Assembly (NCBI RefSeq): GCF_003955715.1
Contig: NZ_CP034463.1
Coordinates: forward strand, 9,548,001 to 9,612,000
Source of the DNA: Streptomyces aquilus
GTDB taxonomy: Bacteria; Actinomycetota; Actinomycetes; Streptomycetales; Streptomycetaceae
Reading direction: 5' to 3'
Length of the DNA: 64,000 bases
The notes beneath the pieces are model-generated. The model was not told where the DNA came from. It was given only the letters and a program-made list of their open reading frames with translations, and did not search any database. The translations under genes were made by a program, and so were the position numbers. Shown here in pieces: positions 1 through 64,000 of this stretch; within the stretch, counting starts at the first letter, position 1; every line of letters begins with the position of its first letter.

Positions 1-431
1 CGCATGGGCAGTCCGGCGACGAGAATGTCCGCCCCGACTTCGGCGAGGAAGGCCGCGCGTCGCTCGGCGTCGGCGACGATCGCGGGCAGATTCGAGCCGT
101 CGCGCCAGTCGGGGCTTTCGCTCGCCGCGATGAAGGCACTCACGACGGACAGGCCGCGGGCCGCGAGGTCGCGGCGGAACGCCGGGGCGTCGCCGAAGGT
201 CCGAAGGACCGAGTCGATGTCACCGGGCGCGAAAGTCAGCTCGATGCCGGTGACCCCGGCCTCGGTCAGCGCGTCCAGCACCCGTTCCCAGAACCGCTCG
301 GGGTTCTTGGCGGCCCAGTCGCGGAAGGCGTCGGCGGAATCCAGCCCCCAGAACTCCGGGTGGTAGAAGGTGACGATGTCGGTGGCGAAGCGTGGTTGCG
401 CGGCGTGCGTCTGCGGGGTCGGTCGGGTCAC
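1..431 (-). CDS. Sugar phosphate isomerase/epimerase-like TIM-barrel protein, C-terminus beyond window
   Basis: The first 143 residues are visible and the gene runs off the left edge. Beta strands such as DIVTFYHPEF and the pattern 'GVTGIELTF...' followed by 'LSVVSAF' are typical of the xylose-isomerase-like TIM-barrel superfamily (sugar phosphate isomerase/epimerase). The GTG start overlaps the stop of the upstream deaminase gene as GTGA, so translation is coupled and this is a late gene of the sugar operon. In actinobacterial C-glycoside catabolism the catalytic C-deglycosidase subunit belongs to this superfamily, and a pyranose-oxidase-like gene lies two genes upstream, so that role is possible. 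An ordinary keto-sugar isomerase is equally possible. Family assignment is fairly sure; substrate is unknown. Confidence 0.7.
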   Translation of the reverse strand, partial: MTRPTPQTHAAQPRFATDIVTFYHPEFWGLDSADAFRDWAAKNPERFWERVLDALTEAGVTGIELTFAPGDIDSVLRTFGDAPAFRRDLAARGLSVVSAFIAASESPDWRDGSNLPAIVADAERRAAFLAEVGADILVAGLPM

Positions 432-1036
432 GCGGCACCTGCGCGGGCGTTGTAGACGACCGTGCCGTCGGCGTCGACGGCTTTGCGGTAGCCGCGGAAC
501 ACGGCGAGCGCCTCCTCGCGGAGCACGTCCCCGGCGACCTCGATGCCGCGCGCCTGGAACTGCTCGGCCCAGTCCGCGCCGAGCGGGCCCTCGTCGAACG
601 TGGTGATCTCCTCCAGTTCCGGGCCCTCGCCGGCGACCACCAGAGCGCGCACCCCGGACCACATCGTCGCGCCGTAGCACTGGACGCACGGACGCCAGTT
701 CACGACGAGTTCGTGGGCCGGCATTCCGTCGCCGCCGAGGTCCCAGCCGCCCGCCGCCGTCTGGGCCAGTGAGAGCGCGACGACCTCGGCGTGCGCGCTG
801 GAGACGCCGGAGGCGAGGACGACGTTCACGCCCGCCGAGACGATCCGGCCGGTGTCCCGCTCGGCGACGAGGGCCGCGAACGGACCGCCGTTGCCCTCAC
901 GCCAGTTGCGGTCGGCGAGTCGGTGGACGAGGCGCATCCGGTCGTCGCGGCCGGGGACGACGGCGGGCACGTCGGCGAGTTCGTCGTCGATCCACGCGGG
1001 CAGTGCCACGCGGTACTCCTTGGGGATGTCCAGCAC
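428..1036 (-). CDS. Zinc-dependent nucleoside/base deaminase (CMP/dCMP deaminase family)
   Basis: A protein of about 202 residues with the cytidine-deaminase-fold signature: H82-A-E84 (zinc ligand and proton shuttle) and P-C117-V-Q-C120 (two zinc cysteines). This family hydrolytically deaminates bases, nucleosides or related heterocycles in the cytoplasm. The longer ATG start at 1102 gives 224 residues, but its extra N-terminus is encoded by a short tandem repeat shared with the end of the upstream gene. The GTG at 1036 lies just past that gene's stop and has a GAGAGGA ribosome-binding site about 11 bases away, so I prefer it. The gene is coupled to the TIM-barrel gene downstream. Presence in a sugar-uptake operon suggests the imported compound may carry a base or amine. 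Substrate is unknown. Confidence 0.8.
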   Translation of the reverse strand: MLDIPKEYRVALPAWIDDELADVPAVVPGRDDRMRLVHRLADRNWREGNGGPFAALVAERDTGRIVSAGVNVVLASGVSSAHAEVVALSLAQTAAGGWDLGGDGMPAHELVVNWRPCVQCYGATMWSGVRALVVAGEGPELEEITTFDEGPLGADWAEQFQARGIEVAGDVLREEALAVFRGYRKAVDADGTVVYNARAGAA

Positions 1037-1052
1037 GGGGTGGGGTTTCCTC

Positions 1053-2627
1053 TCAGTGAGCGGTGAGTCCGTGAGCGGTGAGTCCGGAAGTGGTGAGGCC
1101 ATGAGCGGCGAGGGCGCGGGACCGTTCGACGACGGCGCGGGCGGCGCGAACGGCCGTCACCGCACCGGTCAGGGTGACGTTGGCCGCCATCGCGGTCGGG
1201 ATGACGCCGTTCCCGGCGAGGTACAGGTTGTCGTACCCCCACACCCGGCCGTCCGGGCCGCACACGCTGGTGCCGTCGTCGGTGGTGCCTGACCGGACGG
1301 TGCCCGTCTGGTGCAGGGACGAGCCGGGTGGCAGTACGGCGCGTTCGGTGGCGGGATCGAACGGGCCGAACGCCTCGGCGAGTGACGCGACTTCGTCGAG
1401 TGCCCGCCGGATGAGTGCCCGGTCCGTGGCCGAGTAGTCGAACTCGATACCGATGCGTGGCATCCCGGCGAGGTCTGTTTCCGTCGGCGAGAACACGAGC
1501 CGGTTCTCCGGGCGCGACTCGACGGGGACGTACAGCGACAGGCCCACCGAGTGGGCCAGGGGGTGGCCGGCCTCGTCCACGTAGGTGCGGTTCATGATCT
1601 GGCCGTGGAACGGCTGGGCCGCTCCGTTGCGGGGCAGCCACAGCGAGTCCGTGCTGAACTCGCCGGGGCGCGGCAGGGGCAGGGCGCTCACGTCGAGGCC
1701 GAACCGGTCGAGGTCGAGCAGGACGCGGGCGGTGACGAAGGCGTGCTCGTTGAGGTACCGGCCCAGCGCTTCGGGCCGGATCCCGGAGGCGAACAGCAGC
1801 TGGGGGGTGCGCAGCGCGTCGGCGCAGACCACCACGGTGTCCGCGAGGAGTTCCGACTCGGCGCCGTCGGCTGTGCGGCGCAGGCGGACACCGGCGACCC
1901 GGCCGTCGTCGCGGACGATGAGCGATGTCGCGAGTGTTCCGGTCATGAGGGTGAATGCCGGGTCCCCGCCGGTCGCGATGGCGGTGAAGATCGTCCCTGG
2001 GCCGGTGCGCGGCATGGGGCCCGATGCCGTCGTAGTGACCGCCATGGGCATCGGCTGCGGGTGCCGGTCGTCCGGCCCGACACCGGCGTAGCGGCGGCGC
2101 AGGACGTCGAGGACCGTCCGGCCGACCTCGGTGGGGCCGATCGCGCGGGGCGTGACCGCGAGCAGCCGGCGGGCGGTGTCCAGGTCCGCCGCCCAGCGGT
2201 CCGGGTCACCGAAGTCGAACACCTCGTCCCCGGCGGGCCAGGGTGTCGCGGCGGTCCAGTGCACGCCCATGCCGCCCGCGTTCCACGCGAGCGCGGTCGC
2301 GGGCATCGCCTCGGCGGCGTGGCCGAAAGCGAGTGCGTGGAACATGCCGGGCGTCAGATCGGCCAGGTTCTCCGGGACGTCACGGACCACCTCGGCGCCC
2401 GTGTACATGCCTTGGATGCCGGTGGCGACCTGTTCGTTGTAGCGGGACCAGAGAACCGGGTCGTCGAGGTCGTGCAGGTGCAGGCCGGGGGTCTCACCGA
2501 TCGCCGATCCGCCGTCGACCATGGTGAGGCGGAGCGTGGGATCGGCGTCGCGCAGCAGTCGGGCCACGACGGAGCCCATGATGCCGCTGCCCACGATGAG
2601 GACGCCGGTGCGGGGGGTGTCGGTCAC
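1053..2627 (-). CDS. Pyranose-oxidase-like GMC flavoprotein (possible C-glycoside 3-oxidase)
   Basis: A 524-residue FAD-dependent GMC oxidoreductase. The N-terminal Rossmann motif is VLIVGSGIMGS. Residues around H123 (GVHWTAATP) match the pyranose 2-oxidase THWTCATP segment, whose His carries covalent FAD in the fungal enzymes. Near the C-terminus, H439 (LHQTG) and N483 (AANVTLTG) sit where pyranose oxidases keep their catalytic His-Asn pair, and GVIPTA is the family's dimer-end motif. Such enzymes oxidise C2 or C3 of free sugars or glycosides. Actinobacterial members include C-glycoside 3-oxidases. The GTG start has a GGAG ribosome-binding site 7 bases upstream. The gene follows the ROK regulator in the sugar ABC operon. 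A glycoside 3-oxidase role is inference; a choline-dehydrogenase-type substrate is less likely. Confidence 0.8.
   Translation of the reverse strand: MTDTPRTGVLIVGSGIMGSVVARLLRDADPTLRLTMVDGGSAIGETPGLHLHDLDDPVLWSRYNEQVATGIQGMYTGAEVVRDVPENLADLTPGMFHALAFGHAAEAMPATALAWNAGGMGVHWTAATPWPAGDEVFDFGDPDRWAADLDTARRLLAVTPRAIGPTEVGRTVLDVLRRRYAGVGPDDRHPQPMPMAVTTTASGPMPRTGPGTIFTAIATGGDPAFTLMTGTLATSLIVRDDGRVAGVRLRRTADGAESELLADTVVVCADALRTPQLLFASGIRPEALGRYLNEHAFVTARVLLDLDRFGLDVSALPLPRPGEFSTDSLWLPRNGAAQPFHGQIMNRTYVDEAGHPLAHSVGLSLYVPVESRPENRLVFSPTETDLAGMPRIGIEFDYSATDRALIRRALDEVASLAEAFGPFDPATERAVLPPGSSLHQTGTVRSGTTDDGTSVCGPDGRVWGYDNLYLAGNGVIPTAMAANVTLTGAVTAVRAARAVVERSRALAAHGLTTSGLTAHGLTAH
1056..1100. repeat. Three 15-bp tandem units at a gene junction
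   Basis: Two exact copies of GTGAGCGGTGAGTCC (1056-1070 and 1071-1085) are followed by a diverged third copy (1086-1100). They encode the last residues of the GMC oxidoreductase, which ends in repeated GLTAH-like units, and sit upstream of the preferred deaminase start. The array looks like slippage that lengthened the C-terminus of the oxidoreductase by multiples of five codons. Confidence 0.8.
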
Positions 2628-2673
2628 GAGGAAACTCCATGGGGGACGCCACTGGGGCGGATGTGTGCGGGGG

Positions 2674-3840
2674 TCACGCGCGGGGGACCAGCGGGCCGAA
2701 CAGTTCGGTGTCCATGCGGTCGAGGGCCAGCTTCACGGCGCCGATGAGCGCGGCGTCGTGTCCCAGACCGGTGGCACGCACCTCGACCGCGGGGGTGCGG
2801 GCGTCGCGCAGGGCCTCGCGCACCCGGGGCAGCAGTACGTCGGCCGCGTCCTCCAGGCCGCCGCCGAGCACGATGAGCGAGGGGGCGACGGTCCACGACA
2901 ACGTGGTGAGGATCGACGCGATGTTCTCGACGAACTCGTCGACCTCCGCGAGTGCGCTCGGGTCGCCGGCCCGGGCCGCGTCGAAGCGGTCGAGCGCGAC
3001 GCGCCGGAGGTCCGGTTCCGGGGAGGTCAGCCACGCCACGGGGCGGTCCTCGATCGGGCCGGTCGCTATCGACCGGGCCTCGACGATCTCACCCGCGGCG
3101 CCGTCGAGGCCGCGGTGCACGGTTCCGCGGATGAGGACGCCGAGGCCCGTCCGGTTCCCGAGCACCGCCCACACGAGGTTGTCGTGATCACCGCCGACGC
3201 CCCGCCAATGCTCCGCCAGCGCGCCGAGGTTGGCGTCGTTGTCCGCGAACCAGGGCATCCGGATCCGCCGCGCGAGCTGTTCGGGCAGGTGCACACCCTC
3301 CCAGCGCGTGGTGTGGACCAGGCGCCGTACGACTCCGTCGTCGTCGATCGCGCCGCCGTTCGCGACCGCGCCGGCGCGCAGCCGGTCCGTCGAGCCGCCC
3401 GCGTCGTCGAGCGCGTCGAGGACCAGTGCCGCGGCGTCGTCGAGGGTGGCGTGCGGATCCTGGTAGGCGCGCAGCCGCCGGTGCGCCCGGCCGAGGACGC
3501 GGCCGCGGACATCGGCGACGACCGCGGAGACGTCCGAGGTGGTGATGCACACGGCGGCCAACAGCGCGTTCTCGGCCCGTAGTTCATAACGGCGGGCGGG
3601 GCGCCCCGCGCAGCCGCTGGTCGGCACGCGCTCCAGCTCGGTCACCCAGCCTGCCGCGACGAGCGAGTCCAGGACGAGTTCGATGGTACGGCGGGAGAGG
3701 CCGACCTGGGCCGCGAGCGCCGTCAGGGTCGTCGGCCCGGCCGACACGGCCAGTGCGCGCAGGATGACCGAGGTGTTGACGCGTCGGACGGCGCTCTGGT
3801 TCATCCCGTTCATGCGGGAGGTGCCGTTCGTTCGGGTCAT
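2674..3840 (-). CDS. ROK-family transcriptional regulator
   Basis: A 388-residue protein with an N-terminal winged helix (about residues 18-80, 'LTALAAQVGLSRRTIELVLDSL') and a C-terminal ROK (repressor/ORF/kinase) domain with the phosphate/sugar-binding segment TGLGVLIRG. The cysteine zinc motif of classical NagC/Mlc-type members (CxCGxxGCxE) is absent, which suggests a regulator that is not a sugar kinase. The ATG at 3840 overlaps the stop of the esterase gene (ATGA), so it is co-translated with the operon it probably controls. A longer reading upstream would run through the esterase gene in another frame and is rejected. The likely ligand is the imported sugar or an oxidised intermediate; the likely target is the promoter upstream of 8389. 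Confidence 0.85.
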   Translation of the reverse strand: MTRTNGTSRMNGMNQSAVRRVNTSVILRALAVSAGPTTLTALAAQVGLSRRTIELVLDSLVAAGWVTELERVPTSGCAGRPARRYELRAENALLAAVCITTSDVSAVVADVRGRVLGRAHRRLRAYQDPHATLDDAAALVLDALDDAGGSTDRLRAGAVANGGAIDDDGVVRRLVHTTRWEGVHLPEQLARRIRMPWFADNDANLGALAEHWRGVGGDHDNLVWAVLGNRTGLGVLIRGTVHRGLDGAAGEIVEARSIATGPIEDRPVAWLTSPEPDLRRVALDRFDAARAGDPSALAEVDEFVENIASILTTLSWTVAPSLIVLGGGLEDAADVLLPRVREALRDARTPAVEVRATGLGHDAALIGAVKLALDRMDTELFGPLVPRA

Positions 3841-5273
3841 CGGCGCACCTCCGCCCGCTCGTACACGGCCCGCACCACGGGGTCGAACACGCCGGTGGTG
3901 TCGGCCGCGAGCGCTGCCCCGGGGCGGCCGTACTCGCGAGCCGGATCGCCGGGCCTCCCGGTCGCCCTGGCCCAGGCCGGCTCCCGGCCCACGACGAAAC
4001 CGACCAGGTCGGAGTGCATGAGTGTGGCCAGCTCTGCGGACGGGTCGGGGCCCAGTGCCTCCGCGACGCCCGGTGCGTCGAGCACGTCGAAGAAGTACGG
4101 GATGTCGACGCAGTGGGTGGCCCCGCCGAGCACCGGAGAGGGCCACTCGAAGGAGTACAGCCAGCTGCCGGCGGCGGCGGTACGCCGGGCGGCCGCCACG
4201 CGCGGGCAGGCGGCGCGGAACAGGGTGTCGCTCACACGTGTGCCCACCGCGCGGGCGGCGGCGCGTTCGGCGGGGGCGACGTGGCTCGGGTGGGGGCTCT
4301 CAGGGGTGGCGCCACCGTCGAACTCGTCGCCTGTCGCGCCGAGCAGCACAGGTACGCGGTGCCCGTGCCGGGCGAGTCCGTCGGTGACGGCCCGGGGCAG
4401 GACGTCGTCGCCGACGAGCGGGCCGAGGACGAGCGCGCCGTCACCGGACTCGGTGCGCAGGTCGCCGACGGCCTGCTGGATGCGCCCCACCGTGCGGCTG
4501 CCGAATCCGGTGCGCGTCGACGGCACACCCAGGCTGCTCGCGAGCCGCTCCAGGACGTCGCGTGCGACCTCCTCGCCGACGTCGAAGAGGCCACCGGACA
4601 CACTGACGGCGCGCTGGAAGCGACCGTCGGCCAGGGGCGACGAGAGCAGCGCGAGCACCGCCGCGCCCCCGGCCGACTGACCGGCGACGGTCACCCGGTC
4701 CGGGTCGCCGCCGAACGCGGCGATGTTCTCCCGCACCCAGTCCAGCGCGAGCAGCAGGTCGCGCAGGCCGAGGTTGGTGGGGACGCCGGCCAGCGGGGCG
4801 AATCCTTCGACGCCCAGCCGATAGCCCACGGCGACGCAGACGACCCCGTCGCGGGCGAACGCGCGGCCGTCGTACCACGGACTGGCCGGGCTCCCCGCCA
4901 GGAAGGCGCCGCCGTGGATCCACACCATGACCGGGAAGGGCGCGCGGTCGTCGGGCGCGGCCGGCGCGACGACGGAGAGGTTCAGCACGTCCTCGCCCGG
5001 GATCGACGGTTCCGGCACGGTGGTCGTCGGGAACAGCGGCACCTGCTGCGCGGTGGGGCCGTGCCGGGAGGCGTCGTACGGTTCCTCGAAGCGGCCGCGT
5101 CGCACCGGCGCCGCGAACCGGCGTGGGCCGGTGGGTGGTTCGGCGTAGGGGATGCCGAGGAAGCGCCGTGTCCGTCCGGTGCCACGGCCGACGACGGTTC
5201 CGGCGGGAGTGTGCACGGTGACCGGCTCGCCGGGCGCGTCGAGTGAGGTCGTCCGGTCGTGCGACGCGGTCAC
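3837..5273 (-). CDS. Type B carboxylesterase
   Basis: A 478-residue alpha/beta-hydrolase of the carboxylesterase/para-nitrobenzyl esterase family. The oxyanion HGG motif is at H120 (VWIHGGAF) and the nucleophile elbow is GQSAG with Ser200; many relatives have GESAG. The acid (GATGDEFDG) and the His (GATHCVDIPYF) regions are present. No signal peptide is visible, so it should act in the cytoplasm. The start is the GTG at 5273, overlapping the permease stop as GTGA. A much longer open frame exists upstream, but it runs antiparallel in sense to the permease code. Placed between transporter and oxidase, it may remove acyl groups from the imported glycoside. Substrate is inferred from context only. 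Confidence 0.9.
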   Translation of the reverse strand: MTASHDRTTSLDAPGEPVTVHTPAGTVVGRGTGRTRRFLGIPYAEPPTGPRRFAAPVRRGRFEEPYDASRHGPTAQQVPLFPTTTVPEPSIPGEDVLNLSVVAPAAPDDRAPFPVMVWIHGGAFLAGSPASPWYDGRAFARDGVVCVAVGYRLGVEGFAPLAGVPTNLGLRDLLLALDWVRENIAAFGGDPDRVTVAGQSAGGAAVLALLSSPLADGRFQRAVSVSGGLFDVGEEVARDVLERLASSLGVPSTRTGFGSRTVGRIQQAVGDLRTESGDGALVLGPLVGDDVLPRAVTDGLARHGHRVPVLLGATGDEFDGGATPESPHPSHVAPAERAAARAVGTRVSDTLFRAACPRVAAARRTAAAGSWLYSFEWPSPVLGGATHCVDIPYFFDVLDAPGVAEALGPDPSAELATLMHSDLVGFVVGREPAWARATGRPGDPAREYGRPGAALAADTTGVFDPVVRAVYERAEVRR

Positions 5274-6169
5274 CGCATGCCCGTTCCGGCGATGCCCCGC
5301 ACGAAGTGACGTTGCAGGAAGAGGAAGAGCACCAGCACGGGCAGCATCACCACGATCGCGCCGGCGAGCATCAGCCCGTAGTCGGTGACGTGCGCCGCGG
5401 CCTGACTGGTGGCGGCGAGGCCCACCGGCAGCGTGTAGCTGGACGTGCTCTGGGCGACGATGAGCGGCCAGATGAAGTTGTTCCACGAGAACAGGAACGA
5501 CATGATCGTGACCGTCGCGACCGCGGGACCGGCCAGCGGAAGGAAGATCCGGAAGAAGATCCGGAACTCGCCCGCGCCGTCGATCCGGGCCGCCTCCAGC
5601 AGTTCGTCGGGGATCGACAGCGCGTACTGCCGCATGATGAAGACCGACAGCGGCAACGCCATGGCGGGCAGCGCGATACCGGTGAGGGTGTCCGCCAGAC
5701 CCAGGTCCACGGTGATCACGAACTGGGGGACGAACACCGCGGTGAACGGCACCATCAGCGCGGCCATGACCGTGCCGAACGCGATCCGCTTGCCCGCGAA
5801 GTCGAGCTTCGCGAGCGCGTAACCGGCGGCCGAGGCGGCCACGATGTTGCCGATCACCACGATCGCGGCGACCACGATGCTGTTGACCAGGAACCGGCCG
5901 AAGCCCTCGGTGGCGAACAGCCGGGTGAAGTTGTCGAGGGTGACGTCGTGCGGAAGCCAGGCACCCGGATCGGAGCGGATCTCGTCGAGGCTGCGCAGCG
6001 ATCCGCTGATCACCCAGAGGAACGGCAGCAGGGTGAGCAGGGCGCACAGCACCAGGGCGGCGTACAGCAAGGGCCGGGCGAGGGACCGGTGGCGCACGGC
6101 GATCCGGTCGGCGTCGGTCGTGCCGGCGCTCATCGACTCGGGCTTCTTCAACGTCGCTACGTCGGTCAT
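5270..6169 (-). CDS. Sugar ABC transporter permease, MalG/UgpE type
   Basis: A 299-residue inner-membrane permease of the carbohydrate-uptake-1 class with six predicted membrane segments. The EAA loop that contacts the ATPase is at residues 192-200 (EAARIDGAG). The ATG at 6169 overlaps the stop of the first permease gene as ATGA. No ATPase is encoded in the operon, which is usual in Streptomyces, where a shared MsiK-type ATPase energises many sugar transporters. It pairs with the permease at 6166-7083 and the lipoprotein at 7091-8389. Confidence 0.93.
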   Translation of the reverse strand: MTDVATLKKPESMSAGTTDADRIAVRHRSLARPLLYAALVLCALLTLLPFLWVISGSLRSLDEIRSDPGAWLPHDVTLDNFTRLFATEGFGRFLVNSIVVAAIVVIGNIVAASAAGYALAKLDFAGKRIAFGTVMAALMVPFTAVFVPQFVITVDLGLADTLTGIALPAMALPLSVFIMRQYALSIPDELLEAARIDGAGEFRIFFRIFLPLAGPAVATVTIMSFLFSWNNFIWPLIVAQSTSSYTLPVGLAATSQAAAHVTDYGLMLAGAIVVMLPVLVLFLFLQRHFVRGIAGTGMR

Positions 6170-7083
6170 GTGCGGGGCCTCAGCAGTCGGAACTGGACGA
6201 CGCTCACCAGGCCTATGAGCAGGAGCGTCACGAAGGAAGCGGCCGAGGAGACCCCGAACTCGCCGGCGCCGAACTGGCGGTAGGTGTACAGCGCCACCGA
6301 TTCGGTGGAGCCCAGCGGGCCGCCGTTGGTGAGCAGGTACGGCTCGTCGAACACCTGGAGGTAGAAGACGGTCAGCAGCACTGTCACCACGAGGGTGGTG
6401 GGCACCAGGAGGGGCAGGGTGATGTGCCTCAGCTGCCGCCACCGGCCGGCCCCGTCGATGGCGGCCGCCTCGTACACGTCCCGTGGAACCGCTTGGAGTC
6501 CGGCGAGGAACAACACCATCGCGTAGCCGAAGTTGCGCCAGATTCCGAGCAGGATGACCACGGGCATGGCGAGATCGGGGTCGTCCAGCCAGTTGGGTCC
6601 GGCGAAGCCGACGGCGCCGAACACCTCGTTGACGGTGCCGTTCGCGTGGAAGGCGTACTGCCAGATCAACGCGACCGCCACGATGTTCGTGACGACCGGT
6701 GCGAAGAAGACCGTACGGAACACGCCGCGCAGCCGCCGGATGCCGGAGTCAAGCGCGAGCGCCAGCGCCAGCCCGATCCCCATGGTCAGCGGCACTCCGA
6801 CGGCCACGAACAGGCCCGTGTTGAGGAGGTCCCGCAGGAAGCTGTCGTCCCGGAACAGCCGCAGGTAGTTGTCGAAGCCGACGAGGTCGACGGCGAAGGG
6901 ATGACGCAGATCCATGCCCCGCAGGTCGGTCAGGCTGAACCCGAGCGCGGCGACGGTGGGAACCGCCGTGTACAGCAGGAACACGAGGGTGAACGGTGCG
7001 AGGAACAGCCACGCCACAGCCGTACGGCGGGCACCCCGGGGCCGCCGGTCCTTGCGGGGCGATGCCGGAACAACGGAGGTCAT
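6166..7083 (-). CDS. Sugar ABC transporter permease, MalF/UgpA type
   Basis: A 305-residue permease with a cytoplasmic N-terminus rich in Arg, about six membrane helices and the EAA loop at 205-213 (EAAAIDGAG). It forms the heterodimeric channel with the downstream permease. The ATG lies 7 bases after the stop of the binding-protein gene. Assignment to the sugar class rather than to another substrate rests on overall similarity to MalF/UgpA-type proteins and on the type of binding protein beside it. Confidence 0.93.
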   Translation of the reverse strand: MTSVVPASPRKDRRPRGARRTAVAWLFLAPFTLVFLLYTAVPTVAALGFSLTDLRGMDLRHPFAVDLVGFDNYLRLFRDDSFLRDLLNTGLFVAVGVPLTMGIGLALALALDSGIRRLRGVFRTVFFAPVVTNIVAVALIWQYAFHANGTVNEVFGAVGFAGPNWLDDPDLAMPVVILLGIWRNFGYAMVLFLAGLQAVPRDVYEAAAIDGAGRWRQLRHITLPLLVPTTLVVTVLLTVFYLQVFDEPYLLTNGGPLGSTESVALYTYRQFGAGEFGVSSAASFVTLLLIGLVSVVQFRLLRPRT

Positions 7084-7090
7084 CGGGGAG

Positions 7091-8389
7091 TCACTCCGTA
7101 CCCGAGCCGAGGCTCTCGGCGTACGCCTGAACCTTCGCGGCCGCCTTCTCGGCGCTCTGGGTGCCCTTGGCCACGCCCTCCATCTCCTTGCCCAGCCGGG
7201 TCGCGACCTGCTGCCAGGTGCTCACCTGCGGGAAGGCCCGGGTGGTCTTCATCTGCGTGAGAAAGGCGTCCAGCAGCGGCTGGTCGGCGATGGCCGGGTC
7301 GTCCCAGGCGGACACGACGGCCGGCAGCGAGCTGTACGCCTTGTACTGCGCGACCTGGGTGCTCGGCGTCGCGAGGTGCCGGACGAGCTTCCACGAAGCG
7401 TCCGCGTTGCCGCTGCTCGCGAGGACACCCCAGGTGCCTCCGCCGGCGAAGGACGTGCTGCCCGACGACCCGGCCGGCAGCGGTGCGGTGGCGACGTGGG
7501 ACGTCGTCCAGCCGGTCTTCTTCGCGGCCGTGTCGAGCTGGCCGACGACCCACGGGCCGGTGATCATGCAGGCGGTCCTGCCGGAGACGAAGTACGGCTG
7601 GGCGTCGAGGAACGTGGGCCCGCTCGGGTCGGCGGTGCCGGAGGTGAAGAACGACGCGTTGAACTTGAGCGCGTCTACCGTCGCCGGAGTGTCGAGCGTC
7701 CACTTGCCGTCGGCGGAACGCAGCGAGCCACCGGCCTGCCAGGCGTACATCGCGACGTCCTGGCCGTTGAAGATGTCCCAGCCGATGTCGGCCCCGAGGC
7801 CGTGCGCGGCGCCCGCGTCCTGGAGCGCCTTCAGGAACGGCACCGTCGCGGCCCAGGTGGTCGGCGCCTTCACGCCCGCCTTCTCGGCGAGGTCGGAGCG
7901 GTAGACGAGCGCGTAGGTGTACGCGTACCAGGGCACGGTGTAGGCGACGTCCTTGACGACGCCGGCGTCCCAGAGGCTCTTGAAGAAGCTGTCCGGTTCG
8001 ACGAGGCCGTCCGGAACGGGCCGGAGGATCGACGGATCGAGGAACTGCGCCTGCGCCTCGGGGAAGAACTGGGCCAGGTCGGGTCCCTTGCCCGCGGCGA
8101 TCGCCGACTGGAGCTTGGTGTAGTACTCGGCGTTCGGGATCAGCGTGAACTTCACGTCGAGGTCGGGGTTCGCGGCCTTGAACGGCTTGATGACCTTCGC
8201 GAGCACGTCGGCATCGCCCTGGGGGGCCCAGACCTTGACGGTGCCTTTGGCCGGGGAGCTGTCGACGGGCTTGGCGGAGGCGGTCGCAGCGGTGTCGTCG
8301 CCGCGTCCGCAGCCGGCCAGGGCGAGGGTACCGAGGACGGCCATGCCGCTGGTCAGCTGGAGGGCGCTGCGTCTGGACATGTTGGACAC
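7091..8389 (-). CDS. Sugar ABC transporter substrate-binding lipoprotein
   Basis: A 432-residue extracellular solute-binding protein, family 1. The signal peptide has a twin-arginine start (SRRSALQL) and a lipobox LALAGC with Cys27, so it may use Tat export before lipidation, as many Streptomyces lipoproteins do. The GTG at 8389 has an AGGAG ribosome-binding site 6 bases upstream; the ATG three codons later is too far from it. It is the first gene of the sugar operon, and the 224 bases upstream hold the promoter and a candidate operator. Substrate cannot be read from sequence. Confidence 0.92.
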   Translation of the reverse strand: MSNMSRRSALQLTSGMAVLGTLALAGCGRGDDTAATASAKPVDSSPAKGTVKVWAPQGDADVLAKVIKPFKAANPDLDVKFTLIPNAEYYTKLQSAIAAGKGPDLAQFFPEAQAQFLDPSILRPVPDGLVEPDSFFKSLWDAGVVKDVAYTVPWYAYTYALVYRSDLAEKAGVKAPTTWAATVPFLKALQDAGAAHGLGADIGWDIFNGQDVAMYAWQAGGSLRSADGKWTLDTPATVDALKFNASFFTSGTADPSGPTFLDAQPYFVSGRTACMITGPWVVGQLDTAAKKTGWTTSHVATAPLPAGSSGSTSFAGGGTWGVLASSGNADASWKLVRHLATPSTQVAQYKAYSSLPAVVSAWDDPAIADQPLLDAFLTQMKTTRAFPQVSTWQQVATRLGKEMEGVAKGTQSAEKAAAKVQAYAESLGSGTE

Positions 8390-8509
8390 TCTGGGCTCCT
8401 GCCTCACGAAGGTGCTGAGGGGCTCGCCCGGCCTGGGGGCGGTCGGTGCGGCTGACAGTGACGGTAGGAAGGGGGTGTTTCGGCCGCATGGCCGGAACCG
8501 GCCTCGATA

Positions 8510-8531
8510 ATTTCGGAACTTGTAGCGAAAT
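8510..8531. promoter_or_regulatory. Candidate operator: ATTTCG-N10-CGAAAT inverted repeat
   Basis: A 22-bp inverted repeat with 6-bp arms and a 10-bp spacer lies 121 bases upstream of the sugar-binding lipoprotein start, in the least GC-rich part of the gap. A second GC-rich inverted repeat (GGCCGG-AA-CCGGCC) lies just inside it. Position and symmetry suit the ROK regulator encoded in the operon. Binding is inferred; I see no convincing -35/-10 pair. Confidence 0.4.
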
Positions 8532-8560
8532 CCGTCGTCATCCTGGTGGGCACGCAAACC

Positions 8561-8596
8561 GGAGGCGGTACGACACAGGTGTGTCGTACCGCCTCC
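8561..8596 (-). terminator. Terminator of the acyl-assembly operon
   Basis: A perfect 16-bp GC-rich stem (8561-8576 with 8581-8596) and a 4-base loop begins 17 bases past the stop of the InhA-like gene. A short T-containing stretch follows on the minus strand. It separates the acyl-assembly operon from the sugar operon, which is read in the same direction. Confidence 0.85.
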
Positions 8597-8613
8597 GCCG
8601 TGAGGCTGGTGCC

Positions 8614-9453
8614 TCATGTCATGACCGCGTGCAGCCCTCCGTCGACATGCAGGATCTCGCCGGTGGTGGCCGGCAGCCAGTCCGACAGGAGCACCGCGCA
8701 GGCCTTCGCCGTCGGCTCCGGGTCGTGGACGTCCCAGGCGAGCGGCGGGCGGGTTCGCCAGATCTGCTCCATGCGATCCACGCCGGGGATCGAACGCGCG
8801 GCCAGGGTGCGGACCATGCCCGCGGCGACCAGATTGACGCGGATGCGGCGTTCGCCGAGGTACAGGGCCAGGTAGCGGGTGACGGACTCGAGTGCGGCCT
8901 TGGAGACGCCCATCCAGTCGTAGCCGGGCCAGGCCAGCGCCGCGTCGAAGTCGAGGCCCACCACGGACGAGCCTTCCTCCATCAGCGGAAGGCACGCCGT
9001 GACCAGGGCCTTGAGGGAGTACGCCGACACCTCCAGCGCCGTCGCCGCGTCCGGCCACGAGGTGTCGAGGAAGGCGCCGCCGAGCGCGGACCGGGGGGCG
9101 AACGCGATCGAGTGCACGACGCCGTCGAGACCGCCCAGGTGGCCGGCGACCGCGTCCCGCAGCGTGTCGAGATCCCCGCGCTCGGTGACGTCGAGACGGA
9201 GCACGGGCGCGGGCATCGGCAGCCGCTCCGCCATCGCCTCCGTGATGGGCAGGGCCCGCCCGAAGGAGGTCAGCACCACTCTGGCACCCTCCTGCTGGGC
9301 GATCCGCGCCACGTGGAAGGCGATCGAGGTGTCGGAGAGCACCCCGGTGACCAGCAGCCGCTTCCCGGCGAGCAGCCCGCCCGTCGGCCGGGCGGCCCCG
9401 GTCGACGGGTCGGCGCCGTCCTCGGCCCTGGTGTCCGGTGCCGCCGTGCTCAT
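8614..9453 (-). CDS. Enoyl-ACP reductase, FabI/InhA-like
   Basis: A 279-residue short-chain dehydrogenase of the enoyl-ACP reductase type. The catalytic Y178-x6-K185 spacing (GYDWMGVSKAALES) is the FabI/InhA spacing rather than the Y-x3-K of ordinary SDRs, and the following NLVAAG...RTLA segment closely resembles mycobacterial InhA. It should reduce trans-2-enoyl-ACP with NAD(P)H. A 25-residue low-complexity N-terminus precedes the Rossmann fold. The ATG overlaps the stop of the FabG-like gene as ATGA. It is the last gene of the operon, a second copy presumably separate from housekeeping fatty acid synthesis. Confidence 0.88.
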   Translation of the reverse strand: MSTAAPDTRAEDGADPSTGAARPTGGLLAGKRLLVTGVLSDTSIAFHVARIAQQEGARVVLTSFGRALPITEAMAERLPMPAPVLRLDVTERGDLDTLRDAVAGHLGGLDGVVHSIAFAPRSALGGAFLDTSWPDAATALEVSAYSLKALVTACLPLMEEGSSVVGLDFDAALAWPGYDWMGVSKAALESVTRYLALYLGERRIRVNLVAAGMVRTLAARSIPGVDRMEQIWRTRPPLAWDVHDPEPTAKACAVLLSDWLPATTGEILHVDGGLHAVMT

Positions 9454-10160
9454 ACGCCCATCCCGAGACCGCCGCTGACGGGGATGAACGCGCCGGTGAT
9501 GTACGACGCGTCCGCACTGGCGAGGAAGCGCACCACGTTCGCCACCTCCTCGGGAGTGCCGGGGCGGCCGAGCGCCGTCATGGAGAGGTACTCGGCACGC
9601 CGCTTCGGGCTGACGGCCGCCACCATGTCGGTGTCGATGAACCCGGGCGCCACCACATTGGCCGTGATGCCGCGCCGCCCCAGCTCCCGGGCGAGCGAGC
9701 GGGCCAGGCCGGTGAGACCCGTCTTGGAGGCCGCGTAGTTGGCCTGCCCCGGGGAGCCGAGCATTCCGGAGAAGGACGAGATGAACACGAGCCGGCCCCA
9801 TCGGCCTTCCAGCATCCCGGGGACGGCGCGCCGCGCCGACCGGAACGCGCCCACCAGATTGGTGTCGAGGAGTTCCAGGAAATCCTCGTCGCTGGTCTGG
9901 AGGGCGAGCTTGTCCCGCATGATCCCGGCGTTCGCCACCAGGACCTGCACGGGACCGTGCTCGGCCTCGATCTTCTCGTACGCGGTGTCCAGCGACCCGG
10001 CATCGGTGACGTCGCAGCGCACGCCGAAGAAGCCCTCGGGAGGCTCGCCCGACCGGTGTCCGACGGCGACCCGGTCGCCCTGCGCGGCGAAGGCGCGGGC
10101 GATGGCGAGACCGATGCCGCGGTTGGCCCCGGTGACGAAGACGGACCGGCCTTCGGTCAT
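9450..10160 (-). CDS. 3-oxoacyl-ACP reductase, FabG-like SDR
   Basis: A 236-residue classical SDR. The cofactor motif is TGANRGIG (residues 10-17), NAG is at 77-79, and the catalytic tetrad is N101, S129, Y142 and K146 (NYAASK). It should reduce 3-oxoacyl-ACP to 3-hydroxyacyl-ACP. Similarity to MabA/FabG fits the InhA-like partner next door. Its start overlaps the stop of the KAS II gene (ATGA). It is most likely dedicated to the acyl chain built by this operon. Confidence 0.88.
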   Translation of the reverse strand: MTEGRSVFVTGANRGIGLAIARAFAAQGDRVAVGHRSGEPPEGFFGVRCDVTDAGSLDTAYEKIEAEHGPVQVLVANAGIMRDKLALQTSDEDFLELLDTNLVGAFRSARRAVPGMLEGRWGRLVFISSFSGMLGSPGQANYAASKTGLTGLARSLARELGRRGITANVVAPGFIDTDMVAAVSPKRRAEYLSMTALGRPGTPEEVANVVRFLASADASYITGAFIPVSGGLGMGV

Positions 10161-11404
10161 CGTGTGCCTGCTTTCTGGAGGACGAGGACGGCGTTCTGCC
10201 CGCCGAACCCGAAGGAATGGCTCGTCGCGGTCTCGACGCGCTGCTCACGCGGTGCGCCGCTGACGACGTCGAGGTCGATCTGGGGGTCGAGCTTGTCGAG
10301 GTTGGCGGTGGGCGGCACCAGACCGTGCTCGACGGTCAGGGCCGTGTACGCCACCTCGATGGCGCCCGCGGCACCGAGCGCGTGCCCCGTGACGCCCTTG
10401 GTGGAGGTCACCGACGGCCGGCCGACCAGGACCCGGTTGATCAGCTGGGACTCCATCAGGTCGTTCAACTTGGTCGAGGTGCCATGGGCGTTGACGTGGT
10501 CGACGGCCTCGGGGGCGACGTCCGCGTCGGCGAGCGCCGAGCGTAGGGCGCGTTCCACGCCCGCGCCCGCCGGGTCCGGCGCGGAGGCATGATGCCCGTC
10601 GGCGCTGGCCCCGAAGCCCGCGACCAGCGCACGGACCGTGCCGCCTCGCGCTGTCGCGTCCCGCTCGCGCTCCAGGACCAGCACGGCAGCCGCCTCCGCG
10701 GCCACGAAGCCGCCGCGGTCCGCGTCGAAGGGGCGCGACGCTCCCGCCGGGTCCTCGGTCCGCCGCGACAGTGCGCCCATGCGGTGGTAGGCGGCCATCG
10801 GGGTGGGGCTGAGCGGTGCCTCGGAGGCACCGGCGAGCACGATGTCGCACATGCCGGACTGCAACATCTGCCGTGCGGTGCCGATCGCCGTGACGCCGGA
10901 GGCGCAGGCCGTGGCCACCACGAGGTTCGGGCCGAGCGCCCGGCAGTGCATGGCGAGGTATCCGGAGATCATGTTGACCGGCCAGTTCACCATCACCAGC
11001 GGTGAGACCTGGTCGGGGCCCTCCCGGTGGTACGCGGTGTGGGCGTCCTCGTAGGAGGCGGTGCCGCCCAGCGCGTTGCCCATGACCACGCCGACCCGGG
11101 CGCCGTCCCACCGGTCCGGGTCGAGGCCGGCGTCGGACAGGGCTTCCTGGGCGGCCACCAGGGCGAGTTGGCTGACCCGGTCCAGGCGCCAGGCGGTGGA
11201 GCGGCCGAGCAGGGCGTTGGCGTCGAAGCCGGGAACCCGGCAGGAGATGTCCACCGGGAGTCCGGCGAGCGCCGGGTCCCGCTGTGCGGTGGGGCGGCCC
11301 GACAGCAGCCGCTCCCAGTTCGCCGTCACCCCGATGCCGGCCGGGGTGACGAGTCCGATGCCCGTGATCGCGACGGGTGCGTCCCGTCCGGCGAGCTCGG
11401 CCAT
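10157..11404 (-). CDS. 3-oxoacyl-ACP synthase II (KAS II, FabF-like)
   Basis: A 415-residue elongating ketosynthase. Active-site residues are complete: C167 (TACASG), H307 (NAHGTS), K336 and H341 (TKGVTGHALGAAG). It condenses malonyl-ACP with acyl-ACP. All residues for decarboxylative condensation are present, so it is not a chain-length-factor partner. The ATG at 11404 overlaps the ACP stop by one base (TGATG). Type II polyketide KS-alpha proteins look similar, but no CLF, aromatase or cyclase is present, so a fatty-acyl role is more likely. Confidence 0.9.
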   Translation of the reverse strand: MAELAGRDAPVAITGIGLVTPAGIGVTANWERLLSGRPTAQRDPALAGLPVDISCRVPGFDANALLGRSTAWRLDRVSQLALVAAQEALSDAGLDPDRWDGARVGVVMGNALGGTASYEDAHTAYHREGPDQVSPLVMVNWPVNMISGYLAMHCRALGPNLVVATACASGVTAIGTARQMLQSGMCDIVLAGASEAPLSPTPMAAYHRMGALSRRTEDPAGASRPFDADRGGFVAAEAAAVLVLERERDATARGGTVRALVAGFGASADGHHASAPDPAGAGVERALRSALADADVAPEAVDHVNAHGTSTKLNDLMESQLINRVLVGRPSVTSTKGVTGHALGAAGAIEVAYTALTVEHGLVPPTANLDKLDPQIDLDVVSGAPREQRVETATSHSFGFGGQNAVLVLQKAGTR

Positions 11405-11655
11405 CAGGCGTTCCCCGCCGCCGTGTTCACCAGCTCGAAGAGGTCCGAGACGGTGCCGCTGCTGTTGAGGTCCTCGGTCGGTATCACCACACCGAGCTGC
11501 TTCTGCAGGGTCAGCGCGACCTCGATGAGCGCGAGCGAGTCCAGTTCGATGTCCTCGAGAACGGTGTCGGGCTTGATGTCGTCGCGCAGGACGCCGAACT
11601 TCTCTTCCAGGACCTGGGAGAGGATCTCGAAGGTGGGGGGCACGAAGGTGCTCAT
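11404..11655 (-). CDS. Acyl carrier protein
   Basis: An 83-residue carrier protein with the phosphopantetheine attachment motif D39-S40-L41 (ELDSLALIEV) and the usual acidic helix II. The ATG at 11655 follows an AAAGG ribosome-binding site; an open frame continues upstream but covers the tandem-repeat gap. The ACP presumably tethers the growing chain for the KAS III, KAS II, FabG-like and InhA-like proteins of the same operon and may hand it to the AfsA-like protein. Confidence 0.92.
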   Translation of the reverse strand: MSTFVPPTFEILSQVLEEKFGVLRDDIKPDTVLEDIELDSLALIEVALTLQKQLGVVIPTEDLNSSGTVSDLFELVNTAAGNA

Positions 11656-11716
11656 GGTGAAGGTGCCTTTCGGGTGGGGGCACCCGGCTCGGGCGGGCCG
11701 GGGTGAGGGTGTGAAC

Positions 11717-11839
11717 GTGCTGGTGTGACGGGGGCGTTGACTGCTCCCGGTGTCGATGTGCTGGCGTGACGGGGGCGTTGACCGCTCCCGGTGTCGACGT
11801 GCTGGTGCGACCGGGGCGTTGACCGCGTCCGATGTCGAC
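11717..11839. repeat. Three tandem 41-bp repeats between ACP and KAS III genes
   Basis: Units at 11717-11757, 11758-11798 and 11799-11839 begin GTGCTGG and end TGTCGA(T/C). They are nearly identical and fill most of the 194-base gap, the only large gap in the operon. With no internal gene, the array probably acts as an mRNA spacer or came from slippage. It could tune ACP expression relative to upstream genes. Confidence 0.85.
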
Positions 11840-11849
11840 GTGCCGTCGG

Positions 11850-12848
11850 CTACGCGGACTTCAGCGCGGGCCAGGTCAGTGCCGTGGCTCCCCAGGTGGC
11901 GCCGCCTCCGAAGGCGGCCAGGACGACACGGGCGCCGGGGGTGAGCTCTCCGGTCTCGTGTGCGTGGGCCAGGGCGAGCGGGATGGAGGCCGCCGCCGTG
12001 TTGCCGACCCGGTCCAGATGGATCACCAGCCGCTCCACGGGGATGTCCAGCTGCTCCGCGACAGCGTGCAGGATGCGCAGGTTGGCCTGGTGGCCGACCA
12101 GCCGGTCGACGTCGTCCGGCTGCCATCCGGTGTGGGCGAGGGCGGCGCGTGCCGATTCGGTCATCCGGGTCACCGCGTGCCCGAACACCTCCCGGCCGCG
12201 CATGGAGAAGTAACGGTCGGCCGGATCGGCGTCGGGATGCGGGCGGGGTTGCTCGGAGCCGCCGGCCCGCACCGTGATCAGGTCGGCGAGCGAACCGTCG
12301 CTGCCGAGCACGATCCGGCCGAGGGCGCCGGGCTCACCGGGCTCACCGGCGCGCAGTACCACGGCGCCCGCACCGTCGCCGAACACGACGGCGCTGGAGC
12401 GGTCCTGCGGGTCGATGAGGGTGCTGAAGGCCTCGGCGCCGATGACGAGGACCTGTTCGGCGGCCCCGGACGCGATCATTCCGGCGGCGGTGGTGAGTGC
12501 GTAGAGGAAGCCCGTGCAGACGGCGGAGACGTCGAAGGCCGGGCGTCCGGTGAGGCCGAGGCGGCGGGCCACCTCGGGGGCGGTGGCCGGACAGGGGCGG
12601 TCGGGCGTGGTGGTGGCGAGCACCACCGCGTCGACGTCCGCGGTGCCCGCCGACTGGAGGGCCCGCGCCCCGGCCTCGGCGGCGAGGAGGGAGGTGGGCA
12701 TGCCGGCGGAGACGAAGTGCCGGGTACGGATGCCGGTGCGGGTGCGGATCCATTCGTCGGAGGTGTCCATACGGGCGGCGAGGTCGTCGTTGCCGACCAT
12801 GTCGGGCGGCAGCCAGGCGCCGATGCCGCTGATGACGGCCGCGGTCAC
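11850..12848 (-). CDS. 3-oxoacyl-ACP synthase III (KAS III, FabH-like)
   Basis: A 332-residue initiating ketosynthase with the Cys-His-Asn triad C111 (SAVCTGFLYAL), H253 (GHQANLRI) and N283 (GNTAAASIP). It loads an acyl-CoA starter and condenses it with malonyl-ACP. The GTG at 12848 overlaps the HAD gene stop as GTGA. Having its own FabH-like enzyme means the operon can choose its own starter unit. Confidence 0.9.
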   Translation of the reverse strand: MTAAVISGIGAWLPPDMVGNDDLAARMDTSDEWIRTRTGIRTRHFVSAGMPTSLLAAEAGARALQSAGTADVDAVVLATTTPDRPCPATAPEVARRLGLTGRPAFDVSAVCTGFLYALTTAAGMIASGAAEQVLVIGAEAFSTLIDPQDRSSAVVFGDGAGAVVLRAGEPGEPGALGRIVLGSDGSLADLITVRAGGSEQPRPHPDADPADRYFSMRGREVFGHAVTRMTESARAALAHTGWQPDDVDRLVGHQANLRILHAVAEQLDIPVERLVIHLDRVGNTAAASIPLALAHAHETGELTPGARVVLAAFGGGATWGATALTWPALKSA

Positions 12849-13546
12849 GGGCGGCCTCCCGGGGCGACGACGGCCGGGCCGGTGCTTGCCGCGCCCGCGG
12901 TGATCAGCGCCTCGACCCTCGCCGTGACGTCCGCGGCGTCGGTGAAGAGCACGGCGTGCCAGCCGGCCTGCGCGGCGCCCGCGCAGTTGACCGCGAGATC
13001 GTCGACGAGCACACACTGCTCGCCGGGCACCCCGGCCCGCTCGGCGGCCCTGCGGAAGATCTCCTGCTCGGGCTTGCGGCAGCCGGACTCGTACGACAGC
13101 ACCACCGCGTCGAAGAGTCCCTCGGGCGGCACGGCCAGCCGCCAATGCCGGTCCCAGGCGGGCGGCATGTTGGACAGCAGCCCGACGAACACTCCCTGCC
13201 GGCGCAGCCGGTGCAGGGTGTCCAGCCAGGGCTGGTTGACCGCGCGGTCGGCGAACCAGCGGGCGGGGTAGTCGCTGAGGTCGACGTGGATGCCGCTGTG
13301 CGTCGCGAGTACCTCCTCCATCCGGCGTTCCCAGGTCTCCTGGGTGAGCAGCGGGGTGTCGAGGGGTGCCATGACGTCGTCACCGGCCCCGCAGTCGCGG
13401 GCCACCTGACGCATCGCGGCGAGGAGCGTGGCCGAGGGCACTCCGAGCCGGGCGCAGAAGGGCTCCAGCGTCTCGGCCACCGGCGGGGTCAGCACGCCGC
13501 CGTAGTCGGTCCAGACCGCGCGCACCGGCCCGGTCGAGGGCGCCAT
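12845..13546 (-). CDS. HAD-superfamily phosphatase-like hydrolase
   Basis: A 233-residue HAD protein. Motif I is WTDYGGVLT: the nucleophilic Asp is present but the second Asp of DxD is replaced by Gly, as in some class IA variant-3 HADs. Motif II (LLSNMP), motif III Lys (GCRKPEQEIF) and motif IV (VDDLAVN) are present. The ATG overlaps the stop of the AfsA-like gene by one base (TGATG). In gamma-butyrolactone and methylenomycin furan pathways a HAD phosphatase removes phosphate from the AfsA/MmfL product, so this pairing is suggestive. The missing second Asp may mean a changed reaction. Confidence 0.8.
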   Translation of the reverse strand: MAPSTGPVRAVWTDYGGVLTPPVAETLEPFCARLGVPSATLLAAMRQVARDCGAGDDVMAPLDTPLLTQETWERRMEEVLATHSGIHVDLSDYPARWFADRAVNQPWLDTLHRLRRQGVFVGLLSNMPPAWDRHWRLAVPPEGLFDAVVLSYESGCRKPEQEIFRRAAERAGVPGEQCVLVDDLAVNCAGAAQAGWHAVLFTDAADVTARVEALITAGAASTGPAVVAPGGRP

Positions 13547-14514
13547 CAGTGCTCCTCCGCGATGCCGACGGCGATCTCGCTGACGACGATGCCGTCCTGC
13601 CGGAAGCGCACGGCGACCTCGTCGCAGCTGTGGCGCACGGCGGCGACCCGGACCGGGGCGTCGAGTTCGGCGAACCGGGCGAACCTCGACCGGTAGCCGG
13701 TGATCCGCACGCCGGTGCCCGCCGCGAGGAGCGCGGCCTGCCGGGCGGCCTCCATGAGGATCATCGCCGTGTAGTGGTCCTGCGGGTGATCGAAGTGCGT
13801 ACGGTGCCCGGACGGCACCGCCACCACGGCGGACACCCCGCCGGCCACGTGGCGGGCGTCGGCGAGTGCCACGTTGGCGGGATCGCGGCGGGCCACGTCG
13901 GCGGGCGGCACGGGGGTGCCGGGCGGCACGGCGGGCAGCGCATCGGACAGCGGGGGCGCCGACCTGCGGTGGTAGCGGCGGACGAGCTCCGCCTCCTCCG
14001 CGGGCGAGTAGCGGGCGGAGATGTCGCAGCGGCCGAGGAACGTGTCACCGAGCGAGAGCTCCATGACGTACCGTGCGGCCCGTACCGTCCCGGAGCGGAC
14101 CTGGCTGCGGGTGACCGCGGCCTTGATGTCCAGCTCGCGGGGCCGGTCATGGGGCGGGAGCGGGGTGTCGCCGGTGAGGGCGAGCGTCCATTCGGTGACG
14201 TGGAAGGCGCTGTCCCTGGCGACGTCGAGGCCGCGGTGGGCGATGCAGGTGGCGAACTGCCGGCAGCACTCCAGCAGGAGCATGCTGTCGGGGCGGTCGG
14301 CGGCCGGGCCTGTGTGGTCGCCGAAGTAGTAGTGTGCGGGCGGCAGTTGGGCCGCTGCCAGGTAGGTGTCCGCGGACCGGTCGGCGTAGTCGGTGAGGAA
14401 GACCTCGCTGACCGCCCAGCGGTGGACGTCCGCGCGGTCGACCGTGCGTCGGTAGGAGAGGGTCGGAGCGGCGGTGGCCGCGTCCGGGGCGAGGGCGCTC
14501 TGGGGGAGGGGCAT
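13546..14514 (-). CDS. AfsA-family double hotdog protein
   Basis: A 322-residue protein with two A-factor-biosynthesis hotdog domains. The first has FGDH and LLLECCRQ (about 65-86); the second has DHPQDHYTAMILMEAARQ (242-259). AfsA/ScbA/MmfL enzymes join a 3-oxoacyl chain to dihydroxyacetone phosphate, the key step of gamma-butyrolactone and furan signal synthesis. The ATG at 14514 has an AAGGAG site 9 bases upstream, and the gene is first in the operon. Unlike known signal loci, it is co-transcribed with ketosynthases, ACP and reductases. Because the operon has no FabZ-like dehydratase, a hotdog dehydratase role is an alternative. Family is sure; reaction is not. Confidence 0.88.
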   Translation of the reverse strand: MPLPQSALAPDAATAAPTLSYRRTVDRADVHRWAVSEVFLTDYADRSADTYLAAAQLPPAHYYFGDHTGPAADRPDSMLLLECCRQFATCIAHRGLDVARDSAFHVTEWTLALTGDTPLPPHDRPRELDIKAAVTRSQVRSGTVRAARYVMELSLGDTFLGRCDISARYSPAEEAELVRRYHRRSAPPLSDALPAVPPGTPVPPADVARRDPANVALADARHVAGGVSAVVAVPSGHRTHFDHPQDHYTAMILMEAARQAALLAAGTGVRITGYRSRFARFAELDAPVRVAAVRHSCDEVAVRFRQDGIVVSEIAVGIAEEH

Positions 14515-14935
14515 CGTGTGCTGCTCCTTGGGCAGTGGCCGGGCTCGTGGCTCACATTCTTCGAACGCCGGACAGCCGTCAGCCAGAGCGTTCTGCCACC
14601 TGTGCGGCTCATACCCTTGAAATCGGTACCAGTTACCCGGGGGTGAAACGCCCGCTCCGCCCTGCTTTGCGCCCGTTGACAGATCCCCGCGTCCTGTCGA
14701 CGACACCTCGGCGGCGGGACAGACGGCTGCCGGCGACCGGAGCCGCCACCGGAAGTCACGTCAGGGTGGTGCAGGGCTCAGGGGTATCACACCCACCACG
14801 CCCCACCCTTTGATTTCGTGCACGATGGTCATCCGGCGTGCACCGGCCCCATGAGCCGACGGAGCGCCTTCTTCTCCCTCACCCCACACCCGTACACCCC
14901 TACCCCGCACGCCCGTTCCCCCGAACGCAGGAGGT
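14515..14935. promoter_or_regulatory. Divergent promoter region, AfsA-like operon and flavin hydroxylase
   Basis: A 421-base gap without a convincing gene, lying between divergently read units. It holds a 10-bp palindrome TCGTGCACGA at 14816-14825 and a weak TACC-N9-GGTA symmetry near 14612-14628 that recalls half-sites of gamma-butyrolactone receptor elements. I see no clear -35/-10 pair and no receptor gene nearby. The region should drive both units. Confidence 0.45.
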
Positions 14936-16438
14936 GTGACGCTCACCGTGGACAGCGAAGCACTGGTCGTCGGCGCAGGGCCGACCGGCCTGATGATGGC
15001 CACCGAGCTGCTCCGCCGCGGGATCGACACCAGAATCGTCGATCGCGCGGCCCGAAGGAACCCCCATGCAAAGGCGATTGTCCTCCAGCCGCGCGCGCTG
15101 GAGGTGATGGCCCGCCTCGGCCTGGAAGAACGCATCCGCGACGCGGCCCTGCCGCTCGTCGCCGCCAACTACTACACCCGCGGCCGCCGCGTCGCCCGTA
15201 TCAACTTCCGCGGCCTGAAGGGCAGTCGCTTCGGCACCCCCCTCTCCCTCCCGCAGAACGAGACCGAGGGACTGCTGCTCGAAGCGCTGCACGAAGCGGG
15301 CGGCCGGGTCGAGTACGGACACCGGCTGACAGGCCTGACGCAGGACGCCGACAGCGTGGCGGCCGACCTGTCGGGGACCGCCCACCGCACGGGCCGGCTG
15401 CTCGGCTGCGACGGTGCCTACAGCGCGGTCCGCGAGCAGCTCGGTGTCGCTTTCACGGGGCCGACCTACCCCCAGTCGTTCGTCCTCGTCGACGGGGAGT
15501 GGGAGACCCCGCTCGCCCCTGCCGAGGCGCACTACTTCATGGGCCCCGCGGGCGTGCTGGTCGTCGTCGGTCTCCCCGGTGGCCTCATACGTGTCTTCGG
15601 CAGCGCCCCCGAGGGCGCCGGCGAGGAGAACGTCGAGGAGACCGTCCGGGCGATCGCCGCCGAGCGCAGCCCGGTCCCGCTGCGGCTGGCCTCCGTCGCC
15701 GGCGCGGGGCACTTCCGGGTGCACCGCAAGATGGCCGACCGGTTCCGCCAGGGGCGGGTGCTGCTGGCGGGCGACGCCGCGCATGTGCACAGCCCGGCGG
15801 GCGGGCAGGGTCTGAACACCAGCATCCAGGACGCGCACGAAGCGGCCTGGCGCCTCGCCGACGTGATCCGCGGCCGGCTGCCGGAGACCGCGCTCGGGGC
15901 GTGGGAGCGCGAGCGCATGCATGTCGCGCGAGCCGTGGTCACCGACACCGACCGGCAGACCCGGCTGTGGACCTGGGGCGGCTGGCGCGAGCGGGCCCGC
16001 GACCTCGCGGCGTCGGCCGCCGAGCGCAGCGGTGTCCTCGACCGTGTCCTGCCGTCCCGCTTCGCGCAGATGGACCTGCGCTATCCCGCCGAGGGCCCCG
16101 CACTCGGGCCCCTCGGCCCCGGAACGCGGCTGCCGGACATCCCCCTTCCGTCCGGCGGCCGCACCCACGACCTGCTGCGCGAAGGGCGGCACGCGCTGCT
16201 CGTCCTCGCGGGGCACACCCCCTTCGCCGAGCGGGACGTACCCGTCTGCGCGCATCTGGACGCGCGGACCGCGCGCGCCCTGGGCGTACGCCGCCCGGGA
16301 GCCGTGCTCGTACGTCCCGACGGCGTCGTCGCCGCGGCCGCCGCCCTCGCCGACCCCACCGCCCTGCGTCGTCTCGAACAGCTCCTGCCCGCCCGCCAGG
16401 GCGGCTCCGGGACCACCACCTCGACCCATCACCCGTAG
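14936..16438 (+). CDS. FAD-dependent aromatic hydroxylase/monooxygenase
   Basis: A 500-residue group A flavoprotein monooxygenase related to PheA/TfdB and polyketide hydroxylases. It has the Rossmann GAGPTG motif near residues 13-18, the [22 protein letters not shown]-ribityl motif near 280, and a C-terminal thioredoxin-like extension. It hydroxylates an activated ring or enol using NAD(P)H and oxygen. AGGAGGT lies directly against the GTG at 14936; the GTG at 14948 is about 12 bases from it, so the true start may be four codons later. It is divergent from the AfsA-like operon and precedes the aldo-keto reductase by 16 bases, so the two are an operon. Confidence 0.85.
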
Positions 16439-16454
16439 CCCACGAGGAGAAGGC

Positions 16455-17453
16455 ATGACCACCACCACACCGCACATCCTCGGCCGCGTTTTGCTCGGCG
16501 GCCGCCTTGAGGTGTCCGCGATCGGCCTCGGCTGCATGGGCATGGCCGAGTTCTACGGCGACCGCGACGAAGCCGAGTCGATCCGCACCATCCATGCAGC
16601 CCTGGACCGGGGCATGGACTTCCTCGACACGGCGGACATGTACGGCGCCGGCCTGAGCGAGGAGATCGTCGGCCGCGCGCTGGCCGGCGGCCGGCGCGAC
16701 CGGGTCACGCTCGCCACCAAATGCGGTCTGATCAGGACCCCCGACGGCGTACGGGTCGACGGCAGCCCTCGGCACATCGCCCAGGCCATCGATGCCAGCC
16801 TCAAGCGCCTGGGCACCGACCACATCGACCTGTACTACCTGCACCGGGTCGACCCGCAGGTGCCCGTGGAGGAGTCGGTCGGCGCCATGGCGCAGCTCGT
16901 CGCCGCCGGGAAGGTCCGGCACCTGGGGCTCTCCGAGGCCGGTTCCAAGACGATCCGCGCCGCGCACGCCGTGCACCCCATCACGGCGGTACAGACGGAG
17001 TACTCCCTCGCCAGCCGCAACCCCGAGCGCTCGGTGCTGCCCACGGTCAGGGAACTCGGCATCGGCTTCGTCGCCTACAGCCCCTTCAGCCGCGGGCTGC
17101 TGTCCGGCGAGCTCTCCGGGGCCGAGCTGGCCCCGGACGACATGCGGCGCGGTCTGCCCCGGTTCTCCGAGGACAACCTCGACGTCAACCAGCGGCTGGT
17201 CGCCAGGATCGGCGAGCTGGCGTCCCGACTGGGCTGCTCCCCGGCGCAGTTCGCGCTCGCGTGGCTGGTCGCGCAGGGGGTCGTACCGATCCCGGGGGCT
17301 CAGAAGCGCACGCACATGAACGAGAACGCCTCCGCCGGAGCCGTCACCCCGACCCCCGAAGTGCTGCGGGAGGCCGACGAGATCGCGCCGCCCGGTGCCT
17401 TCGCCGGCGAGCGGTTCCCCGAGCACCTGCTCGCCATGGTCCAGGAGGACTGA
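16455..17453 (+). CDS. Aldo/keto reductase
   Basis: A 332-residue NADPH-dependent reductase with the aldo-keto reductase tetrad: Asp and Tyr in LDTADMYG, Lys in LATKCG, and His in YYLHR. It resembles the class that includes AKR13-type and pyridoxal/aldehyde reductases. The ATG at 16455 has a GAGGAGAAGG site. A much longer open frame upstream reads through the hydroxylase gene and is not real. It is probably co-transcribed with the hydroxylase and acts on its product or on a carbonyl intermediate. Confidence 0.9.
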
Positions 17454-17455
17454 GA

Positions 17456-17506
17456 ACACGAGGAAGGGGCCCGGTGCGATCGGCGCACCGGGCCCCTTCC
17501 TCGTGT
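17456..17506. terminator. Bidirectional terminator, 23-bp perfect stem
   Basis: Arms 17456-17478 and 17484-17506 pair perfectly around a 5-base loop (ATCGG). The hairpin sits between the convergent aldo-keto reductase and SDR genes and can stop both, since the ends of the stem are AC/GT-rich on each strand. Confidence 0.93.
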
Positions 17507-17516
17507 CCGTCGTCCG

Positions 17517-18383
17517 TCACCAGGACGTGCCGCCCGCCCGTTCCGCGGGCGCGATGAGCTGGTCGGTGAGGGAGGTGAGCCGCTGCTGAATGTCGGCGCT
17601 GTAGGCGAGACGGTGAGCCTTGGCCCGCCGGCTCTCGTTGTAGTACTGGCCGCTCGCGCCCCGTGCGCCCTCGTCGAGGGCGTGCAGTACGGCCGCTGTT
17701 CCCTCGGCCACCGAGGACCAGGGGCGCACCCCGGCCTCCAGGACCATCGTGGTGTCCATGTAGTTCGCGGGGTGCACGCAGTTGACCCCGATGCCGTCGC
17801 GGGCGTACTCCTCCGCGATGGTGAACGTGAAGGCGGCCAGTGCGAACTTGCTGCGGGTGTACGCCTCCATGCCGTCGTAGCGCCGGGTGAACTGGACGTC
17901 GTCCGGGTCGACGGGGCTCTGCCCGATCGAACCGATGTTGAGCACCTGGGCCGTACCCGCCGCCCGCAGGGGTGAGCGCAGCGCGCGGGTGAGGACCACC
18001 GGCGCCAGGTAATTGACGGCCAACCGCAGTTCGTAGCCGTCCCGGCTCAGTTCGCGGCGGCGTGCGTCACGCCCCGCGCCCACGCCCGCGTTGTTGACGA
18101 GCAGTCCCAGCGAGGGGTGGTCGGCGGCCACCCGCCGGCCCAGTTCGGCGGCCTCCTCCAGCGAGGCGAGGTCCGCGACGTACGGATGGGCCGTGCCGCC
18201 CGCCGCGCGCAGCTCGTCGACGACGGTGGCGCACTTGTTCTCGTCCCTGCCGTGCACCAGAACGGTCCAGCCCCGGTCGGCGAGGGCCCGCGCGAGGCTC
18301 CGGCCGAGACCGGAGGTGGCCCCGGTGACCAGGGCGGGGGCGCTCGGCGGCAGCTGTCGTGCTGAGCGCTCGTGTCGGCTCAT
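17517..18383 (-). CDS. SDR-family oxidoreductase
   Basis: A 288-residue classical/extended short-chain dehydrogenase, similar in layout to retinol-dehydrogenase-like bacterial SDRs. It has TGATSGLG for the cofactor, NNAG, a Ser in NIGSIGQ, and the YTRSK (Y-x3-K) catalytic motif. The ATG overlaps the cupin stop as ATGA. It is the last of three minus-strand genes starting with the phosphotriesterase-like protein. A reductase is needed to finish butyrolactone-type products, so it is a candidate for that step, by inference only. Confidence 0.85.
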   Translation of the reverse strand: MSRHERSARQLPPSAPALVTGATSGLGRSLARALADRGWTVLVHGRDENKCATVVDELRAAGGTAHPYVADLASLEEAAELGRRVAADHPSLGLLVNNAGVGAGRDARRRELSRDGYELRLAVNYLAPVVLTRALRSPLRAAGTAQVLNIGSIGQSPVDPDDVQFTRRYDGMEAYTRSKFALAAFTFTIAEEYARDGIGVNCVHPANYMDTTMVLEAGVRPWSSVAEGTAAVLHALDEGARGASGQYYNESRRAKAHRLAYSADIQQRLTSLTDQLIAPAERAGGTSW

Positions 18384-18721
18384 GAGTTCGGTCCTTCCTC
18401 CGGCGCGCTGGGCGTACGGAGTTCGATGGCGACCATGACGAGAGTCCGGTCGGAAAGGTTGTGGACGTAGTGCCGCATGGGCAGGTGTTCGCCGCGGTTG
18501 TGCACGACCTGTCCGGTCTCCAGCGACACCGCTTTGATCAACTCGCCGTTCTCGTCCAGGGATTCACCGTGCGCCCCGGAGAGCACGACGGTCACCCAGG
18601 GGTGGCGGTGGGTGTGGGCGGGCCGCTGCTCGCCGGGGGGCACGGTCTCCACCCAGCACTTGACGTGCTCGTCGTCGATGAGCAGCTCGGCCCCCAGCTC
18701 CTCCCAGGGCTCAAGCGGCAT
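18380..18721 (-). CDS. Small single-domain cupin protein
   Basis: A 113-residue cupin with the metal-site pattern AHTHRHPWVTVVLSG, followed by a second part containing LPMRHYVHN. Three His residues (HTHRH) plus a later His could bind a metal. Such small cupins act as isomerases, oxygenases or sensors. The start lies 11 bases inside the end of the phosphotriesterase-like gene, indicating coupling. No specific reaction can be assigned. Confidence 0.8.
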   Translation of the reverse strand: MPLEPWEELGAELLIDDEHVKCWVETVPPGEQRPAHTHRHPWVTVVLSGAHGESLDENGELIKAVSLETGQVVHNRGEHLPMRHYVHNLSDRTLVMVAIELRTPSAPEEGPNS

Positions 18722-19751
18722 CCCGCGCCTCCGTCCGCGCGTCGGCGGGGCGGGGCGCGGCGATCCGCGAGAGCAGCCGCCGGGGGTTGTCGACCAGCAG
18801 GGTGCGCACGGTCCCCTCGTCGACGCCCGGCTCTTTGAGCAGGAGGGGCAGGACGCGCTCGAAGAGATGCACGTAGCTCCAGCCCGGGTAGGTGCGTTCG
18901 CGCTGCTCGACCGTCAGGTAGTCGATGTGCACGGGGTGATCCTGCGAGACGAGCAACTGGGCCGTGTGGCCCGCCCGGACGAGCGCGGCCAGGGTGGCGT
19001 TGCGCTGCTCGTCGGGGGCGAACGGGGTCATGCCGTAGCGGTCGTAGCCGAGGACGCAGCCGGTGTCCGCGAGGGCGCGCAGGCCGTTGAGGTCGGCCGA
19101 GTCCCCGGCATGCGCGACGACCACGGAACCCGCCGCGACGCCCTCCTTCTCCAGGAGCCGCACCAGGTGGACGCCGTTGCCCTCGAACGGGTCGCAGTGC
19201 ACCACCACGGGTACGCCGGTGTGCCGGTGCACCTCGGCGACGACGGCGGCCATCCGGTGCGCCGACGCGTCCGGCGGGGTGCGCTCGCAGGCGAACTTCA
19301 CCAGGCCCGCCCGGACTCCGCTATCCGCGATGCCGGTGGTGACGTCCCGCAGCAGCAGCTCGATCAGCGGGTCCTCCGCCTCGATGGCGGCGCCGGGGCC
19401 CCGGAAGCGGGCGAAGAGCGGTATGCCGTCGACGCTGTAGACACCGGTGGCGAGCACGATGTTCACCGCGGTGCGCTCGGCGACCGCACGCACCAGGTTG
19501 ATGTCGCGGCCCTGTCCGAGCACCGTCATGTCCACCAGGGTCCGCACCCCGGCCGCGTAGGCCTCCTCCAATTGGCGCACGGCCTCGCGCACTCCGGCCT
19601 CACGGTCCCACAAGTGGGGGAAATTCGACTGGAATTCGGAACTCAGCACGAACAGATGCTCGTGCGCGAGCGTGACACCCAGGTCCGCCGCGGCGACCGG
19701 CCCGCGCACCGTCGGTACCGGGTCGTGCGGGAGGGGACTTTCCATACGCAC
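18711..19751 (-). CDS. Phosphotriesterase-family metal-dependent lactonase/hydrolase
   Basis: A 346-residue amidohydrolase-fold protein with the complete binuclear metal set of the phosphotriesterase family: H30-x-H32 (LAHEHLF), carbamylated K152 (VKFACE), H185, H214 and D271. Family members include phosphotriesterase-like lactonases that open acyl-homoserine and gamma-lactones. The GTG at 19751 sits 9 bases after a GAGG site; the ATG at 19745 is a close alternative. It leads an operon with a cupin and an SDR, a few kilobases from the AfsA-like gene, so turnover of a lactone made there is an attractive idea. Substrate is unproven. Confidence 0.88.
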   Translation of the reverse strand: MRMESPLPHDPVPTVRGPVAAADLGVTLAHEHLFVLSSEFQSNFPHLWDREAGVREAVRQLEEAYAAGVRTLVDMTVLGQGRDINLVRAVAERTAVNIVLATGVYSVDGIPLFARFRGPGAAIEAEDPLIELLLRDVTTGIADSGVRAGLVKFACERTPPDASAHRMAAVVAEVHRHTGVPVVVHCDPFEGNGVHLVRLLEKEGVAAGSVVVAHAGDSADLNGLRALADTGCVLGYDRYGMTPFAPDEQRNATLAALVRAGHTAQLLVSQDHPVHIDYLTVEQRERTYPGWSYVHLFERVLPLLLKEPGVDEGTVRTLLVDNPRRLLSRIAAPRPADARTEARDAA

Positions 19752-19979
19752 AGACAACCGCCTCGGAATATCGGAACAACCGGAAGGGCGCCGGGCAGGT
19801 CGATGCACCCGACAGCAATCCATGGTGGCCCGCTCGCGAAGGCCTAACCAGGTGGTGTTCCAACTAGCATGAAACTTCGTCTCCCTGCCTCTGGCGTCGG
19901 CTGACAGCCTCGTTTCAGGCCGGGCGGTCATCTCCGCCGGCCGCTACGCATCCCGTTCGCTCGTCACCAGGAGACAGCC

Positions 19980-20705
19980 TTGTCCACTTCCCCCTCTTCC
20001 CTTTCCGGTGCCCGTGTCGTGGTGATCGGCGGCTCGTCCGGCATCGGCAAGGCGGTGGCCCGGCAGGCCGCCGCCGCGGGCGCGCAGGTTGTCGTCGGCT
20101 CCCGCTCCCAGGACAAGCTGGAGCAGACCGCCAAGGAGATCGACGGCATCACCACCGGTGTCGTGGACGTGACCGACGAGGAGAGCGTCGCCGCCTTCTT
20201 CGCGGGCATCGACTCCCTCGACCACCTCGTCGTCTGCCCCGGCGACATGGCCGTCGGCTCCGTCTACGACGTGTCCCTCGACTCGGTGCGCGCCGCCCTC
20301 GACACCAAGATCGTCGGTCAGCTGCTGAGCGTCCGGCACGCCGGCAAGAAGATCTCGGGCCAGGGTTCGATCGTGCTGATCGCCGGTGCGGCCGGCTTCA
20401 AGTCGTACGCCGACATGAGCGCGACCGCCGCCGCCAACGCGGGCATCGGCGGCATGGGCCGCTCCCTCGCCGTGGAACTCGCCCCGGTGCGCGTCAACGT
20501 CGTCGTCGGCGGTCTGATCGACACCCCGCTGTGGTCCTTCCTGCCCGAGGACGCCCGCGCGGGCCTCTTCGAGCAGACCGCGCAGAGCACCCCGGTGGGC
20601 CGCGTCGGACAGCCCGACGACGTCGCGGCGACGGTGCTGCACCTGCTGGAGAACACCTTCGTGACCGGCGCGGTGCTGCACGTCGACGGCGGCGGCACGC
20701 TGTGA
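19980..20705 (+). CDS. SDR-fold protein lacking the YxxxK catalytic motif
   Basis: A 241-residue SDR. The TTG start has AGGAG 6 bases upstream. The cofactor motif IGGSSGIGKAVAR is intact and the C-terminus has the usual VTGAVLHVDGGG. Aligning the RSLAVELAP helix places T139 and N143 where catalytic Tyr and Lys belong, and the Ser position is also lost. It may bind NAD(P)H without classical SDR chemistry, or use Y133. The stop overlaps the MFS start (GTGA), so it is coupled to an exporter and a flavin oxidase. Confidence 0.85.
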   Translation: MSTSPSSLSGARVVVIGGSSGIGKAVARQAAAAGAQVVVGSRSQDKLEQTAKEIDGITTGVVDVTDEESVAAFFAGIDSLDHLVVCPGDMAVGSVYDVSLDSVRAALDTKIVGQLLSVRHAGKKISGQGSIVLIAGAAGFKSYADMSATAAANAGIGGMGRSLAVELAPVRVNVVVGGLIDTPLWSFLPEDARAGLFEQTAQSTPVGRVGQPDDVAATVLHLLENTFVTGAVLHVDGGGTL

Positions 20706-21970
20706 GCGAGGCGGCGCACGGCGGCGCGACGGGCCTGGCAGGGCCCGTCGCGCCGCCGCGGCCGCCGGTCGGCCGGATCACCGTGCTGCTGCTCGCGGCC
20801 GCGTGCGGTCTGTGCGTGGCCAACCTCTACTACCTCCAGCCGATCCTGCCCGAGCTCGCGGCCTCGCTGCACCGCACGCCCGGCTCGCTCACCTCGTCCG
20901 TGTCGGCCACTCAGTTCGGTTACGCCCTCGGCCTGTTCGCGTTGGTACCGCTGGGCGACGCCGTCGACCGCAGACGGCTGCTCACCGCTCTGGTGGCCAC
21001 GGCGGCCGCGGTGCTCGCGGTGATTCCCTGCGCCGACGGCGGGCTCCTCGTGGGCCTGTTCTTCCTGCTCGGCCTGGTGAGCGTCGCCGCCATGGTGATC
21101 GTTCCGCAGGCCGCGGGCATGGCACCGCCGGAGCGGCGCGGGCAGGTGGTGGGCACCGTGATGACCGGTGTCATCCTCGGCGCGCTGCTGTGCCGGACCT
21201 TCGCCGGCGTGGTGGCCGAACTCGTGGACTGGCGGGCCGTGTTCTGGGGGGCGTCGGCCCTGATGCTCGGGGTGGGCGTGATGCTGCGCCGCATCCTGCC
21301 CCCGCAGCCCGCCGGGACACCGCTGACCGTGCGCGGGTACGCGGTGCTCATCGGCTCGCTGTTCTCCCTGCTCCGGGCACGGCCGGTGATCGTGGAGCGC
21401 TGCCTGTACGGCGCCCTGGGATTCGCCGCCTTCACCGTGCTGTGGACCGCCGTGCCGCTCCGCCTGATCCAGGGGCCCTATCACTACGGCTCGGCCGCGA
21501 TCGGCGCGATGGGGCTGCTCGGTGCGGGGGGCGCCCTCGGCGCCAACCTGGCGGGCCGGTTCGCCGACCGGGGGCGTCAGCGGACCGTCAGTGCCGCCGC
21601 GTTCGCGCTCATCACGGTGTCGTTCGCCGTGGTGTCGGTGCTGTCGTCCTCGCTGCTCATGCTCGGCACGGCGATCCTCCTGATCGACTTCGCGGTCCAG
21701 GCCGCGCACATCTCCAACCAGACGACGGTCTTCGCCCAGGTCGGCGACGAGATGCGCAGCCGCGTCACGACCGTCTACATGACCTGCTACTTCCTCGGCG
21801 GGGCAGCGGGCTCCGCGCTGACGGGTCCCCTCTGGGCGCACGGCGGTTGGCGGGACACCGCCCTGCTCGGCAGTGCCGCGGGCGCCTGCGCCCTGCTCCT
21901 GCTCCTCGGCCGCGCGGCGGTGCGCCGCACGGCGACCTCACGAAAGGCGATGGCGGCCATCGATGACTGA
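20702..21970 (+). CDS. MFS transporter, probable drug/metabolite exporter
   Basis: A 422-residue major facilitator protein with 12 predicted helices. The first helices carry NLYYLQPILPEL and LGDAVDRRRLL, the latter being the conserved MFS loop 2-3 motif. It resembles 12-helix drug:proton antiporters of the YnfM/YdhP type. The GTG start overlaps the SDR stop. Downstream it overlaps the flavin oxidase by 8 bases. Export of a product made or modified by the neighbouring genes, or self-protection, is likely. Confidence 0.88.
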   Translation: MSEAAHGGATGLAGPVAPPRPPVGRITVLLLAAACGLCVANLYYLQPILPELAASLHRTPGSLTSSVSATQFGYALGLFALVPLGDAVDRRRLLTALVATAAAVLAVIPCADGGLLVGLFFLLGLVSVAAMVIVPQAAGMAPPERRGQVVGTVMTGVILGALLCRTFAGVVAELVDWRAVFWGASALMLGVGVMLRRILPPQPAGTPLTVRGYAVLIGSLFSLLRARPVIVERCLYGALGFAAFTVLWTAVPLRLIQGPYHYGSAAIGAMGLLGAGGALGANLAGRFADRGRQRTVSAAAFALITVSFAVVSVLSSSLLMLGTAILLIDFAVQAAHISNQTTVFAQVGDEMRSRVTTVYMTCYFLGGAAGSALTGPLWAHGGWRDTALLGSAAGACALLLLLGRAAVRRTATSRKAMAAIDD

Positions 21971-23498
21971 CATATCCGATCCCGTCGTGGCTGTACCCGT
22001 AATCCCGGACCAGGGCATCTCGGCGATCACCCCCGCCGACCCCCGCTACCTGTCCCTCACCACGCGCTCACGCAACACGCGCTTCACCGGCCGGCCGGAC
22101 CGGGTCCATGTGCCGCGTACCGCCGAAGAGGTGCGCCGGGCCGTGGCCGCCGCCGTCCGCGACGGGGCGCGGCTCGCGGTGCGCGGCGGCGGCCACGGTC
22201 TGGAGGGCCTGGTGGACGATCCGGCGGTGCGCACCCTCATCGACCTGTCCGAGCTCGACGACATCACGTACGACGAGGGCCGGGCGGCCTTCGGTGTCGG
22301 CGCGGGCGCGCTGCTCGGCTCCGTCTACCGCTCCCTGTACCTGAACTGGGGTGTGGCCCTGCCCGGTGGCACCTGCCCCTCGGTCGGACTCGGCGGTTAT
22401 GTCCAGGGCGGAGGCTTCGGCGCGCTGTGCCGACAGCACGGGCTGATCGTCGACCACTTGGAGGCGGTGGAGGTCGTCGTCGCCGACAGCGCGGGGGAGG
22501 CCCGCACGGTGGTCGCCTCCCGGTCGCCCTCCGACCCGTACCACGATCTGTGGTGGGCGCACACCGGCGCCGGCGGCGGCAACTTCGGTGTGGTCACCCG
22601 CTATTGGTTCCGCTCCCCGCAGGCGGACTCGGACGCCCCGCGGGATGTGCTGCCCCGGCCTCCGAAGACGGTCCTGTTCGCTTCGGCGGAGTGGCCCTGG
22701 GAGTCGCTGAGCGAGCGGGACTTCGCCACGCTCGTCCGCAACCACGGCGACTGGCACAGCACGGAGGACGTCACGGACCCCACGTACGAGAGTCTGTACA
22801 GCGCGCTGTACCTCAACCAGCGTGCGGTCGGCCGGATCACCCTCAGCGCGCAGCTGGACGCCTCGGATCCCGGCGCCCGCGGCCGGCTGGAGGAGTACGT
22901 CGCCGCCGTGGGCAGCGGCGTAGGGGCCCCGTGCCGGATCACCTACACGCAGATGCCCTGGCTGCGGGCTACGCAGCGGGACGTGGAGAACAGGGGAGAG
23001 CTGACCCGCTCCAAGAGCAAGGGTGCCTATCTGCGCAGGCCGTACGCGGCCGCCGAGACGGAGCTGCTCTTCCGGTATCTCTCCGCCCCGGACTACGACG
23101 GTCATACCACGGTGGTGCTGTTCTCCTACGGCCGGAAGGTCAACACCGTGGACCCCGCGGCCACCGCGGTCGCGCAGCGGGATTCGGTCCTCAAGAGCTA
23201 TCTGGGCACCTATTGGACCGATCCCGCCGACGACGAGCGGCACATCCGCAGACTCCGGGAGCTCTACCGGGACTTGTACGCGGAGACAGGCGGAGTACCC
23301 GTCTCCGACGCACGCACCGACGGCTCGTACATCAACTATCCGGACGTGGATCTGGCCGATCCGCGCTGGAACACCTCAGGCGTTCCCTGGAACACGCTGT
23401 ACTTCAAAGGGAATTACCCCCGACTCCAGCGGGTCAAGGCCGTCTGGGATCCGCGGAATGTCTTCCGGCACGCTCTGTCGGTACGGGCGTCCGACTGA
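21963..23498 (+). CDS. Berberine-bridge-type FAD oxidase, bicovalent flavin
   Basis: A 511-residue FAD-linked oxidase of the BBE/aclacinomycin oxidoreductase group: PCMH-type FAD domain (about 45-220) and a C-terminal BBE segment (WNTLYFKGNYPRLQRVKAVWDP). H78 (RGGGHG) and C138 (GGTCPSVGLGGY) are at the positions that give the bicovalent 8-alpha-histidyl, 6-S-cysteinyl FAD of this family. Such enzymes oxidise sugars or alcohols, or form C-C bonds in secondary metabolism. It is the last gene of the SDR-MFS operon. Its 3' end overlaps the opposing XRE gene by 123 bases. Confidence 0.9.
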   Translation: MTDISDPVVAVPVIPDQGISAITPADPRYLSLTTRSRNTRFTGRPDRVHVPRTAEEVRRAVAAAVRDGARLAVRGGGHGLEGLVDDPAVRTLIDLSELDDITYDEGRAAFGVGAGALLGSVYRSLYLNWGVALPGGTCPSVGLGGYVQGGGFGALCRQHGLIVDHLEAVEVVVADSAGEARTVVASRSPSDPYHDLWWAHTGAGGGNFGVVTRYWFRSPQADSDAPRDVLPRPPKTVLFASAEWPWESLSERDFATLVRNHGDWHSTEDVTDPTYESLYSALYLNQRAVGRITLSAQLDASDPGARGRLEEYVAAVGSGVGAPCRITYTQMPWLRATQRDVENRGELTRSKSKGAYLRRPYAAAETELLFRYLSAPDYDGHTTVVLFSYGRKVNTVDPAATAVAQRDSVLKSYLGTYWTDPADDERHIRRLRELYRDLYAETGGVPVSDARTDGSYINYPDVDLADPRWNTSGVPWNTLYFKGNYPRLQRVKAVWDPRNVFRHALSVRASD

Positions 23499-24362
23499 GC
23501 CACCGGACGAGCGGAGCCGCACCCGGATCCGCGCCTCGACCAGATCGCGGAAGCGGTCGATCAGCCGGCTGTCCAGAACGGGCTGGTAGACGACGAGGGT
23601 GGCGTCCACGCCCGCGAGCCGCAGCTTCACATACCCGAGTTCGATCCGGCCCAGCGTCGGGTGGTCGAAGCAACGGACGGACGGCACGGACGGAGCCAGG
23701 TCGAGCCGCTCCCACAGTTCCTGGAATTCCGGGTGCTCGGCCTTCAGGGCTTCGATCATCTTCGCGTATGCGGGATGGGCGAGCTGGTCGGCGGCCTGTG
23801 CGCGGAAAAGGGCCGCCGCTTCCAGGGCGTCCTGCTCCCAATTCGGGTGCATTTCCCGGGCCCGTTCGTCGAACATCATCACGAGCGTGTTGCGACGGCA
23901 GTGCTCCAGGGATTCGAAATAAGGAAAAAGCGCGCAGAATCCCTGATTCCACGCCAACACATCGAACCGATGGTTCACGATGAAGGCGGGCAGCGGATCC
24001 TGGAATTCGAGGAAGGTCAGATACTGCTCCGGAACGTGCTCCCGCGAGCACGGCACCCGCTCCGTCGGCGGTAACTCACCGGCCAGCCGGAACAGATGTC
24101 CGGTCTCCGTCGTGTCGAGTTGCAGGGCTCGCGCGAGACCGTTCAGAACCTGGCTCGACACCCTGATCCTGCGGGCCTGTTCGAGCCACGTGTACCACGT
24201 CACACTCACGCCGGCGAGCTGCGCGAGTTCCTCTCTGCGCAGCCCCGGCGTGCGACGGCGTCCGTACGAGTTCTTGATGCCGACGGCTTCCGGCGCAACC
24301 CGCTCGCGTCGGTTGCGAAGGAAGGCAGCGAGCTCTTTTCGTTGCTGCTCGGTAATTGCCAT
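23376..24362 (-). CDS. XRE-family regulator, MmyB-like
   Basis: A 328-residue regulator: N-terminal helix-turn-helix (about 38-85, RREELAQLAGVSVTWYTWLEQ) and a MmyB-like PAS-type ligand domain. The ATG at 24362 has GGAG 6 bases upstream. The C-terminal 40 or so residues are encoded antisense to the end of the flavin oxidase gene, so the protein is longer than the roughly 280-residue family norm; the reading frame may have lost its original stop. It probably controls the neighbouring operon or a dehydrogenase target. Confidence 0.85.
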   Translation of the reverse strand: MAITEQQRKELAAFLRNRRERVAPEAVGIKNSYGRRRTPGLRREELAQLAGVSVTWYTWLEQARRIRVSSQVLNGLARALQLDTTETGHLFRLAGELPPTERVPCSREHVPEQYLTFLEFQDPLPAFIVNHRFDVLAWNQGFCALFPYFESLEHCRRNTLVMMFDERAREMHPNWEQDALEAAALFRAQAADQLAHPAYAKMIEALKAEHPEFQELWERLDLAPSVPSVRCFDHPTLGRIELGYVKLRLAGVDATLVVYQPVLDSRLIDRFRDLVEARIRVRLRSSGGSVGRPYRQSVPEDIPRIPDGLDPLESGVIPFEVQRVPGNA

Positions 24363-24688
24363 GGTGTACTCCCCCTCAACGTGGTGCGGCCCCGCCGGAC
24401 CCCATCGGATCACAACGGGGCACCTCGACCTTACCCCGTTCAGCGTTACATGAGTGCAACAGGCATCGATCGCAACGCTCCGGCGAACACCCCACGTTTG
24501 CAGGCTTTTTTGAAGGTTTTTAGCTTGCGACTCCTGTGAAACTCCGCCTTAACGCTCTTGACGTCTTCGATTCTCGCCCGGGATGATCCGCGTTCGAGAT
24601 GGGGGGCCAGATTTTACGCACGCGGGACTGGTGACCGAGCCAGTGCCCATGCGCCGCCGGCCGCAACCGCTGACCCCCCATCGGGCTG
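24363..24688. promoter_or_regulatory. Upstream region of the XRE gene with an inverted repeat
   Basis: A 326-base gap. AACGGGG at 24414-24420 and CCCCGTT at 24434-24440 form a 7-bp inverted repeat just upstream of the XRE gene and may be its operator. An AT-rich run of T tracts (about 24505-24530) stands out from the surrounding GC. I see no gene and no strong terminator for the GntP gene here. Confidence 0.4.
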
Positions 24689-26134
24689 TCAGGCGAACAC
24701 GGACAGGAGGAGCGCCATTCCGAGGCCGAGCACGCTCACCAGCGTCTGCACCACGGTCTGTGTCTTCGTGGCCTGCGTGAGATCCATGCCGAAGGATTCC
24801 TTGACCAGCCAGAAGCCGGCGTGGTTCACGTAGTTCAGCCCGAGGGAGCCCGCTCCGATGGCCACCACGAGCAGCGATGCCTCCAGGCCGCCTCCGCTGA
24901 CCATGGGGGCGATGATGCCGGTGGCGGAGACGATGCCGACGGTGGCGGAACCGGTGGTCAGCGACAGCAGGAGGGCGATCAGCCAGCCCAGCACGATGAC
25001 GTTCAGATGCGCCCCCTTGGCGGCGGCGGCGATCGCGTCGCCGATGCCGGAGTCCTGGAGAACCTGCTTGAACGCACCGCCGCCGCCGATGATGAGCAGG
25101 ATGGCGGCGATGGACTTCAGGCTGTCCGTCAGGGAGGCGCGGACCTCCTCGCCGGTACGGTCCGTGCCAAGAGCGGTCACGCCGAGGGCGAAGAGCAGCC
25201 CGGCGAGCATCGCCATGACGGGCTCGCCCAGGAACGTCAGCGCGGAACCCACCGTGCTCGTCTCGTCCAGCACCGTTTCGGCGAGGGTACGCAGCAGCAT
25301 GAGGCCGACGGGGACGAGCACCGCGGTGACGGCCAACCCGGTCGGTATCCGGGAACCGGACGTGACGTCCGTATCCACCGATGACGCGTTCGGAGCGCCG
25401 GCCGTCACGCTGACGGGCGACTTCTCCCGGACGGCCCGCGACGCACCCGTGAACTGCGCGACCAGAGCCTCGTCCGGGCGGACCTCGGCAAGGCGCGGCG
25501 CGATCCACCGGGCGTAGACCGGGCCGGCCAGGATCACGGTGGGGACGGCGCAGACCAAGCCGACGACCATGGTGAGACCCAGGTCGGCATGGAGACCGGT
25601 CATGGCGGTGAGCGGCCCCGGGTGCGGCGGCAGCATGCCGTGCAGGGTGGACAGCGCGGCGATGGCCGGTACGCCGAGCAGGACGTACGGGGAGCCCTTC
25701 GTGCCGCCCTGGGCCTCCAGCCGGCGCGCCACGCTGAAGATCAGCGGCAGCAGCACGATCAGGCCCACCTCGAAGAACATCGGGATGCCGATCACGAACG
25801 CCGCGGCCGTGACCAGCCAGGGCAGCCTGCGGGCGCTCGAGCGGTCGATCAGGGCGTGGGCGAGGGCGTCGGTGGCGCCCGAGTCGGACAGCAGGCGTCC
25901 GAGCATGGCGCCCAGGGCCAGGGTGACGCCCACGTCCCCGAGGGTGCCGCCGGCACCGTCCTCGAGGGACTCCACCAGTTTCGCGGCGGGCTCTCCGGCG
26001 GCGAGGCCGGTGCCGACGGCGACGACGATGAGCGCGACGAACGGATGGATGCGCAGGCGGGAGTTGATGAGGTAGATCAGGGCGGTGATCGCGATGGTGA
26101 GGATGAGCAGCAACCACCAGGTGTGCGTGGTCAT
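24689..26134 (-). CDS. GntP-family sugar-acid:H+ symporter
   Basis: A 481-residue membrane transporter of the gluconate permease family with about 12-14 helices and the family signature GMLPPHPGPLTAM, plus the late motif LNYVNHAGFWLVKESFGM. It should import gluconate or a related hydroxy acid with protons. The ATG has AAAGG 7 bases upstream. It lies 102 bases downstream of the TctC gene in the same direction, so the two may be co-transcribed and both controlled by the two-component system read the other way. Confidence 0.9.
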   Translation of the reverse strand: MTTHTWWLLLILTIAITALIYLINSRLRIHPFVALIVVAVGTGLAAGEPAAKLVESLEDGAGGTLGDVGVTLALGAMLGRLLSDSGATDALAHALIDRSSARRLPWLVTAAAFVIGIPMFFEVGLIVLLPLIFSVARRLEAQGGTKGSPYVLLGVPAIAALSTLHGMLPPHPGPLTAMTGLHADLGLTMVVGLVCAVPTVILAGPVYARWIAPRLAEVRPDEALVAQFTGASRAVREKSPVSVTAGAPNASSVDTDVTSGSRIPTGLAVTAVLVPVGLMLLRTLAETVLDETSTVGSALTFLGEPVMAMLAGLLFALGVTALGTDRTGEEVRASLTDSLKSIAAILLIIGGGGAFKQVLQDSGIGDAIAAAAKGAHLNVIVLGWLIALLLSLTTGSATVGIVSATGIIAPMVSGGGLEASLLVVAIGAGSLGLNYVNHAGFWLVKESFGMDLTQATKTQTVVQTLVSVLGLGMALLLSVFA

Positions 26135-26236
26135 GCGGGTGCCTTTCGACGGACAGGTGAGGGGCATGGCGAAGTGAGCCGCGGCGCAGAGGGGTGGTGG
26201 TGCGGCTGGTGTCAGGAGGGGTGGGCGGTGGCCCGG

Positions 26237-27223
26237 TCAGTCCAGTCCGAGATCCCTGACGAGACGGGCCACTGAGGTGTCCTGTTCGGACAGGTACGCG
26301 GCGAAGGCGTCGCCGGTGGTGAACGCGTCGGTCCAGCCATGGCGGCGGAGTTCGGCTTTCCATTGCCGGGACCGGTGCATCGCTGTCAGCGCGTCGATCC
26401 AGCGCTTCCGGTCGGCGTCTCGGATGCCGGGTGGCGCCACGACTCCCCGCCAGTTGCTGAAGACCAGGTCGATGCCGGACGCCTTGAGGGTCGGTACTCC
26501 GGGCAGTGCGTCGATCGGTCGGGGGCTGGTCACCGCGAGGACCCTGAGCTGACTGGCGTCGATCTGGTCGAGGAACTCGCCGAAGCCGGTGGTGGCGAAG
26601 TCGACCTCGCCGTCGAGGAGAGCGGGCAGCAGGTCGCCGCCACCGCCGTCGTAGGCGACGTAGCCGACCCGGTGCGGGCCGATACCGACGGCCTTGGCCA
26701 GCTCCACGGCCAGCAGGTGGTCCGGTCCGCCGAGTGAGGATCCGCCCCCGACCTTCAAGCGCGCGGGGTTCCCTTTCCAGGCGGCGATCAGATCGTCGAT
26801 CGACCGGTAGGGCGCGTCACGGCGCACGACCACCGCGCCCGCCTCCTCGACCAGCCGGGCCAGTGGAGTGGTTTCACTGATGGACGCCTTCGTGTGGGCC
26901 ACGTGCGACGCGCCGATCACTCCCAGGCCCATCTGCAGGACGAGCCTGCCGTTGCCCCGCTCGTTCACGACGCGCTGGAGGCCGACCGTGCCGCCTGCTC
27001 CCGGCAGGTTGAAGACCTGCACGCCGGAGTCCACGCCGGTCTCCTGCAGCACGCGGGCCACGGTCCGGGCGGTGGTGTCGTAGCCGCCACCGGGGGTGTT
27101 CGGAACCATGATCCGCAGCCCCGGGTCGGCCGGTTCCCCGTCGGGCAGCATCTGGCACCCGGTGACGAGAAACAGTGACAGCGCGAGGAGGGCGCCGCGG
27201 AGGGCGTGCGAGCGACCTCTCAT
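26237..27223 (-). CDS. TctC-like tricarboxylate-binding lipoprotein, orphan
   Basis: A 328-residue Bug/TctC family binding protein. The lipoprotein signal ends LVTGC (Cys23). MVPNTPGGGYDTTAR and GGGSSLGGPDHLLA are typical ligand-binding segments. TctC normally works with the membrane proteins TctA and TctB, but none is encoded nearby; the neighbour is a GntP symporter. Divergently, 99 bases away, lies a CitA-type sensor kinase. The protein may be a ligand presenter for that kinase, as proposed for some orphan Bug proteins, or may feed GntP. Both are inferences. Confidence 0.87.
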   Translation of the reverse strand: MRGRSHALRGALLALSLFLVTGCQMLPDGEPADPGLRIMVPNTPGGGYDTTARTVARVLQETGVDSGVQVFNLPGAGGTVGLQRVVNERGNGRLVLQMGLGVIGASHVAHTKASISETTPLARLVEEAGAVVVRRDAPYRSIDDLIAAWKGNPARLKVGGGSSLGGPDHLLAVELAKAVGIGPHRVGYVAYDGGGGDLLPALLDGEVDFATTGFGEFLDQIDASQLRVLAVTSPRPIDALPGVPTLKASGIDLVFSNWRGVVAPPGIRDADRKRWIDALTAMHRSRQWKAELRRHGWTDAFTTGDAFAAYLSEQDTSVARLVRDLGLD

Positions 27224-27321
27224 GGCACCTCTCTTCCACAGCCGTCGGGATGGACGTCATGATTGTGCAGCCCGTGGTGGGAGCCGCCCACTTTGTGTCA
27301 GCAGTAGAGATTGAGTTCGTT

Positions 27322-28971
27322 GTGGTCACCAGTTTTCGCCGCCACACCCTCGCGGGCGAGATGCTGGCGTTGCAGCTCGCGATCGTCGTGGTCGTGCTGC
27401 TGGCGGTCGCGGCGCTCTCGCTCGCCCAGTCGGAGGCCACCTTCAACCGGGTCGAGGGCCGCCGCGTCAGCGCGCTGGCCGAGCAGTTGGCCGCCAACCC
27501 GCTGGTACGGGGCCAACTCCCGCGTCCGGCGCCGGAGGAGACGCTGGCCCCACTGACGCATTCCACGCTGGTGCAGTCCGGGGTCACCTCCGTGACGATC
27601 ACCGACTCCTCCGGTCGCGTCGTCAGTTCGACCAACCCGACGGTCCTCGGTGACCGGCTGCGGCTCGGACCGGGGGTGTCCCGTGGACGAGGCTGGTCCG
27701 GCTCGCTCACCTGGGACGGCAGCCGCGAACTGGTGGCGCAGGTGCCGGTGCTCGGCGCGGCCGGCGGTGACCTGGGACGGACCCTGGGCATCGTCATGAT
27801 CGGGGAAGCGTCCCCGACGGTGTGGCAGCGTCTCAGTGGTGCGTCTTCCTATCTCCTCGCCTACCTGGGCATCGCCAGCGGACTGGGCCTCGCCGGCTCC
27901 TGGCTGCTGGCCCGACGGGTCAAACGGCAGACGCTCGGTCTGGAGCCGCGAGAGATCACCGGCCTCGCCGAACACCGCGAGGCCATGCTCTACGGGATCG
28001 CCGAGGGCGTGGTCGCCCTGGACCCCCAGCAGCGCCTCACCCTGGTGAACGAGATGGGCAGACAGCTGCTCGACCTGCCCGAGGAGTGTGTGGGCCGGAC
28101 GCTGGACGACCTCGGTATCGACGGCCGTCTGCACGACGTGCTCACCGGCACCCGGCCCGAAGCGGAGCACGGACCCGACGAAGTGGTCATACGGCACGGT
28201 CGCGTGCTGGTGATGAACCGGATGACCGTCACGAAGAACGACCGCCTGCTCGGCTCGGTCACCACGCTGCGGGACCGCACCGAACTGGCCCGGCTGGAAC
28301 GCGAGATCGGCTCCTTCCGCAGCACGTCCGAGCTGCTACGGGCCCAGACGCACGAGTTCGCCAACCAACTGCACACCATCTCCGGACTCATCCAGATCGG
28401 CGAGCAGGACGAGGTCGTCCGCTACGTCCGCGCGCTCACCCGGCGCCGCCAGTCCCTGGACATGACCATCGGCCGCCGCGTCCACGACCCCGCCATCGCC
28501 GCCCTCCTCATGGCGAAGGACTCCCTCGCGGCCGAACGCAGGATCACCCTGAGGATCTCGGACGACACCTCCCTCGGCCGGCTCCCCTCGGAGGACGCCG
28601 CCGACGTGGCCACCGTGGTCGGCAACCTGGTCGACAACGCCATCGACGCCGCCGCCGGAAGCGGCCCAGACGGCCAGGAACCCTGGGTCGAGGTCGAACT
28701 CCGGCAGGACGCCTCCAGCGTGGAGATCGTGGTGTGCGACTCGGGCCCCGGCGTGGCCCCCGAGCTCGCCCGAGAGGTCTTCCACCACGGCTTCACGACC
28801 AAGGCCGCCACGGAGGGCGAGCGGGGCATCGGCCTGGCCCTCACCCAGCTCGTCTGTGAACGGCGTGGCGGGGAGATCAAGGTGACCAACACCGCCGACG
28901 GCGCCCGGTTCACGGCCCGTATGTCCGTGAGCCGTTCCGCGGAAGCGGTCGAGGAAGGAGCAGCGCCATGA
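27322..28971 (+). CDS. CitA/DcuS-type sensor histidine kinase
   Basis: A 549-residue membrane kinase: N-terminal helix, extracellular PAS-like domain (about 35-180), second helix (near 185-205), a cytoplasmic PAS domain, and a kinase core. H344 in AQTHEFANQLHTISGL is the phosphorylated His of the CitA/DpiB type; VGNLVDNAIDAA is the N box. The GTG at 27322 is the chosen start because FRRHTLAGEM then leads into the first helix; an in-frame ATG at 27250 is an alternative, and neither has a strong ribosome-binding site. It senses a di- or tricarboxylate outside the cell and phosphorylates the next gene product. Confidence 0.87.
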   Translation: MVTSFRRHTLAGEMLALQLAIVVVVLLAVAALSLAQSEATFNRVEGRRVSALAEQLAANPLVRGQLPRPAPEETLAPLTHSTLVQSGVTSVTITDSSGRVVSSTNPTVLGDRLRLGPGVSRGRGWSGSLTWDGSRELVAQVPVLGAAGGDLGRTLGIVMIGEASPTVWQRLSGASSYLLAYLGIASGLGLAGSWLLARRVKRQTLGLEPREITGLAEHREAMLYGIAEGVVALDPQQRLTLVNEMGRQLLDLPEECVGRTLDDLGIDGRLHDVLTGTRPEAEHGPDEVVIRHGRVLVMNRMTVTKNDRLLGSVTTLRDRTELARLEREIGSFRSTSELLRAQTHEFANQLHTISGLIQIGEQDEVVRYVRALTRRRQSLDMTIGRRVHDPAIAALLMAKDSLAAERRITLRISDDTSLGRLPSEDAADVATVVGNLVDNAIDAAAGSGPDGQEPWVEVELRQDASSVEIVVCDSGPGVAPELAREVFHHGFTTKAATEGERGIGLALTQLVCERRGGEIKVTNTADGARFTARMSVSRSAEAVEEGAAP

Positions 28972-29660
28972 GGGACCCCTCCGGCACGATCGACGTCCTC
29001 GTCGTCGACGACGACTTCATGGTGGCCCGGGTCCACCGCACCTTCGTCGAGAGAGTGCCTCCGTTCAGGGTCGTCGGCACCGCGGGCACGGGTGAGCAGG
29101 CCGTCACCGCAGTCGACGAACTGCGCCCGGACCTGGTCCTCCTCGACCTCTATCTGCCCGATGTCTTCGGCCTGGACGTCATCCCGCGGCTGCGCGCCGC
29201 GGGACACGACTGCGACATCATGGTCATCAGTGCCGCGCGCGAGGCCGACACCGTGCGCGGCGCGGTCCGCCACGGTGTCGTGGACTACCTGCTCAAACCC
29301 TTCGACCACGAGGACCTCAAACCCCGCCTGGACCGGTACGCCGCACGGCGCGGCCGGCTTCTCACCACGGTGGTGCGCGGCCAGGCCGACATCGACCGGG
29401 CTCTGTCCGCAGGATCTGTCCCCGCTGCTGTCGCCCGGCTCCCGAAGGGCCTGAGCGTGGAGACCGCCGACCTCGTCGAGCGCACGCTCCGCGATGCGGA
29501 CGGCACCCTGTCGGCCGCCGAATGCGCGGCCGCCACCGGTATCTCCCGTGTCAGCGCCCGCCGTTACCTGGAGCACTTCCACACCACCGGCACGGCGGAT
29601 GTCTCCCTGCGGTACGGCGCCGCCGGCCGGCCCGAGCGGCGCTACGCCTGGCGGGACTGA
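28968..29660 (+). CDS. CitB/DpiA-type response regulator
   Basis: A 230-residue response regulator: receiver domain with phospho-acceptor D60 (VLLDLYLPD) and YLLKPF switch Lys, then a C-terminal helix-turn-helix (AAATGISRVSARRYLEHF). The ATG overlaps the kinase stop as ATGA. It most likely activates the divergent TctC-GntP genes in response to a carboxylate, by analogy with citrate/fumarate systems. Confidence 0.93.
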   Translation: MRDPSGTIDVLVVDDDFMVARVHRTFVERVPPFRVVGTAGTGEQAVTAVDELRPDLVLLDLYLPDVFGLDVIPRLRAAGHDCDIMVISAAREADTVRGAVRHGVVDYLLKPFDHEDLKPRLDRYAARRGRLLTTVVRGQADIDRALSAGSVPAAVARLPKGLSVETADLVERTLRDADGTLSAAECAAATGISRVSARRYLEHFHTTGTADVSLRYGAAGRPERRYAWRD

Positions 29661-29723
29661 GAGAGGGGTGCCGCTGGGGCCGGGTGGCTGACGACGGCGA
29701 ACGGGGCTGGATGGATATGCCGG

Positions 29724-30200
29724 TCAGCCTGTGGGCAGGCCGATCCGGTCGCGTTCGAGGACGGAGCGGAGCTCCGAGAAGACCTGTACGGCGGCCACGC
29801 CTGAGGGGCCGTCGAGGATGCCCGCGGTCAGCTCGGTCAGCGTTTCGGTGAAGGTCGCCTCCGCCGCCTCGACGAGTTGCAGACCGGCATCGGTCAGGTC
29901 CAGCAGGGATGAGCGGCGATCCGATGGATTGGTTCGCCGTACGACCCATGCCTGCTTCTCCAGGCGGTCGATGCCCTTGCTCGTCGCACCGATCCCGATG
30001 GCGAACCCGGCGGCGAGGTCCGCCACCCGGGACCCGGGGTGGTCGCGCAGGAAGCGCAGGGACTCGAACTGCGAGGTGACGATCCCGTGCCGCTCGCGAA
30101 GACGGTCGTTGAGCGCGTTGTAGAGGCGCGTCTCACAACGGACGAGGTCGTCGAAGAAACCGGGGAGGTCGATCCGGCCACCGCTTGACTTGGATGCCAT
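29724..30200 (-). CDS. MarR-family repressor
   Basis: A 158-residue MarR regulator with the winged-helix region around GSRVADLAAGFAIGIGATSKGIDRLE and the wing SDRRSSLLDLT. The ATG at 30200 lies inside a perfect palindrome, so a bound repressor would cover its own start; an in-frame ATG at 30221 is an alternative. The esterase gene is divergent. The pair is a typical ligand-inducible MarR switch for the esterase. Confidence 0.88.
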   Translation of the reverse strand: MASKSSGGRIDLPGFFDDLVRCETRLYNALNDRLRERHGIVTSQFESLRFLRDHPGSRVADLAAGFAIGIGATSKGIDRLEKQAWVVRRTNPSDRRSSLLDLTDAGLQLVEAAEATFTETLTELTAGILDGPSGVAAVQVFSELRSVLERDRIGLPTG

Positions 30201-30231
30201 GGCATATATCTTAGTGTACATGCCTGGGCAT
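30194..30231. promoter_or_regulatory. Twin MarR operators ATGCC-N2-GGCAT
   Basis: ATGCCATGGCAT (30194-30205, a perfect palindrome) and ATGCCTGGGCAT (30220-30231) share arms ATGCC/GGCAT and are 26 bases apart centre to centre, about 2.5 helical turns. Both sit between the divergent MarR and esterase starts. A further half-site-like GGCAT follows at about 30241. They are strong candidates for MarR-dimer binding. Confidence 0.75.
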
Positions 30232-30267
30232 ATAGTTCCTTGGCATTTACTTGCGATGGAGGCGACC

Positions 30268-31203
30268 ATGAGCAGGCAACAGCGCGCGGAGCTCGACGCG
30301 ATGGTTCGGCGGCCCCGGCCCGAGGGCTCCGGGTCGGTGGAGGAGCTCCGCGCCGGGTTCAGGGCGATGATGGCCGAAATGATCGTCCCGGCCGGGATCC
30401 GAACCCGGGCCACGACGCTCGGCGAGCGGCCCGCGGTGCTCGTCGAGCCGGCCGGCACTCCGAAGGCCGGGACGATCCTCTACTTCCACGGCGGCTCCTA
30501 CGTGGTCGGCTCACCGGAGACGGCGATGTCGCTGACCGGGAACCTGGTGACCAGAACTGGATTCAGGGCGTTCTCGGTGGATTACCGGCTTGCCCCTGAA
30601 CACCCGTTCCCCGCCGCGATCGAGGACGGGCTCAGCGCCTACCGCGCACTCCTCGACAGCGGCGAAGACCCTTCGGCGATCGCGTTCGCCGGTGACTCCG
30701 CCGGTGGCGGCCTCACTGTCGCCGTCTGCCTCGCCGCTCGTGACGCGGGCCTGCCCGTGCCCGCCGCGATCGTGGCGTTCTCTCCCGGACTCGACATGAC
30801 CCGGACGGGCGAGAGCATGGACAGCAAGGCGGGCATCGATCCGTTCTTCACACGTGAGGGCATGGCCCACACCGGGGCCATGTACCTCGCGGGACAGGAC
30901 CCGCACCAGCCCATGCTCAGCCCGGCCATCTGCGCCGACCTGACCGGCTTCCCTCCGGTCCTGCTCCAGGCGGGCACCAACGAGATGCTCCTGGACGACT
31001 CCACGCGCATGGCCACGCGCGCGAGGGACGCCGGGGTGGACGTCATCCTTGACGTCACCGCTGACGTTCCCCATGTCTTCCAGGCGTTCGCCGGCGTTCT
31101 GGACGAAGCCGACGAGGCACTGGACCGCGCCGCGCTCTTTCTCGGTCAGCGCCTCCGCACCAAGGGCAGTGTCACGCCCGGAAGATCTGTTGATCTCCGA
31201 TGA
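30268..31203 (+). CDS. Alpha/beta hydrolase, hormone-sensitive-lipase type
   Basis: A 311-residue esterase with the HSL-family oxyanion motif YFHGGSY (H74), nucleophile elbow GDSAGG (Ser144) and a late His in VPHVFQ. The ATG at 30268 has GGAGG 5 bases upstream; the reading frame continues upstream through the operator region but without a ribosome-binding site. Family members hydrolyse acyl esters and some lactones. Expression is probably controlled by the divergent MarR protein. The 3' end overlaps the opposing XRE gene by 32 bases. Confidence 0.9.
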   Translation: MSRQQRAELDAMVRRPRPEGSGSVEELRAGFRAMMAEMIVPAGIRTRATTLGERPAVLVEPAGTPKAGTILYFHGGSYVVGSPETAMSLTGNLVTRTGFRAFSVDYRLAPEHPFPAAIEDGLSAYRALLDSGEDPSAIAFAGDSAGGGLTVAVCLAARDAGLPVPAAIVAFSPGLDMTRTGESMDSKAGIDPFFTREGMAHTGAMYLAGQDPHQPMLSPAICADLTGFPPVLLQAGTNEMLLDDSTRMATRARDAGVDVILDVTADVPHVFQAFAGVLDEADEALDRAALFLGQRLRTKGSVTPGRSVDLR

Positions 31204-32017
31204 CGGAGAGAAGGCGAAGCTTCTCATGGCTTTCGCTGCCGGGGACGGCTGTGTAGACCAGAAGCATGTGTGACTGGTCGGGGTCGACAAGCGCCTGGCA
31301 ACTGAGTTCGAGATCGCCGATGTCAGGGTGCACGTATCGCTTGGTGTCGTTGTAGCGGATACCGACTTCGTGCTCGTTCCAGACAGCACGGAATTCTTCG
31401 CTGCGGGCCATCAGCAGCTGCTGGAGGTGAGCGGCCGGCGACTCGGGTCCGCGCAGGGTCACGAGCCGGCGTAGCCCGGAGGCGAAGACGCGGGAGTGCA
31501 GCGCGTGGTCGTCGGGGTGGTACAGGGTGCGGACGGCGGGGTCGGTGAACCACCGGTAGCCGATGCTGCGGGCCGGGCCGGTGTAGTGGGTGAGGCCGCC
31601 GGTCAGGGCGACGGCGAGCGGGGTCTGCCGGAGTGTCTCGCCGAGCTCGGTGACGATTTCGGCGGGCGTGTCGGTGAGCCGGTCGAAGATGCGCAGCAGG
31701 CCGGGATTGATGTGTTCGCTGGCGGAGCCTCTGGTGGGCGGGTTGTGCCCGGCGAGGCGAAACAGGTGGTCGCGTTCGTCGAGGGAAAGATGCAGACCCT
31801 GTGCGATCGAGGCGATCATCTGCTCGGACGGGCGCGGCCCGCGCTCCCGCTCCAGCCGGCTGTAGTAGTCGGCGGAGATGTGGCAGATCGCGGCGACCTC
31901 CTCCCGGCGCAGACCGGCTGTCCGGCGCCGCCTGCCACGCGGAAGGCCGACGTCCTCGGGCTGTAGTGACTCCCGGCGGCGACGCAGGAATTCGGCGAGC
32001 CCGCCTCGATCGATCAC
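31172..32017 (-). CDS. XRE-family regulator, MmyB-like
   Basis: A 281-residue regulator of normal family length: helix-turn-helix at about 35-80 ([20 protein letters not shown]) and MmyB-like ligand domain with [17 protein letters not shown]. It is divergent from an SDR gene, a common Streptomyces pairing in which the XRE protein regulates the dehydrogenase. The 199-base gap between them holds both promoters. Confidence 0.9.
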
Positions 32018-32216
32018 GGCTTCGTCCTCCCTGAGTGCCCGTGCTCTTTCGTTCTACCACCTGTGCCGAACCGGAGCCTGGGCCTGTCGATCCCCCTTTG
32101 GCGGCCCTCCTCGGCCAGGCGAGCCTCGGATCGAGAGGCCGTGGATAGCCGCGCTGATCAGGTGCAGCTTTGAATCACATCGCCGTACGGATCGACAAGA
32201 AGAGCGAGGAAGACGC

Positions 32217-33185
32217 ATGGCACGTACCCGACCGGACATCACCGTTCCGGACCTTTCCGGGAAGCTGGCCGTTGTCACCGGCGCCAGCGACGGCGTCGGA
32301 CTGGCGCTGGCCGGCCGGCTGGCCGCCGCCGGTGCCGAGGTCGTCATGCCCGTCCGCAACCGTCGCAAGGGCGAGGCGGCGATCGCGAAGGTCAAGCGGG
32401 AGCATCCGCAGGCGATCCTGTCGCTGCGCGACCTCGACCTGTCGTCGTTGAGCTCGGTCGCCGCGTTGGGCGCCGCCCTGGTCGCCGAGGACCGTCCGAT
32501 CCACATCCTGGTCAACAACGCCGGCGTGATGACGCCACCGGACCGGCAGACCACCGCGGACGGGTTCGAACTGCAGTTTGGCAGCAATCATCTGGGTCAC
32601 TTCGCCCTGGTCCGCCACCTGCTGCCGCTGCTGCGCGCAGGCCGTGCGCGGGTGACCAGTCAGCTCAGCGTCGCCGCCAACGAGGGCTTCATCAACTGGG
32701 ACGACCTGAACTGGGACCGGTCCTACGACGGCCGCCGCGCGTACAGCCAGTCGAAGATCGCGTTCGGTCTGTTCGCACTCGAACTGGACCTCCGTAGCCG
32801 GACCGAAGACTGGGGAATCACCAGCAACATCTCCCATCCCGGTATCGCACCGACCAGCCTGCTGGCCGCCCGCCCCGAGGTCGGCCGGGCAAGGGACACC
32901 ACAGCCGTACGCATGATCCGCATGCTGTCCCGCCGCGGCATCCTCGGCACGGTGGACAGCGCGGCACTGCCGGCCCTGTACGCCGCCACCTCCCCGGACG
33001 CACGCGGGGGCCGGTTCTACGGGCCCAGCGGCTTCCAGCACCTGTCCGGCCCGCCCGCCGAACAGCCCCTCTACTCCCGGCTCCGCAATGAGGAGGAGGC
33101 CCGGCGCGTCTGGGAGATCTCCGAAGAGCTCACCCGCACCACCTTCCCGGCGCTGTCCGGCGCCGATCCCAAGGGCGACAGGTAG
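32217..33185 (+). CDS. SDR-family oxidoreductase
   Basis: A 322-residue SDR similar to retinol dehydrogenase/WW-domain-oxidoreductase-like bacterial enzymes: TGASDGVG cofactor motif, NNAGVM, and YSQSK catalytic motif. The ATG has AGGAAG upstream. It is divergent from, and probably regulated by, the XRE gene. Substrate unknown. Confidence 0.88.
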
Positions 33186-33276
33186 GCGAACCGCCAGTTC
33201 CGAGCGGTGGGCCGGCCCCCTCGCTGACCGGCCGCAGGATGTCGACGCCGGACGGACGGTTACGGAAGGGGACTCG

Positions 33277-34326
33277 TCAAACCGCTGCCCCCTGGGCCGC
33301 CACGGCGTCGGGGTGCCAGCCCAACTCCGGTGCGATCAGGTGCCGTACGTCGTGGAGGATCTGTTCGTACTCCTCGCGGTGGAACTCGTACGGCAGCTCC
33401 AGCCGCAGCTCCGACACCTGCGCGAGGACCGGATCGGCGGTGAGCTGTTCGAGGATCTGCTCGGCGGTGCCGACCACGTCCGGGGCGAACAGCGTCCGTT
33501 TCGGACCCTGCGGTGCCAGGGTCCGTTCGTGGCGGCCGGCCGCGTAGGCGCGGTAGCGGGCCCGGCCGGCCGCGTCGGCACTGTCGAAGGGCACGATGAC
33601 CCGGCCGAGCGCGACCCGGGCCGCAGTGCCCGCGGAGAGCGTGCGACGGTACTCGGCCAGCAGGTTCAGCTGGGCCGTGGTGAAGTCGTCGGTGCCCTCG
33701 CCGGTGACGATGTTGCCGGACAGCAGGCTCAGCCCGTTCTCGGCGGCCCAGCGGACCGAACGCAGGCTGCCGCCGCCGTACCAGATGCGGTGCGCCAGCG
33801 CGGGGTTGTGCGGTTGCAGCCGCGGGCGCTGGACGTTGCCCGGCGAATGGATGACCGTGTCCGGGCCGCCGAGGAAGTCGCCGCGCAGGTTGTCGAGGAC
33901 GCGGGCGATCCTGCCGTACGACAGGTCGAAGCCGCGCCAGTCCCCGTCGTGCACGAGGTCGCCGAGCAGGTCGGCGTGCGGCATTCCGGTGCTGAAGCCG
34001 ACCTGGAGGCGCCCCCGGGACAGGACGTCGGCCAGCGCGAGGTCCTCGGCGAGGCGGAAGGGGTTCTCGTAGCCGATCGGGATGACGGCGGTGCCCAGTT
34101 CGATCCGCTCGGTGCGCTGGCCGGCCGCGGCGAGGAACACCGCGGCCGATCCGACGCCGTGTTCGAGGTGGCGCTGCCTGATCCAGGCTCCGTCGAATCC
34201 CAACCGTTCGCTGTACTCGAAGAGTTGGAGCGTCTCCTCCAGGCCCGGGTACGGGTCGTCGTCGGCGAAGTTGCCGGGGGTGAGGAAGGCCAGTGACGTG
34301 ATGCTGGGAGTGCTGGGAGTGCTCAT
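33277..34326 (-). CDS. LLM-class flavin-dependent monooxygenase
   Basis: A 349-residue luciferase-like TIM-barrel flavin enzyme with LGTAVIPIGYENPFRLAEDLA and GFSTGMPH segments typical of the class. It ends the operon that begins with a peptide-type binding protein, 7 bases after the fused ATPase gene. In sulfur-scavenging operons such monooxygenases cleave C-S bonds of organosulfur compounds with FMNH2; the sulfur-type leader peptide upstream of the operon supports that role here. An F420-dependent reductase is the alternative. Confidence 0.87.
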   Translation of the reverse strand: MSTPSTPSITSLAFLTPGNFADDDPYPGLEETLQLFEYSERLGFDGAWIRQRHLEHGVGSAAVFLAAAGQRTERIELGTAVIPIGYENPFRLAEDLALADVLSRGRLQVGFSTGMPHADLLGDLVHDGDWRGFDLSYGRIARVLDNLRGDFLGGPDTVIHSPGNVQRPRLQPHNPALAHRIWYGGGSLRSVRWAAENGLSLLSGNIVTGEGTDDFTTAQLNLLAEYRRTLSAGTAARVALGRVIVPFDSADAAGRARYRAYAAGRHERTLAPQGPKRTLFAPDVVGTAEQILEQLTADPVLAQVSELRLELPYEFHREEYEQILHDVRHLIAPELGWHPDAVAAQGAAV

Positions 34327-34333
34327 ACGGCCC

Positions 34334-36016
34334 TCAGCTCGTGGTGGATTCGACGGTGGCGGCGGGGGAGGGGGCGCGGCCGCCGAGGATCGCCGCGAGC
34401 AGCTCGCGGGTGTATGCGTGGCGGGGGCTGGTGAACAGGTCCTCCGGCGGGCCTGTCTCGACGATCCGGCCGGCCCGCATGACGGCGACCTGGTCTGCGA
34501 TCTGCCGTACGACGGCCAGGTCGTGGGAGATGAAGAGGTACGCCACCCCTGTGTCGGCCTGCAACTCGGCCAGCAGCTCCAGGACTTGGGCCTGCACTGA
34601 CACGTCGAGCGCGGAGACCGGCTCGTCGCACACCACCAGGTCGGGGGAGAGGGCGAGGGCGCGGGCGATCGCCACGCGCTGCCGCTGACCACCCGACAAC
34701 TCCGCCGGACGGCGCTCCAGCGTGGTGGCGGGAAGTGCCACCCGGTCGAGCAGGTCGCGGGCCCGGGCGAGGCGGGAGGCGCGGTCGCCGACCTTGAAGG
34801 CGCGCAGCGGCTCGGTGATCACCTCGCCGATGGAGAAGCGCGGGTCGAGGGAGGCGTACGGGTTCTGGTAGATCAGCTGGGCGCGGCGGCGCAGCTCTCT
34901 GGCCCGGGCGCCGCGCGCGGTGGTGATGTCGGTGCCGTCGAACAGGATGTGTCCGGCGCTCGCGTCGGTGAGCCGGAGTGCCAGGCGGGCGGTGGTGGAC
35001 TTGCCCGATCCGGACTCGCCGACCAGCGCCAGGGTCTGACCGCGGTGCAGCGTGAAGCTGACGTCGTCGACCGCGCGCAGCACCTGAGGTCCGCCCCCGG
35101 TGCGGGGCAGGCGGAACTCCTTGACCAGATGGCGCACTTCGACCAGGGGGACCGCATCGGCCTTCGGCGCGGCGGCCGGGGTGCGGGGCCGGGCGGCGGT
35201 CAAGCGCGGTGCGCTGGCCAGCAGTCGGCGGGTGTACTCGTGCTGGGGGTCGGCGAGGATGGCGCGGGTCGGGCCCGCTTCCACGACCCGGCCCTGCTCC
35301 ATGACCACCAGGCGCTGTGCCCGGTCGGCGGCGACCCCGAGGTCGTGGGTGACGAGCAGGACCGCCGTGCCCGACTCCTCGGTGAGGTGCTGGAGATGGT
35401 CGAGGATGACGCGTTGCACGGTCACGTCGAGCGCGCTGGTGGGCTCGTCGGCGATGATCAGCTCGGGCCGGGCCGCGATGGCGATGGCGATCAGGGCGCG
35501 TTGCCGCATGCCGCCGGAGAGTTCGTGCGGGTACTGCCGGGCCCGGACGGCCGCGTCGGGAAGTCCGGCCCGGTCCAGGACGGCGATCGCCTCGACCGGG
35601 GCCGAGTGGCGGGTCGCCAGTCCGTGGATGCGCAGCACCTCGGCGACCTGCTCGCCGATCCGCTTGACCGGGTTGAGGGAGACCGTGGGGTCCTGGGGGA
35701 CCAGTCCGATCCGCGCTCCGCGCACCGTGCGCAGCTCCGCCTCCGACAGGGTGGCCAGGTCGTGGCGGCCGAAGCGGACGGTGCCCGCGTCGATGGTGCC
35801 GTTGGCCGCGAGCAGGCGGGTGACGGCGTGCGCGGTCGTGCTCTTGCCGGAGCCGGACTCGCCGACCACGGCGGTCACTTGTCCCGGCAGGACGTCGAGG
35901 TCCACGCCTCGGACGGCCGGGACCGTGCCGCCGCGGGTGCGGTACGACACGGACAGGCCGCGTATCTCCAGCAGGGGTGGGGTCACGTCCTCACCGTTCT
36001 CACGTTCGTCGGTCAT
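34334..36016 (-). CDS. Fused peptide-type ABC transporter ATPase (DppD-DppF)
   Basis: A 560-residue protein with two ATPase domains. Domain 1 has Walker A at 52-59 (GESGSGKS), signature LSGGM near 167 and LIIADEP; domain 2 has Walker A at 333-341, signature LSGGQ and LVVCDEP. In most operons these are separate D and F proteins. The ATG overlaps the DppC-like stop (ATGA). It powers the family-5 importer encoded with it. Confidence 0.93.
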   Translation of the reverse strand: MTDERENGEDVTPPLLEIRGLSVSYRTRGGTVPAVRGVDLDVLPGQVTAVVGESGSGKSTTAHAVTRLLAANGTIDAGTVRFGRHDLATLSEAELRTVRGARIGLVPQDPTVSLNPVKRIGEQVAEVLRIHGLATRHSAPVEAIAVLDRAGLPDAAVRARQYPHELSGGMRQRALIAIAIAARPELIIADEPTSALDVTVQRVILDHLQHLTEESGTAVLLVTHDLGVAADRAQRLVVMEQGRVVEAGPTRAILADPQHEYTRRLLASAPRLTAARPRTPAAAPKADAVPLVEVRHLVKEFRLPRTGGGPQVLRAVDDVSFTLHRGQTLALVGESGSGKSTTARLALRLTDASAGHILFDGTDITTARGARARELRRRAQLIYQNPYASLDPRFSIGEVITEPLRAFKVGDRASRLARARDLLDRVALPATTLERRPAELSGGQRQRVAIARALALSPDLVVCDEPVSALDVSVQAQVLELLAELQADTGVAYLFISHDLAVVRQIADQVAVMRAGRIVETGPPEDLFTSPRHAYTRELLAAILGGRAPSPAATVESTTS

Positions 36017-36942
36017 CGCTGCCGGGACCATTCGCCGTCCAGCGCGCGGGCGATGCGGTTGGTGGCCAGTACGGTCGCGGCGATCGCCAGTCCGGGCAGC
36101 GCCGTCAACCACCAGGCGTTGGCCAGGTAGTTGCGGCCGTCGGAGATCAACGTCCCCCACTCCGGGGCGGGCGGCGGCGCGCCGTAGCCGAGGAAGCTCA
36201 GTGCCGACACGGCCAGGATGGAGGCGCCGAAGTCCAAGGTGGCCAGGACGATCACGGGGCCCGCGGCGTTCGGCAGCACATGCCGGCCCAGGACTGAATA
36301 CCAGCGGGCCCCGCTCGCGCGCGACGCCTCGACGAACACCGCCTGCCGCACCCGCAGCACCTCGGCGCGCGCCACCCGCGCGAACGAGGCGACGCTGGCG
36401 ATGCCGACCGCGACGGCCACCTTCACCGTCCCGTAGCCGAGCGCGGTGACGAGGGCCAGGGACAGGAACAGCGCGGGGATGGAGAGGAGGACGTCGACGA
36501 ACCGCATCAGCACGTCGTCCACCCACCGGCCCACGAACCCGGCGACCACGCCCAGCAGCCCGCCGACCACGAACGCGACCAGGACCGCGATGATCGTCGC
36601 CTTGAGGGAGAGCTGGGCACCATGGACGACACGGGAGAAGACATCCCGGCCCAGTTCGTCGGTACCGAACCAGTGACTGCCGCTCGGGGCACGGAAGTTC
36701 TCGGAGGGCACCCCCTTCAACGGGTCCTGCGAGGTGAACAGGTCCGGCCAGAAAGAGGCCAGCACCACCAGGACGAGGACGGCTCCCGACAGCGGCAGAC
36801 CGGGGCGGCGCAGCAGAAACCGCCGTATGCCCGCACGGCGGCCCGGCACCGAGGGCGGTTCCGGTCCCGTCTCGACCGGCCGGGCGAGGCCGAGGGCGGC
36901 CTCGGCCGGGTCGTCGACGTCGTCGACAAGGCTCTGACTCAT
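36013..36942 (-). CDS. Peptide-type ABC permease, DppC-like
   Basis: A 309-residue permease with an N-terminal cytoplasmic extension, SHWFGTDELGRDVFSRV (the conserved DppC entry motif) and about six helices. The ATPase-contact segment EASRASGAR is present. It is coupled on both sides by ATGA overlaps. It works with the DppB-like permease as the membrane pore. Confidence 0.93.
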   Translation of the reverse strand: MSQSLVDDVDDPAEAALGLARPVETGPEPPSVPGRRAGIRRFLLRRPGLPLSGAVLVLVVLASFWPDLFTSQDPLKGVPSENFRAPSGSHWFGTDELGRDVFSRVVHGAQLSLKATIIAVLVAFVVGGLLGVVAGFVGRWVDDVLMRFVDVLLSIPALFLSLALVTALGYGTVKVAVAVGIASVASFARVARAEVLRVRQAVFVEASRASGARWYSVLGRHVLPNAAGPVIVLATLDFGASILAVSALSFLGYGAPPPAPEWGTLISDGRNYLANAWWLTALPGLAIAATVLATNRIARALDGEWSRQR

Positions 36943-37898
36943 ACGAAACTCGCCCTTCTGTCCGAGGCCACCACGATCCGCGGGTCGAGCAGCGGGTAGA
37001 CCAGGTCGACGAGCAGGTTCGTCGCCACGAAGATCAGCGCCCCGAACACCACCACCCCCTGGACCACCGGGATGTCCTGCACCGTGACCGCCGCCGCGGT
37101 CACCCGGCCGAGGCCGTCGCGGGAGAACACCGTCTCGACGACCACCGAACCGGCGATCAGCTGCCCCACCAGCAGGCCGACGACCGTCAGCGCGGGCAGG
37201 GACGCGTTGCGCAGCGCATGCCGCAGATGCACCCGCCACCGGCCGGCGCCCTTGGCCCGGGCGGTCTCCACGTACGCCTGGTCCAGCGCGGTGAGCAGGC
37301 TCTTGGCCAGCACCTGGGCGACCAGCGCGCCGGTCGGGATCGCCAGCGTCAGGGCGGGCAGCACCAGTCCTCGCAGCCCGTCGTTGCCGAACGCCGGGAA
37401 CCAGTGCAGCCGGAAGGAGAACACCTCCACGAGCAGCAGTCCCACCCAGAACGTAGGGACCGACACCCCCAGCGGGGGCAGCGACAGCAGGAGCTGCCGC
37501 AGCCACCGCTGCGAGGTGTACGTCGCCACGACCGCGAGACCCCCGCCGAGCAGCACCGCCAACAGCAGTGCGGCACCGGTCAGTTGGAGGGTCTGGGGCA
37601 GCGCGTCGGCCAGCGTGGAGGTCACCGGGCGGCCGGTGGAGACCGCGTCGCCGAAGTCCCCGCGCACCGCCCTGCCCAGATAGTCGGCGTACTGCGCCAG
37701 GATCGGCTGGTCGAAGCCGTACTCGTGCCGCAGCGCGGCCAGCCGGGCCGGGTCGACGTCCCCCGAGTCCACCCCGGCACCGGCCATCGCGGTGACCGGG
37801 TCACCGGGCAGGAAGTCCAGCACCAGGAACGACACCGTGTACGCCGCCCACAGCACCCCGACCGCCTGCGCCAGACGCTTGATCACATAGCGGCGCAC
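36939..37898 (-). CDS. Peptide-type ABC permease, DppB-like
   Basis: A 319-residue permease starting RRYVIKRLAQAVG and containing FLPGDPV, as in DppB/NikB proteins, with the loop ETARAKGAG facing the ATPase. The start is GTG at 37898, 3 bases after the binding-protein stop. About six helices. Confidence 0.93.
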   Translation of the reverse strand: MRRYVIKRLAQAVGVLWAAYTVSFLVLDFLPGDPVTAMAGAGVDSGDVDPARLAALRHEYGFDQPILAQYADYLGRAVRGDFGDAVSTGRPVTSTLADALPQTLQLTGAALLLAVLLGGGLAVVATYTSQRWLRQLLLSLPPLGVSVPTFWVGLLLVEVFSFRLHWFPAFGNDGLRGLVLPALTLAIPTGALVAQVLAKSLLTALDQAYVETARAKGAGRWRVHLRHALRNASLPALTVVGLLVGQLIAGSVVVETVFSRDGLGRVTAAAVTVQDIPVVQGVVVFGALIFVATNLLVDLVYPLLDPRIVVASDRRASFV

Positions 37899-37901
37899 GC
37901 G

Positions 37902-39527
37902 TCAGCCGATCCAGGTGTCGTGCAGCTGGACGCGGCTGCCCGAGTCGAAGGCGAGGTCGTGCACCTTGTTCGTCACGGCCAGCTGGGTCTGAAGCTCCAC
38001 CACGGGCACGTCGTACGCGTTCCGCACGATGAGCTGCTGCGCCTCGGCCACCAGCTGCTTGCGCTGGGCCGTGTCGGTGGTCGCGGCCTGCCCGGCCAGC
38101 ACCGTGTCCAGCGAACTGGCGGGCAGCCGGTAGAAGTTGGCCAGCTTGCTGGAGAAGGAGCTGCGCAGGATGTCGGGGTCGGCGCGGGTCACGTTGCCCC
38201 ACACCAGGTCGAAGTCGCCGCCCTGGAGGGTGGTGGCGAACTGGCTGACCTGGCCCTGCTTGAGCGTCACGTCGATCCCGACGGCCTTTAGCTGCTGCTG
38301 GACGAGCTCCAGAGCGGGCTGGTTGGTGGCCGCGTTGGGGAACCAGCTGATGACCAGGCTGAGCTTCTTGCCGCCCTTGGCCCGGATGCCGTCACTGCCC
38401 GCCTTCCAACCCGCCTCGTCCAGAAGGGACGTGGCCTTGGCCGCGTCGAAGGCGAGATCCGCGGAGAGGTCCGTGTAGTCGGGCGTGGTGTGCGCCAGGA
38501 CGCTGGTCGCCGGCTTGGTGCCGGTCGGGAACACGGTGTCGGCGACCTCCTTGCGGTCGAGGGCGGCCAGGATCGCCTGACGCACCTTCACGTCCTTCAG
38601 GACGGGCCGCGAGTTGTTGACGCCCAGCCCGAACACCACGCCCGGGTTGGCCCGGTGCAGGAGGGTGACCTGGCCGCCCTTGAGCGCCGCCTCGTTGGCC
38701 TTGCCGACGCTGCTGATCGCGTCCACCTGACCGGACTGGAGACTGCCGGCCCGCACCCCCGCCTCGGGCACGACCTTGAACACGACCTTGTCCAGGTAGG
38801 CCTCACCCTTCTTGGACCACAGCGAGGAGCCCCAGTCGTACCCGGTGCGCTTGGCCAGCGTGATCGACTGGTTCTGCACGTACTGCTTCAGCACGAACGG
38901 CCCGGACCCGATGACACCGTCACTGCACTTCTGCTGCGGGGTCTTCCGCACGCTCGCCGACGACTCGATGCCCAGCGAGTGCGTCGAAGTCGCCTGGAGG
39001 AACTGGGCGTTGGGCTCCTTGAAGGTCACCTTGACGGTGAGCGGGTCCACCGCGGTGGTGCTCTTGACGCTGCTCAGATAACCCTGGGCGAGGACGCCCA
39101 GGGCGCCGAGCTTCGGCACCGCGTCGAAGTTGTCCTTGACGACCTGCGCGGTCAGCTCGGAGCCGTCGCTGAAGGTGACACCCGGGCGCAGATGGAACGT
39201 GAACTGGGTGGCGTCGGAGTTGATGTCCCAGCTCTTGGCCAGCCACGGCACGATCTTGCCGGTCTCGGGGTCCTGGTCGGTCAGGGAGTCCACGGTCTGG
39301 CGTACCGAGTAGATGCTCTCGTTGCTGCCGACCTGCTGCGGGTCCACGCAGCCCGCATCCGAACCGACCGCGAAGGTCAGGGTGCCGCCGGACTTCGGCG
39401 TGCCGCTGTCGTTGCCGGAGCCGCCCCCGTCGGAGCCGGATCCGCAGGCGGTCAGCAGCACGCCGGTCGTGAGAAGGGCGGTCAGCGCCGCCCATCGGGA
39501 GGTTCTGGTATCCGGAAATGCTGTCAC
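37902..39527 (-). CDS. Family-5 ABC substrate-binding lipoprotein
   Basis: A 541-residue extracellular binding protein of the dipeptide/oligopeptide/nickel class. The lipobox is LLTACG, and the early segment GGTLTFAVGSDAGCVDPQQ with later YLDKVVFKVVPE fits the family. The GTG at 39527 has GGAG 9 bases upstream; an ATG at 39560 would add 11 residues. First structural gene of the operon, 221 bases downstream of a sulfur-type leader peptide, so the cargo may be an organosulfur compound rather than a peptide. Confidence 0.92.
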   Translation of the reverse strand: MTAFPDTRTSRWAALTALLTTGVLLTACGSGSDGGGSGNDSGTPKSGGTLTFAVGSDAGCVDPQQVGSNESIYSVRQTVDSLTDQDPETGKIVPWLAKSWDINSDATQFTFHLRPGVTFSDGSELTAQVVKDNFDAVPKLGALGVLAQGYLSSVKSTTAVDPLTVKVTFKEPNAQFLQATSTHSLGIESSASVRKTPQQKCSDGVIGSGPFVLKQYVQNQSITLAKRTGYDWGSSLWSKKGEAYLDKVVFKVVPEAGVRAGSLQSGQVDAISSVGKANEAALKGGQVTLLHRANPGVVFGLGVNNSRPVLKDVKVRQAILAALDRKEVADTVFPTGTKPATSVLAHTTPDYTDLSADLAFDAAKATSLLDEAGWKAGSDGIRAKGGKKLSLVISWFPNAATNQPALELVQQQLKAVGIDVTLKQGQVSQFATTLQGGDFDLVWGNVTRADPDILRSSFSSKLANFYRLPASSLDTVLAGQAATTDTAQRKQLVAEAQQLIVRNAYDVPVVELQTQLAVTNKVHDLAFDSGSRVQLHDTWIG

Positions 39528-39748
39528 GGGGTGGTTCTCCTCATGGGTGTCACCAGGCACGGGGGTGCCCTACGGGGCACGGGCGTGCAGGGGAGTGCGG
39601 CCCCCGCCGACGCGGTGCCGGTGACGGGGGAGCGCTGGGCAGGCAGAGATCAACGGGAAAAAGGGGGATCCGGCAGAAGAGCGGGATCAGACGGAGAGGA
39701 ACGCGGCGACGACCGGCGCCGGACGTCGACCAGCGGCAGGAATGACCG
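39528..39748 (-). promoter_or_regulatory. Leader-to-operon region with overlapping GC hairpins (possible attenuator)
   Basis: Between the leader peptide stop and the binding-protein gene, 39572-39615 holds several short mutually overlapping inverted repeats (GGCAC/GTGCC, TGCCC/GGGCA, GCACG/CGTGC). They could form alternative structures depending on ribosome stalling in the leader. No long U tract is seen, so control at translation or by Rho is also possible. Confidence 0.4.
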
Positions 39749-39868
39749 TCAGACCTGACACAGGCAGCTGGTCGAACGCTTCAGATCGATGTGCCGGCGG
39801 CGCGAGAGCCGGGAGAACACCACGGCCACGGCGAAGGAGGCACTGAGGTCATCGCTGTGACACCGCAT
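39749..39868 (-). CDS. Regulatory leader peptide of sulfur/cysteine type
   Basis: A 39-codon frame with ATG at 39868 and GGAGG 6 bases upstream. It ends SRRRHIDLKRSTSCLCQV then stop. The RRHIDLxR...S-C core matches the short actinobacterial 'leader peptide' family found upstream of cysteine, sulfate and sulfonate genes, with two Cys codons near the end (CLC). Shorter GTG starts are possible. It precedes the family-5 ABC and LLM operon, and ribosome stalling at Cys codons would link expression to cysteine supply. The match is from motif recognition, not from a search. Confidence 0.8.
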   Translation of the reverse strand: MRCHSDDLSASFAVAVVFSRLSRRRHIDLKRSTSCLCQV

Positions 39869-40100
39869 GCCGGTCCTCCCCGTCTCCGGCCCCGCTCAAG
39901 GGGCCACGCGCTTGCGGGGATCGTCGGTGATCCCGCCGGGCTTTCACCTGGAGCACCCCACCGCGCGGGAGGGTTGCCGGTCAGCGAGCCAGGGCTTGAC
40001 GCTGACACTCAATGCCGTTCGTGATCGTACGGAGCGGGTTTGTCGTACGTCAATGCCGCAACCGGGACGACCCCTGCCTGATCGCTGCTCGGGGCAGGGA

Positions 40101-40235
40101 TCAGCCGCGTTCCTGCACGAACTTCACACGGTGGCCCTCGGGATCACGAAGCCAGGCAAATCGAAGCCGACCGTCCGGAGAGTCGGTCGGCTTCACCAAG
40201 GGCTCGCCCCCCGCACGGCTGCCCGTCCAGCACCC
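40101..40235 (-). pseudogene. C-terminal remnant of a VOC/glyoxalase-family protein
   Basis: After the stop of the LLM gene the same frame continues for 44 codons and reads GEPLVKPTDSPDGRLRFAWL, then RDPEGHRVKFVQERG, ending at 40101. The AWLRDPEGHRVKFVQ ending is the usual last strand of vicinal-oxygen-chelate proteins, including the metal-ligand region. No N-terminal part or start is present. It is the decayed tail of a gene whose front has been lost, perhaps when the LLM gene was inserted. Confidence 0.7.
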
Positions 40236-41159
40236 TCAATGGGCCAGTTCGCCGAGGAGTGCCCAGGTGCGTCGGCGGTCCTCTTCTCCGGCCAGCTCGG
40301 TGCCCGAGAACACGACCTCGGTGGCGCCGGCGTCGCGGTAACGCCGTACCTCGGCTTCGACCTCCTTCTCTCCGCCGATCACGGCCAGGTCGGCGGCCCG
40401 CCGACCGCCGGAGAGTTCGATGACGCGTGCGTAGGACGGGATCTGCTCGTAGAACGCCAGGTTCTCCGTGGCCCGCGCCCGCACCGCGTCCACATCGTCC
40501 GTGACCACGCCGGGCACCAGAGCCACGATCCGGGGCGCGGGACGACCGGCGGCCTCGGCCGCGGCGGTCACGGCGGGAACGATGTGCTCCGCCAGGGCGC
40601 GTGGTCCCGCAAGGTAGGGCAAGATCCCGTCCGCCAACTCACCGCTGACGCGCAGTGCCTGCGGACCCATCGCGGCGACCAGCACGGGGACGCCGTTCTC
40701 GGCGCCGGGTACGCGTGCCGGGATCGGCGTGGTGGCGGTGAGTAGTTCACCATGGAAGTCCGCCGTGCCGGACTCGGTCAACTGCCGTAGGGCGGTGAGG
40801 AATTCACGCAGGCGGGCGATGGGACGCTCGAAGGGCACGCCGAAGGCGCCCTCCGTCAGCAGCTTCGTGCCCAGGGCGAGACCGAGGTGGTAGCGGCCGT
40901 GCGTGGCGGCCTGGGCGGTCTGGGCCTGGCTGGAGACCAGCAGCGGATGCCGGCCGAAGACGGGGATCGCCGAGGTGCCCACTTGCAGTCCGGGTACCTC
41001 CCGCCCGACGATCGCCGCGAGTTGCGGTGAGTCCGCGCCGAAGGTCTGCCCGAACCAGGCCGACCGCAGGCCGGCAGCCGCGGCCTCGCGCGCCAGTTCC
41101 ACGGTGGCGTCGACCTGGTTCGGCGCGTCGGACGCGTTGAGTGCCACTCCTAAGGTCAT
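40236..41159 (-). CDS. LLM-class F420-dependent oxidoreductase
   Basis: A 307-residue luciferase-like enzyme. The segments AWFGQTFGADS, GTSAIPVFGRHPL and HLGLALGTK fit the F420-dependent subgroup common in actinobacteria. It should transfer hydride from F420H2 or use flavin with oxygen. It stands alone on the minus strand, with a glyoxalase remnant in frame after its stop. Substrate unknown. Confidence 0.87.
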   Translation of the reverse strand: MTLGVALNASDAPNQVDATVELAREAAAAGLRSAWFGQTFGADSPQLAAIVGREVPGLQVGTSAIPVFGRHPLLVSSQAQTAQAATHGRYHLGLALGTKLLTEGAFGVPFERPIARLREFLTALRQLTESGTADFHGELLTATTPIPARVPGAENGVPVLVAAMGPQALRVSGELADGILPYLAGPRALAEHIVPAVTAAAEAAGRPAPRIVALVPGVVTDDVDAVRARATENLAFYEQIPSYARVIELSGGRRAADLAVIGGEKEVEAEVRRYRDAGATEVVFSGTELAGEEDRRRTWALLGELAH

Positions 41160-41267
41160 GCCTGGCAGAACAGCTGCTCGGCGAAGCCGTATTCCGGTCC
41201 GTGTGTGACAGCTTCATGTCAGCTCTGCGGGGCAGGCCACCCGCGTTCTTGATCTGGGTGAAGCGCC

Positions 41268-41465
41268 GTGTTCCCGGGCCTGGACACGGTGGTCGCACCG
41301 CTGCCCGAGGTCGCCGACCCGGACGGCTCCGCCTTCGGTCCCGTCTCCGTGAGGGAGCGAGCCGGCGGTACCGTCGAGGAGGAGTACCTGCGCGTGCTCG
41401 GCCGCCCCGAGCAGCTCGCGGCCTGGCGCGAGACCCGCTCCTACGTCGTGGAAGTCACCGCGTGA
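41268..41465 (+). CDS. Small hypothetical protein or gene remnant
   Basis: A 65-residue frame starting GTG with a stop immediately upstream. It reads as a sensible soluble alpha/beta segment (AFGPVSVRERAGG, EEYLRVLGRPEQLAAW) but I do not recognise the family. No clear ribosome-binding site is seen. It ends 22 bases before the DUF427 gene, in the same direction. It could be the tail of a truncated gene. Confidence 0.4.
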   Translation: MFPGLDTVVAPLPEVADPDGSAFGPVSVRERAGGTVEEEYLRVLGRPEQLAAWRETRSYVVEVTA

Positions 41466-41487
41466 GTCAGCAGGAGGAGAGCCGCTC

Positions 41488-42291
41488 ATGACCACGTTCC
41501 CCACCGCACAGGCCGTGCGGACCACCCCGGAAGGCCTCCTGTGGGAGCCCAGCGAGCGCTGGGTCCGCGGCCGCAAGGGCGAGGTGACGGTCGTCGACAG
41601 CCGGCACCCCGTCCTGGTCTGGGAGCCGGGCGTCCCCGTCCCGCTGTACGCCTTCCCGCGCACCGAGGTCCGCGAGGACCTGCTCCGCCCCGCGAAGAAC
41701 CCTCCGACCGGCACGCACACCGGCTCACGGATCTTCTACGACCTCGACGTCGGCGGCGACCTGCTGGAGAACGCCGCCTGGACCTTCCCGGCCGCCGACC
41801 TCGCCGACCACATCGCCTTCGAGTGGTTCCGGCGCGTCGGCCGGGGCCTCGACCACTGGTACGAGGAGGAGGAAGAGATCTTCATCCACCCCCGCGACCC
41901 GCACAAACGCGTGGACGCCGTCCCGAGCAGCCGCCACGTCGTGGTCGAGATCGACGGCACGGTCGTCGCGGACACCCACCGCCCCGTGCTGCTCTTCGAG
42001 ACCGGTCTGCCCACGCGCTACTACATCCCGCGCGAGGACGTCCGCCTCGACCTGCTGACCGCCACCGAGCACCACTCCGGCTGTCCCTACAAGGGGACCG
42101 CCGAGTACTGGTCATGGCAGGGCGGGACGGACATCCCGCCGAACCTCGTCTGGAGCTACCCGGAACCCCTGCCGGCGGTCGGCGCCGTCCAAGGGCTGCT
42201 GGCCTTCTACAACGAGGCGGTCGACATCACCGTCGACGGCGAACGCCTTGAGCGCCCGGTCACCCACTTCAGCAGGACGCTCACGACGTAA
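41488..42291 (+). CDS. Double DUF427-domain protein
   Basis: A 267-residue protein with two DUF427 units: residues about 28-125 (VDSRHPVLVWEPGVPVPLYA) and 145-255 (VADTHRPVLLFETGLPTRYY, then EHHSGCPYKGTAEYWS). The second unit keeps the conserved H-x-S/T-x-CPYKG motif; the first lacks it, so only the C-terminal unit is likely to hold an active site. AGGAGGAG precedes the ATG. The biochemical function of DUF427 is not established. Confidence 0.88.
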   Translation: MTTFPTAQAVRTTPEGLLWEPSERWVRGRKGEVTVVDSRHPVLVWEPGVPVPLYAFPRTEVREDLLRPAKNPPTGTHTGSRIFYDLDVGGDLLENAAWTFPAADLADHIAFEWFRRVGRGLDHWYEEEEEIFIHPRDPHKRVDAVPSSRHVVVEIDGTVVADTHRPVLLFETGLPTRYYIPREDVRLDLLTATEHHSGCPYKGTAEYWSWQGGTDIPPNLVWSYPEPLPAVGAVQGLLAFYNEAVDITVDGERLERPVTHFSRTLTT

Positions 42292-42368
42292 GGGTGAGGA
42301 CAAGCCGCCGGTAGTGCTGATCAGGGGCGCCAGGTCCGGGACGGCCGGTGCGGTGGAATGGAGGCAGT

Positions 42369-43178
42369 TCAGGGGGTGATGGCGTGTTCGGTGAACTGGC
42401 CGCAGGGGCGGAACCCCAGGCGGCGGTAGACGGGCTCGCCGTCGGCTGACGCTTGCAGGACCGCGATGCGGTGGTCTCGGTTGCGGGCCGCGCGCAGTGC
42501 CGCGAGCGTCATGGCTCCGCCGTAGCCCCGGCGGCGGTGGGTGGCCAGGGTGCAGATGTTGTAGACACCTGCGACTCCCGCATGGTGGAACACCTCGGCG
42601 GAACAGACCGGACGGCGGTCCACGTAGCCGACCAGATAGTGGGCGGGGCAGTGCGCGGCCAGTGCTTGAGGGGCGGCCTGGGCGAAGAAGCGGCGGACGG
42701 TGGCGGCGGGCGGATCCCAGTTCGCGGCCACGACCGTGGCGTAGTCGGCGAGCTGCTCGGGCGTGGTCACCCTCTGGATGTCCAGGCTCCGGGTGGCAGG
42801 AGACGGGAGGGGGGTGTCGTTCAGTTCGGCCCACATCGCCGTCTCGCGTTCGGAAGGCGGCAGGCCTGCGGCCGTCAGGCGGGTGGTGAGGTCCGTGGGT
42901 GTCGAGGCGGGCCCCACCCACCAGGAGAAGGGGCGGCCGGTGCGGGTCAGCGCCTCGGTGGTTTCGGTGATACGTGTCGAAGCGTCGACGGCGGTGAAGC
43001 GGGCCGCGGCAACGATGTTGAACGTGTCGTCATCCAGGCCGCTGTCGGCGATCAGCAGGTCATCAACCTCAGTGACGGTCGCACCGGTCATGCCCCGGTG
43101 CAGGTGACAGGCGTGTTCTGCCAGATTCCGTTCCATCCTGTCCGGCAAGTCGGCTTGATCGAGGAAATGATCATTCAT
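42369..43178 (-). CDS. GNAT-family N-acetyltransferase
   Basis: A 269-residue protein with a divergent N-terminal half and a C-terminal GNAT fold: acetyl-CoA motif [17 protein letters not shown] and the end strand [18 protein letters not shown]. It should acetylate a small molecule or protein amine. The ATG at 43178 is chosen; an ATG at 43196 would add six residues. It is convergent with the DUF427 gene. Confidence 0.88.
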
Positions 43179-43509
43179 AGCGACTGATCCCAGCATGGCT
43201 GGGTGTGGATCGCATGCGATTTCGGGTCGTCCGTGGTCGGCGCTGCCTGGTTGAGCCGGACGATTTCGGTCCGCGCTTCCGCAGCCCGCCCCCGCCGTGA
43301 ACCGCCCGGCATCCCCTCCGCGACGGCCCCTGAGCCCGCGCCGCCACGCTGGAACACGGTGCGTCGGTTTTCAGCCATGCCGATACGGCCTCCCTGTACG
43401 GAAAGGTACTTCCGCAGAGGGGCATGCACCTGACATCTTGCAGCCACCACTCGTTTCGTACGGTCCGGCCGGTGCCATAAGCGCGGCCGGGCCGTCTTCG
43501 GAGGACGCA

Positions 43510-45309
43510 TTGATACCCCACAGATCCAGCCGACCGAGACGCACCTTGGTGCTCGCGGCCACACTCGGCGCCGCCCTCGCGTTCGGCGCCCCGGGCGCCC
43601 TCGCCGGTACGCTCCCGGTCGTCCCCTCCACCGCGCCGGCCGCCAAGGCCCACACGCCGGTCGCCAAGACGGCTTCGCAGAGTGCGGCCTGGGTGGCCGG
43701 CACGCGTGCCTACCTCGTGATCACCGCCCCCGGTGACACTTCGGCGGTCCGCTCCGCGATCGCGGCCAACGGCGGCACCGTCTTCTCGAGCTTCGACGCC
43801 ATCGGTGTGATCGTCGCCCACTCGGCGTCCAGCACCTTCGCCGCCACCATGCGCGGCGTCGCGGGCGTGCAGCAGGTCGGCGCCACGCGTACCTCGGACG
43901 TCCCGGCCGCCGCCTACGACCCGGCGCTCCCGCCCAATCCGGCCCAGGCCTCGACCCCGGCCGGAGAACCGGTACGGGCCGACATGAGCCAGATCAAGGC
44001 CGACCAGGCCTGGGCCGTGAACCCCGGCTCCGCCTCCGTCAAGGTCGGCATCCTGGACACCGGTGTGGACGACCAGCACCAGGACCTGGCGCCCAACTTC
44101 GACGCGGCCGACTCGGTCTCCTGCGCCTACGGCAAGCCGGACACCCGTGCCGGCGCCTGGCGCGACGTCGACACGCACGGCACCCACGTGGCGGGCACCG
44201 TCGCCGCCGCCAAGAACGGCAAGGGCGTCGTCGGCGTGGCCCCCGGGGTGAAGATCGCCGCGGTCCGGGTCGCCGAGCCGGGCAACTCCTTCTTCTTCGC
44301 CGAGAACACCATCTGCGGCTTCGTCTGGGCCGGTGACCACGGCTTCAAGGTCACCAACAACAGCTATTACACGGACCCGTGGCAGTTCAACTGCCCGGAC
44401 AACATCGACCAGGCCGCCATCATCGAGGGCGTCAAGCGCGCCCAGGAGTACGCCGAGAGCAAGGGCTCCCTCCAGATCGCCGCCGCGGGCAACGAGAACT
44501 ACGACCTCGCCCACAAGACGACCGACTCGGCGAGCCCGAACGACTCGACGCCGGTCACCCGCACCATCACCAACGCCTGCCTCGACATCCCGACCGAGCT
44601 GCCGGGCGTGGTCACGGTCGCGGCCAACGGCACCGGCGTCACCAAGGCGTCGTTCTCCAACTACGGTCAGGGCGTCATCGACGTCGCGGCGCCGGGCAGC
44701 AACGTGTACTCCACCGTCCCCGGCGGCGGCTACGGCAGCAAGAGCGGCACCTCGATGGCCACCCCGCACGTGGTCGGCGTCGCGGCGCTCATCGCCAGCG
44801 CCAACCCGGGCATCACCCCGGCGCAGCTCCGCGCCAAACTGGCCGAGCAGGCCAATGACATCGCCTGCCCCTCGGACAGCCGCTGCACGGGCACGACGGC
44901 CAACAACTCGTTCTTCGGCGAGGGACAGGTCGACGCCCTCAAGGCGGTCGGGGCCACTCCGCCGCCCGGCAAGTACTTCGAGAACCTCGCGGACTTCGCC
45001 GTCAACGACAACGCGACCGTGGAGAGCCCGATCGCCGTAACGGGTGTGACCGGCAACGCCCCGGCCGGCCTCAAGGTGGGTGTGGACATCAAGCACACCT
45101 ACATCGGCGACCTGAAGGTCGACCTGGTGGCGCCGGACGGCACCGTCTACACGCTGCACAACCGTGCGGGCGGCAGCGCCGACAACATCGCCCAGACCTA
45201 CACCGTGGACGCCTCCTCGGAGGTCGCGAACGGCACCTGGAAGCTGCGTGTCAACGACAACGCCGCCTCCGACACGGGCAAGATCGACGCCTGGAACCTG
45301 ACCTTCTAG
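43510..45309 (+). CDS. Secreted S8 subtilisin-like protease with P domain
   Basis: A 599-residue serine protease. The TTG start has GGAGG 5 bases upstream. An Arg-rich signal peptide runs to about ALAG (33). The I9-like propeptide precedes the catalytic domain with D183 (ILDTGVD), H223 (DTHGTHVAG) and S415 (GTSMATPH). Residues about 490-599 form a proprotein-convertase P domain (GDLKVDLVAPDGTVYTL, WNLTF). It is exported by Sec and self-processed; the P domain may stabilise or target it. A hairpin terminator follows. Confidence 0.93.
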   Translation: MIPHRSSRPRRTLVLAATLGAALAFGAPGALAGTLPVVPSTAPAAKAHTPVAKTASQSAAWVAGTRAYLVITAPGDTSAVRSAIAANGGTVFSSFDAIGVIVAHSASSTFAATMRGVAGVQQVGATRTSDVPAAAYDPALPPNPAQASTPAGEPVRADMSQIKADQAWAVNPGSASVKVGILDTGVDDQHQDLAPNFDAADSVSCAYGKPDTRAGAWRDVDTHGTHVAGTVAAAKNGKGVVGVAPGVKIAAVRVAEPGNSFFFAENTICGFVWAGDHGFKVTNNSYYTDPWQFNCPDNIDQAAIIEGVKRAQEYAESKGSLQIAAAGNENYDLAHKTTDSASPNDSTPVTRTITNACLDIPTELPGVVTVAANGTGVTKASFSNYGQGVIDVAAPGSNVYSTVPGGGYGSKSGTSMATPHVVGVAALIASANPGITPAQLRAKLAEQANDIACPSDSRCTGTTANNSFFGEGQVDALKAVGATPPPGKYFENLADFAVNDNATVESPIAVTGVTGNAPAGLKVGVDIKHTYIGDLKVDLVAPDGTVYTLHNRAGGSADNIAQTYTVDASSEVANGTWKLRVNDNAASDTGKIDAWNLTF

Positions 45310-45417
45310 CGCAGGCCCGGGTACGAACTGCCGGGCGGAGAAGGGAACATGGGCCTCGGTGGCGGTGGACGCCGCAGCCGGGGCAACCATGCGGCCCTCG
45401 CGCCGGGTCACATCCGC

Positions 45418-45446
45418 CGCGGCCCGCCCACGAAGAGCGGGCCGCG
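45418..45446. terminator. Bidirectional terminator between protease and micropeptide genes
   Basis: CGCGGCCCGC (45418-45427) pairs with GCGGGCCGCG (45437-45446) around a 9-base loop. The hairpin lies 109 bases after the S8 protease stop and 9 bases after the micropeptide stop on the other strand, so it can serve both. Confidence 0.7.
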
Positions 45447-45454
45447 CTGGTGGA

Positions 45455-45586
45455 CTACTTGTAGGCGCCCGCCACGATGGCCACCGTCACGGTGTCGCCG
45501 TCGCCCGCGGCGACCGCGGTCCCGGCGCCCGCGACCGCGATGACGATCCCGGCCGCGATGGCGAGGGCCCGCACGAGTTTGGTCAC
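45455..45586 (-). CDS. Small secreted peptide, 43 residues
   Basis: The GTG at 45586 has GGAGG exactly 5 bases upstream, the best ribosome-binding site in this stretch. The product has a textbook signal peptide (TKLVRALAIAAGIVIAVAG, then AGTAVAA) and a mature part of only about 17 residues, GDGDTVTVAIVAGAYK. It is encoded between two secreted proteases and opposite in strand to both. The mature peptide might be a signal, a protease modulator or a wall-associated peptide. No family is recognised. Confidence 0.7.
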   Translation of the reverse strand: MTKLVRALAIAAGIVIAVAGAGTAVAAGDGDTVTVAIVAGAYK

Positions 45587-45965
45587 AACTGCCTCCCGTT
45601 GGTTGGAACTTGAGGCACTAATGTCCCACGAAGGCTTCAGGGGAAGCCCGAGGGACACCCCACGGAGCCCTCCCCGTGGGGTGAGGCCGAAAACCGACGC
45701 CGTCTGTGCCGATATGCCCGCCCGGCAAGGTCAATTCCAGCCGTTGCTTTGACATTCCCATGACAAAGCTGTGTGCGCAGTGCCACTCTTCTGCGGAAGT
45801 TCACCGTTCCTTGACGGAATCCCCACACGGAGCGACTCTCCGCCCTCCACCCCCCACCTCCTTCAACCCGCATGCCGTGCAGCACTCCGGACCGGCACAC
45901 CCCGCCGCTCCGTCACCGCCACGACCCCCCACCACGGGCCGTCCGTTGTATCGAAGGAGAACCCG
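45587..45965. promoter_or_regulatory. Divergent promoter region, micropeptide and M4 protease
   Basis: A 379-base gap. CCCCACGG (45658-45665) and CCGTGGGG (45674-45681) form an 8-bp inverted repeat. GCTTTG/CAAAGC arms flank TTGACA at 45749-45754, a possible -35 for the M4 gene, but no good -10 follows at normal spacing. No gene is seen. Confidence 0.4.
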
Positions 45966-48233
45966 TTGCCCCAGCGACGCCGCGCTCTCATCGGGCGCAG
46001 ACACACGACCGTCCTCGCCTTCACGGCGATAGGCTCCCTGCTCGCTCTCGCCGCCCCCTCTCTCGCCACCGCGGTCCCGGCGGACCCGGGCTCCACGAAG
46101 ATCACCGCCACCCCCAGGGCCGGTGCCGCCCAGCCGTCCCTGACGCCCGCCCGCCGCGCCGCCCTGATCAAGAGCGCCCGGTCCGCAGCACCCCGTACGG
46201 CGGACCGGATCGGCCTCGGCGCCCAGGAGAAGCTCGTCGTCAAGGACGTCCTCAAGGACGCCGACGGCACCACGCACACCCGTTACGAGCGCACCTACGC
46301 GGGGTTGCCCGTCCTCGGCGGTGACCTGGTCGTCCACGACAAGAGCGGTCGTACGACCGTCACCAAGGCCAACCCCAACCGACTCCGGGTCCCCTCGCTC
46401 CGCCCGAAGCTCAGCTCCGCCGGTGCCGCCACCAAGGCCCTCGGCATCTCGAAGCAGGCCAAGGTCAAGGGGGCCGGGACGGAGCGGGCGCCCCGCCTGG
46501 TGGTCTGGGCCGGGACCGGCAAGCCCGTGCTGGCCTGGGAGACCCTCGTCGAGGGCGTCCAGAAGGACGGCACCCCCAGCGAACTCCAGGTCGTCACCGA
46601 CGCCGCCACCGGCAAGGAACTCCTGGCCGCCGAGCACGTCCACACCGGCTCCGGCACCGGTCAGTACGCCGGCGAGGTCCCCCTCGGTACCACCCTGTCC
46701 GGTTCGACGTACCAGCTCGTCGACCCCGGCCGTGCCGGGCAGCGGACGTACGACCTCAACCAGGGCACCTCGGGCACGGGCACTCTGTTCACGGACGACA
46801 ACGATGTCTGGGGCAACGGCCTGCCGTCCAACCGTCAGACCGCCGGTGTCGACGTGGCGTTCGGCGCCGCGGCCACCTGGGACTACTACAAGGACACCTA
46901 CGGCCGCAACGGCATCCGCAACGACGGTGTCGCCGCCTACAGCCGCGCCCACTACGGCAGCAACTACGTCAACGCCTTCTGGCAGGACTCCTGCTTCTGC
47001 ATGACGTACGGCGACGGCTCGGGCAACACCCATCCGCTGACCGCACTCGACGTGGCCGCCCACGAGATGAGCCACGGCGTCACGGCCGCCACCGCGGGCC
47101 TGGTCTACTCGGGGGAGTCCGGCGGGCTCAACGAGGCGACCTCCGACATATTCGCCGCCGCCGTCGAGTTCTACGAGAACCTTCCGGCCGACCCCGGCGA
47201 CTACCTCGTCGGCGAGAAGATCGACATCAACGGTGACGGCACACCGCTGCGTTACATGGACAAGCCCTCCAAGGACGGCGACTCCCGCGACAGTTGGAGC
47301 TCGACCCTCGGCGGCATCGACGTCCACTACTCCTCGGGCCCCGCGAACCACTTCTTCTATCTGCTCTCCGAGGGCAGCGGCGCCAAGACCGTCAACGGCG
47401 TGGCCTACGACAGCCCGACGTACGACGGGCAGTCCGTCACCGGTATCGGCATCCAGAACGCCGCCGCGATCTGGTACCGCGCGCTGACGACGTACATGAC
47501 CTCCACGACCAACTACGCCGGCGCCCGCACCGCCACCTTGTCGGCCGCGAGCGACCTGTTCGGCGCCTACAGCCCGACCTACCTCGCCGTCGCCGACGCC
47601 TGGGCCGCGATCAACGTCGGCAACCGCATCGCCCTCGGCGTCAACCTCGCCCCGACCGCCGACCAGATCAGCGGCGTCAACCAGGACGTCAGCCTCCAGC
47701 TCGACGCCTACACCACCAACACCGGTTCCGCCCTGACCTACGAGGCCACCGGACTGCCCGCCGGCCTCGGCATCAGCCCGACCGGTCTGATCAGCGGCAC
47801 CCCGACGACCCTCGGCACCAGTGACGTCACGATCACCGTGACCGACAGCACCGGGGCGACCGCGTCGGACACCTTCACCTGGAAGATCGGCTACGTCTAC
47901 GCCAACACCACCCGCGTCGACATCCCCGACGTCGGGGCCGCCGTGGAGTCGCCGCTGACCATCACCGGCCGGGACGGCAACGCCTCCGCGGCCACCTCGG
48001 TCTACGTCAACATCGTCCACACCTACCGCGGTGACCTCACCGTCGACCTCGTCGGCCCGAACGGCACCGTCTACTCCCTCCTCAACCGCAGCGGCGGCTC
48101 CGCCGACAACGTCGACCAGACCTTCACCGTCGACGCCTCCGCACAGCCGCTCAACGGCACCTGGACCCTACGTGTGCAGGACTGGGCAGCCATCGACGTC
48201 GGGTACATCGCCCGCTGGCAGCTGACCCCCTGA
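45966..48233 (+). CDS. Secreted M4 neutral metalloprotease with Ig-like and P domains
   Basis: A 755-residue thermolysin-family protease. The TTG start has AAGGAG 6 bases upstream. A signal peptide ends near SLATA (35). FTP/PepSY propeptide follows, then the catalytic domain with H366-E367-x-x-H370 (HEMSH) and zinc ligand E390 (NEATSD), 24 residues apart as in thermolysin. Then come a putative-Ig/cadherin-like repeat (about 560-640) and a C-terminal P domain very similar to that of the S8 protease upstream (YRGDLTVDLVGPNGTVYSLL). Calcium-dependent extracellular protein digestion is expected. Confidence 0.93.
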   Translation: MPQRRRALIGRRHTTVLAFTAIGSLLALAAPSLATAVPADPGSTKITATPRAGAAQPSLTPARRAALIKSARSAAPRTADRIGLGAQEKLVVKDVLKDADGTTHTRYERTYAGLPVLGGDLVVHDKSGRTTVTKANPNRLRVPSLRPKLSSAGAATKALGISKQAKVKGAGTERAPRLVVWAGTGKPVLAWETLVEGVQKDGTPSELQVVTDAATGKELLAAEHVHTGSGTGQYAGEVPLGTTLSGSTYQLVDPGRAGQRTYDLNQGTSGTGTLFTDDNDVWGNGLPSNRQTAGVDVAFGAAATWDYYKDTYGRNGIRNDGVAAYSRAHYGSNYVNAFWQDSCFCMTYGDGSGNTHPLTALDVAAHEMSHGVTAATAGLVYSGESGGLNEATSDIFAAAVEFYENLPADPGDYLVGEKIDINGDGTPLRYMDKPSKDGDSRDSWSSTLGGIDVHYSSGPANHFFYLLSEGSGAKTVNGVAYDSPTYDGQSVTGIGIQNAAAIWYRALTTYMTSTTNYAGARTATLSAASDLFGAYSPTYLAVADAWAAINVGNRIALGVNLAPTADQISGVNQDVSLQLDAYTTNTGSALTYEATGLPAGLGISPTGLISGTPTTLGTSDVTITVTDSTGATASDTFTWKIGYVYANTTRVDIPDVGAAVESPLTITGRDGNASAATSVYVNIVHTYRGDLTVDLVGPNGTVYSLLNRSGGSADNVDQTFTVDASAQPLNGTWTLRVQDWAAIDVGYIARWQLTP

Positions 48234-48253
48234 CATGCAGGCCGACCTAACGA

Positions 48254-48284
48254 CGCCGCCCGGGTCCTGAGGACCCGGGCGGCG
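48254..48284 (+). terminator. Terminator of the M4 protease gene
   Basis: Arms 48254-48267 and 48271-48284 form a 14-bp perfect stem with a 3-base loop, beginning 21 bases after the stop. Confidence 0.88.
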
Positions 48285-48474
48285 CCATGAGGAACGTCGG
48301 CCGAGGTGTTCGAAGGCTTGGGCGGACGGGTCGGTGATCCGGCCGCGGTGGATCCGGTGCGGGGCGCCGATGTTCATCAGGCCTGGTTCGTCGCCTCGGT
48401 AGCCACGGCGGGTGTGAGTTCGAAGGCCACCAGCCGGCGAAGCCCGGGGCGTCTGCCGGACGCGTGAACCTCCT

Positions 48475-50025
48475 TCACTTGGTGGTGGAGTTGGCGAGTG
48501 CTCCGGCCCCCTCGGCGCCTCTGTGCACGGCCGGCCAGTCCCGGCACATCGCCAAGGCCCTGATTCCCTGGCCCGTGTCGGGACGACAGTCGTCGAGCAT
48601 GCCGGACAGCACCTCGCCCGGGCCCAGTTCGAGAGCGGTGGTCACACCGTCCCGGCGCAGTCGGTCGACCGCGTCGGTGAAGCGGACGGGTTCGCGCAGC
48701 TCCCGGATCCAGAACTCGGGTGTGGTGGCCTCGGTGTGGACGGGTCGCGCCGTGATGTCGGAGACCAGAGGTGTGTGCGGCACCTTCAGCCTCATGCCGC
48801 GCAGGACTTCGGCGTAGTCGTCCAGCAGCGGGTCGAGATGCGGTGAGTGCATCGCCAGGCTCACCCGAAGGAAGCGGCCGCGCCGTCCACGTGCCACCCA
48901 TGCGTCGTGCAGGGCGGTCACCGCGTCCCGGTCGCCGGAGATGACCACGGCGCGTGGGCCGTTGACCGCCGCGATCACCACCCCGTCGATCGCGGGCAGT
49001 TCTGCCGGTGCGGCCTCCAGGGCCGCCATGGCGCCCGTCTCCGGCAGCGTGGCCATCAGCTGGGACAGGGCGCCGACGGCCCGGCAGGCGTCCGGCAGCG
49101 AGAAGACGCCCGCGACGTGTGCGGCGGCCATGCGGCCCGCCGAGTACCCGAACACCACGTCCGGCCGTAGGCCCCAGCTCTCCAGCAGCCGGAACTGCGC
49201 CACCTGGAGGGCGAAAATGGCGGGGTTCCCGTACGTGATCCGGTCGAGCAGCGCGGAGGTCCGGGTTCCGGCCTCGGCGAACATCACGTCCCGCAGGGGC
49301 AGTTCGAGATACGGGTCGAGCAGGGTGCAGACCTCGTCGAGAGCGGAGGCGAAGACGGGGAAGGCGGCCTGGAGTTCGCGGCCCATGCCGGCCTGCTGCG
49401 ATCCGGCCCCGGAGAACAGGAAGGCCGTCCGGCCCCGGGGGAGCACCTCGGGCGGCGACGACGGAGGAGGAGCCACCGACGCCGTGCCCACGAGCTGTTC
49501 GATCACCTCCTGCGTCGACCTGCACACCACGATCCGCTCCAGGTCCCGCGCGCGCAGGAATCCCTCGTTCTCGGCGTGCTCCAGAAAGCGCAGCAGGTGG
49601 GCGTAGAAATCGTCCGGATCCAGGAGAACGCAGGGCTTGCGGTGAATGTGCAACTGCGCCCAGGACAGCGCCTCCAGTAGTTCCTCCGCCGTCCCCAGAC
49701 CGCCGGGCAGTGCCACAAAGGCGTCTCCCAGCTCGGCCATGCGCGCTTTGCGCGCGTGGATGTCCGTCACCACCTCCAGCTCCGTCAGTTCCGTGTGCGC
49801 GATCTCGTACGGCAGCATGCGGCTCGGTACGACGCCGGTAACCGACCCCCCGGCGCCCAGGGCCCCGTCGGCCACCGCGCCCATGAGGCCGGTGCGGGCA
49901 CCGCCGTACACCAGGCGCAGTCCCGCCTCGGCCAGCGCGCGGCCCAGCTCCCCGGCCATGCGCAGATGGCCGGGACGCCGGCCCGGCGAGGATCCGCAGA
50001 ACACGGTCACGCTGGTCACGGTCAC
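48475..50025 (-). CDS. LOG-family phosphoribohydrolase fused to a PKS-type acyltransferase
   Basis: A 516-residue two-domain protein. Residues 1-180 are a LOG (lysine-decarboxylase-like) domain with PGGLGTAEE at 107-115, the nucleotide-binding/catalytic signature of cytokinin-activating phosphoribohydrolases. Residues 198-500 are an acyltransferase domain: [14 protein letters not shown], nucleophile S295 in GYSAG, and H393 in AMHSPHLDP. The usual GHSxG has Tyr in place of His, and GQG is GAG. LOG enzymes release a base from a nucleoside monophosphate; ATs load malonyl or similar groups. The single frame has no sign of a sequencing break. It is divergent from a glycosyltransferase gene. Confidence 0.85.
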
Positions 50026-50281
50026 AGTGCGTACCCCTCAGCCCTACAGGCGCATGACTTATTCAGGCTCACGAGCGGGAAAACACCTCGATTTCCGCTG
50101 AGGTAAGGAAGTGTCAAGGACGTAAGAAAGGCGTCAAGCAGTTAATTCGATGCGCTTCTGTTTCTACACTGAAGCACGCGAGAAGATTCCCGCAATGGCT
50201 TGTCGATTGTTTACTGCGGCTTTGGCTGCTTGAAGCGTGTGTCGAATTATTTTGCCGATTCTCGACGAAATCGAGGGCGAT
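50026..50281. promoter_or_regulatory. AT-rich divergent promoter region, LOG-AT and glycosyltransferase
   Basis: This 256-base gap is noticeably less GC-rich than its surroundings (for example 50145-50290, with several TTT/AAT runs). It must carry divergent promoters. No clear operator palindrome is seen. Confidence 0.45.
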
Positions 50282-51529
50282 ATGAATACCCGTTCCGTGG
50301 GCCGACCGCTGGTGCTGGCCGTTGCCGGCGTCTCGTTCGGCTGGGGCAGTGCGGGAAAGATCGACTCCGTTCTGCGGGCGCTGCGCGCACTGTGCCCCGT
50401 GCCGCCACGCGTCGTCGGGCTGAGCACGGACCTCGGCCGCCCCCTGCTGGCCGGATCCGGCATCGACCGCTGGTACGAGGTGAAGGGGACCGACACCGCG
50501 CGGATCGCGGAGATTGTCCGAGCGGAGGGGATACGGGCGGGGTTGTGCGTGCTCGACGGGCCGACCGCCAAGTCGCTGGAGACCGCGGGCGTCCCGGCGG
50601 TGTTCCTCGACAGCCTGCCCTTCTTGTGGTCCGAGGGAGATCTGGCCTGGCTGCCCCTCGAAGCCGCCGCCTATTGCGCTCAACGGTCCCCGCGGATGGG
50701 GGAGGAGAGCCGGGCGGTGGTCGAGTCGGCGAAGCGGCTGCGGTGGGTCGACGCGGTCGTGCCGCCGATCGGTCCGGCGGAGCGCACGGCTGACGGACCG
50801 TCGCAGGCGGCGGCGGTGAGGACGGCGGAACGGGAAGGGACCCGCACGCCGGGTCGGCCGCGCAAGGCGCTGGTGAGCCTCGGCTGGATGCAGGCCCCCG
50901 GTCTGCCGGAGTGGCGCACCTACCCGCGGGCCGTGATCCCCGCTGTGCTGCGGGCACTCGCCGACTGCGAGGCGGCCGCGGTGCGGGTGGCCGGCAACCT
51001 CACCCCCGACATGATCGACGAACTGGCCGCTCAGGTACCCGAGGGGCTCGCCGTGGAGTTCGGCCCCCTCGTCCACGACGACTTCGTCGCGACCATGGAC
51101 CGCAGCGACCTGCTCCTCACCTCGCCGGGCCTGACCACGCTGCTGGAAGCGAGTACGTACGGCGTCCCGACCGTCACCCTGCCCCCGCAGAACGTCAGCC
51201 AGATCTTCAACGCCCGCTTCCACCAAGAGGCGACGGGCTCGGACACCAGGCTCGCCTGGCCGGTCCACGTGTTCGACGAGGAGGCCGTGATAGAGGCACG
51301 CAGACAGGGCGAGGCCGCCGCCCACGCTGTCGTCCACGGGGGGATGGCCCAGGCGTCCCGTCTCCTGGCACCGCTCCAGGACGAGTTACGGTCACGGGTC
51401 GTGATCGCGGTCCGACGAGCGGGGGGCGCGGACGTGGACTGGCGGGGACTGGCCACGGCCATGGGTAAGGAGGGAGCGGCGCAGGTCGCCGAGGAGATCC
51501 TCGCCGCCGTCGGACCGTCCGGTGAATGA
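50282..51529 (+). CDS. GT-B glycosyltransferase, possibly cytosylglucuronate-synthase-like
   Basis: A 415-residue protein with the GT-B layout. The N-terminal AGVSFGWGSAGKIDSVLRAL is a glycine-rich acceptor loop. The C-terminal half contains FGPLVHDDFVATMDRSDLLLTSPGLTTLLEA, a UDP-sugar-type donor site. The ATG at 50282 has GAGG nearby. The start motif recalls cytosylglucuronate synthases of peptidyl-nucleoside pathways, which join a free base to a UDP-uronic acid, but I hold that only loosely. With a base-releasing LOG domain opposite and a transporter remnant downstream, a nucleoside-type metabolite is plausible. Confidence 0.75.
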   Translation: MNTRSVGRPLVLAVAGVSFGWGSAGKIDSVLRALRALCPVPPRVVGLSTDLGRPLLAGSGIDRWYEVKGTDTARIAEIVRAEGIRAGLCVLDGPTAKSLETAGVPAVFLDSLPFLWSEGDLAWLPLEAAAYCAQRSPRMGEESRAVVESAKRLRWVDAVVPPIGPAERTADGPSQAAAVRTAEREGTRTPGRPRKALVSLGWMQAPGLPEWRTYPRAVIPAVLRALADCEAAAVRVAGNLTPDMIDELAAQVPEGLAVEFGPLVHDDFVATMDRSDLLLTSPGLTTLLEASTYGVPTVTLPPQNVSQIFNARFHQEATGSDTRLAWPVHVFDEEAVIEARRQGEAAAHAVVHGGMAQASRLLAPLQDELRSRVVIAVRRAGGADVDWRGLATAMGKEGAAQVAEEILAAVGPSGE

Positions 51530-51660
51530 CGGGCCGCGCGGGGTGAGGAACCAGCCGAGCCCGGAGACCGACGCCTCCTTCGAGCCGGTCGTGCGCCTGT
51601 CGCACCGTCGCAGGAAGACTGTCCTGACAAGCGTCATGCTGGGGCTGTTCCTGTCGGCCC
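51522..51660 (+). pseudogene. N-terminal remnant of a DHA2-type MFS exporter
   Basis: A GTG start overlaps the glycosyltransferase end by 8 bases. The frame encodes about 46 residues, ending RRRKTVLTSVMLGLFLSAL, the cytoplasmic start and half of the first helix of a 14-helix EmrB/QacA exporter. It is cut by the IS end at about 51661, where LGxFLxALDQTI would be expected to continue. Confidence 0.75.
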
Positions 51661-52415
51661 TAGGTCGTGTCCGCAAAGTCAGGGGAGCCAGAGTTGTAGG
51701 CAGGCGAGGGTGACCATGGCTGGGTAGTGGCGGGCGCGTTTGTCGTAGCGGGTGGCCAGGGCCTTGTGGTGCTTGAGCTTGTTGAAGCAGCGTTCGACGA
51801 CGTTGCGGCGCCGGTAGGCAGCACGGTCGAGGTGGCTGCGTCGCTCACCGCGCCGGATACGGCCGTTGATCTGGTCGATCCGTTCCGGGATGGCCGCCTT
51901 GATGCCGCGCCTGCGCAGGTAGGCGCGGAGCTTCACGGACGAGAGTAGCCCTTGTCCGCGGCTACCTGCTCCGGTCTGGTCCGGGGACGGCCCGGCCCGC
52001 CTCGCGCGATCCTGATGCGGGCCATGACCGCCTCGAACTGGGTGCAGTCGTTGACGTTCCCGGCGGTGCGGGGTCCCGGCCGCATGCTGGTGGGCCCGCA
52101 CGGTCGTGGAGTCGACACACACGATCGACCAGTCGACGGCGCCCACGGCATCGGAATACTGCTGGACGTGGGCCGGCAGGCGGTCCCAGGTGCCATCGGC
52201 CGACCAGCGGTGAAAGCGTTCGTAGACCGTCTTGCACGGGCCAAAGCGTTCGGGCAAATCCCGCCAGGCCGCCCCGGTCGACAGCTTCCACAGGATCCCG
52301 TTGGCGACCTGCCGCCGGTCCCGCACCGGACGCCCCATCCTTGCGGGCGCCAGCAACGGCTCGATCACCGCCCAGGACTCATCGGTCAGTTCACGACGAC
52401 GCACCACGAACAGAC
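51661..52415. mobile_element. IS5-type insertion sequence, degenerate
   Basis: About 750 bases carrying a transposase of the IS5 family (IS1647-like). The left edge near 51661 follows CTA/CTAG, a known target type for IS427-group elements, and starts GGTCGTGTCCGCAAAG. I cannot find a matching inverted end on the right, near 52415-52430, so that end and the target duplication seem lost. Boundaries are approximate. Confidence 0.75.
51679..52407 (-). pseudogene. IS5-family transposase with two frameshifts
   Basis: The transposase starts GTG-GTG (52407) with RRRELTDESWAVIEPLL. The first Asp of the DDE set is in VDSTTVRAHQHAAG. Near 52076 an extra C in a CCCC run shifts the frame; the second frame then reads AGNVNDCTQFEAVMARIRI and EQVAADKGYS. 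Near 51940 an extra two bases (CTCTCG) restore the first frame with SVKLRAYLRRRGIKAAIPER and the end KHHKALATRYDKRARHY. Net change is three bases, so the outer frame is open but its middle is wrong. Activity is unlikely unless frameshifting rescues it. Confidence 0.8.
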
Positions 52416-52430
52416 CAACGAGCCAACGAC

Positions 52431-52898
52431 TTGGTGCTGCTGGGCGCGGGCATGGGTGCCGCGATGCAGACGATGACGACGCTGGCGCAGTCCGGGGCAC
52501 CGCGACCCGACACGGGGGTCGCGACGGCCGCGGTGAACTTCTTCCGCACCAGCGGCGGCACCGTCGGCACCGCGGTCTTCCTCTCCGTCGTCTTCTCGTC
52601 CGCCGCGTCCCACATCCACGAGCGGATCTCGGCCGCGTCGAGAAACGCCCGGTTCCATGACCTTGCCGAGCAGCCCGGCAACGCGCGGGTGATCACCTCG
52701 CTGCTCGGACCGGGCGGCCACGGCGAGCTCCGGGACTCCTCAGCCCTCGCTCGTCTGGACGCCCTGCTGGTCCGCCCCTTCCGGGAGGGCTACGCCGATG
52801 CGCTGCATACCGCCTTCCTGCTCGGGGCTGTGGTGATGCTGGCGGCGCTGGTGCACGCCTTGGTGCGGGTACCTGACCGCACCCTCCCCGACGCGTGA
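52431..52898 (+). pseudogene. C-terminal remnant of a DHA2-type MFS exporter
   Basis: About 155 residues from LVLLGAGMGAAMQTMTTLAQ to VPDRTLPDA. The segment TGVATAAVNFFRTSGGTVG is the conserved 11th-12th helix region of DHA2 exporters, and a last helix follows. Together with the fragment at 51522 it is one gene whose central 300 or so codons are gone. No start codon or promoter serves this part. Confidence 0.8.
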
Positions 52899-52986
52899 TG
52901 CACGGTGGCGGGTGGTGACAGAGCGAGCTGTCGCCATCGCGTTCCCCAGCGGGGGCAGTCAATTGCCATGCTGAAGCCCCGGACTC

Positions 52987-53685
52987 TCACAGCCCTTGCT
53001 TGGCCACCAGGACGTGCGCGGCGGTCCGCGCGGGGAGTTCGGCCGTCCGGCCGCCGCTGCCGACCGTCACGCCGCCGGGTGACGACGTCACCCTCACGAC
53101 AGCGCCGGGCCGCACTCCGGCGTGCCGCAGGGTGTGCATCAGCTCGGGATCGGCCTGGAGCGGCTCGCCGATGCGTCGCACGACCGCGCTCGCGCTGCCG
53201 GGCCCCCGCTCCAGGTCGTTGAGGCTGACCATGCTCTCGTCCGGGACCGGATCCGCGGTGGGCTTCTCGCCGAGCTCCTCCAGGCCCGGAATAGGGTTGC
53301 CGTACGGCGACTGTGTCGGGTGCCGCAGCAGCGTGAGGATGCGGCGTTCGACGGCCTCGCTCATCACGTGCTCCCAGCGGCAGGCCTCGGCATGGACCTG
53401 CTCCCACTCCAGCCCGATCACGTCGATGAGCAGGCATTCGGCGAGCCGGTGCTTGCGCATGACGCGGACGGCCATCTGCCGCCCCTCCTCGGTCAGTTCC
53501 AGGTGCCGGTCGGCGGCGACGCGCAGCAGGCCGTCGCGCTCCATGCGGGCGGCGGTCTGGCTGACGGTGGGGCCGCTGTGGTTCAGGCGCTCGGCGATAC
53601 GGGCGCGCAGCGGGGCCACGCCTTCCTCCTCTAGCTCCAGGACGGTGCGGAGATACATCTCGGTGGTGTCGATGAGTCGGGACAT
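52987..53685 (-). CDS. DtxR/IdeR-family metalloregulator
   Basis: A 232-residue iron/manganese-dependent repressor: N-terminal winged helix (about 24-70, HSGPTVSQTAARMERDGLL), dimerisation domain with metal ligands in the HRLAECLLIDVIGLEWEQVHAEACRWEHVMSE region, and a C-terminal SH3-like domain. It should repress metal uptake genes when Fe2+ or Mn2+ is ample. It lies 8 bases after the PEBP gene and may be co-transcribed with it. Confidence 0.93.
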   Translation of the reverse strand: MSRLIDTTEMYLRTVLELEEEGVAPLRARIAERLNHSGPTVSQTAARMERDGLLRVAADRHLELTEEGRQMAVRVMRKHRLAECLLIDVIGLEWEQVHAEACRWEHVMSEAVERRILTLLRHPTQSPYGNPIPGLEELGEKPTADPVPDESMVSLNDLERGPGSASAVVRRIGEPLQADPELMHTLRHAGVRPGAVVRVTSSPGGVTVGSGGRTAELPARTAAHVLVAKQGL

Positions 53686-53693
53686 GCCGTGTC

Positions 53694-54233
53694 TCAGGCG
53701 AGGGTTTCCGCGGTGGCGGTCAGGACCGCGCGGCCGAGGATGTGACCGGCCATGGTGAAGCCCAGGACGGCCGGGGTGGCGTCGGTCGGGACGCCTATGG
53801 ATTCGACGGCGAGGGCGTGCACCACGATGAAGTAGCGGTGCGGGCCGTGGCCGGGGGGCGGGGCGGCACCGATGAACCGGGCCGCGCGGGCGTCGTTGGG
53901 CAGCTGGAACGCGCCCTCGGGCAGGCCCGAGCCGGTGTCGTCGCCGGCGCCCTCGGGCAGCTCGGTGACGGTGGCGGGGATGTCGGCGACCGCCCAGTGC
54001 CAGAACCCGGACCCGGTGGGGGCATCGGGGTCGTAGACGGTGACGGCGTAGCTCTTGGTGCCCTCCGGCGCACCGCTCCAGGACAGCTGGGGGGAGAGGT
54101 CTTTCCCGCCGGGGACGCCGAAGATGCCGGAGAACTGCTCGGGCGGCCAGGGGGCGCCGTCGCCGACGGTGGTGCTGGAAACGGTGAAGGAGGCCGCCTC
54201 GGGGAGGCGGGCGAAGGGGTCGTTGGCGCTCAT
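53694..54233 (-). CDS. YbhB/YbcL-type PEBP (Raf kinase inhibitor-like) protein
   Basis: A 179-residue phosphatidylethanolamine-binding-fold protein with [36 protein letters not shown] and [12 protein letters not shown], the ligand-pocket motifs of the family. Function of bacterial members is poorly defined. It is divergent from an FCD regulator with a strong palindrome between them, so it is probably that regulator's target. Confidence 0.92.
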
Positions 54234-54293
54234 CGCGTCGTTCCTTTCCGGATGTGCCGGGGCTGGGGGCTTTCGCTGGCAGCCCTCTGAATC

Positions 54294-54331
54294 GACGATA
54301 ACACGAATAATCGATTATTCACTGCATCGTC
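54294..54331. promoter_or_regulatory. Nested palindromic operator between PEBP and FCD-regulator genes
   Basis: GAATAATCGATTATTC (54305-54320) is a perfect 16-bp palindrome. GACGAT at 54294-54299 and ATCGTC at 54326-54331 share exactly the same centre, extending the symmetry to 38 bp. It is AT-rich in a GC-rich genome and ends 12 bases before the regulator start. It is a very strong candidate for FCD-regulator binding and autoregulation. Confidence 0.8.
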
Positions 54332-54343
54332 TATGATGGCGGC

Positions 54344-55048
54344 ATGACTCAGACGGCCCCCACCTCGGCCTCGCCGGGGAAGCAGATGCTCTCCGAGCAG
54401 GTCTACGCACACCTGCGGGACGCGATCATGCGCGGCGACTACGCTCCCGGTGACGCCCTCAAGCCGCAGGATCTCGCCAAGGAACAGGGCGTGAGCCTGG
54501 CCGTCGTGCGCGAGGCGCTGGTGCGGGTGGTCGGCGAGGGCCTCGCGGACCGGCTGCCCAACCGGGGCTTTGCCGTCCCGGCCCTCTCCGACCACCGCTG
54601 GCAGGAGATCGCCGAGGCCCGCCGGACGGTCGAACCGGTCGTGCTGCGCATGTCCGTCGAGCGCGGCGACGTCGACTGGGAGGCCCGCGTACGCGCCGCA
54701 CACCACCGTCTGGCCCGCACTCCGGCATACGGGCCGGAGGAGGGGGCGTATTACAGCAGCGCATGGTCCGAGGCCCACCGGGTCTTCCACCGCACCCTGC
54801 TGGAGGGGTGTGGCAATTCCGTGCTGCTGGAGACCTTCGACCGGATGTGGACCGCGAGTGAGCTCGCCCGCCGCTGGGCGGCGCTCCGCATCGCCGAACA
54901 GGTGGGCATCGACGAGCACCGCCGGCTGGAGGAGGCCGCGCTGGCCCGCGACGCCGACACCGCGGCCGACCTCCTGGCCCAGCACCTCACCCAGACCCCG
55001 GCCGCACTCACCGGCCGTACCCACCCCGAATTCACGACGGACGCCTGA
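54344..55048 (+). CDS. GntR-family regulator, FCD type
   Basis: A 234-residue regulator: N-terminal winged helix (about 15-80, LKPQDLAKEQGVSLAVVREALVRVVGEGL) and an all-helical FCD ligand domain with metal-type residues (EAHRVFHRTLLEG, DEHRRLEEAAL). FCD regulators bind organic acids. The palindrome just upstream suggests autoregulation and control of the divergent PEBP-DtxR genes. No strong ribosome-binding site precedes the ATG. Confidence 0.9.
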   Translation: MTQTAPTSASPGKQMLSEQVYAHLRDAIMRGDYAPGDALKPQDLAKEQGVSLAVVREALVRVVGEGLADRLPNRGFAVPALSDHRWQEIAEARRTVEPVVLRMSVERGDVDWEARVRAAHHRLARTPAYGPEEGAYYSSAWSEAHRVFHRTLLEGCGNSVLLETFDRMWTASELARRWAALRIAEQVGIDEHRRLEEAALARDADTAADLLAQHLTQTPAALTGRTHPEFTTDA

Positions 55049-55123
55049 CGCGCCCCACGAACCCGGCGGGACGGCCCGCGGTCTCCAAGGAGCGGGATGG
55101 TCAGGTCGCCCGGGCGGCGTGCC

Positions 55124-56149
55124 TCAACGGCCCGTCTCCTTCTGGCCCGCCCTGTCCCCGGCCTCCCCGTCCGGCCGTGTCGGCCCGCCCGGTGGCGTAT
55201 TGCCCGCGGTGAGATGCCCGAGCACCTCGACCAGCTCCTGGCAGGCCCGTTCCACCGAGCGCCGGGTGTTGCGCTGCTCGGTGATCACGGCCGAGAGCAG
55301 CAGGGCGGTGAGGGCCATGGTGCCGTTGAACGCCTGAAGTTTGAGCATCACTTCGATCCGGTCCAGGCCCTCGAAAGGGCCGGCCCTCTCCGTGGCGGCG
55401 ACGGTGGCCATGACGGACGTGACGAGCGCGCAGAGCATGCTGCCGACCAGTTGGAAGCGCAGGGCCGTCCAGATCAGCAGCGGATAGACGAGGAACAGCA
55501 CACTGAGGCTGCTGAACGTGACCAGTAATACGGAGCCGCATGTGATGAGAGCGAGCCCTGTGGCCTCCTGCCAGCGGGACAGGGGTGGGGGCCAGCGTGC
55601 CCCATGGAGCGCCAGCAGGAGTGGCGTGATGATCAGGACCCCCATCGCGTCCCCCACCCACCACGCCAGCCACACCTCCCAGAGGCCGTGACCATGGAGC
55701 CGGTCGGTGATCACGAGCATGCCGACGCCCACCGAGGCGCTGATCAGCATGCCGGTCAGGGCCCCGAGGAACACCAGGGCCAGGCCGTCCCGGAACCGGC
55801 TGAGGTCGGTACGGAAGTCCACCGCACGGAGCATGAGGCAGGCACAGACGGGCGCGGCCGTGTTGCCCACCAGATTGCCGAGCACCTGGGGTTGCAGCGA
55901 GGTGAGGTGCATGATGACGAGCAAGGAGCCGAGTGTGATGCCGGGCCAGACACGCAGCCCGAAGATCAGCAGGGCGGCGACCGCGATACCGGTCGGCGGC
56001 CAGATGGGGGTGAACACCGCCCCTTCGACGGCCAGATTGCGCAGGAGCCCGAGCCGCCCCGCGGCGTAGTAGCAGCCGGCGACGGCCAGCACCTGGAGGG
56101 CGACGACGCCGGTCCGGCGCAGATTCTCGGTACCCACCACACAAGCCAT
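55124..56149 (-). CDS. MASE1-domain membrane protein without an output domain
   Basis: A 341-residue integral membrane protein with about eight helices and the MASE1 signature FTPIWPPTGIAVAALLIFG. MASE1 is normally the sensor part of histidine kinases, diguanylate cyclases or phosphatases; here only a short C-terminal tail of about 60 residues follows the last helix, so it must signal through a partner. The PP2C phosphatase encoded 50 bases upstream in the same direction is the obvious candidate. Confidence 0.85.
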   Translation of the reverse strand: MACVVGTENLRRTGVVALQVLAVAGCYYAAGRLGLLRNLAVEGAVFTPIWPPTGIAVAALLIFGLRVWPGITLGSLLVIMHLTSLQPQVLGNLVGNTAAPVCACLMLRAVDFRTDLSRFRDGLALVFLGALTGMLISASVGVGMLVITDRLHGHGLWEVWLAWWVGDAMGVLIITPLLLALHGARWPPPLSRWQEATGLALITCGSVLLVTFSSLSVLFLVYPLLIWTALRFQLVGSMLCALVTSVMATVAATERAGPFEGLDRIEVMLKLQAFNGTMALTALLLSAVITEQRNTRRSVERACQELVEVLGHLTAGNTPPGGPTRPDGEAGDRAGQKETGR

Positions 56150-56199
56150 CAGACACTGGCATGGCCGTTCCGGCTACGTGGGAGCGGCGGCATGCCGCC

Positions 56200-57030
56200 T
56201 TACAGCTGAGGTTCGGTTCCTTCGTGGCCGACGACCAGTACGGCGGCGTCGTCCTCGTGGCCCACCTGGTCGGCGCCCCGGATCACGGCGGTGGCGAGCG
56301 CTCCCGCGTCCATGCCGGCCACGGCGGCGATGCCGGCCAGTCGTACGACCTGGTCCAGGCCCTGGTCGACCTCCATCGAGGGTCCCTCGACGACGCCGTC
56401 CGTGAGCAGGACGAACACTCCGCCGGTCGTGAGCTGGTACCGGGTCACGGGGTAGGTCATGCCGGCCCCGACACCCAGCGGCGGACCGCCCTCGTCGCTG
56501 CCGACGCCGGACTTTCCGTCTGCCGTCGCCCACACACAGGGGACGTGGCCGGCGCGGGCGCTCTCCAGTACCCCGGTGGACGGGTCGAGGCGCATGAAGG
56601 TGCAGGTGGCGAACAGGTCGGCGCCGAGGGACAGGAGGAGATCGTTGGTCTGTGCGAGGAGTTCGCCGGGCTCGCTCGTCACGGAGGCGAGTGCGCGCAG
56701 ACAGACACGCACCTGCCCCATGAAGGCGGCGGCCTCGATGTTGTGGCCCTGTACGTCCCCGATGGACAGCCCTATCCGGCCGTCCGGCAGGTGAAAGGCG
56801 TCGTACCAGTCGCCGCCCACATTGAGGCCGTGGTGCGCCGGTACGTAGCGCACCGCCAGGTCGTAGCGGGGCACCGTGGGCATCTCCGCGGGCAGCATGC
56901 CGCGCTGCAGGGCGATGGCCAGCTCGACCTGGGACCGCTGCAGCTCCGCCTGCTCACGCGCCTGCGCCGTCAGCGAGCTGAGTCTGGCCAGCAGCTCGTC
57001 GCCGTCGTGCGCCGGGCCCTTGCGGGACAT
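56200..57030 (-). CDS. PP2C-type (SpoIIE) serine phosphatase
   Basis: A 276-residue soluble phosphatase. A short coiled N-terminus (about 10-40) leads to LQRGMLP and the SpoIIE/RsbU catalytic fold with metal-binding GGDWYD, IGDVQGHN, LLTDGVVEG and DDAAVLVV. Such proteins dephosphorylate anti-sigma antagonists. It has no sensor domain of its own. The AT-rich gap upstream (57060-57095) probably holds the promoter for this gene and the MASE1 gene. Confidence 0.9.
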   Translation of the reverse strand: MSRKGPAHDGDELLARLSSLTAQAREQAELQRSQVELAIALQRGMLPAEMPTVPRYDLAVRYVPAHHGLNVGGDWYDAFHLPDGRIGLSIGDVQGHNIEAAAFMGQVRVCLRALASVTSEPGELLAQTNDLLLSLGADLFATCTFMRLDPSTGVLESARAGHVPCVWATADGKSGVGSDEGGPPLGVGAGMTYPVTRYQLTTGGVFVLLTDGVVEGPSMEVDQGLDQVVRLAGIAAVAGMDAGALATAVIRGADQVGHEDDAAVLVVGHEGTEPQL

Positions 57031-57244
57031 GGACCGCTCCGAAGGATCCGCACCGTTTTCAGGGTGCTCGACACAAATTACTCATATTGGATGATAGCGG
57101 CGCCGTGATGTGCCGGAACGCGAGCCGTACCGCCCCGTCCGGCCTTGCCCGCGCACTGGGGTGTCACCCCGGTGCGAGGGCGGCGCGTTTCGGGTTTCGT
57201 GGGCGCATGCCGGGTCAGCGCACCCACACGAGAGGGGCCCGCCC

Positions 57245-59795
<2,551 letters not shown>

Positions 59796-59813
59796 CGCCG
59801 GCCTGAGGGAGAG

Positions 59814-62600
59814 TCAGCCTTCGGTCGCCGGGCCCTGTTCGCCGATCGCGTGGGGGATCCGCTTGCGGGAGGTGATGCCGAGCTTGCGGAAGACCCTGCT
59901 GAGGTGGAACTCGACGGTCGACGCCGTGACGAACAACCTGGTCGCGATCTCCGCGTTGGTCAGCCCGGCGGCGGCCATGGAGGCCACCTGCCGTTCCCGC
60001 GGGGTGAGATCGAACCGGGTCTCGTCGGACCTCCTGCGGGCCGTCGCGCCGGTGGCGAGCAGTTCGAGCCGGGCACGCTCGGCGTACGGCAGGGCACCGA
60101 AGGCGTCGAAGCTCTCGTACGCGGCACGCAACTGCGTCCTTGCGTCCGAGCGCCGCTTGCCGCGGCGCAGCCACTCGCCGAACAGGAGTCGCGCGCGGGC
60201 TCGTTCCAGGGCCAGGGGACTCTGATCGAGTAGGTCGAGCGACTCCTGGTAGAGCTTCTCCGCGTCGTCGCCGTCGGCTGTCAGAGCCCGGCCCAGGGCC
60301 AGGCTGCCCAGGGCCCACGGGGTGGCGGCGAGCGGGGCGCGTTCCTCCAGCCGGGTCAGGGCTTCGCTCGCGCCGGCTCGGTCGCCGGTACGGACACAGG
60401 CCTCGACCAGGGGCGTCAGGATGAGGTTGCCACAGGCCGGTGAGTCCTGCTCGAAGACCGTCCGGGCGTGCTTCAGCGCCTGCCGGTAGCGGCCCTGGCC
60501 CAGCTCGAACAGGGTCAGGGCCTGCTGCGCCAGGAGGTGGAGCACGCCGTGGCCAAGGCTCCGCATCTCCGCGGTCCGCCGCACCGCCGAGCGCAGCTCC
60601 TCCTGCCGGCCGGTCAGGGCGAACAGGTGGAGGCGGTTGATGTCCCCGCCGCCGGGGAAGCCGGTGTCGGCGGCGATGTCGTCGAACTCGGCGTAGCGGA
60701 CCTCCGCCTCCCTGAAGCGCCCGTCCAAGAGGTCGTAGTGCGCCTGGACGAGCAGCGTCATGCCCAGCGCGTACAGTGCGCCGGTGCCGCGGTCGGCCGA
60801 CGCCAGGCGGTCGGCGAGGTCACGGCCGGCCTGGACCTCCCACAGATCGTCGCAGGCCATGGCCAGCATCACCGCGAAGGGACTGTTCGCGTCCCCGATC
60901 GCGCCGCCGCGCCGCAACCCGTTCAGTGCGGTGCGCAGTGCGGGCGCGCCGCTTTCGTAGCCGTCGGCCACGCGGCGGGCCAATGCCTCCATCAGAAGCG
61001 CGCGGCCGTCCACGGAGGCGTCCGCGGTGTGCTGCCGCGCGGCGACGGCGGCCGCCGCGACCTCGGCGGGCGAGGTGCCGTGCGTGCAGTCGTGGGCGAC
61101 CAGCACGGCGTGGAGGGCCTCGCAGAGCAGTTCCCAGGACAGCCCCGGGTCCTGGGGGCCGAGCCTGGTCACCGCGTCCATGAGCATCGCGGGGACGTCG
61201 GCCACGGCGATCCTGAACATCTGTACGGTCGCCCGGATGCGCAGCTCGCGTGCGCCCAGCACCGGGCCGCGGATGTCGTAGGCCGCGAGATCCAGCGCGG
61301 TCTGCGCCGCCGCCGGGTCGCCGGACATCAGATGCGCCTGCGCCGCGTCGAGCAGCCGCTCGGCTCGTGTGGTGGGGGCCTTGGTGAAGGCCGCGGCGCG
61401 GGACAGGAACAGGGCTTGCTGGGAGTAGCCGCCGCGGGAGCGGGCCCGCTCGGAAACCGCTTCGAGCGCGTCGGCGACGGCGTCGTCCAGGCCCTCGGTG
61501 GCCTCGGCCCGGTGCCAGGCGCGGCGGTCGGCGTCGTGTACGGGGTCGCAGGCCGCGGCGAGTGCCGCGTGCGCCCGGCGCAGCTCCTCCGGCCGGGCTC
61601 CGGCGTACAGCGTCGAGCGGATCAGGGGATGGCGGAAGGCCGGTGGCGTGTCGCGGCCGAGGATGCCGGCGGCGATCGCCGGCTGCACGGCGCGGGCCGA
61701 CAGCCCCAGCCGTCCGGCGGCCCGCCACACCGTCGCCGTGTCGCCCGCCGGGACCGTGGCGAGGAGCAGCAACAGGGTCGTGGTGTCGGGCGGCATGGCG
61801 TGGACCAGGCGTCGGAAATGGCCTTCGAGCAGCCGGCTGACCGGCAGGGGATCGGGCAACGGCGCGATTCCGGCGAGCTGTTCGGTGGCGAGGGCGTCGG
61901 TCAGCTCCAGCAGGGCGAGCGGATTGCCGCCGGTGCCGACGACGATGCGCTCGGCCACCGCCGTGTCCACCCGGCGGGTGGCGAAGGAGAGCAGGGCCTT
62001 GGCTTCCGTCTCCGGCAGACCGGTCACGCGGTGCGCGCTCAGTGCCTCGAACAGTCCGTTGTCCTCGGGTCCGTCCCTCAGAGCGATGACCACGCCCAGG
62101 GAGTCGGCATGCAGGCGGCGCGCGGTGAAGGCGAGCGCCTCGGCCGACTCGCGGTCCAGCCAGTGAGCGTCGTCCACCAGCAACAACAGCGGCTGCTCGG
62201 CGGCGGCGTCCGACAGCAGCGTCAGTGTCGCCAGTCCGACCAGATAGCGGTCCGCGGGCGGCCCCGACACCACGCCCAGGGCCGCGTCCAGCGCGGCCCG
62301 CTGTGGCCCGGGCAGCCGGTCCGCCCGGTTCAGGAACGGCCGTAGCAACCGGTGCAGTGCGCTGAAGCCGAGACCGGTCTCGGCCTCGACCGGGATCAGG
62401 CGGATCACGTGGAGTTCCGTGGCCTGTTCAGCGGCGTACTCCAGCAGCCGGGTCTTGCCGATCCCGGCCTCGCCGCTCAGCACGAGGACGGCGCCGAGGC
62501 CGTCGCGCACGGCGTCGAGCAGACGGCCGATGGCCGCGCGTTCGGTGTGGCGGCCGACCATCGGTGGCCCAGATGCACGGTGGACGTCGTTCCACGCCAT
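59814..62600 (-). CDS. Large LuxR-family ATPase regulator (LAL type)
   Basis: A 928-residue regulator: N-terminal AAA/STAND ATPase with Walker A at 43-50 (GEAGIGKT) and Walker B LLLLVDDAHWLD, a long TPR-like helical middle, and a C-terminal LuxR helix-turn-helix (LTPRERQVASMAAAGLTNAEIA). LAL proteins often activate secondary-metabolite or catabolic genes. Its closest targets here are uncertain. Confidence 0.92.
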   Translation of the reverse strand: MAWNDVHRASGPPMVGRHTERAAIGRLLDAVRDGLGAVLVLSGEAGIGKTRLLEYAAEQATELHVIRLIPVEAETGLGFSALHRLLRPFLNRADRLPGPQRAALDAALGVVSGPPADRYLVGLATLTLLSDAAAEQPLLLLVDDAHWLDRESAEALAFTARRLHADSLGVVIALRDGPEDNGLFEALSAHRVTGLPETEAKALLSFATRRVDTAVAERIVVGTGGNPLALLELTDALATEQLAGIAPLPDPLPVSRLLEGHFRRLVHAMPPDTTTLLLLLATVPAGDTATVWRAAGRLGLSARAVQPAIAAGILGRDTPPAFRHPLIRSTLYAGARPEELRRAHAALAAACDPVHDADRRAWHRAEATEGLDDAVADALEAVSERARSRGGYSQQALFLSRAAAFTKAPTTRAERLLDAAQAHLMSGDPAAAQTALDLAAYDIRGPVLGARELRIRATVQMFRIAVADVPAMLMDAVTRLGPQDPGLSWELLCEALHAVLVAHDCTHGTSPAEVAAAAVAARQHTADASVDGRALLMEALARRVADGYESGAPALRTALNGLRRGGAIGDANSPFAVMLAMACDDLWEVQAGRDLADRLASADRGTGALYALGMTLLVQAHYDLLDGRFREAEVRYAEFDDIAADTGFPGGGDINRLHLFALTGRQEELRSAVRRTAEMRSLGHGVLHLLAQQALTLFELGQGRYRQALKHARTVFEQDSPACGNLILTPLVEACVRTGDRAGASEALTRLEERAPLAATPWALGSLALGRALTADGDDAEKLYQESLDLLDQSPLALERARARLLFGEWLRRGKRRSDARTQLRAAYESFDAFGALPYAERARLELLATGATARRRSDETRFDLTPRERQVASMAAAGLTNAEIATRLFVTASTVEFHLSRVFRKLGITSRKRIPHAIGEQGPATEG

Positions 62601-62683
62601 GAACCGATCCCCCCCTGTCGATGTGCTGACGGGGCAACGCTAGGAACGCCGCGCGGGCGGTGGCGAGCGTCATGTGACGGTGG

Positions 62684-64000
62684 TCAGCGCAGTGAGCCGA
62701 CCACCGTGCGCAGCTCGGCGCGCGAGACCACGCCCAGTTTGGGGAAGATGCGGTGGAGATGTGAGCTGACGGTCCGGTGCGACAGGTAGAGCCGCTGGCC
62801 TATCTCGCGGTTGGTCAGACCGTCGGCGGCGAGCTGGACGATCTGGAGTTCATGGGCGGTCAGCCGGTCCCGGGCGTCCGGGGCGCGGCGGCGGCTGGTC
62901 TCACCCGAGGCCCGCAGCTCGCGGCGGGCCCGCTCACCCCAGGGGATCGCGCCGAGTGCGTCGAACATGTCCCGGGCGGCCCGGAGATGGTCGCGGGACT
63001 CGACACTGCGCCGTCGGCGCCGCAGCCATTCGCCGTACGCCAGATGCGTACGGGCCCTGATCAGGGGCCAGGCGCCGAGATCGGCGCTCAACGCGCCCCG
63101 GAAGAGCGGGTCGGCGTCCTCGTCGGCGGCCAACAGCGCCCGGACCAGGCGCAGTTCGGCGTGCAGGACCGGCGCGGAGGTCACCGTGGCGACCTCCTCC
63201 AGTTCCGTCACGACACCGAGCACGGTCTCCAGCCGCCCGCAGCGCGTGGCCGCGTCGACCAGGTCGCCCACGACCGTCAGCCGCAGGGCGACCTGGTAGG
63301 CGGGGTCGGCCGGATCGTGCAGTCGGCGGAAATGTCCCAAGGCCTCCTCGAACCGGCCCGCGCCGAGCGCGGCCAGTCCGCGGGCCATCGACGCGGTAGC
63401 CAGCACCGGGCGGGCCCCGACCGGCAGCCCGATCCTCTCCGCCTCCTCGGCCAGCGCCGAGGCGGCATCCTCCTCACCGCGCAGGGCGGCCAGCTTGGCC
63501 GCGGTGGCGGTCATCAACGCGTACATCGTCGTCTGGCTGGTTTCGCGCGCCAGCCGTCGCGCCTCCTCCGTCGCGGTGATCGCCGCGCCGAGATCGCCGA
63601 CCACGAGAGCGCTCCACGCGTCCGCGCCCACCGTCCGGGCCAGCAGCCCCAGGCGTCCCTGGGCGCGCAGCGGCACGCCGCCGGCCGCCGAGAACGCCCG
63701 AGCCAGATCGAAACCGCCGACAAGGAGCGAGGCGGTGCTGAGCATCCGGTAGGCGCGGCCGTCGTCGCCCTCCTTCAGGGCGACGCGCCGGGCCCGTTCC
63801 AGGACGAACGTGCCGCGTTCGACCGGTGCGGCGTAGGCGCAGATGGCCAGGCGCCACGGGTCGAGTTCGTCGAGGCCCATGCGCTCCACGGCCCGCAGGA
63901 CCGTGCGGCGCCCCGCCGGGCCGGGTTCGGACCAGAAGCACAACTGCGCGGCACTCCACAGGATCCGCAGCGCCAGTTCACGGTCCTCCGCGGCCATCTC
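62684..64000 (-). CDS. LuxR-family regulator, N-terminus beyond window
   Basis: About 439 residues of the C-terminal part are visible; the frame continues past the right edge (a Glu codon precedes the first Met). It has TPR-like helices and a LuxR helix-turn-helix (LTAHELQIVQLAADGLTNREIGQRLYLSHRTVSSHLHRI). It is probably another LAL-type protein with its ATPase outside the window, paired with the one just downstream. The two have similar C-terminal halves, suggesting an old duplication. Confidence 0.88.
   Translation of the reverse strand, partial: EMAAEDRELALRILWSAAQLCFWSEPGPAGRRTVLRAVERMGLDELDPWRLAICAYAAPVERGTFVLERARRVALKEGDDGRAYRMLSTASLLVGGFDLARAFSAAGGVPLRAQGRLGLLARTVGADAWSALVVGDLGAAITATEEARRLARETSQTTMYALMTATAAKLAALRGEEDAASALAEEAERIGLPVGARPVLATASMARGLAALGAGRFEEALGHFRRLHDPADPAYQVALRLTVVGDLVDAATRCGRLETVLGVVTELEEVATVTSAPVLHAELRLVRALLAADEDADPLFRGALSADLGAWPLIRARTHLAYGEWLRRRRRSVESRDHLRAARDMFDALGAIPWGERARRELRASGETSRRRAPDARDRLTAHELQIVQLAADGLTNREIGQRLYLSHRTVSSHLHRIFPKLGVVSRAELRTVVGSLR

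Follow-up and report, generated by a model that had tools for sequence, protein, structure and literature searches.

Seven open reading frames, all on the minus strand and free of internal stops, span positions 8614–14514 of the 64-kb stretch of DNA analyzed here (the window), and Pfam and NCBIfam profiles backed the type of each encoded protein. The most upstream gene specifies an AfsA-type double-hotdog protein (13546–14514; PF03756 matched twice), a putative butenolide or γ-butyrolactone (GBL) synthase. It is followed by a HAD-IA family phosphatase (12845–13546; PF00702, and TIGR01509 above cut-off), which counts the YihX phosphatase among its nearest solved chains and is a candidate for dephosphorylating the AfsA product. 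Next come a KAS III for chain initiation (11850–12848; TIGR00747 and NF006829 above cut-off; Cys111/His253/Asn283), an acyl carrier protein (ACP; 11404–11655; PF00550; DSL serine 40), a KAS II for chain elongation (10157–11404; NF005589 above cut-off; Cys167/His307/His341), a FabG-type 3-oxoacyl-ACP reductase (9450–10160; NF009466; Ser129/Tyr142/Lys146), and an InhA/FabI-type enoyl-ACP reductase (8614–9453; NF005908; Tyr178/Lys185). We take the residues given for the last five proteins to be their catalytic motifs, which are intact in the window.

The InhA-like protein scored 393.6 bits on NF005908 (enoyl-ACP reductase FabI; cut-off 299) and the FabG-type protein 223 on NF009466 (cut-off 222), with the top-scoring model of the latter, mycolic FabG1, below its own cut-off; the ACP was above the Pfam cut-off for PF00550 and below every NCBIfam ACP cut-off. 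An earlier reading of this locus from the DNA letters alone (the sequence-only reading) had placed initiation, elongation, carrier, and both reductions beside the AfsA-like gene. Profile matches for all five cassette proteins bear this out, the type II fatty acid synthase (FAS) parts found being KAS III, KAS II, ACP, ketoreductase (KR), and enoyl reductase (ER). That reading had also spoken of seven coupled genes: all seven are present and typed, but they form two coupled blocks of three and four genes, because a 194-bp gap separates the KAS III and ACP genes (all other neighboring ORFs overlap by 1–4 bp).

A conserved cluster of 16 genes

The region 8614–14514 makes up about 37% of a conserved 16-gene cluster (8614–24362); the operon described earlier thus holds for its seven genes, whereas the cluster genes at 14936–24362 had been missed. 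A divergent promoter region (14515–14935) with two inverted conserved sites—GATACCCCTGAG (14783, minus strand) and CATACCCTTGAAA (14610, plus strand)—separates the AfsA gene from plus-strand genes for an FAD monooxygenase of the aromatic-hydroxylase type (14936–16438; PF01494, PF21274) and an aldo/keto reductase (AKR; 16455–17453; PF00248). On the minus strand follow an SDR oxidoreductase (SDR2; 17517–18383; PF00106), a cupin (18380–18721; PF07883, 28.0 against a cut-off of 27.2), and a hydrolase of the phosphotriesterase (PTE)/PTE-like lactonase family with putative lactonase activity (18711–19745; PF02126). The ORF of this hydrolase opens at 19931, its conserved part starting near 19745, and the nearest solved chain is 4if2, a phosphotriesterase homology protein; H90, H92, K212, H245, H274, and D331 (long-ORF numbering) are all present, presumably representing the six positions of the binuclear metal-ligand pattern of the family. 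Further plus-strand genes encode another SDR oxidoreductase (SDR3; 19980–20705; PF13561), an MFS transporter (20702–21970; PF07690), and a BBE-type FAD-linked oxidase (21963–23498; PF01565, PF08031). The cluster ends on the minus strand with an MmyB-like regulator (23376–24362) combining an Xre-type HTH and an MLTR ligand-binding domain (PF13560, PF17765), for which a comparison with solved structures returned one weak HTH match only (E 0.09).

Among the 16 cluster proteins, no Pfam match pointed to a malonyltransferase, a FabA/FabZ/MaoC dehydratase, or a thioesterase, and none of the nine MaoC matches in the genome falls within the window. Since the cluster has no recognized dehydratase or malonyltransferase gene, the cassette is only partly private, and the earlier description of a complete private assembly was overstated.

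The AfsA subfamily was found in nine genomes including that of the window, and the seven-gene order in 9/9, with the same orientation in all eight others (L008–L014, L019; in draft L008 the KAS III gene is split over two frames, and in L012 the AfsA gene is cut by the contig end). Comparison with three of these eight genomes yielded dN/dS values of 0.11–0.43, indicating purifying selection on all genes measured. Together, the retained order and orientation and these ratios argue that the arrangement does not reflect chance. The stable linkage between a chain-building cassette and an AfsA-type gene is thereby confirmed, and the check that had been proposed, namely conserved co-occurrence of afsA-like and ketosynthase genes in related strains, was passed in 8/8 other genomes. 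The 15 genes from BBE to InhA were retained in all six loci long enough, the MmyB-like regulator in both loci reaching that far (L019, L020), and both [CG]ATACC sites in the seven window-family intergenic regions compared. ABC-transporter genes past InhA occur in only two of eight genomes, which is why we set the cluster border at InhA. In these counts L020 and L013, both 25,106 long with identical matches, were entered once; L017 and L018 are pieces of L019 and L020, and L015, with a 30% identical AfsA, lies outside the window family. One carrier of the cluster is S. antibioticus DSM 40234 (L009). Literature searches, in a collection lacking most subscription journals, showed no paper on this cluster among the titles listed.

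The AfsA-type protein and its clade

The AfsA-like protein matched PF03756 over two stretches (116.6 bits; cut-off 24), and this was its only Pfam family at E ≤ 0.001, AvrD not being matched; on the NCBIfam ScbA_BarX equivalog it reached 177 bits, under the cut-off of 200. Conserved residues comprise H61, E82, R85, H247, E255, and R258. Two E-x-x-R-Q motifs, E82/R85 and E255/R258, are intact throughout the window family; across 40 sequences E82 and R85 are invariant and E255 and R258 at least 90% kept. We take E78, E240, and R243 of ScbA to be the counterpart catalytic residues. In sister cluster L054 the AfsA no longer has the second motif, and in L033 its Arg is missing; KAS-linked AfsA proteins thus do not retain the motif without exception.

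An AlphaFold model (pLDDT 89.8) shows a double hotdog with hotdog-type neighbors in the PDB and resembles polyketide synthase (PKS) dehydratase domains and acyl-ACP thioesterases to a similar degree; the structure alignment comprised 39 of the 62 homologs found. A second comparison with VIA-align placed mitoribosomal chains first, followed by thioesterases and dehydratases, with no AfsA structure among the matches listed, and a PDB sequence search returned no AfsA relative, only weak matches to unrelated proteins. In the classical AfsA reaction, dihydroxyacetone phosphate (DHAP) is the C3 partner, and the protein is a putative butenolide/GBL synthase that would condense a 3-oxoacyl thioester with DHAP.

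In the AfsA tree, 31 rows, including every row with KAS III and KAS II neighbors, split from nine rows at 100/97. A ScbR-like gene occurs in eight of the nine loci of the latter clade, and the window AfsA lies outside it. Two ScbR queries gave no tblastn match (E ≤ 1e-4) in the window or the window-family loci, a negative result confined to these sequences. The cluster thus shares with A-factor/SCB-type loci the AfsA family and its motifs, whereas these loci have a ScbR-like receptor nearby and belong to the other AfsA clade. The same genome carries another AfsA (L045) beside ScbR-like genes of 29–32% identity; within the ScbR-linked clade, L080 has KAS II-type genes 5–7 kb from its AfsA. With two AfsA queries, two further loci (L086, L087) showed no match, and they are absent from the tree; the receptor scan found a weak partial match in L086 and none in L087.

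Sister clusters and the origin of the cassette

A second cluster in the same genome, at C1:4.81 Mb, comprises AfsA, phosphatase, monooxygenase, PTE-family hydrolase, cupin, SDR, BBE, and regulator genes and no fatty-acid genes. In 392 sampled genomes of the genus, eight places pair this PTE type with AfsA: three have all five chain genes, one has four (without InhA, and with KAS III about 10 kb away), one has KAS III alone, and three have none. This gradation suggests that a recurring AfsA core draws its chains either from primary metabolism or from a type II FAS cassette plugged in beside it. Because the AfsA proteins of the fatty-acid-free clusters (L046, L056, L057) are not sister to that of the window, the same core with and without the cassette may have come about by convergent gene content and not by a straightforward gain or loss. 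AfsA genes with both KAS III and KAS II also occur amid other gene sets (L033, L035–L038, L091). We rejected PTE as a general pathway marker, given that 18 of the 26 PTE places of the genus search (L064, L069, L073, and L074 being on short contigs) have no AfsA match within about 10 kb.

We likewise rejected the idea that the cassette was recently copied from the housekeeping fab operon: the cassette KAS genes group with those of other AfsA clusters, apart from the presumed housekeeping pair (L051), in trees for which the program warned of long branches (L044, L040). The KAS III–ACP–KAS II order recurs in the same genome at C1:3287513 (L089; 64/38/60% identity), where the neighbors, judged by eye, are diiron-oxygenase-like and flavin-reductase-like ORFs and do not look housekeeping. 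The genome has one other InhA locus (L090), with which FabG–InhA is collinear; the InhA there, the sole further match at E ≤ 1e-20, is 56% identical (C1:2620964).

A proposed pathway, its rivals and its relatives

Taken as a whole, the 16-gene cluster is probably best explained as building its own chain, which AfsA would turn into a lactone or furan for subsequent tailoring and export; it looks like a new metabolite pathway rather than a classical hormone system. The individual reactions and their sequence, the C3 partner, and the regulator ligand are all inferred. The KAS III–ACP–KAS II–FabG–InhA cassette would build an ACP-bound saturated chain with a malonyltransferase and a dehydratase borrowed from primary metabolism, and the last condensation, left unreduced, would give a 3-oxoacyl thioester. 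The AfsA-type protein may then offload this chain onto a glycerol-type C3 phosphate to form a butenolide or furan phosphate, from which the HAD phosphatase would strip the phosphate. This step is in line with the published gladiofungin model, which has the same AfsA-plus-phosphatase logic for a carrier-bound chain, with a separate phosphatase proposed (PMC7756420). Ring or chain could then be altered by the FAD monooxygenase, AKR, SDRs, and BBE oxidase; opening or editing of the lactone is the probable task of the PTE-family hydrolase, and the MFS protein would export the product, while the MmyB-like regulator may respond to an acyl ligand, perhaps the cluster product itself.

An autoregulator system, with the cassette providing a strain-specific acyl chain for a diffusible GBL-type signal, strikes us as rather unlikely. 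AfsA family membership and the presence of an MmyB-like regulator with a ligand-binding domain speak for it, as does the fatty acid held in the crystal by MltR, a relative of this regulator (PMC3406030). However, the AfsA score falls under the ScbA/BarX cut-off, a separate AfsA beside ScbR-like genes exists in the genome (L045), ScbR-like matches number zero in the window and window-family loci compared with eight of nine in the ScbR-linked clade, and the cluster holds nine more genes for tailoring, export, and regulation; these last two points leave the dedicated signal once suggested for this locus unsupported. It is quite improbable that the operon makes a plain fatty acyl chain for the tailoring enzymes, with the AfsA-like double hotdog serving as the dehydratase that the cassette lacks: KR and ER are present, a dehydratase is unrecognized, and the model resembles dehydratase domains as much as thioesterases, but the window family retains both AfsA-type motifs, and L046, L056, and L057 keep AfsA and phosphatase without fatty-acid genes to dehydrate for.

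We regard as very improbable an enol-phosphotriester pathway of the cyclophostin/salinipostin kind, in which a long chain would join an AfsA butenolide phosphate as a phosphate ester and the PTE-family protein would be the matching hydrolase. The PTE-family gene is indeed present in 6/6 window-family loci long enough, and bicyclic enolphosphates have been reported from S. antibioticus DSM 1951 (PMC6681047), a different strain from the cluster-bearing DSM 40234; against this, a HAD phosphatase adjoins AfsA, no fatty acyl reductase or phosphate-ester-forming enzyme was recognized among the cluster proteins, and PTE also accompanies AfsA in clusters without chain genes. Hardly any weight falls on KAS II and/or InhA as self-resistance copies of fatty-acid-synthesis targets inhibited by the product. 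This would fit the exporter and the single other InhA (56% identical) in the genome, yet one resistant target gene would be enough, whereas the whole set including ACP, KAS III, and KR stays together, and the cassette KAS genes group with those of other AfsA clusters rather than with L051.

Among known systems, the small salinipostin (spt) operon reportedly also combines an AfsA-type synthase with chain genes of its own; its nine genes are not known to include PTE, FAD monooxygenase, or BBE. Like our cluster, methylenomycin biosynthesis (mmyA/mmyC/mmyD) provides a butenolide synthase with a dedicated ACP and KAS III and has flavin enzymes (PMC12593393), and an MmyB-type regulator (PMC3406030). 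It differs in that MmyD is AvrD-like with a proposed pentulose substrate and, in the available part of the source, KAS II/KR/ER elongation is not among the described steps (PMC12593393); the furan hormone there comes from separate mmfL/P/H genes. The sphydrofuran island GI-9 of S. ambofaciens shares a butenolide synthase, ACP, KAS III, a KAS-family protein, FAD monooxygenase, aldo/keto reductases, a phosphatase-family protein, and MFS, but its synthase is of the AvrD family and its phosphatase a histidine phosphatase, with enoyl reductase, PTE, cupin, and BBE absent from the printed table (PMC11195616). What the window cluster has in common with this type is thus an ACP and KAS III beside a butenolide synthase, and not the AvrD-family synthase. 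The gladiofungin (gla) trans-AT PKS resembles our proposal in that an AfsA domain transfers a chain from its carrier to a C3 unit; it differs as a modular PKS in Burkholderia with AfsA as a PKS domain (PMC7756420). A dedicated carrier or synthase beside a butenolide synthase already has precedents in methylenomycin, sphydrofuran, and gladiofungin, contrary to the earlier claim that known loci borrow their chains (PMC12593393, PMC11195616, PMC7756420).

If the proposed pathway is correct, AfsA enzymes of a clade distinct from the ScbR-linked one would be chain-offloading catalysts of metabolite pathways, a caution against taking every AfsA gene for a hormone locus in genome mining. Tentatively, and with more doubt than conviction, we extend this to an actinomycete pathway family with an AfsA–phosphatase–monooxygenase–PTE core, in which a plug-in type II FAS cassette would set the acyl chain, an AfsA-derived lactone (or lactone phosphate) would be the native substrate of the PTE-family hydrolase, and the MmyB-like regulator would sense the acylated product. 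A pathway-bound PTE/lactonase would bear on the natural role of such enzymes, and the clusters with none, one, four, and five chain genes, two kinds of which reside in one genome, amount to a natural experiment on whether the cassette sets the chain.

Gene order and conservation

A sequence check located seven minus-strand ORFs without internal stops at window positions 8614–14514, where the sequence-only reading had placed them, and profile searches agreed with its naming of their families. In transcription order, they encode the AfsA-like protein (13546–14514), a HAD phosphatase and KAS III, followed after a 194-bp gap by ACP, KAS II, FabG and an InhA-like enzyme. Their description as coupled genes holds for neighbors overlapping by 1–4 bp, but not between KAS III and ACP. 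The catalytic motifs of these families are present in every enzyme checked.

A contig scan with the AfsA-like query recovered eight loci, seven belonging to the same subfamily (64–96% identity). After removal of duplicates, nine genomes including the window's own carry this subfamily. Gene order and orientation across the seven genes are identical in all nine, bearing out the conserved co-occurrence. Within the 16-gene cluster (8614–24362), the fifteen-gene stretch bounded by the BBE oxidase and InhA recurs in 6/6 loci of sufficient length, as does the MmyB-like regulator in both loci reaching that far. The next genes past InhA, for a sugar-type ABC transporter, are common to two of eight loci, which places the end of the cluster after InhA. 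By a simple Nei-Gojobori count (four loci, three genomes), dN/dS was 0.11–0.43 for all genes measured, the regulator being measurable in two loci.

Within the genus, 3/392 genomes harbor the subfamily (E ≤ 1e-60; window's own included). It was not seen outside the genus in a class-wide sample or another actinomycete family: the former yielded AfsA-like matches in 11 of 394 genomes (E ≤ 1e-35; besides the window's, all ≤45% identity), the latter in 4 of 341 (E ≤ 1e-55; at most 46%). Protein databases hold relatives at 45–56% identity, one from a Krasilnikovia. A 40-row AfsA tree split nine rows from 31 at 100/97. ScbR-like matches occurred at eight loci of the nine-row side (the ninth is an 11.7-kb contig) and in 3/31 rows of the other, namely two that had themselves supplied the ScbR queries and one with a weak partial match; the receptor scan found none in the nine window-family rows.

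A putative carrier-bound route and its accessory genes

In the published gladiofungin model (PMC7756420), an AfsA domain offloads a carrier-bound chain onto DHAP, and a phosphatase is the candidate for the last step. The window likewise combines a carrier-bound chain, AfsA and phosphatase, albeit as discrete proteins; by the same logic, a private ACP-bound chain may pass to the AfsA-type protein and then to the phosphatase. InhA in the cassette argues for at least one full reductive cycle. The claim of complete chain assembly stands for KAS III, ACP, KAS II, FabG and InhA, but Pfam matches of the cluster proteins revealed neither dehydratase nor malonyltransferase; both would hence be supplied from elsewhere, unless the AfsA protein dehydrates. 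The latter has a double-hotdog fold (predicted model; structure comparison) and keeps both E-x-x-R-Q motifs. The motif should not be read too strictly, though: the AfsA of L054 has lost the second E and R, and that of L033 the second R.

The remaining genes encode an FAD monooxygenase, an aldo/keto reductase, two SDRs, a cupin, a phosphotriesterase (PTE)-family hydrolase, an MFS transporter, a BBE oxidase and an HTH-MLTR regulator. Going by family membership, oxidation and reduction steps may follow, the PTE-family protein may open the lactone, and the transporter and regulator may provide export and control. The nearest solved chain to this hydrolase is 4if2, a phosphotriesterase homology protein, followed by chains named aryldialkylphosphatase. 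Its ORF (18711–19931) runs on without a stop through 19745–19931, ahead of the conserved start; since the first ~50 residues match as a separate piece in L009, L014 and L019, the gene probably starts near 19745. Among cluster ORFs, only those of PTE (counted over the full 18711–19931) and the regulator (23376–24413) contain a TTA codon, one each, making bldA dependence possible.

The regulator's family includes MmyB. Its relative MltR was crystallized with a fatty acid bound, the authors calling its natural ligand unknown (PMC3406030). The divergent AfsA/monooxygenase promoter carries two inverted [CG]ATACC sites (14610 and 14783) in 7/7 loci compared, a candidate operator of the cluster regulator.

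Precedents and related clusters

The sequence-only reading had known gamma-butyrolactone or methylenomycin-furan loci borrowing their chains from primary metabolism, which is not supported: in methylenomycin biosynthesis (PMC12593393) and in an island of S. ambofaciens, linked to sphydrofuran in a figure legend (PMC11195616), the butenolide synthase is accompanied by an ACP and a KAS III of its own, though it is AvrD-type rather than AfsA-type as in the window. What appears new is therefore the combination of an AfsA-type synthase, a type II FAS cassette of five genes that includes an enoyl reductase, a PTE-family hydrolase and an MmyB-like regulator. Our literature search found no paper on the cluster, weak evidence as most subscription papers lay outside its reach. 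Salinipostin is reportedly an AfsA case.

The PTE query hit 26 places in 21/392 genomes of the genus; the eight best-scoring are those within AfsA clusters. Three of these eight (G000, the window's genome; G267; G120) hold all five chain genes. L054 has KAS II, ACP and FabG beside HAD-AfsA, with KAS III ~10 kb off and no InhA found; in L055, KAS III was the sole chain gene found, and in L046, L056 and L057 none was. Chain-building capacity thus varies around a recurrent tailoring set. L046, the second AfsA locus of the window's genome (G000:C1:4803000-4818000, ~4.81 Mb), encodes relatives (31–49% identity) of the regulator, SDR2 (17517–18383), PTE, cupin, HAD, monooxygenase, AfsA and BBE, while searches with the window proteins found no KAS, ACP, FabG or InhA matches; L056 and L057 hold relatives of this cluster. 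The AfsA proteins of fatty-acid-free clusters are not sister to the window's in the tree, so the cassette may have been gained, lost or swapped.

In a class-wide sample, PF03756 occurred in 12/98 genomes (20 loci by our count). Both KAS III and KAS II relatives lay within ~5 kb of AfsA at three loci (the window, G013:4.68 Mb and G013:0.15 Mb), a KAS III relative ~2 kb away at a fourth (G000:5.61 Mb), and an InhA relative nearby only in the window. At least one KAS-type neighbor was present at 9/11 non-window places, a biased set picked by similarity to the window's AfsA. Another conserved order, AfsA-(gap)-ACP-KAS II-FabG-KAS III-FabG-FAD monooxygenase, appeared in L033, L036 and L091 from two actinomycete families. 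AfsA genes adjoin one or more KS genes in L032, L034, L040, L043, L092 and L093, where several KS pairs resemble KS-alpha/chain-length-factor; at L043, on an S. goshikiensis plasmid, genes for acyl-CoA carboxylase, HAD and FabG accompany AfsA and KS. The window's genome also encodes a KAS III-ACP-KAS II operon (L089, G000:C1:3283000-3293000; 64/38/60% identical to the window's), whose adjoining ORFs, judged by eye, resemble diiron-oxygenase and flavin-reductase genes.
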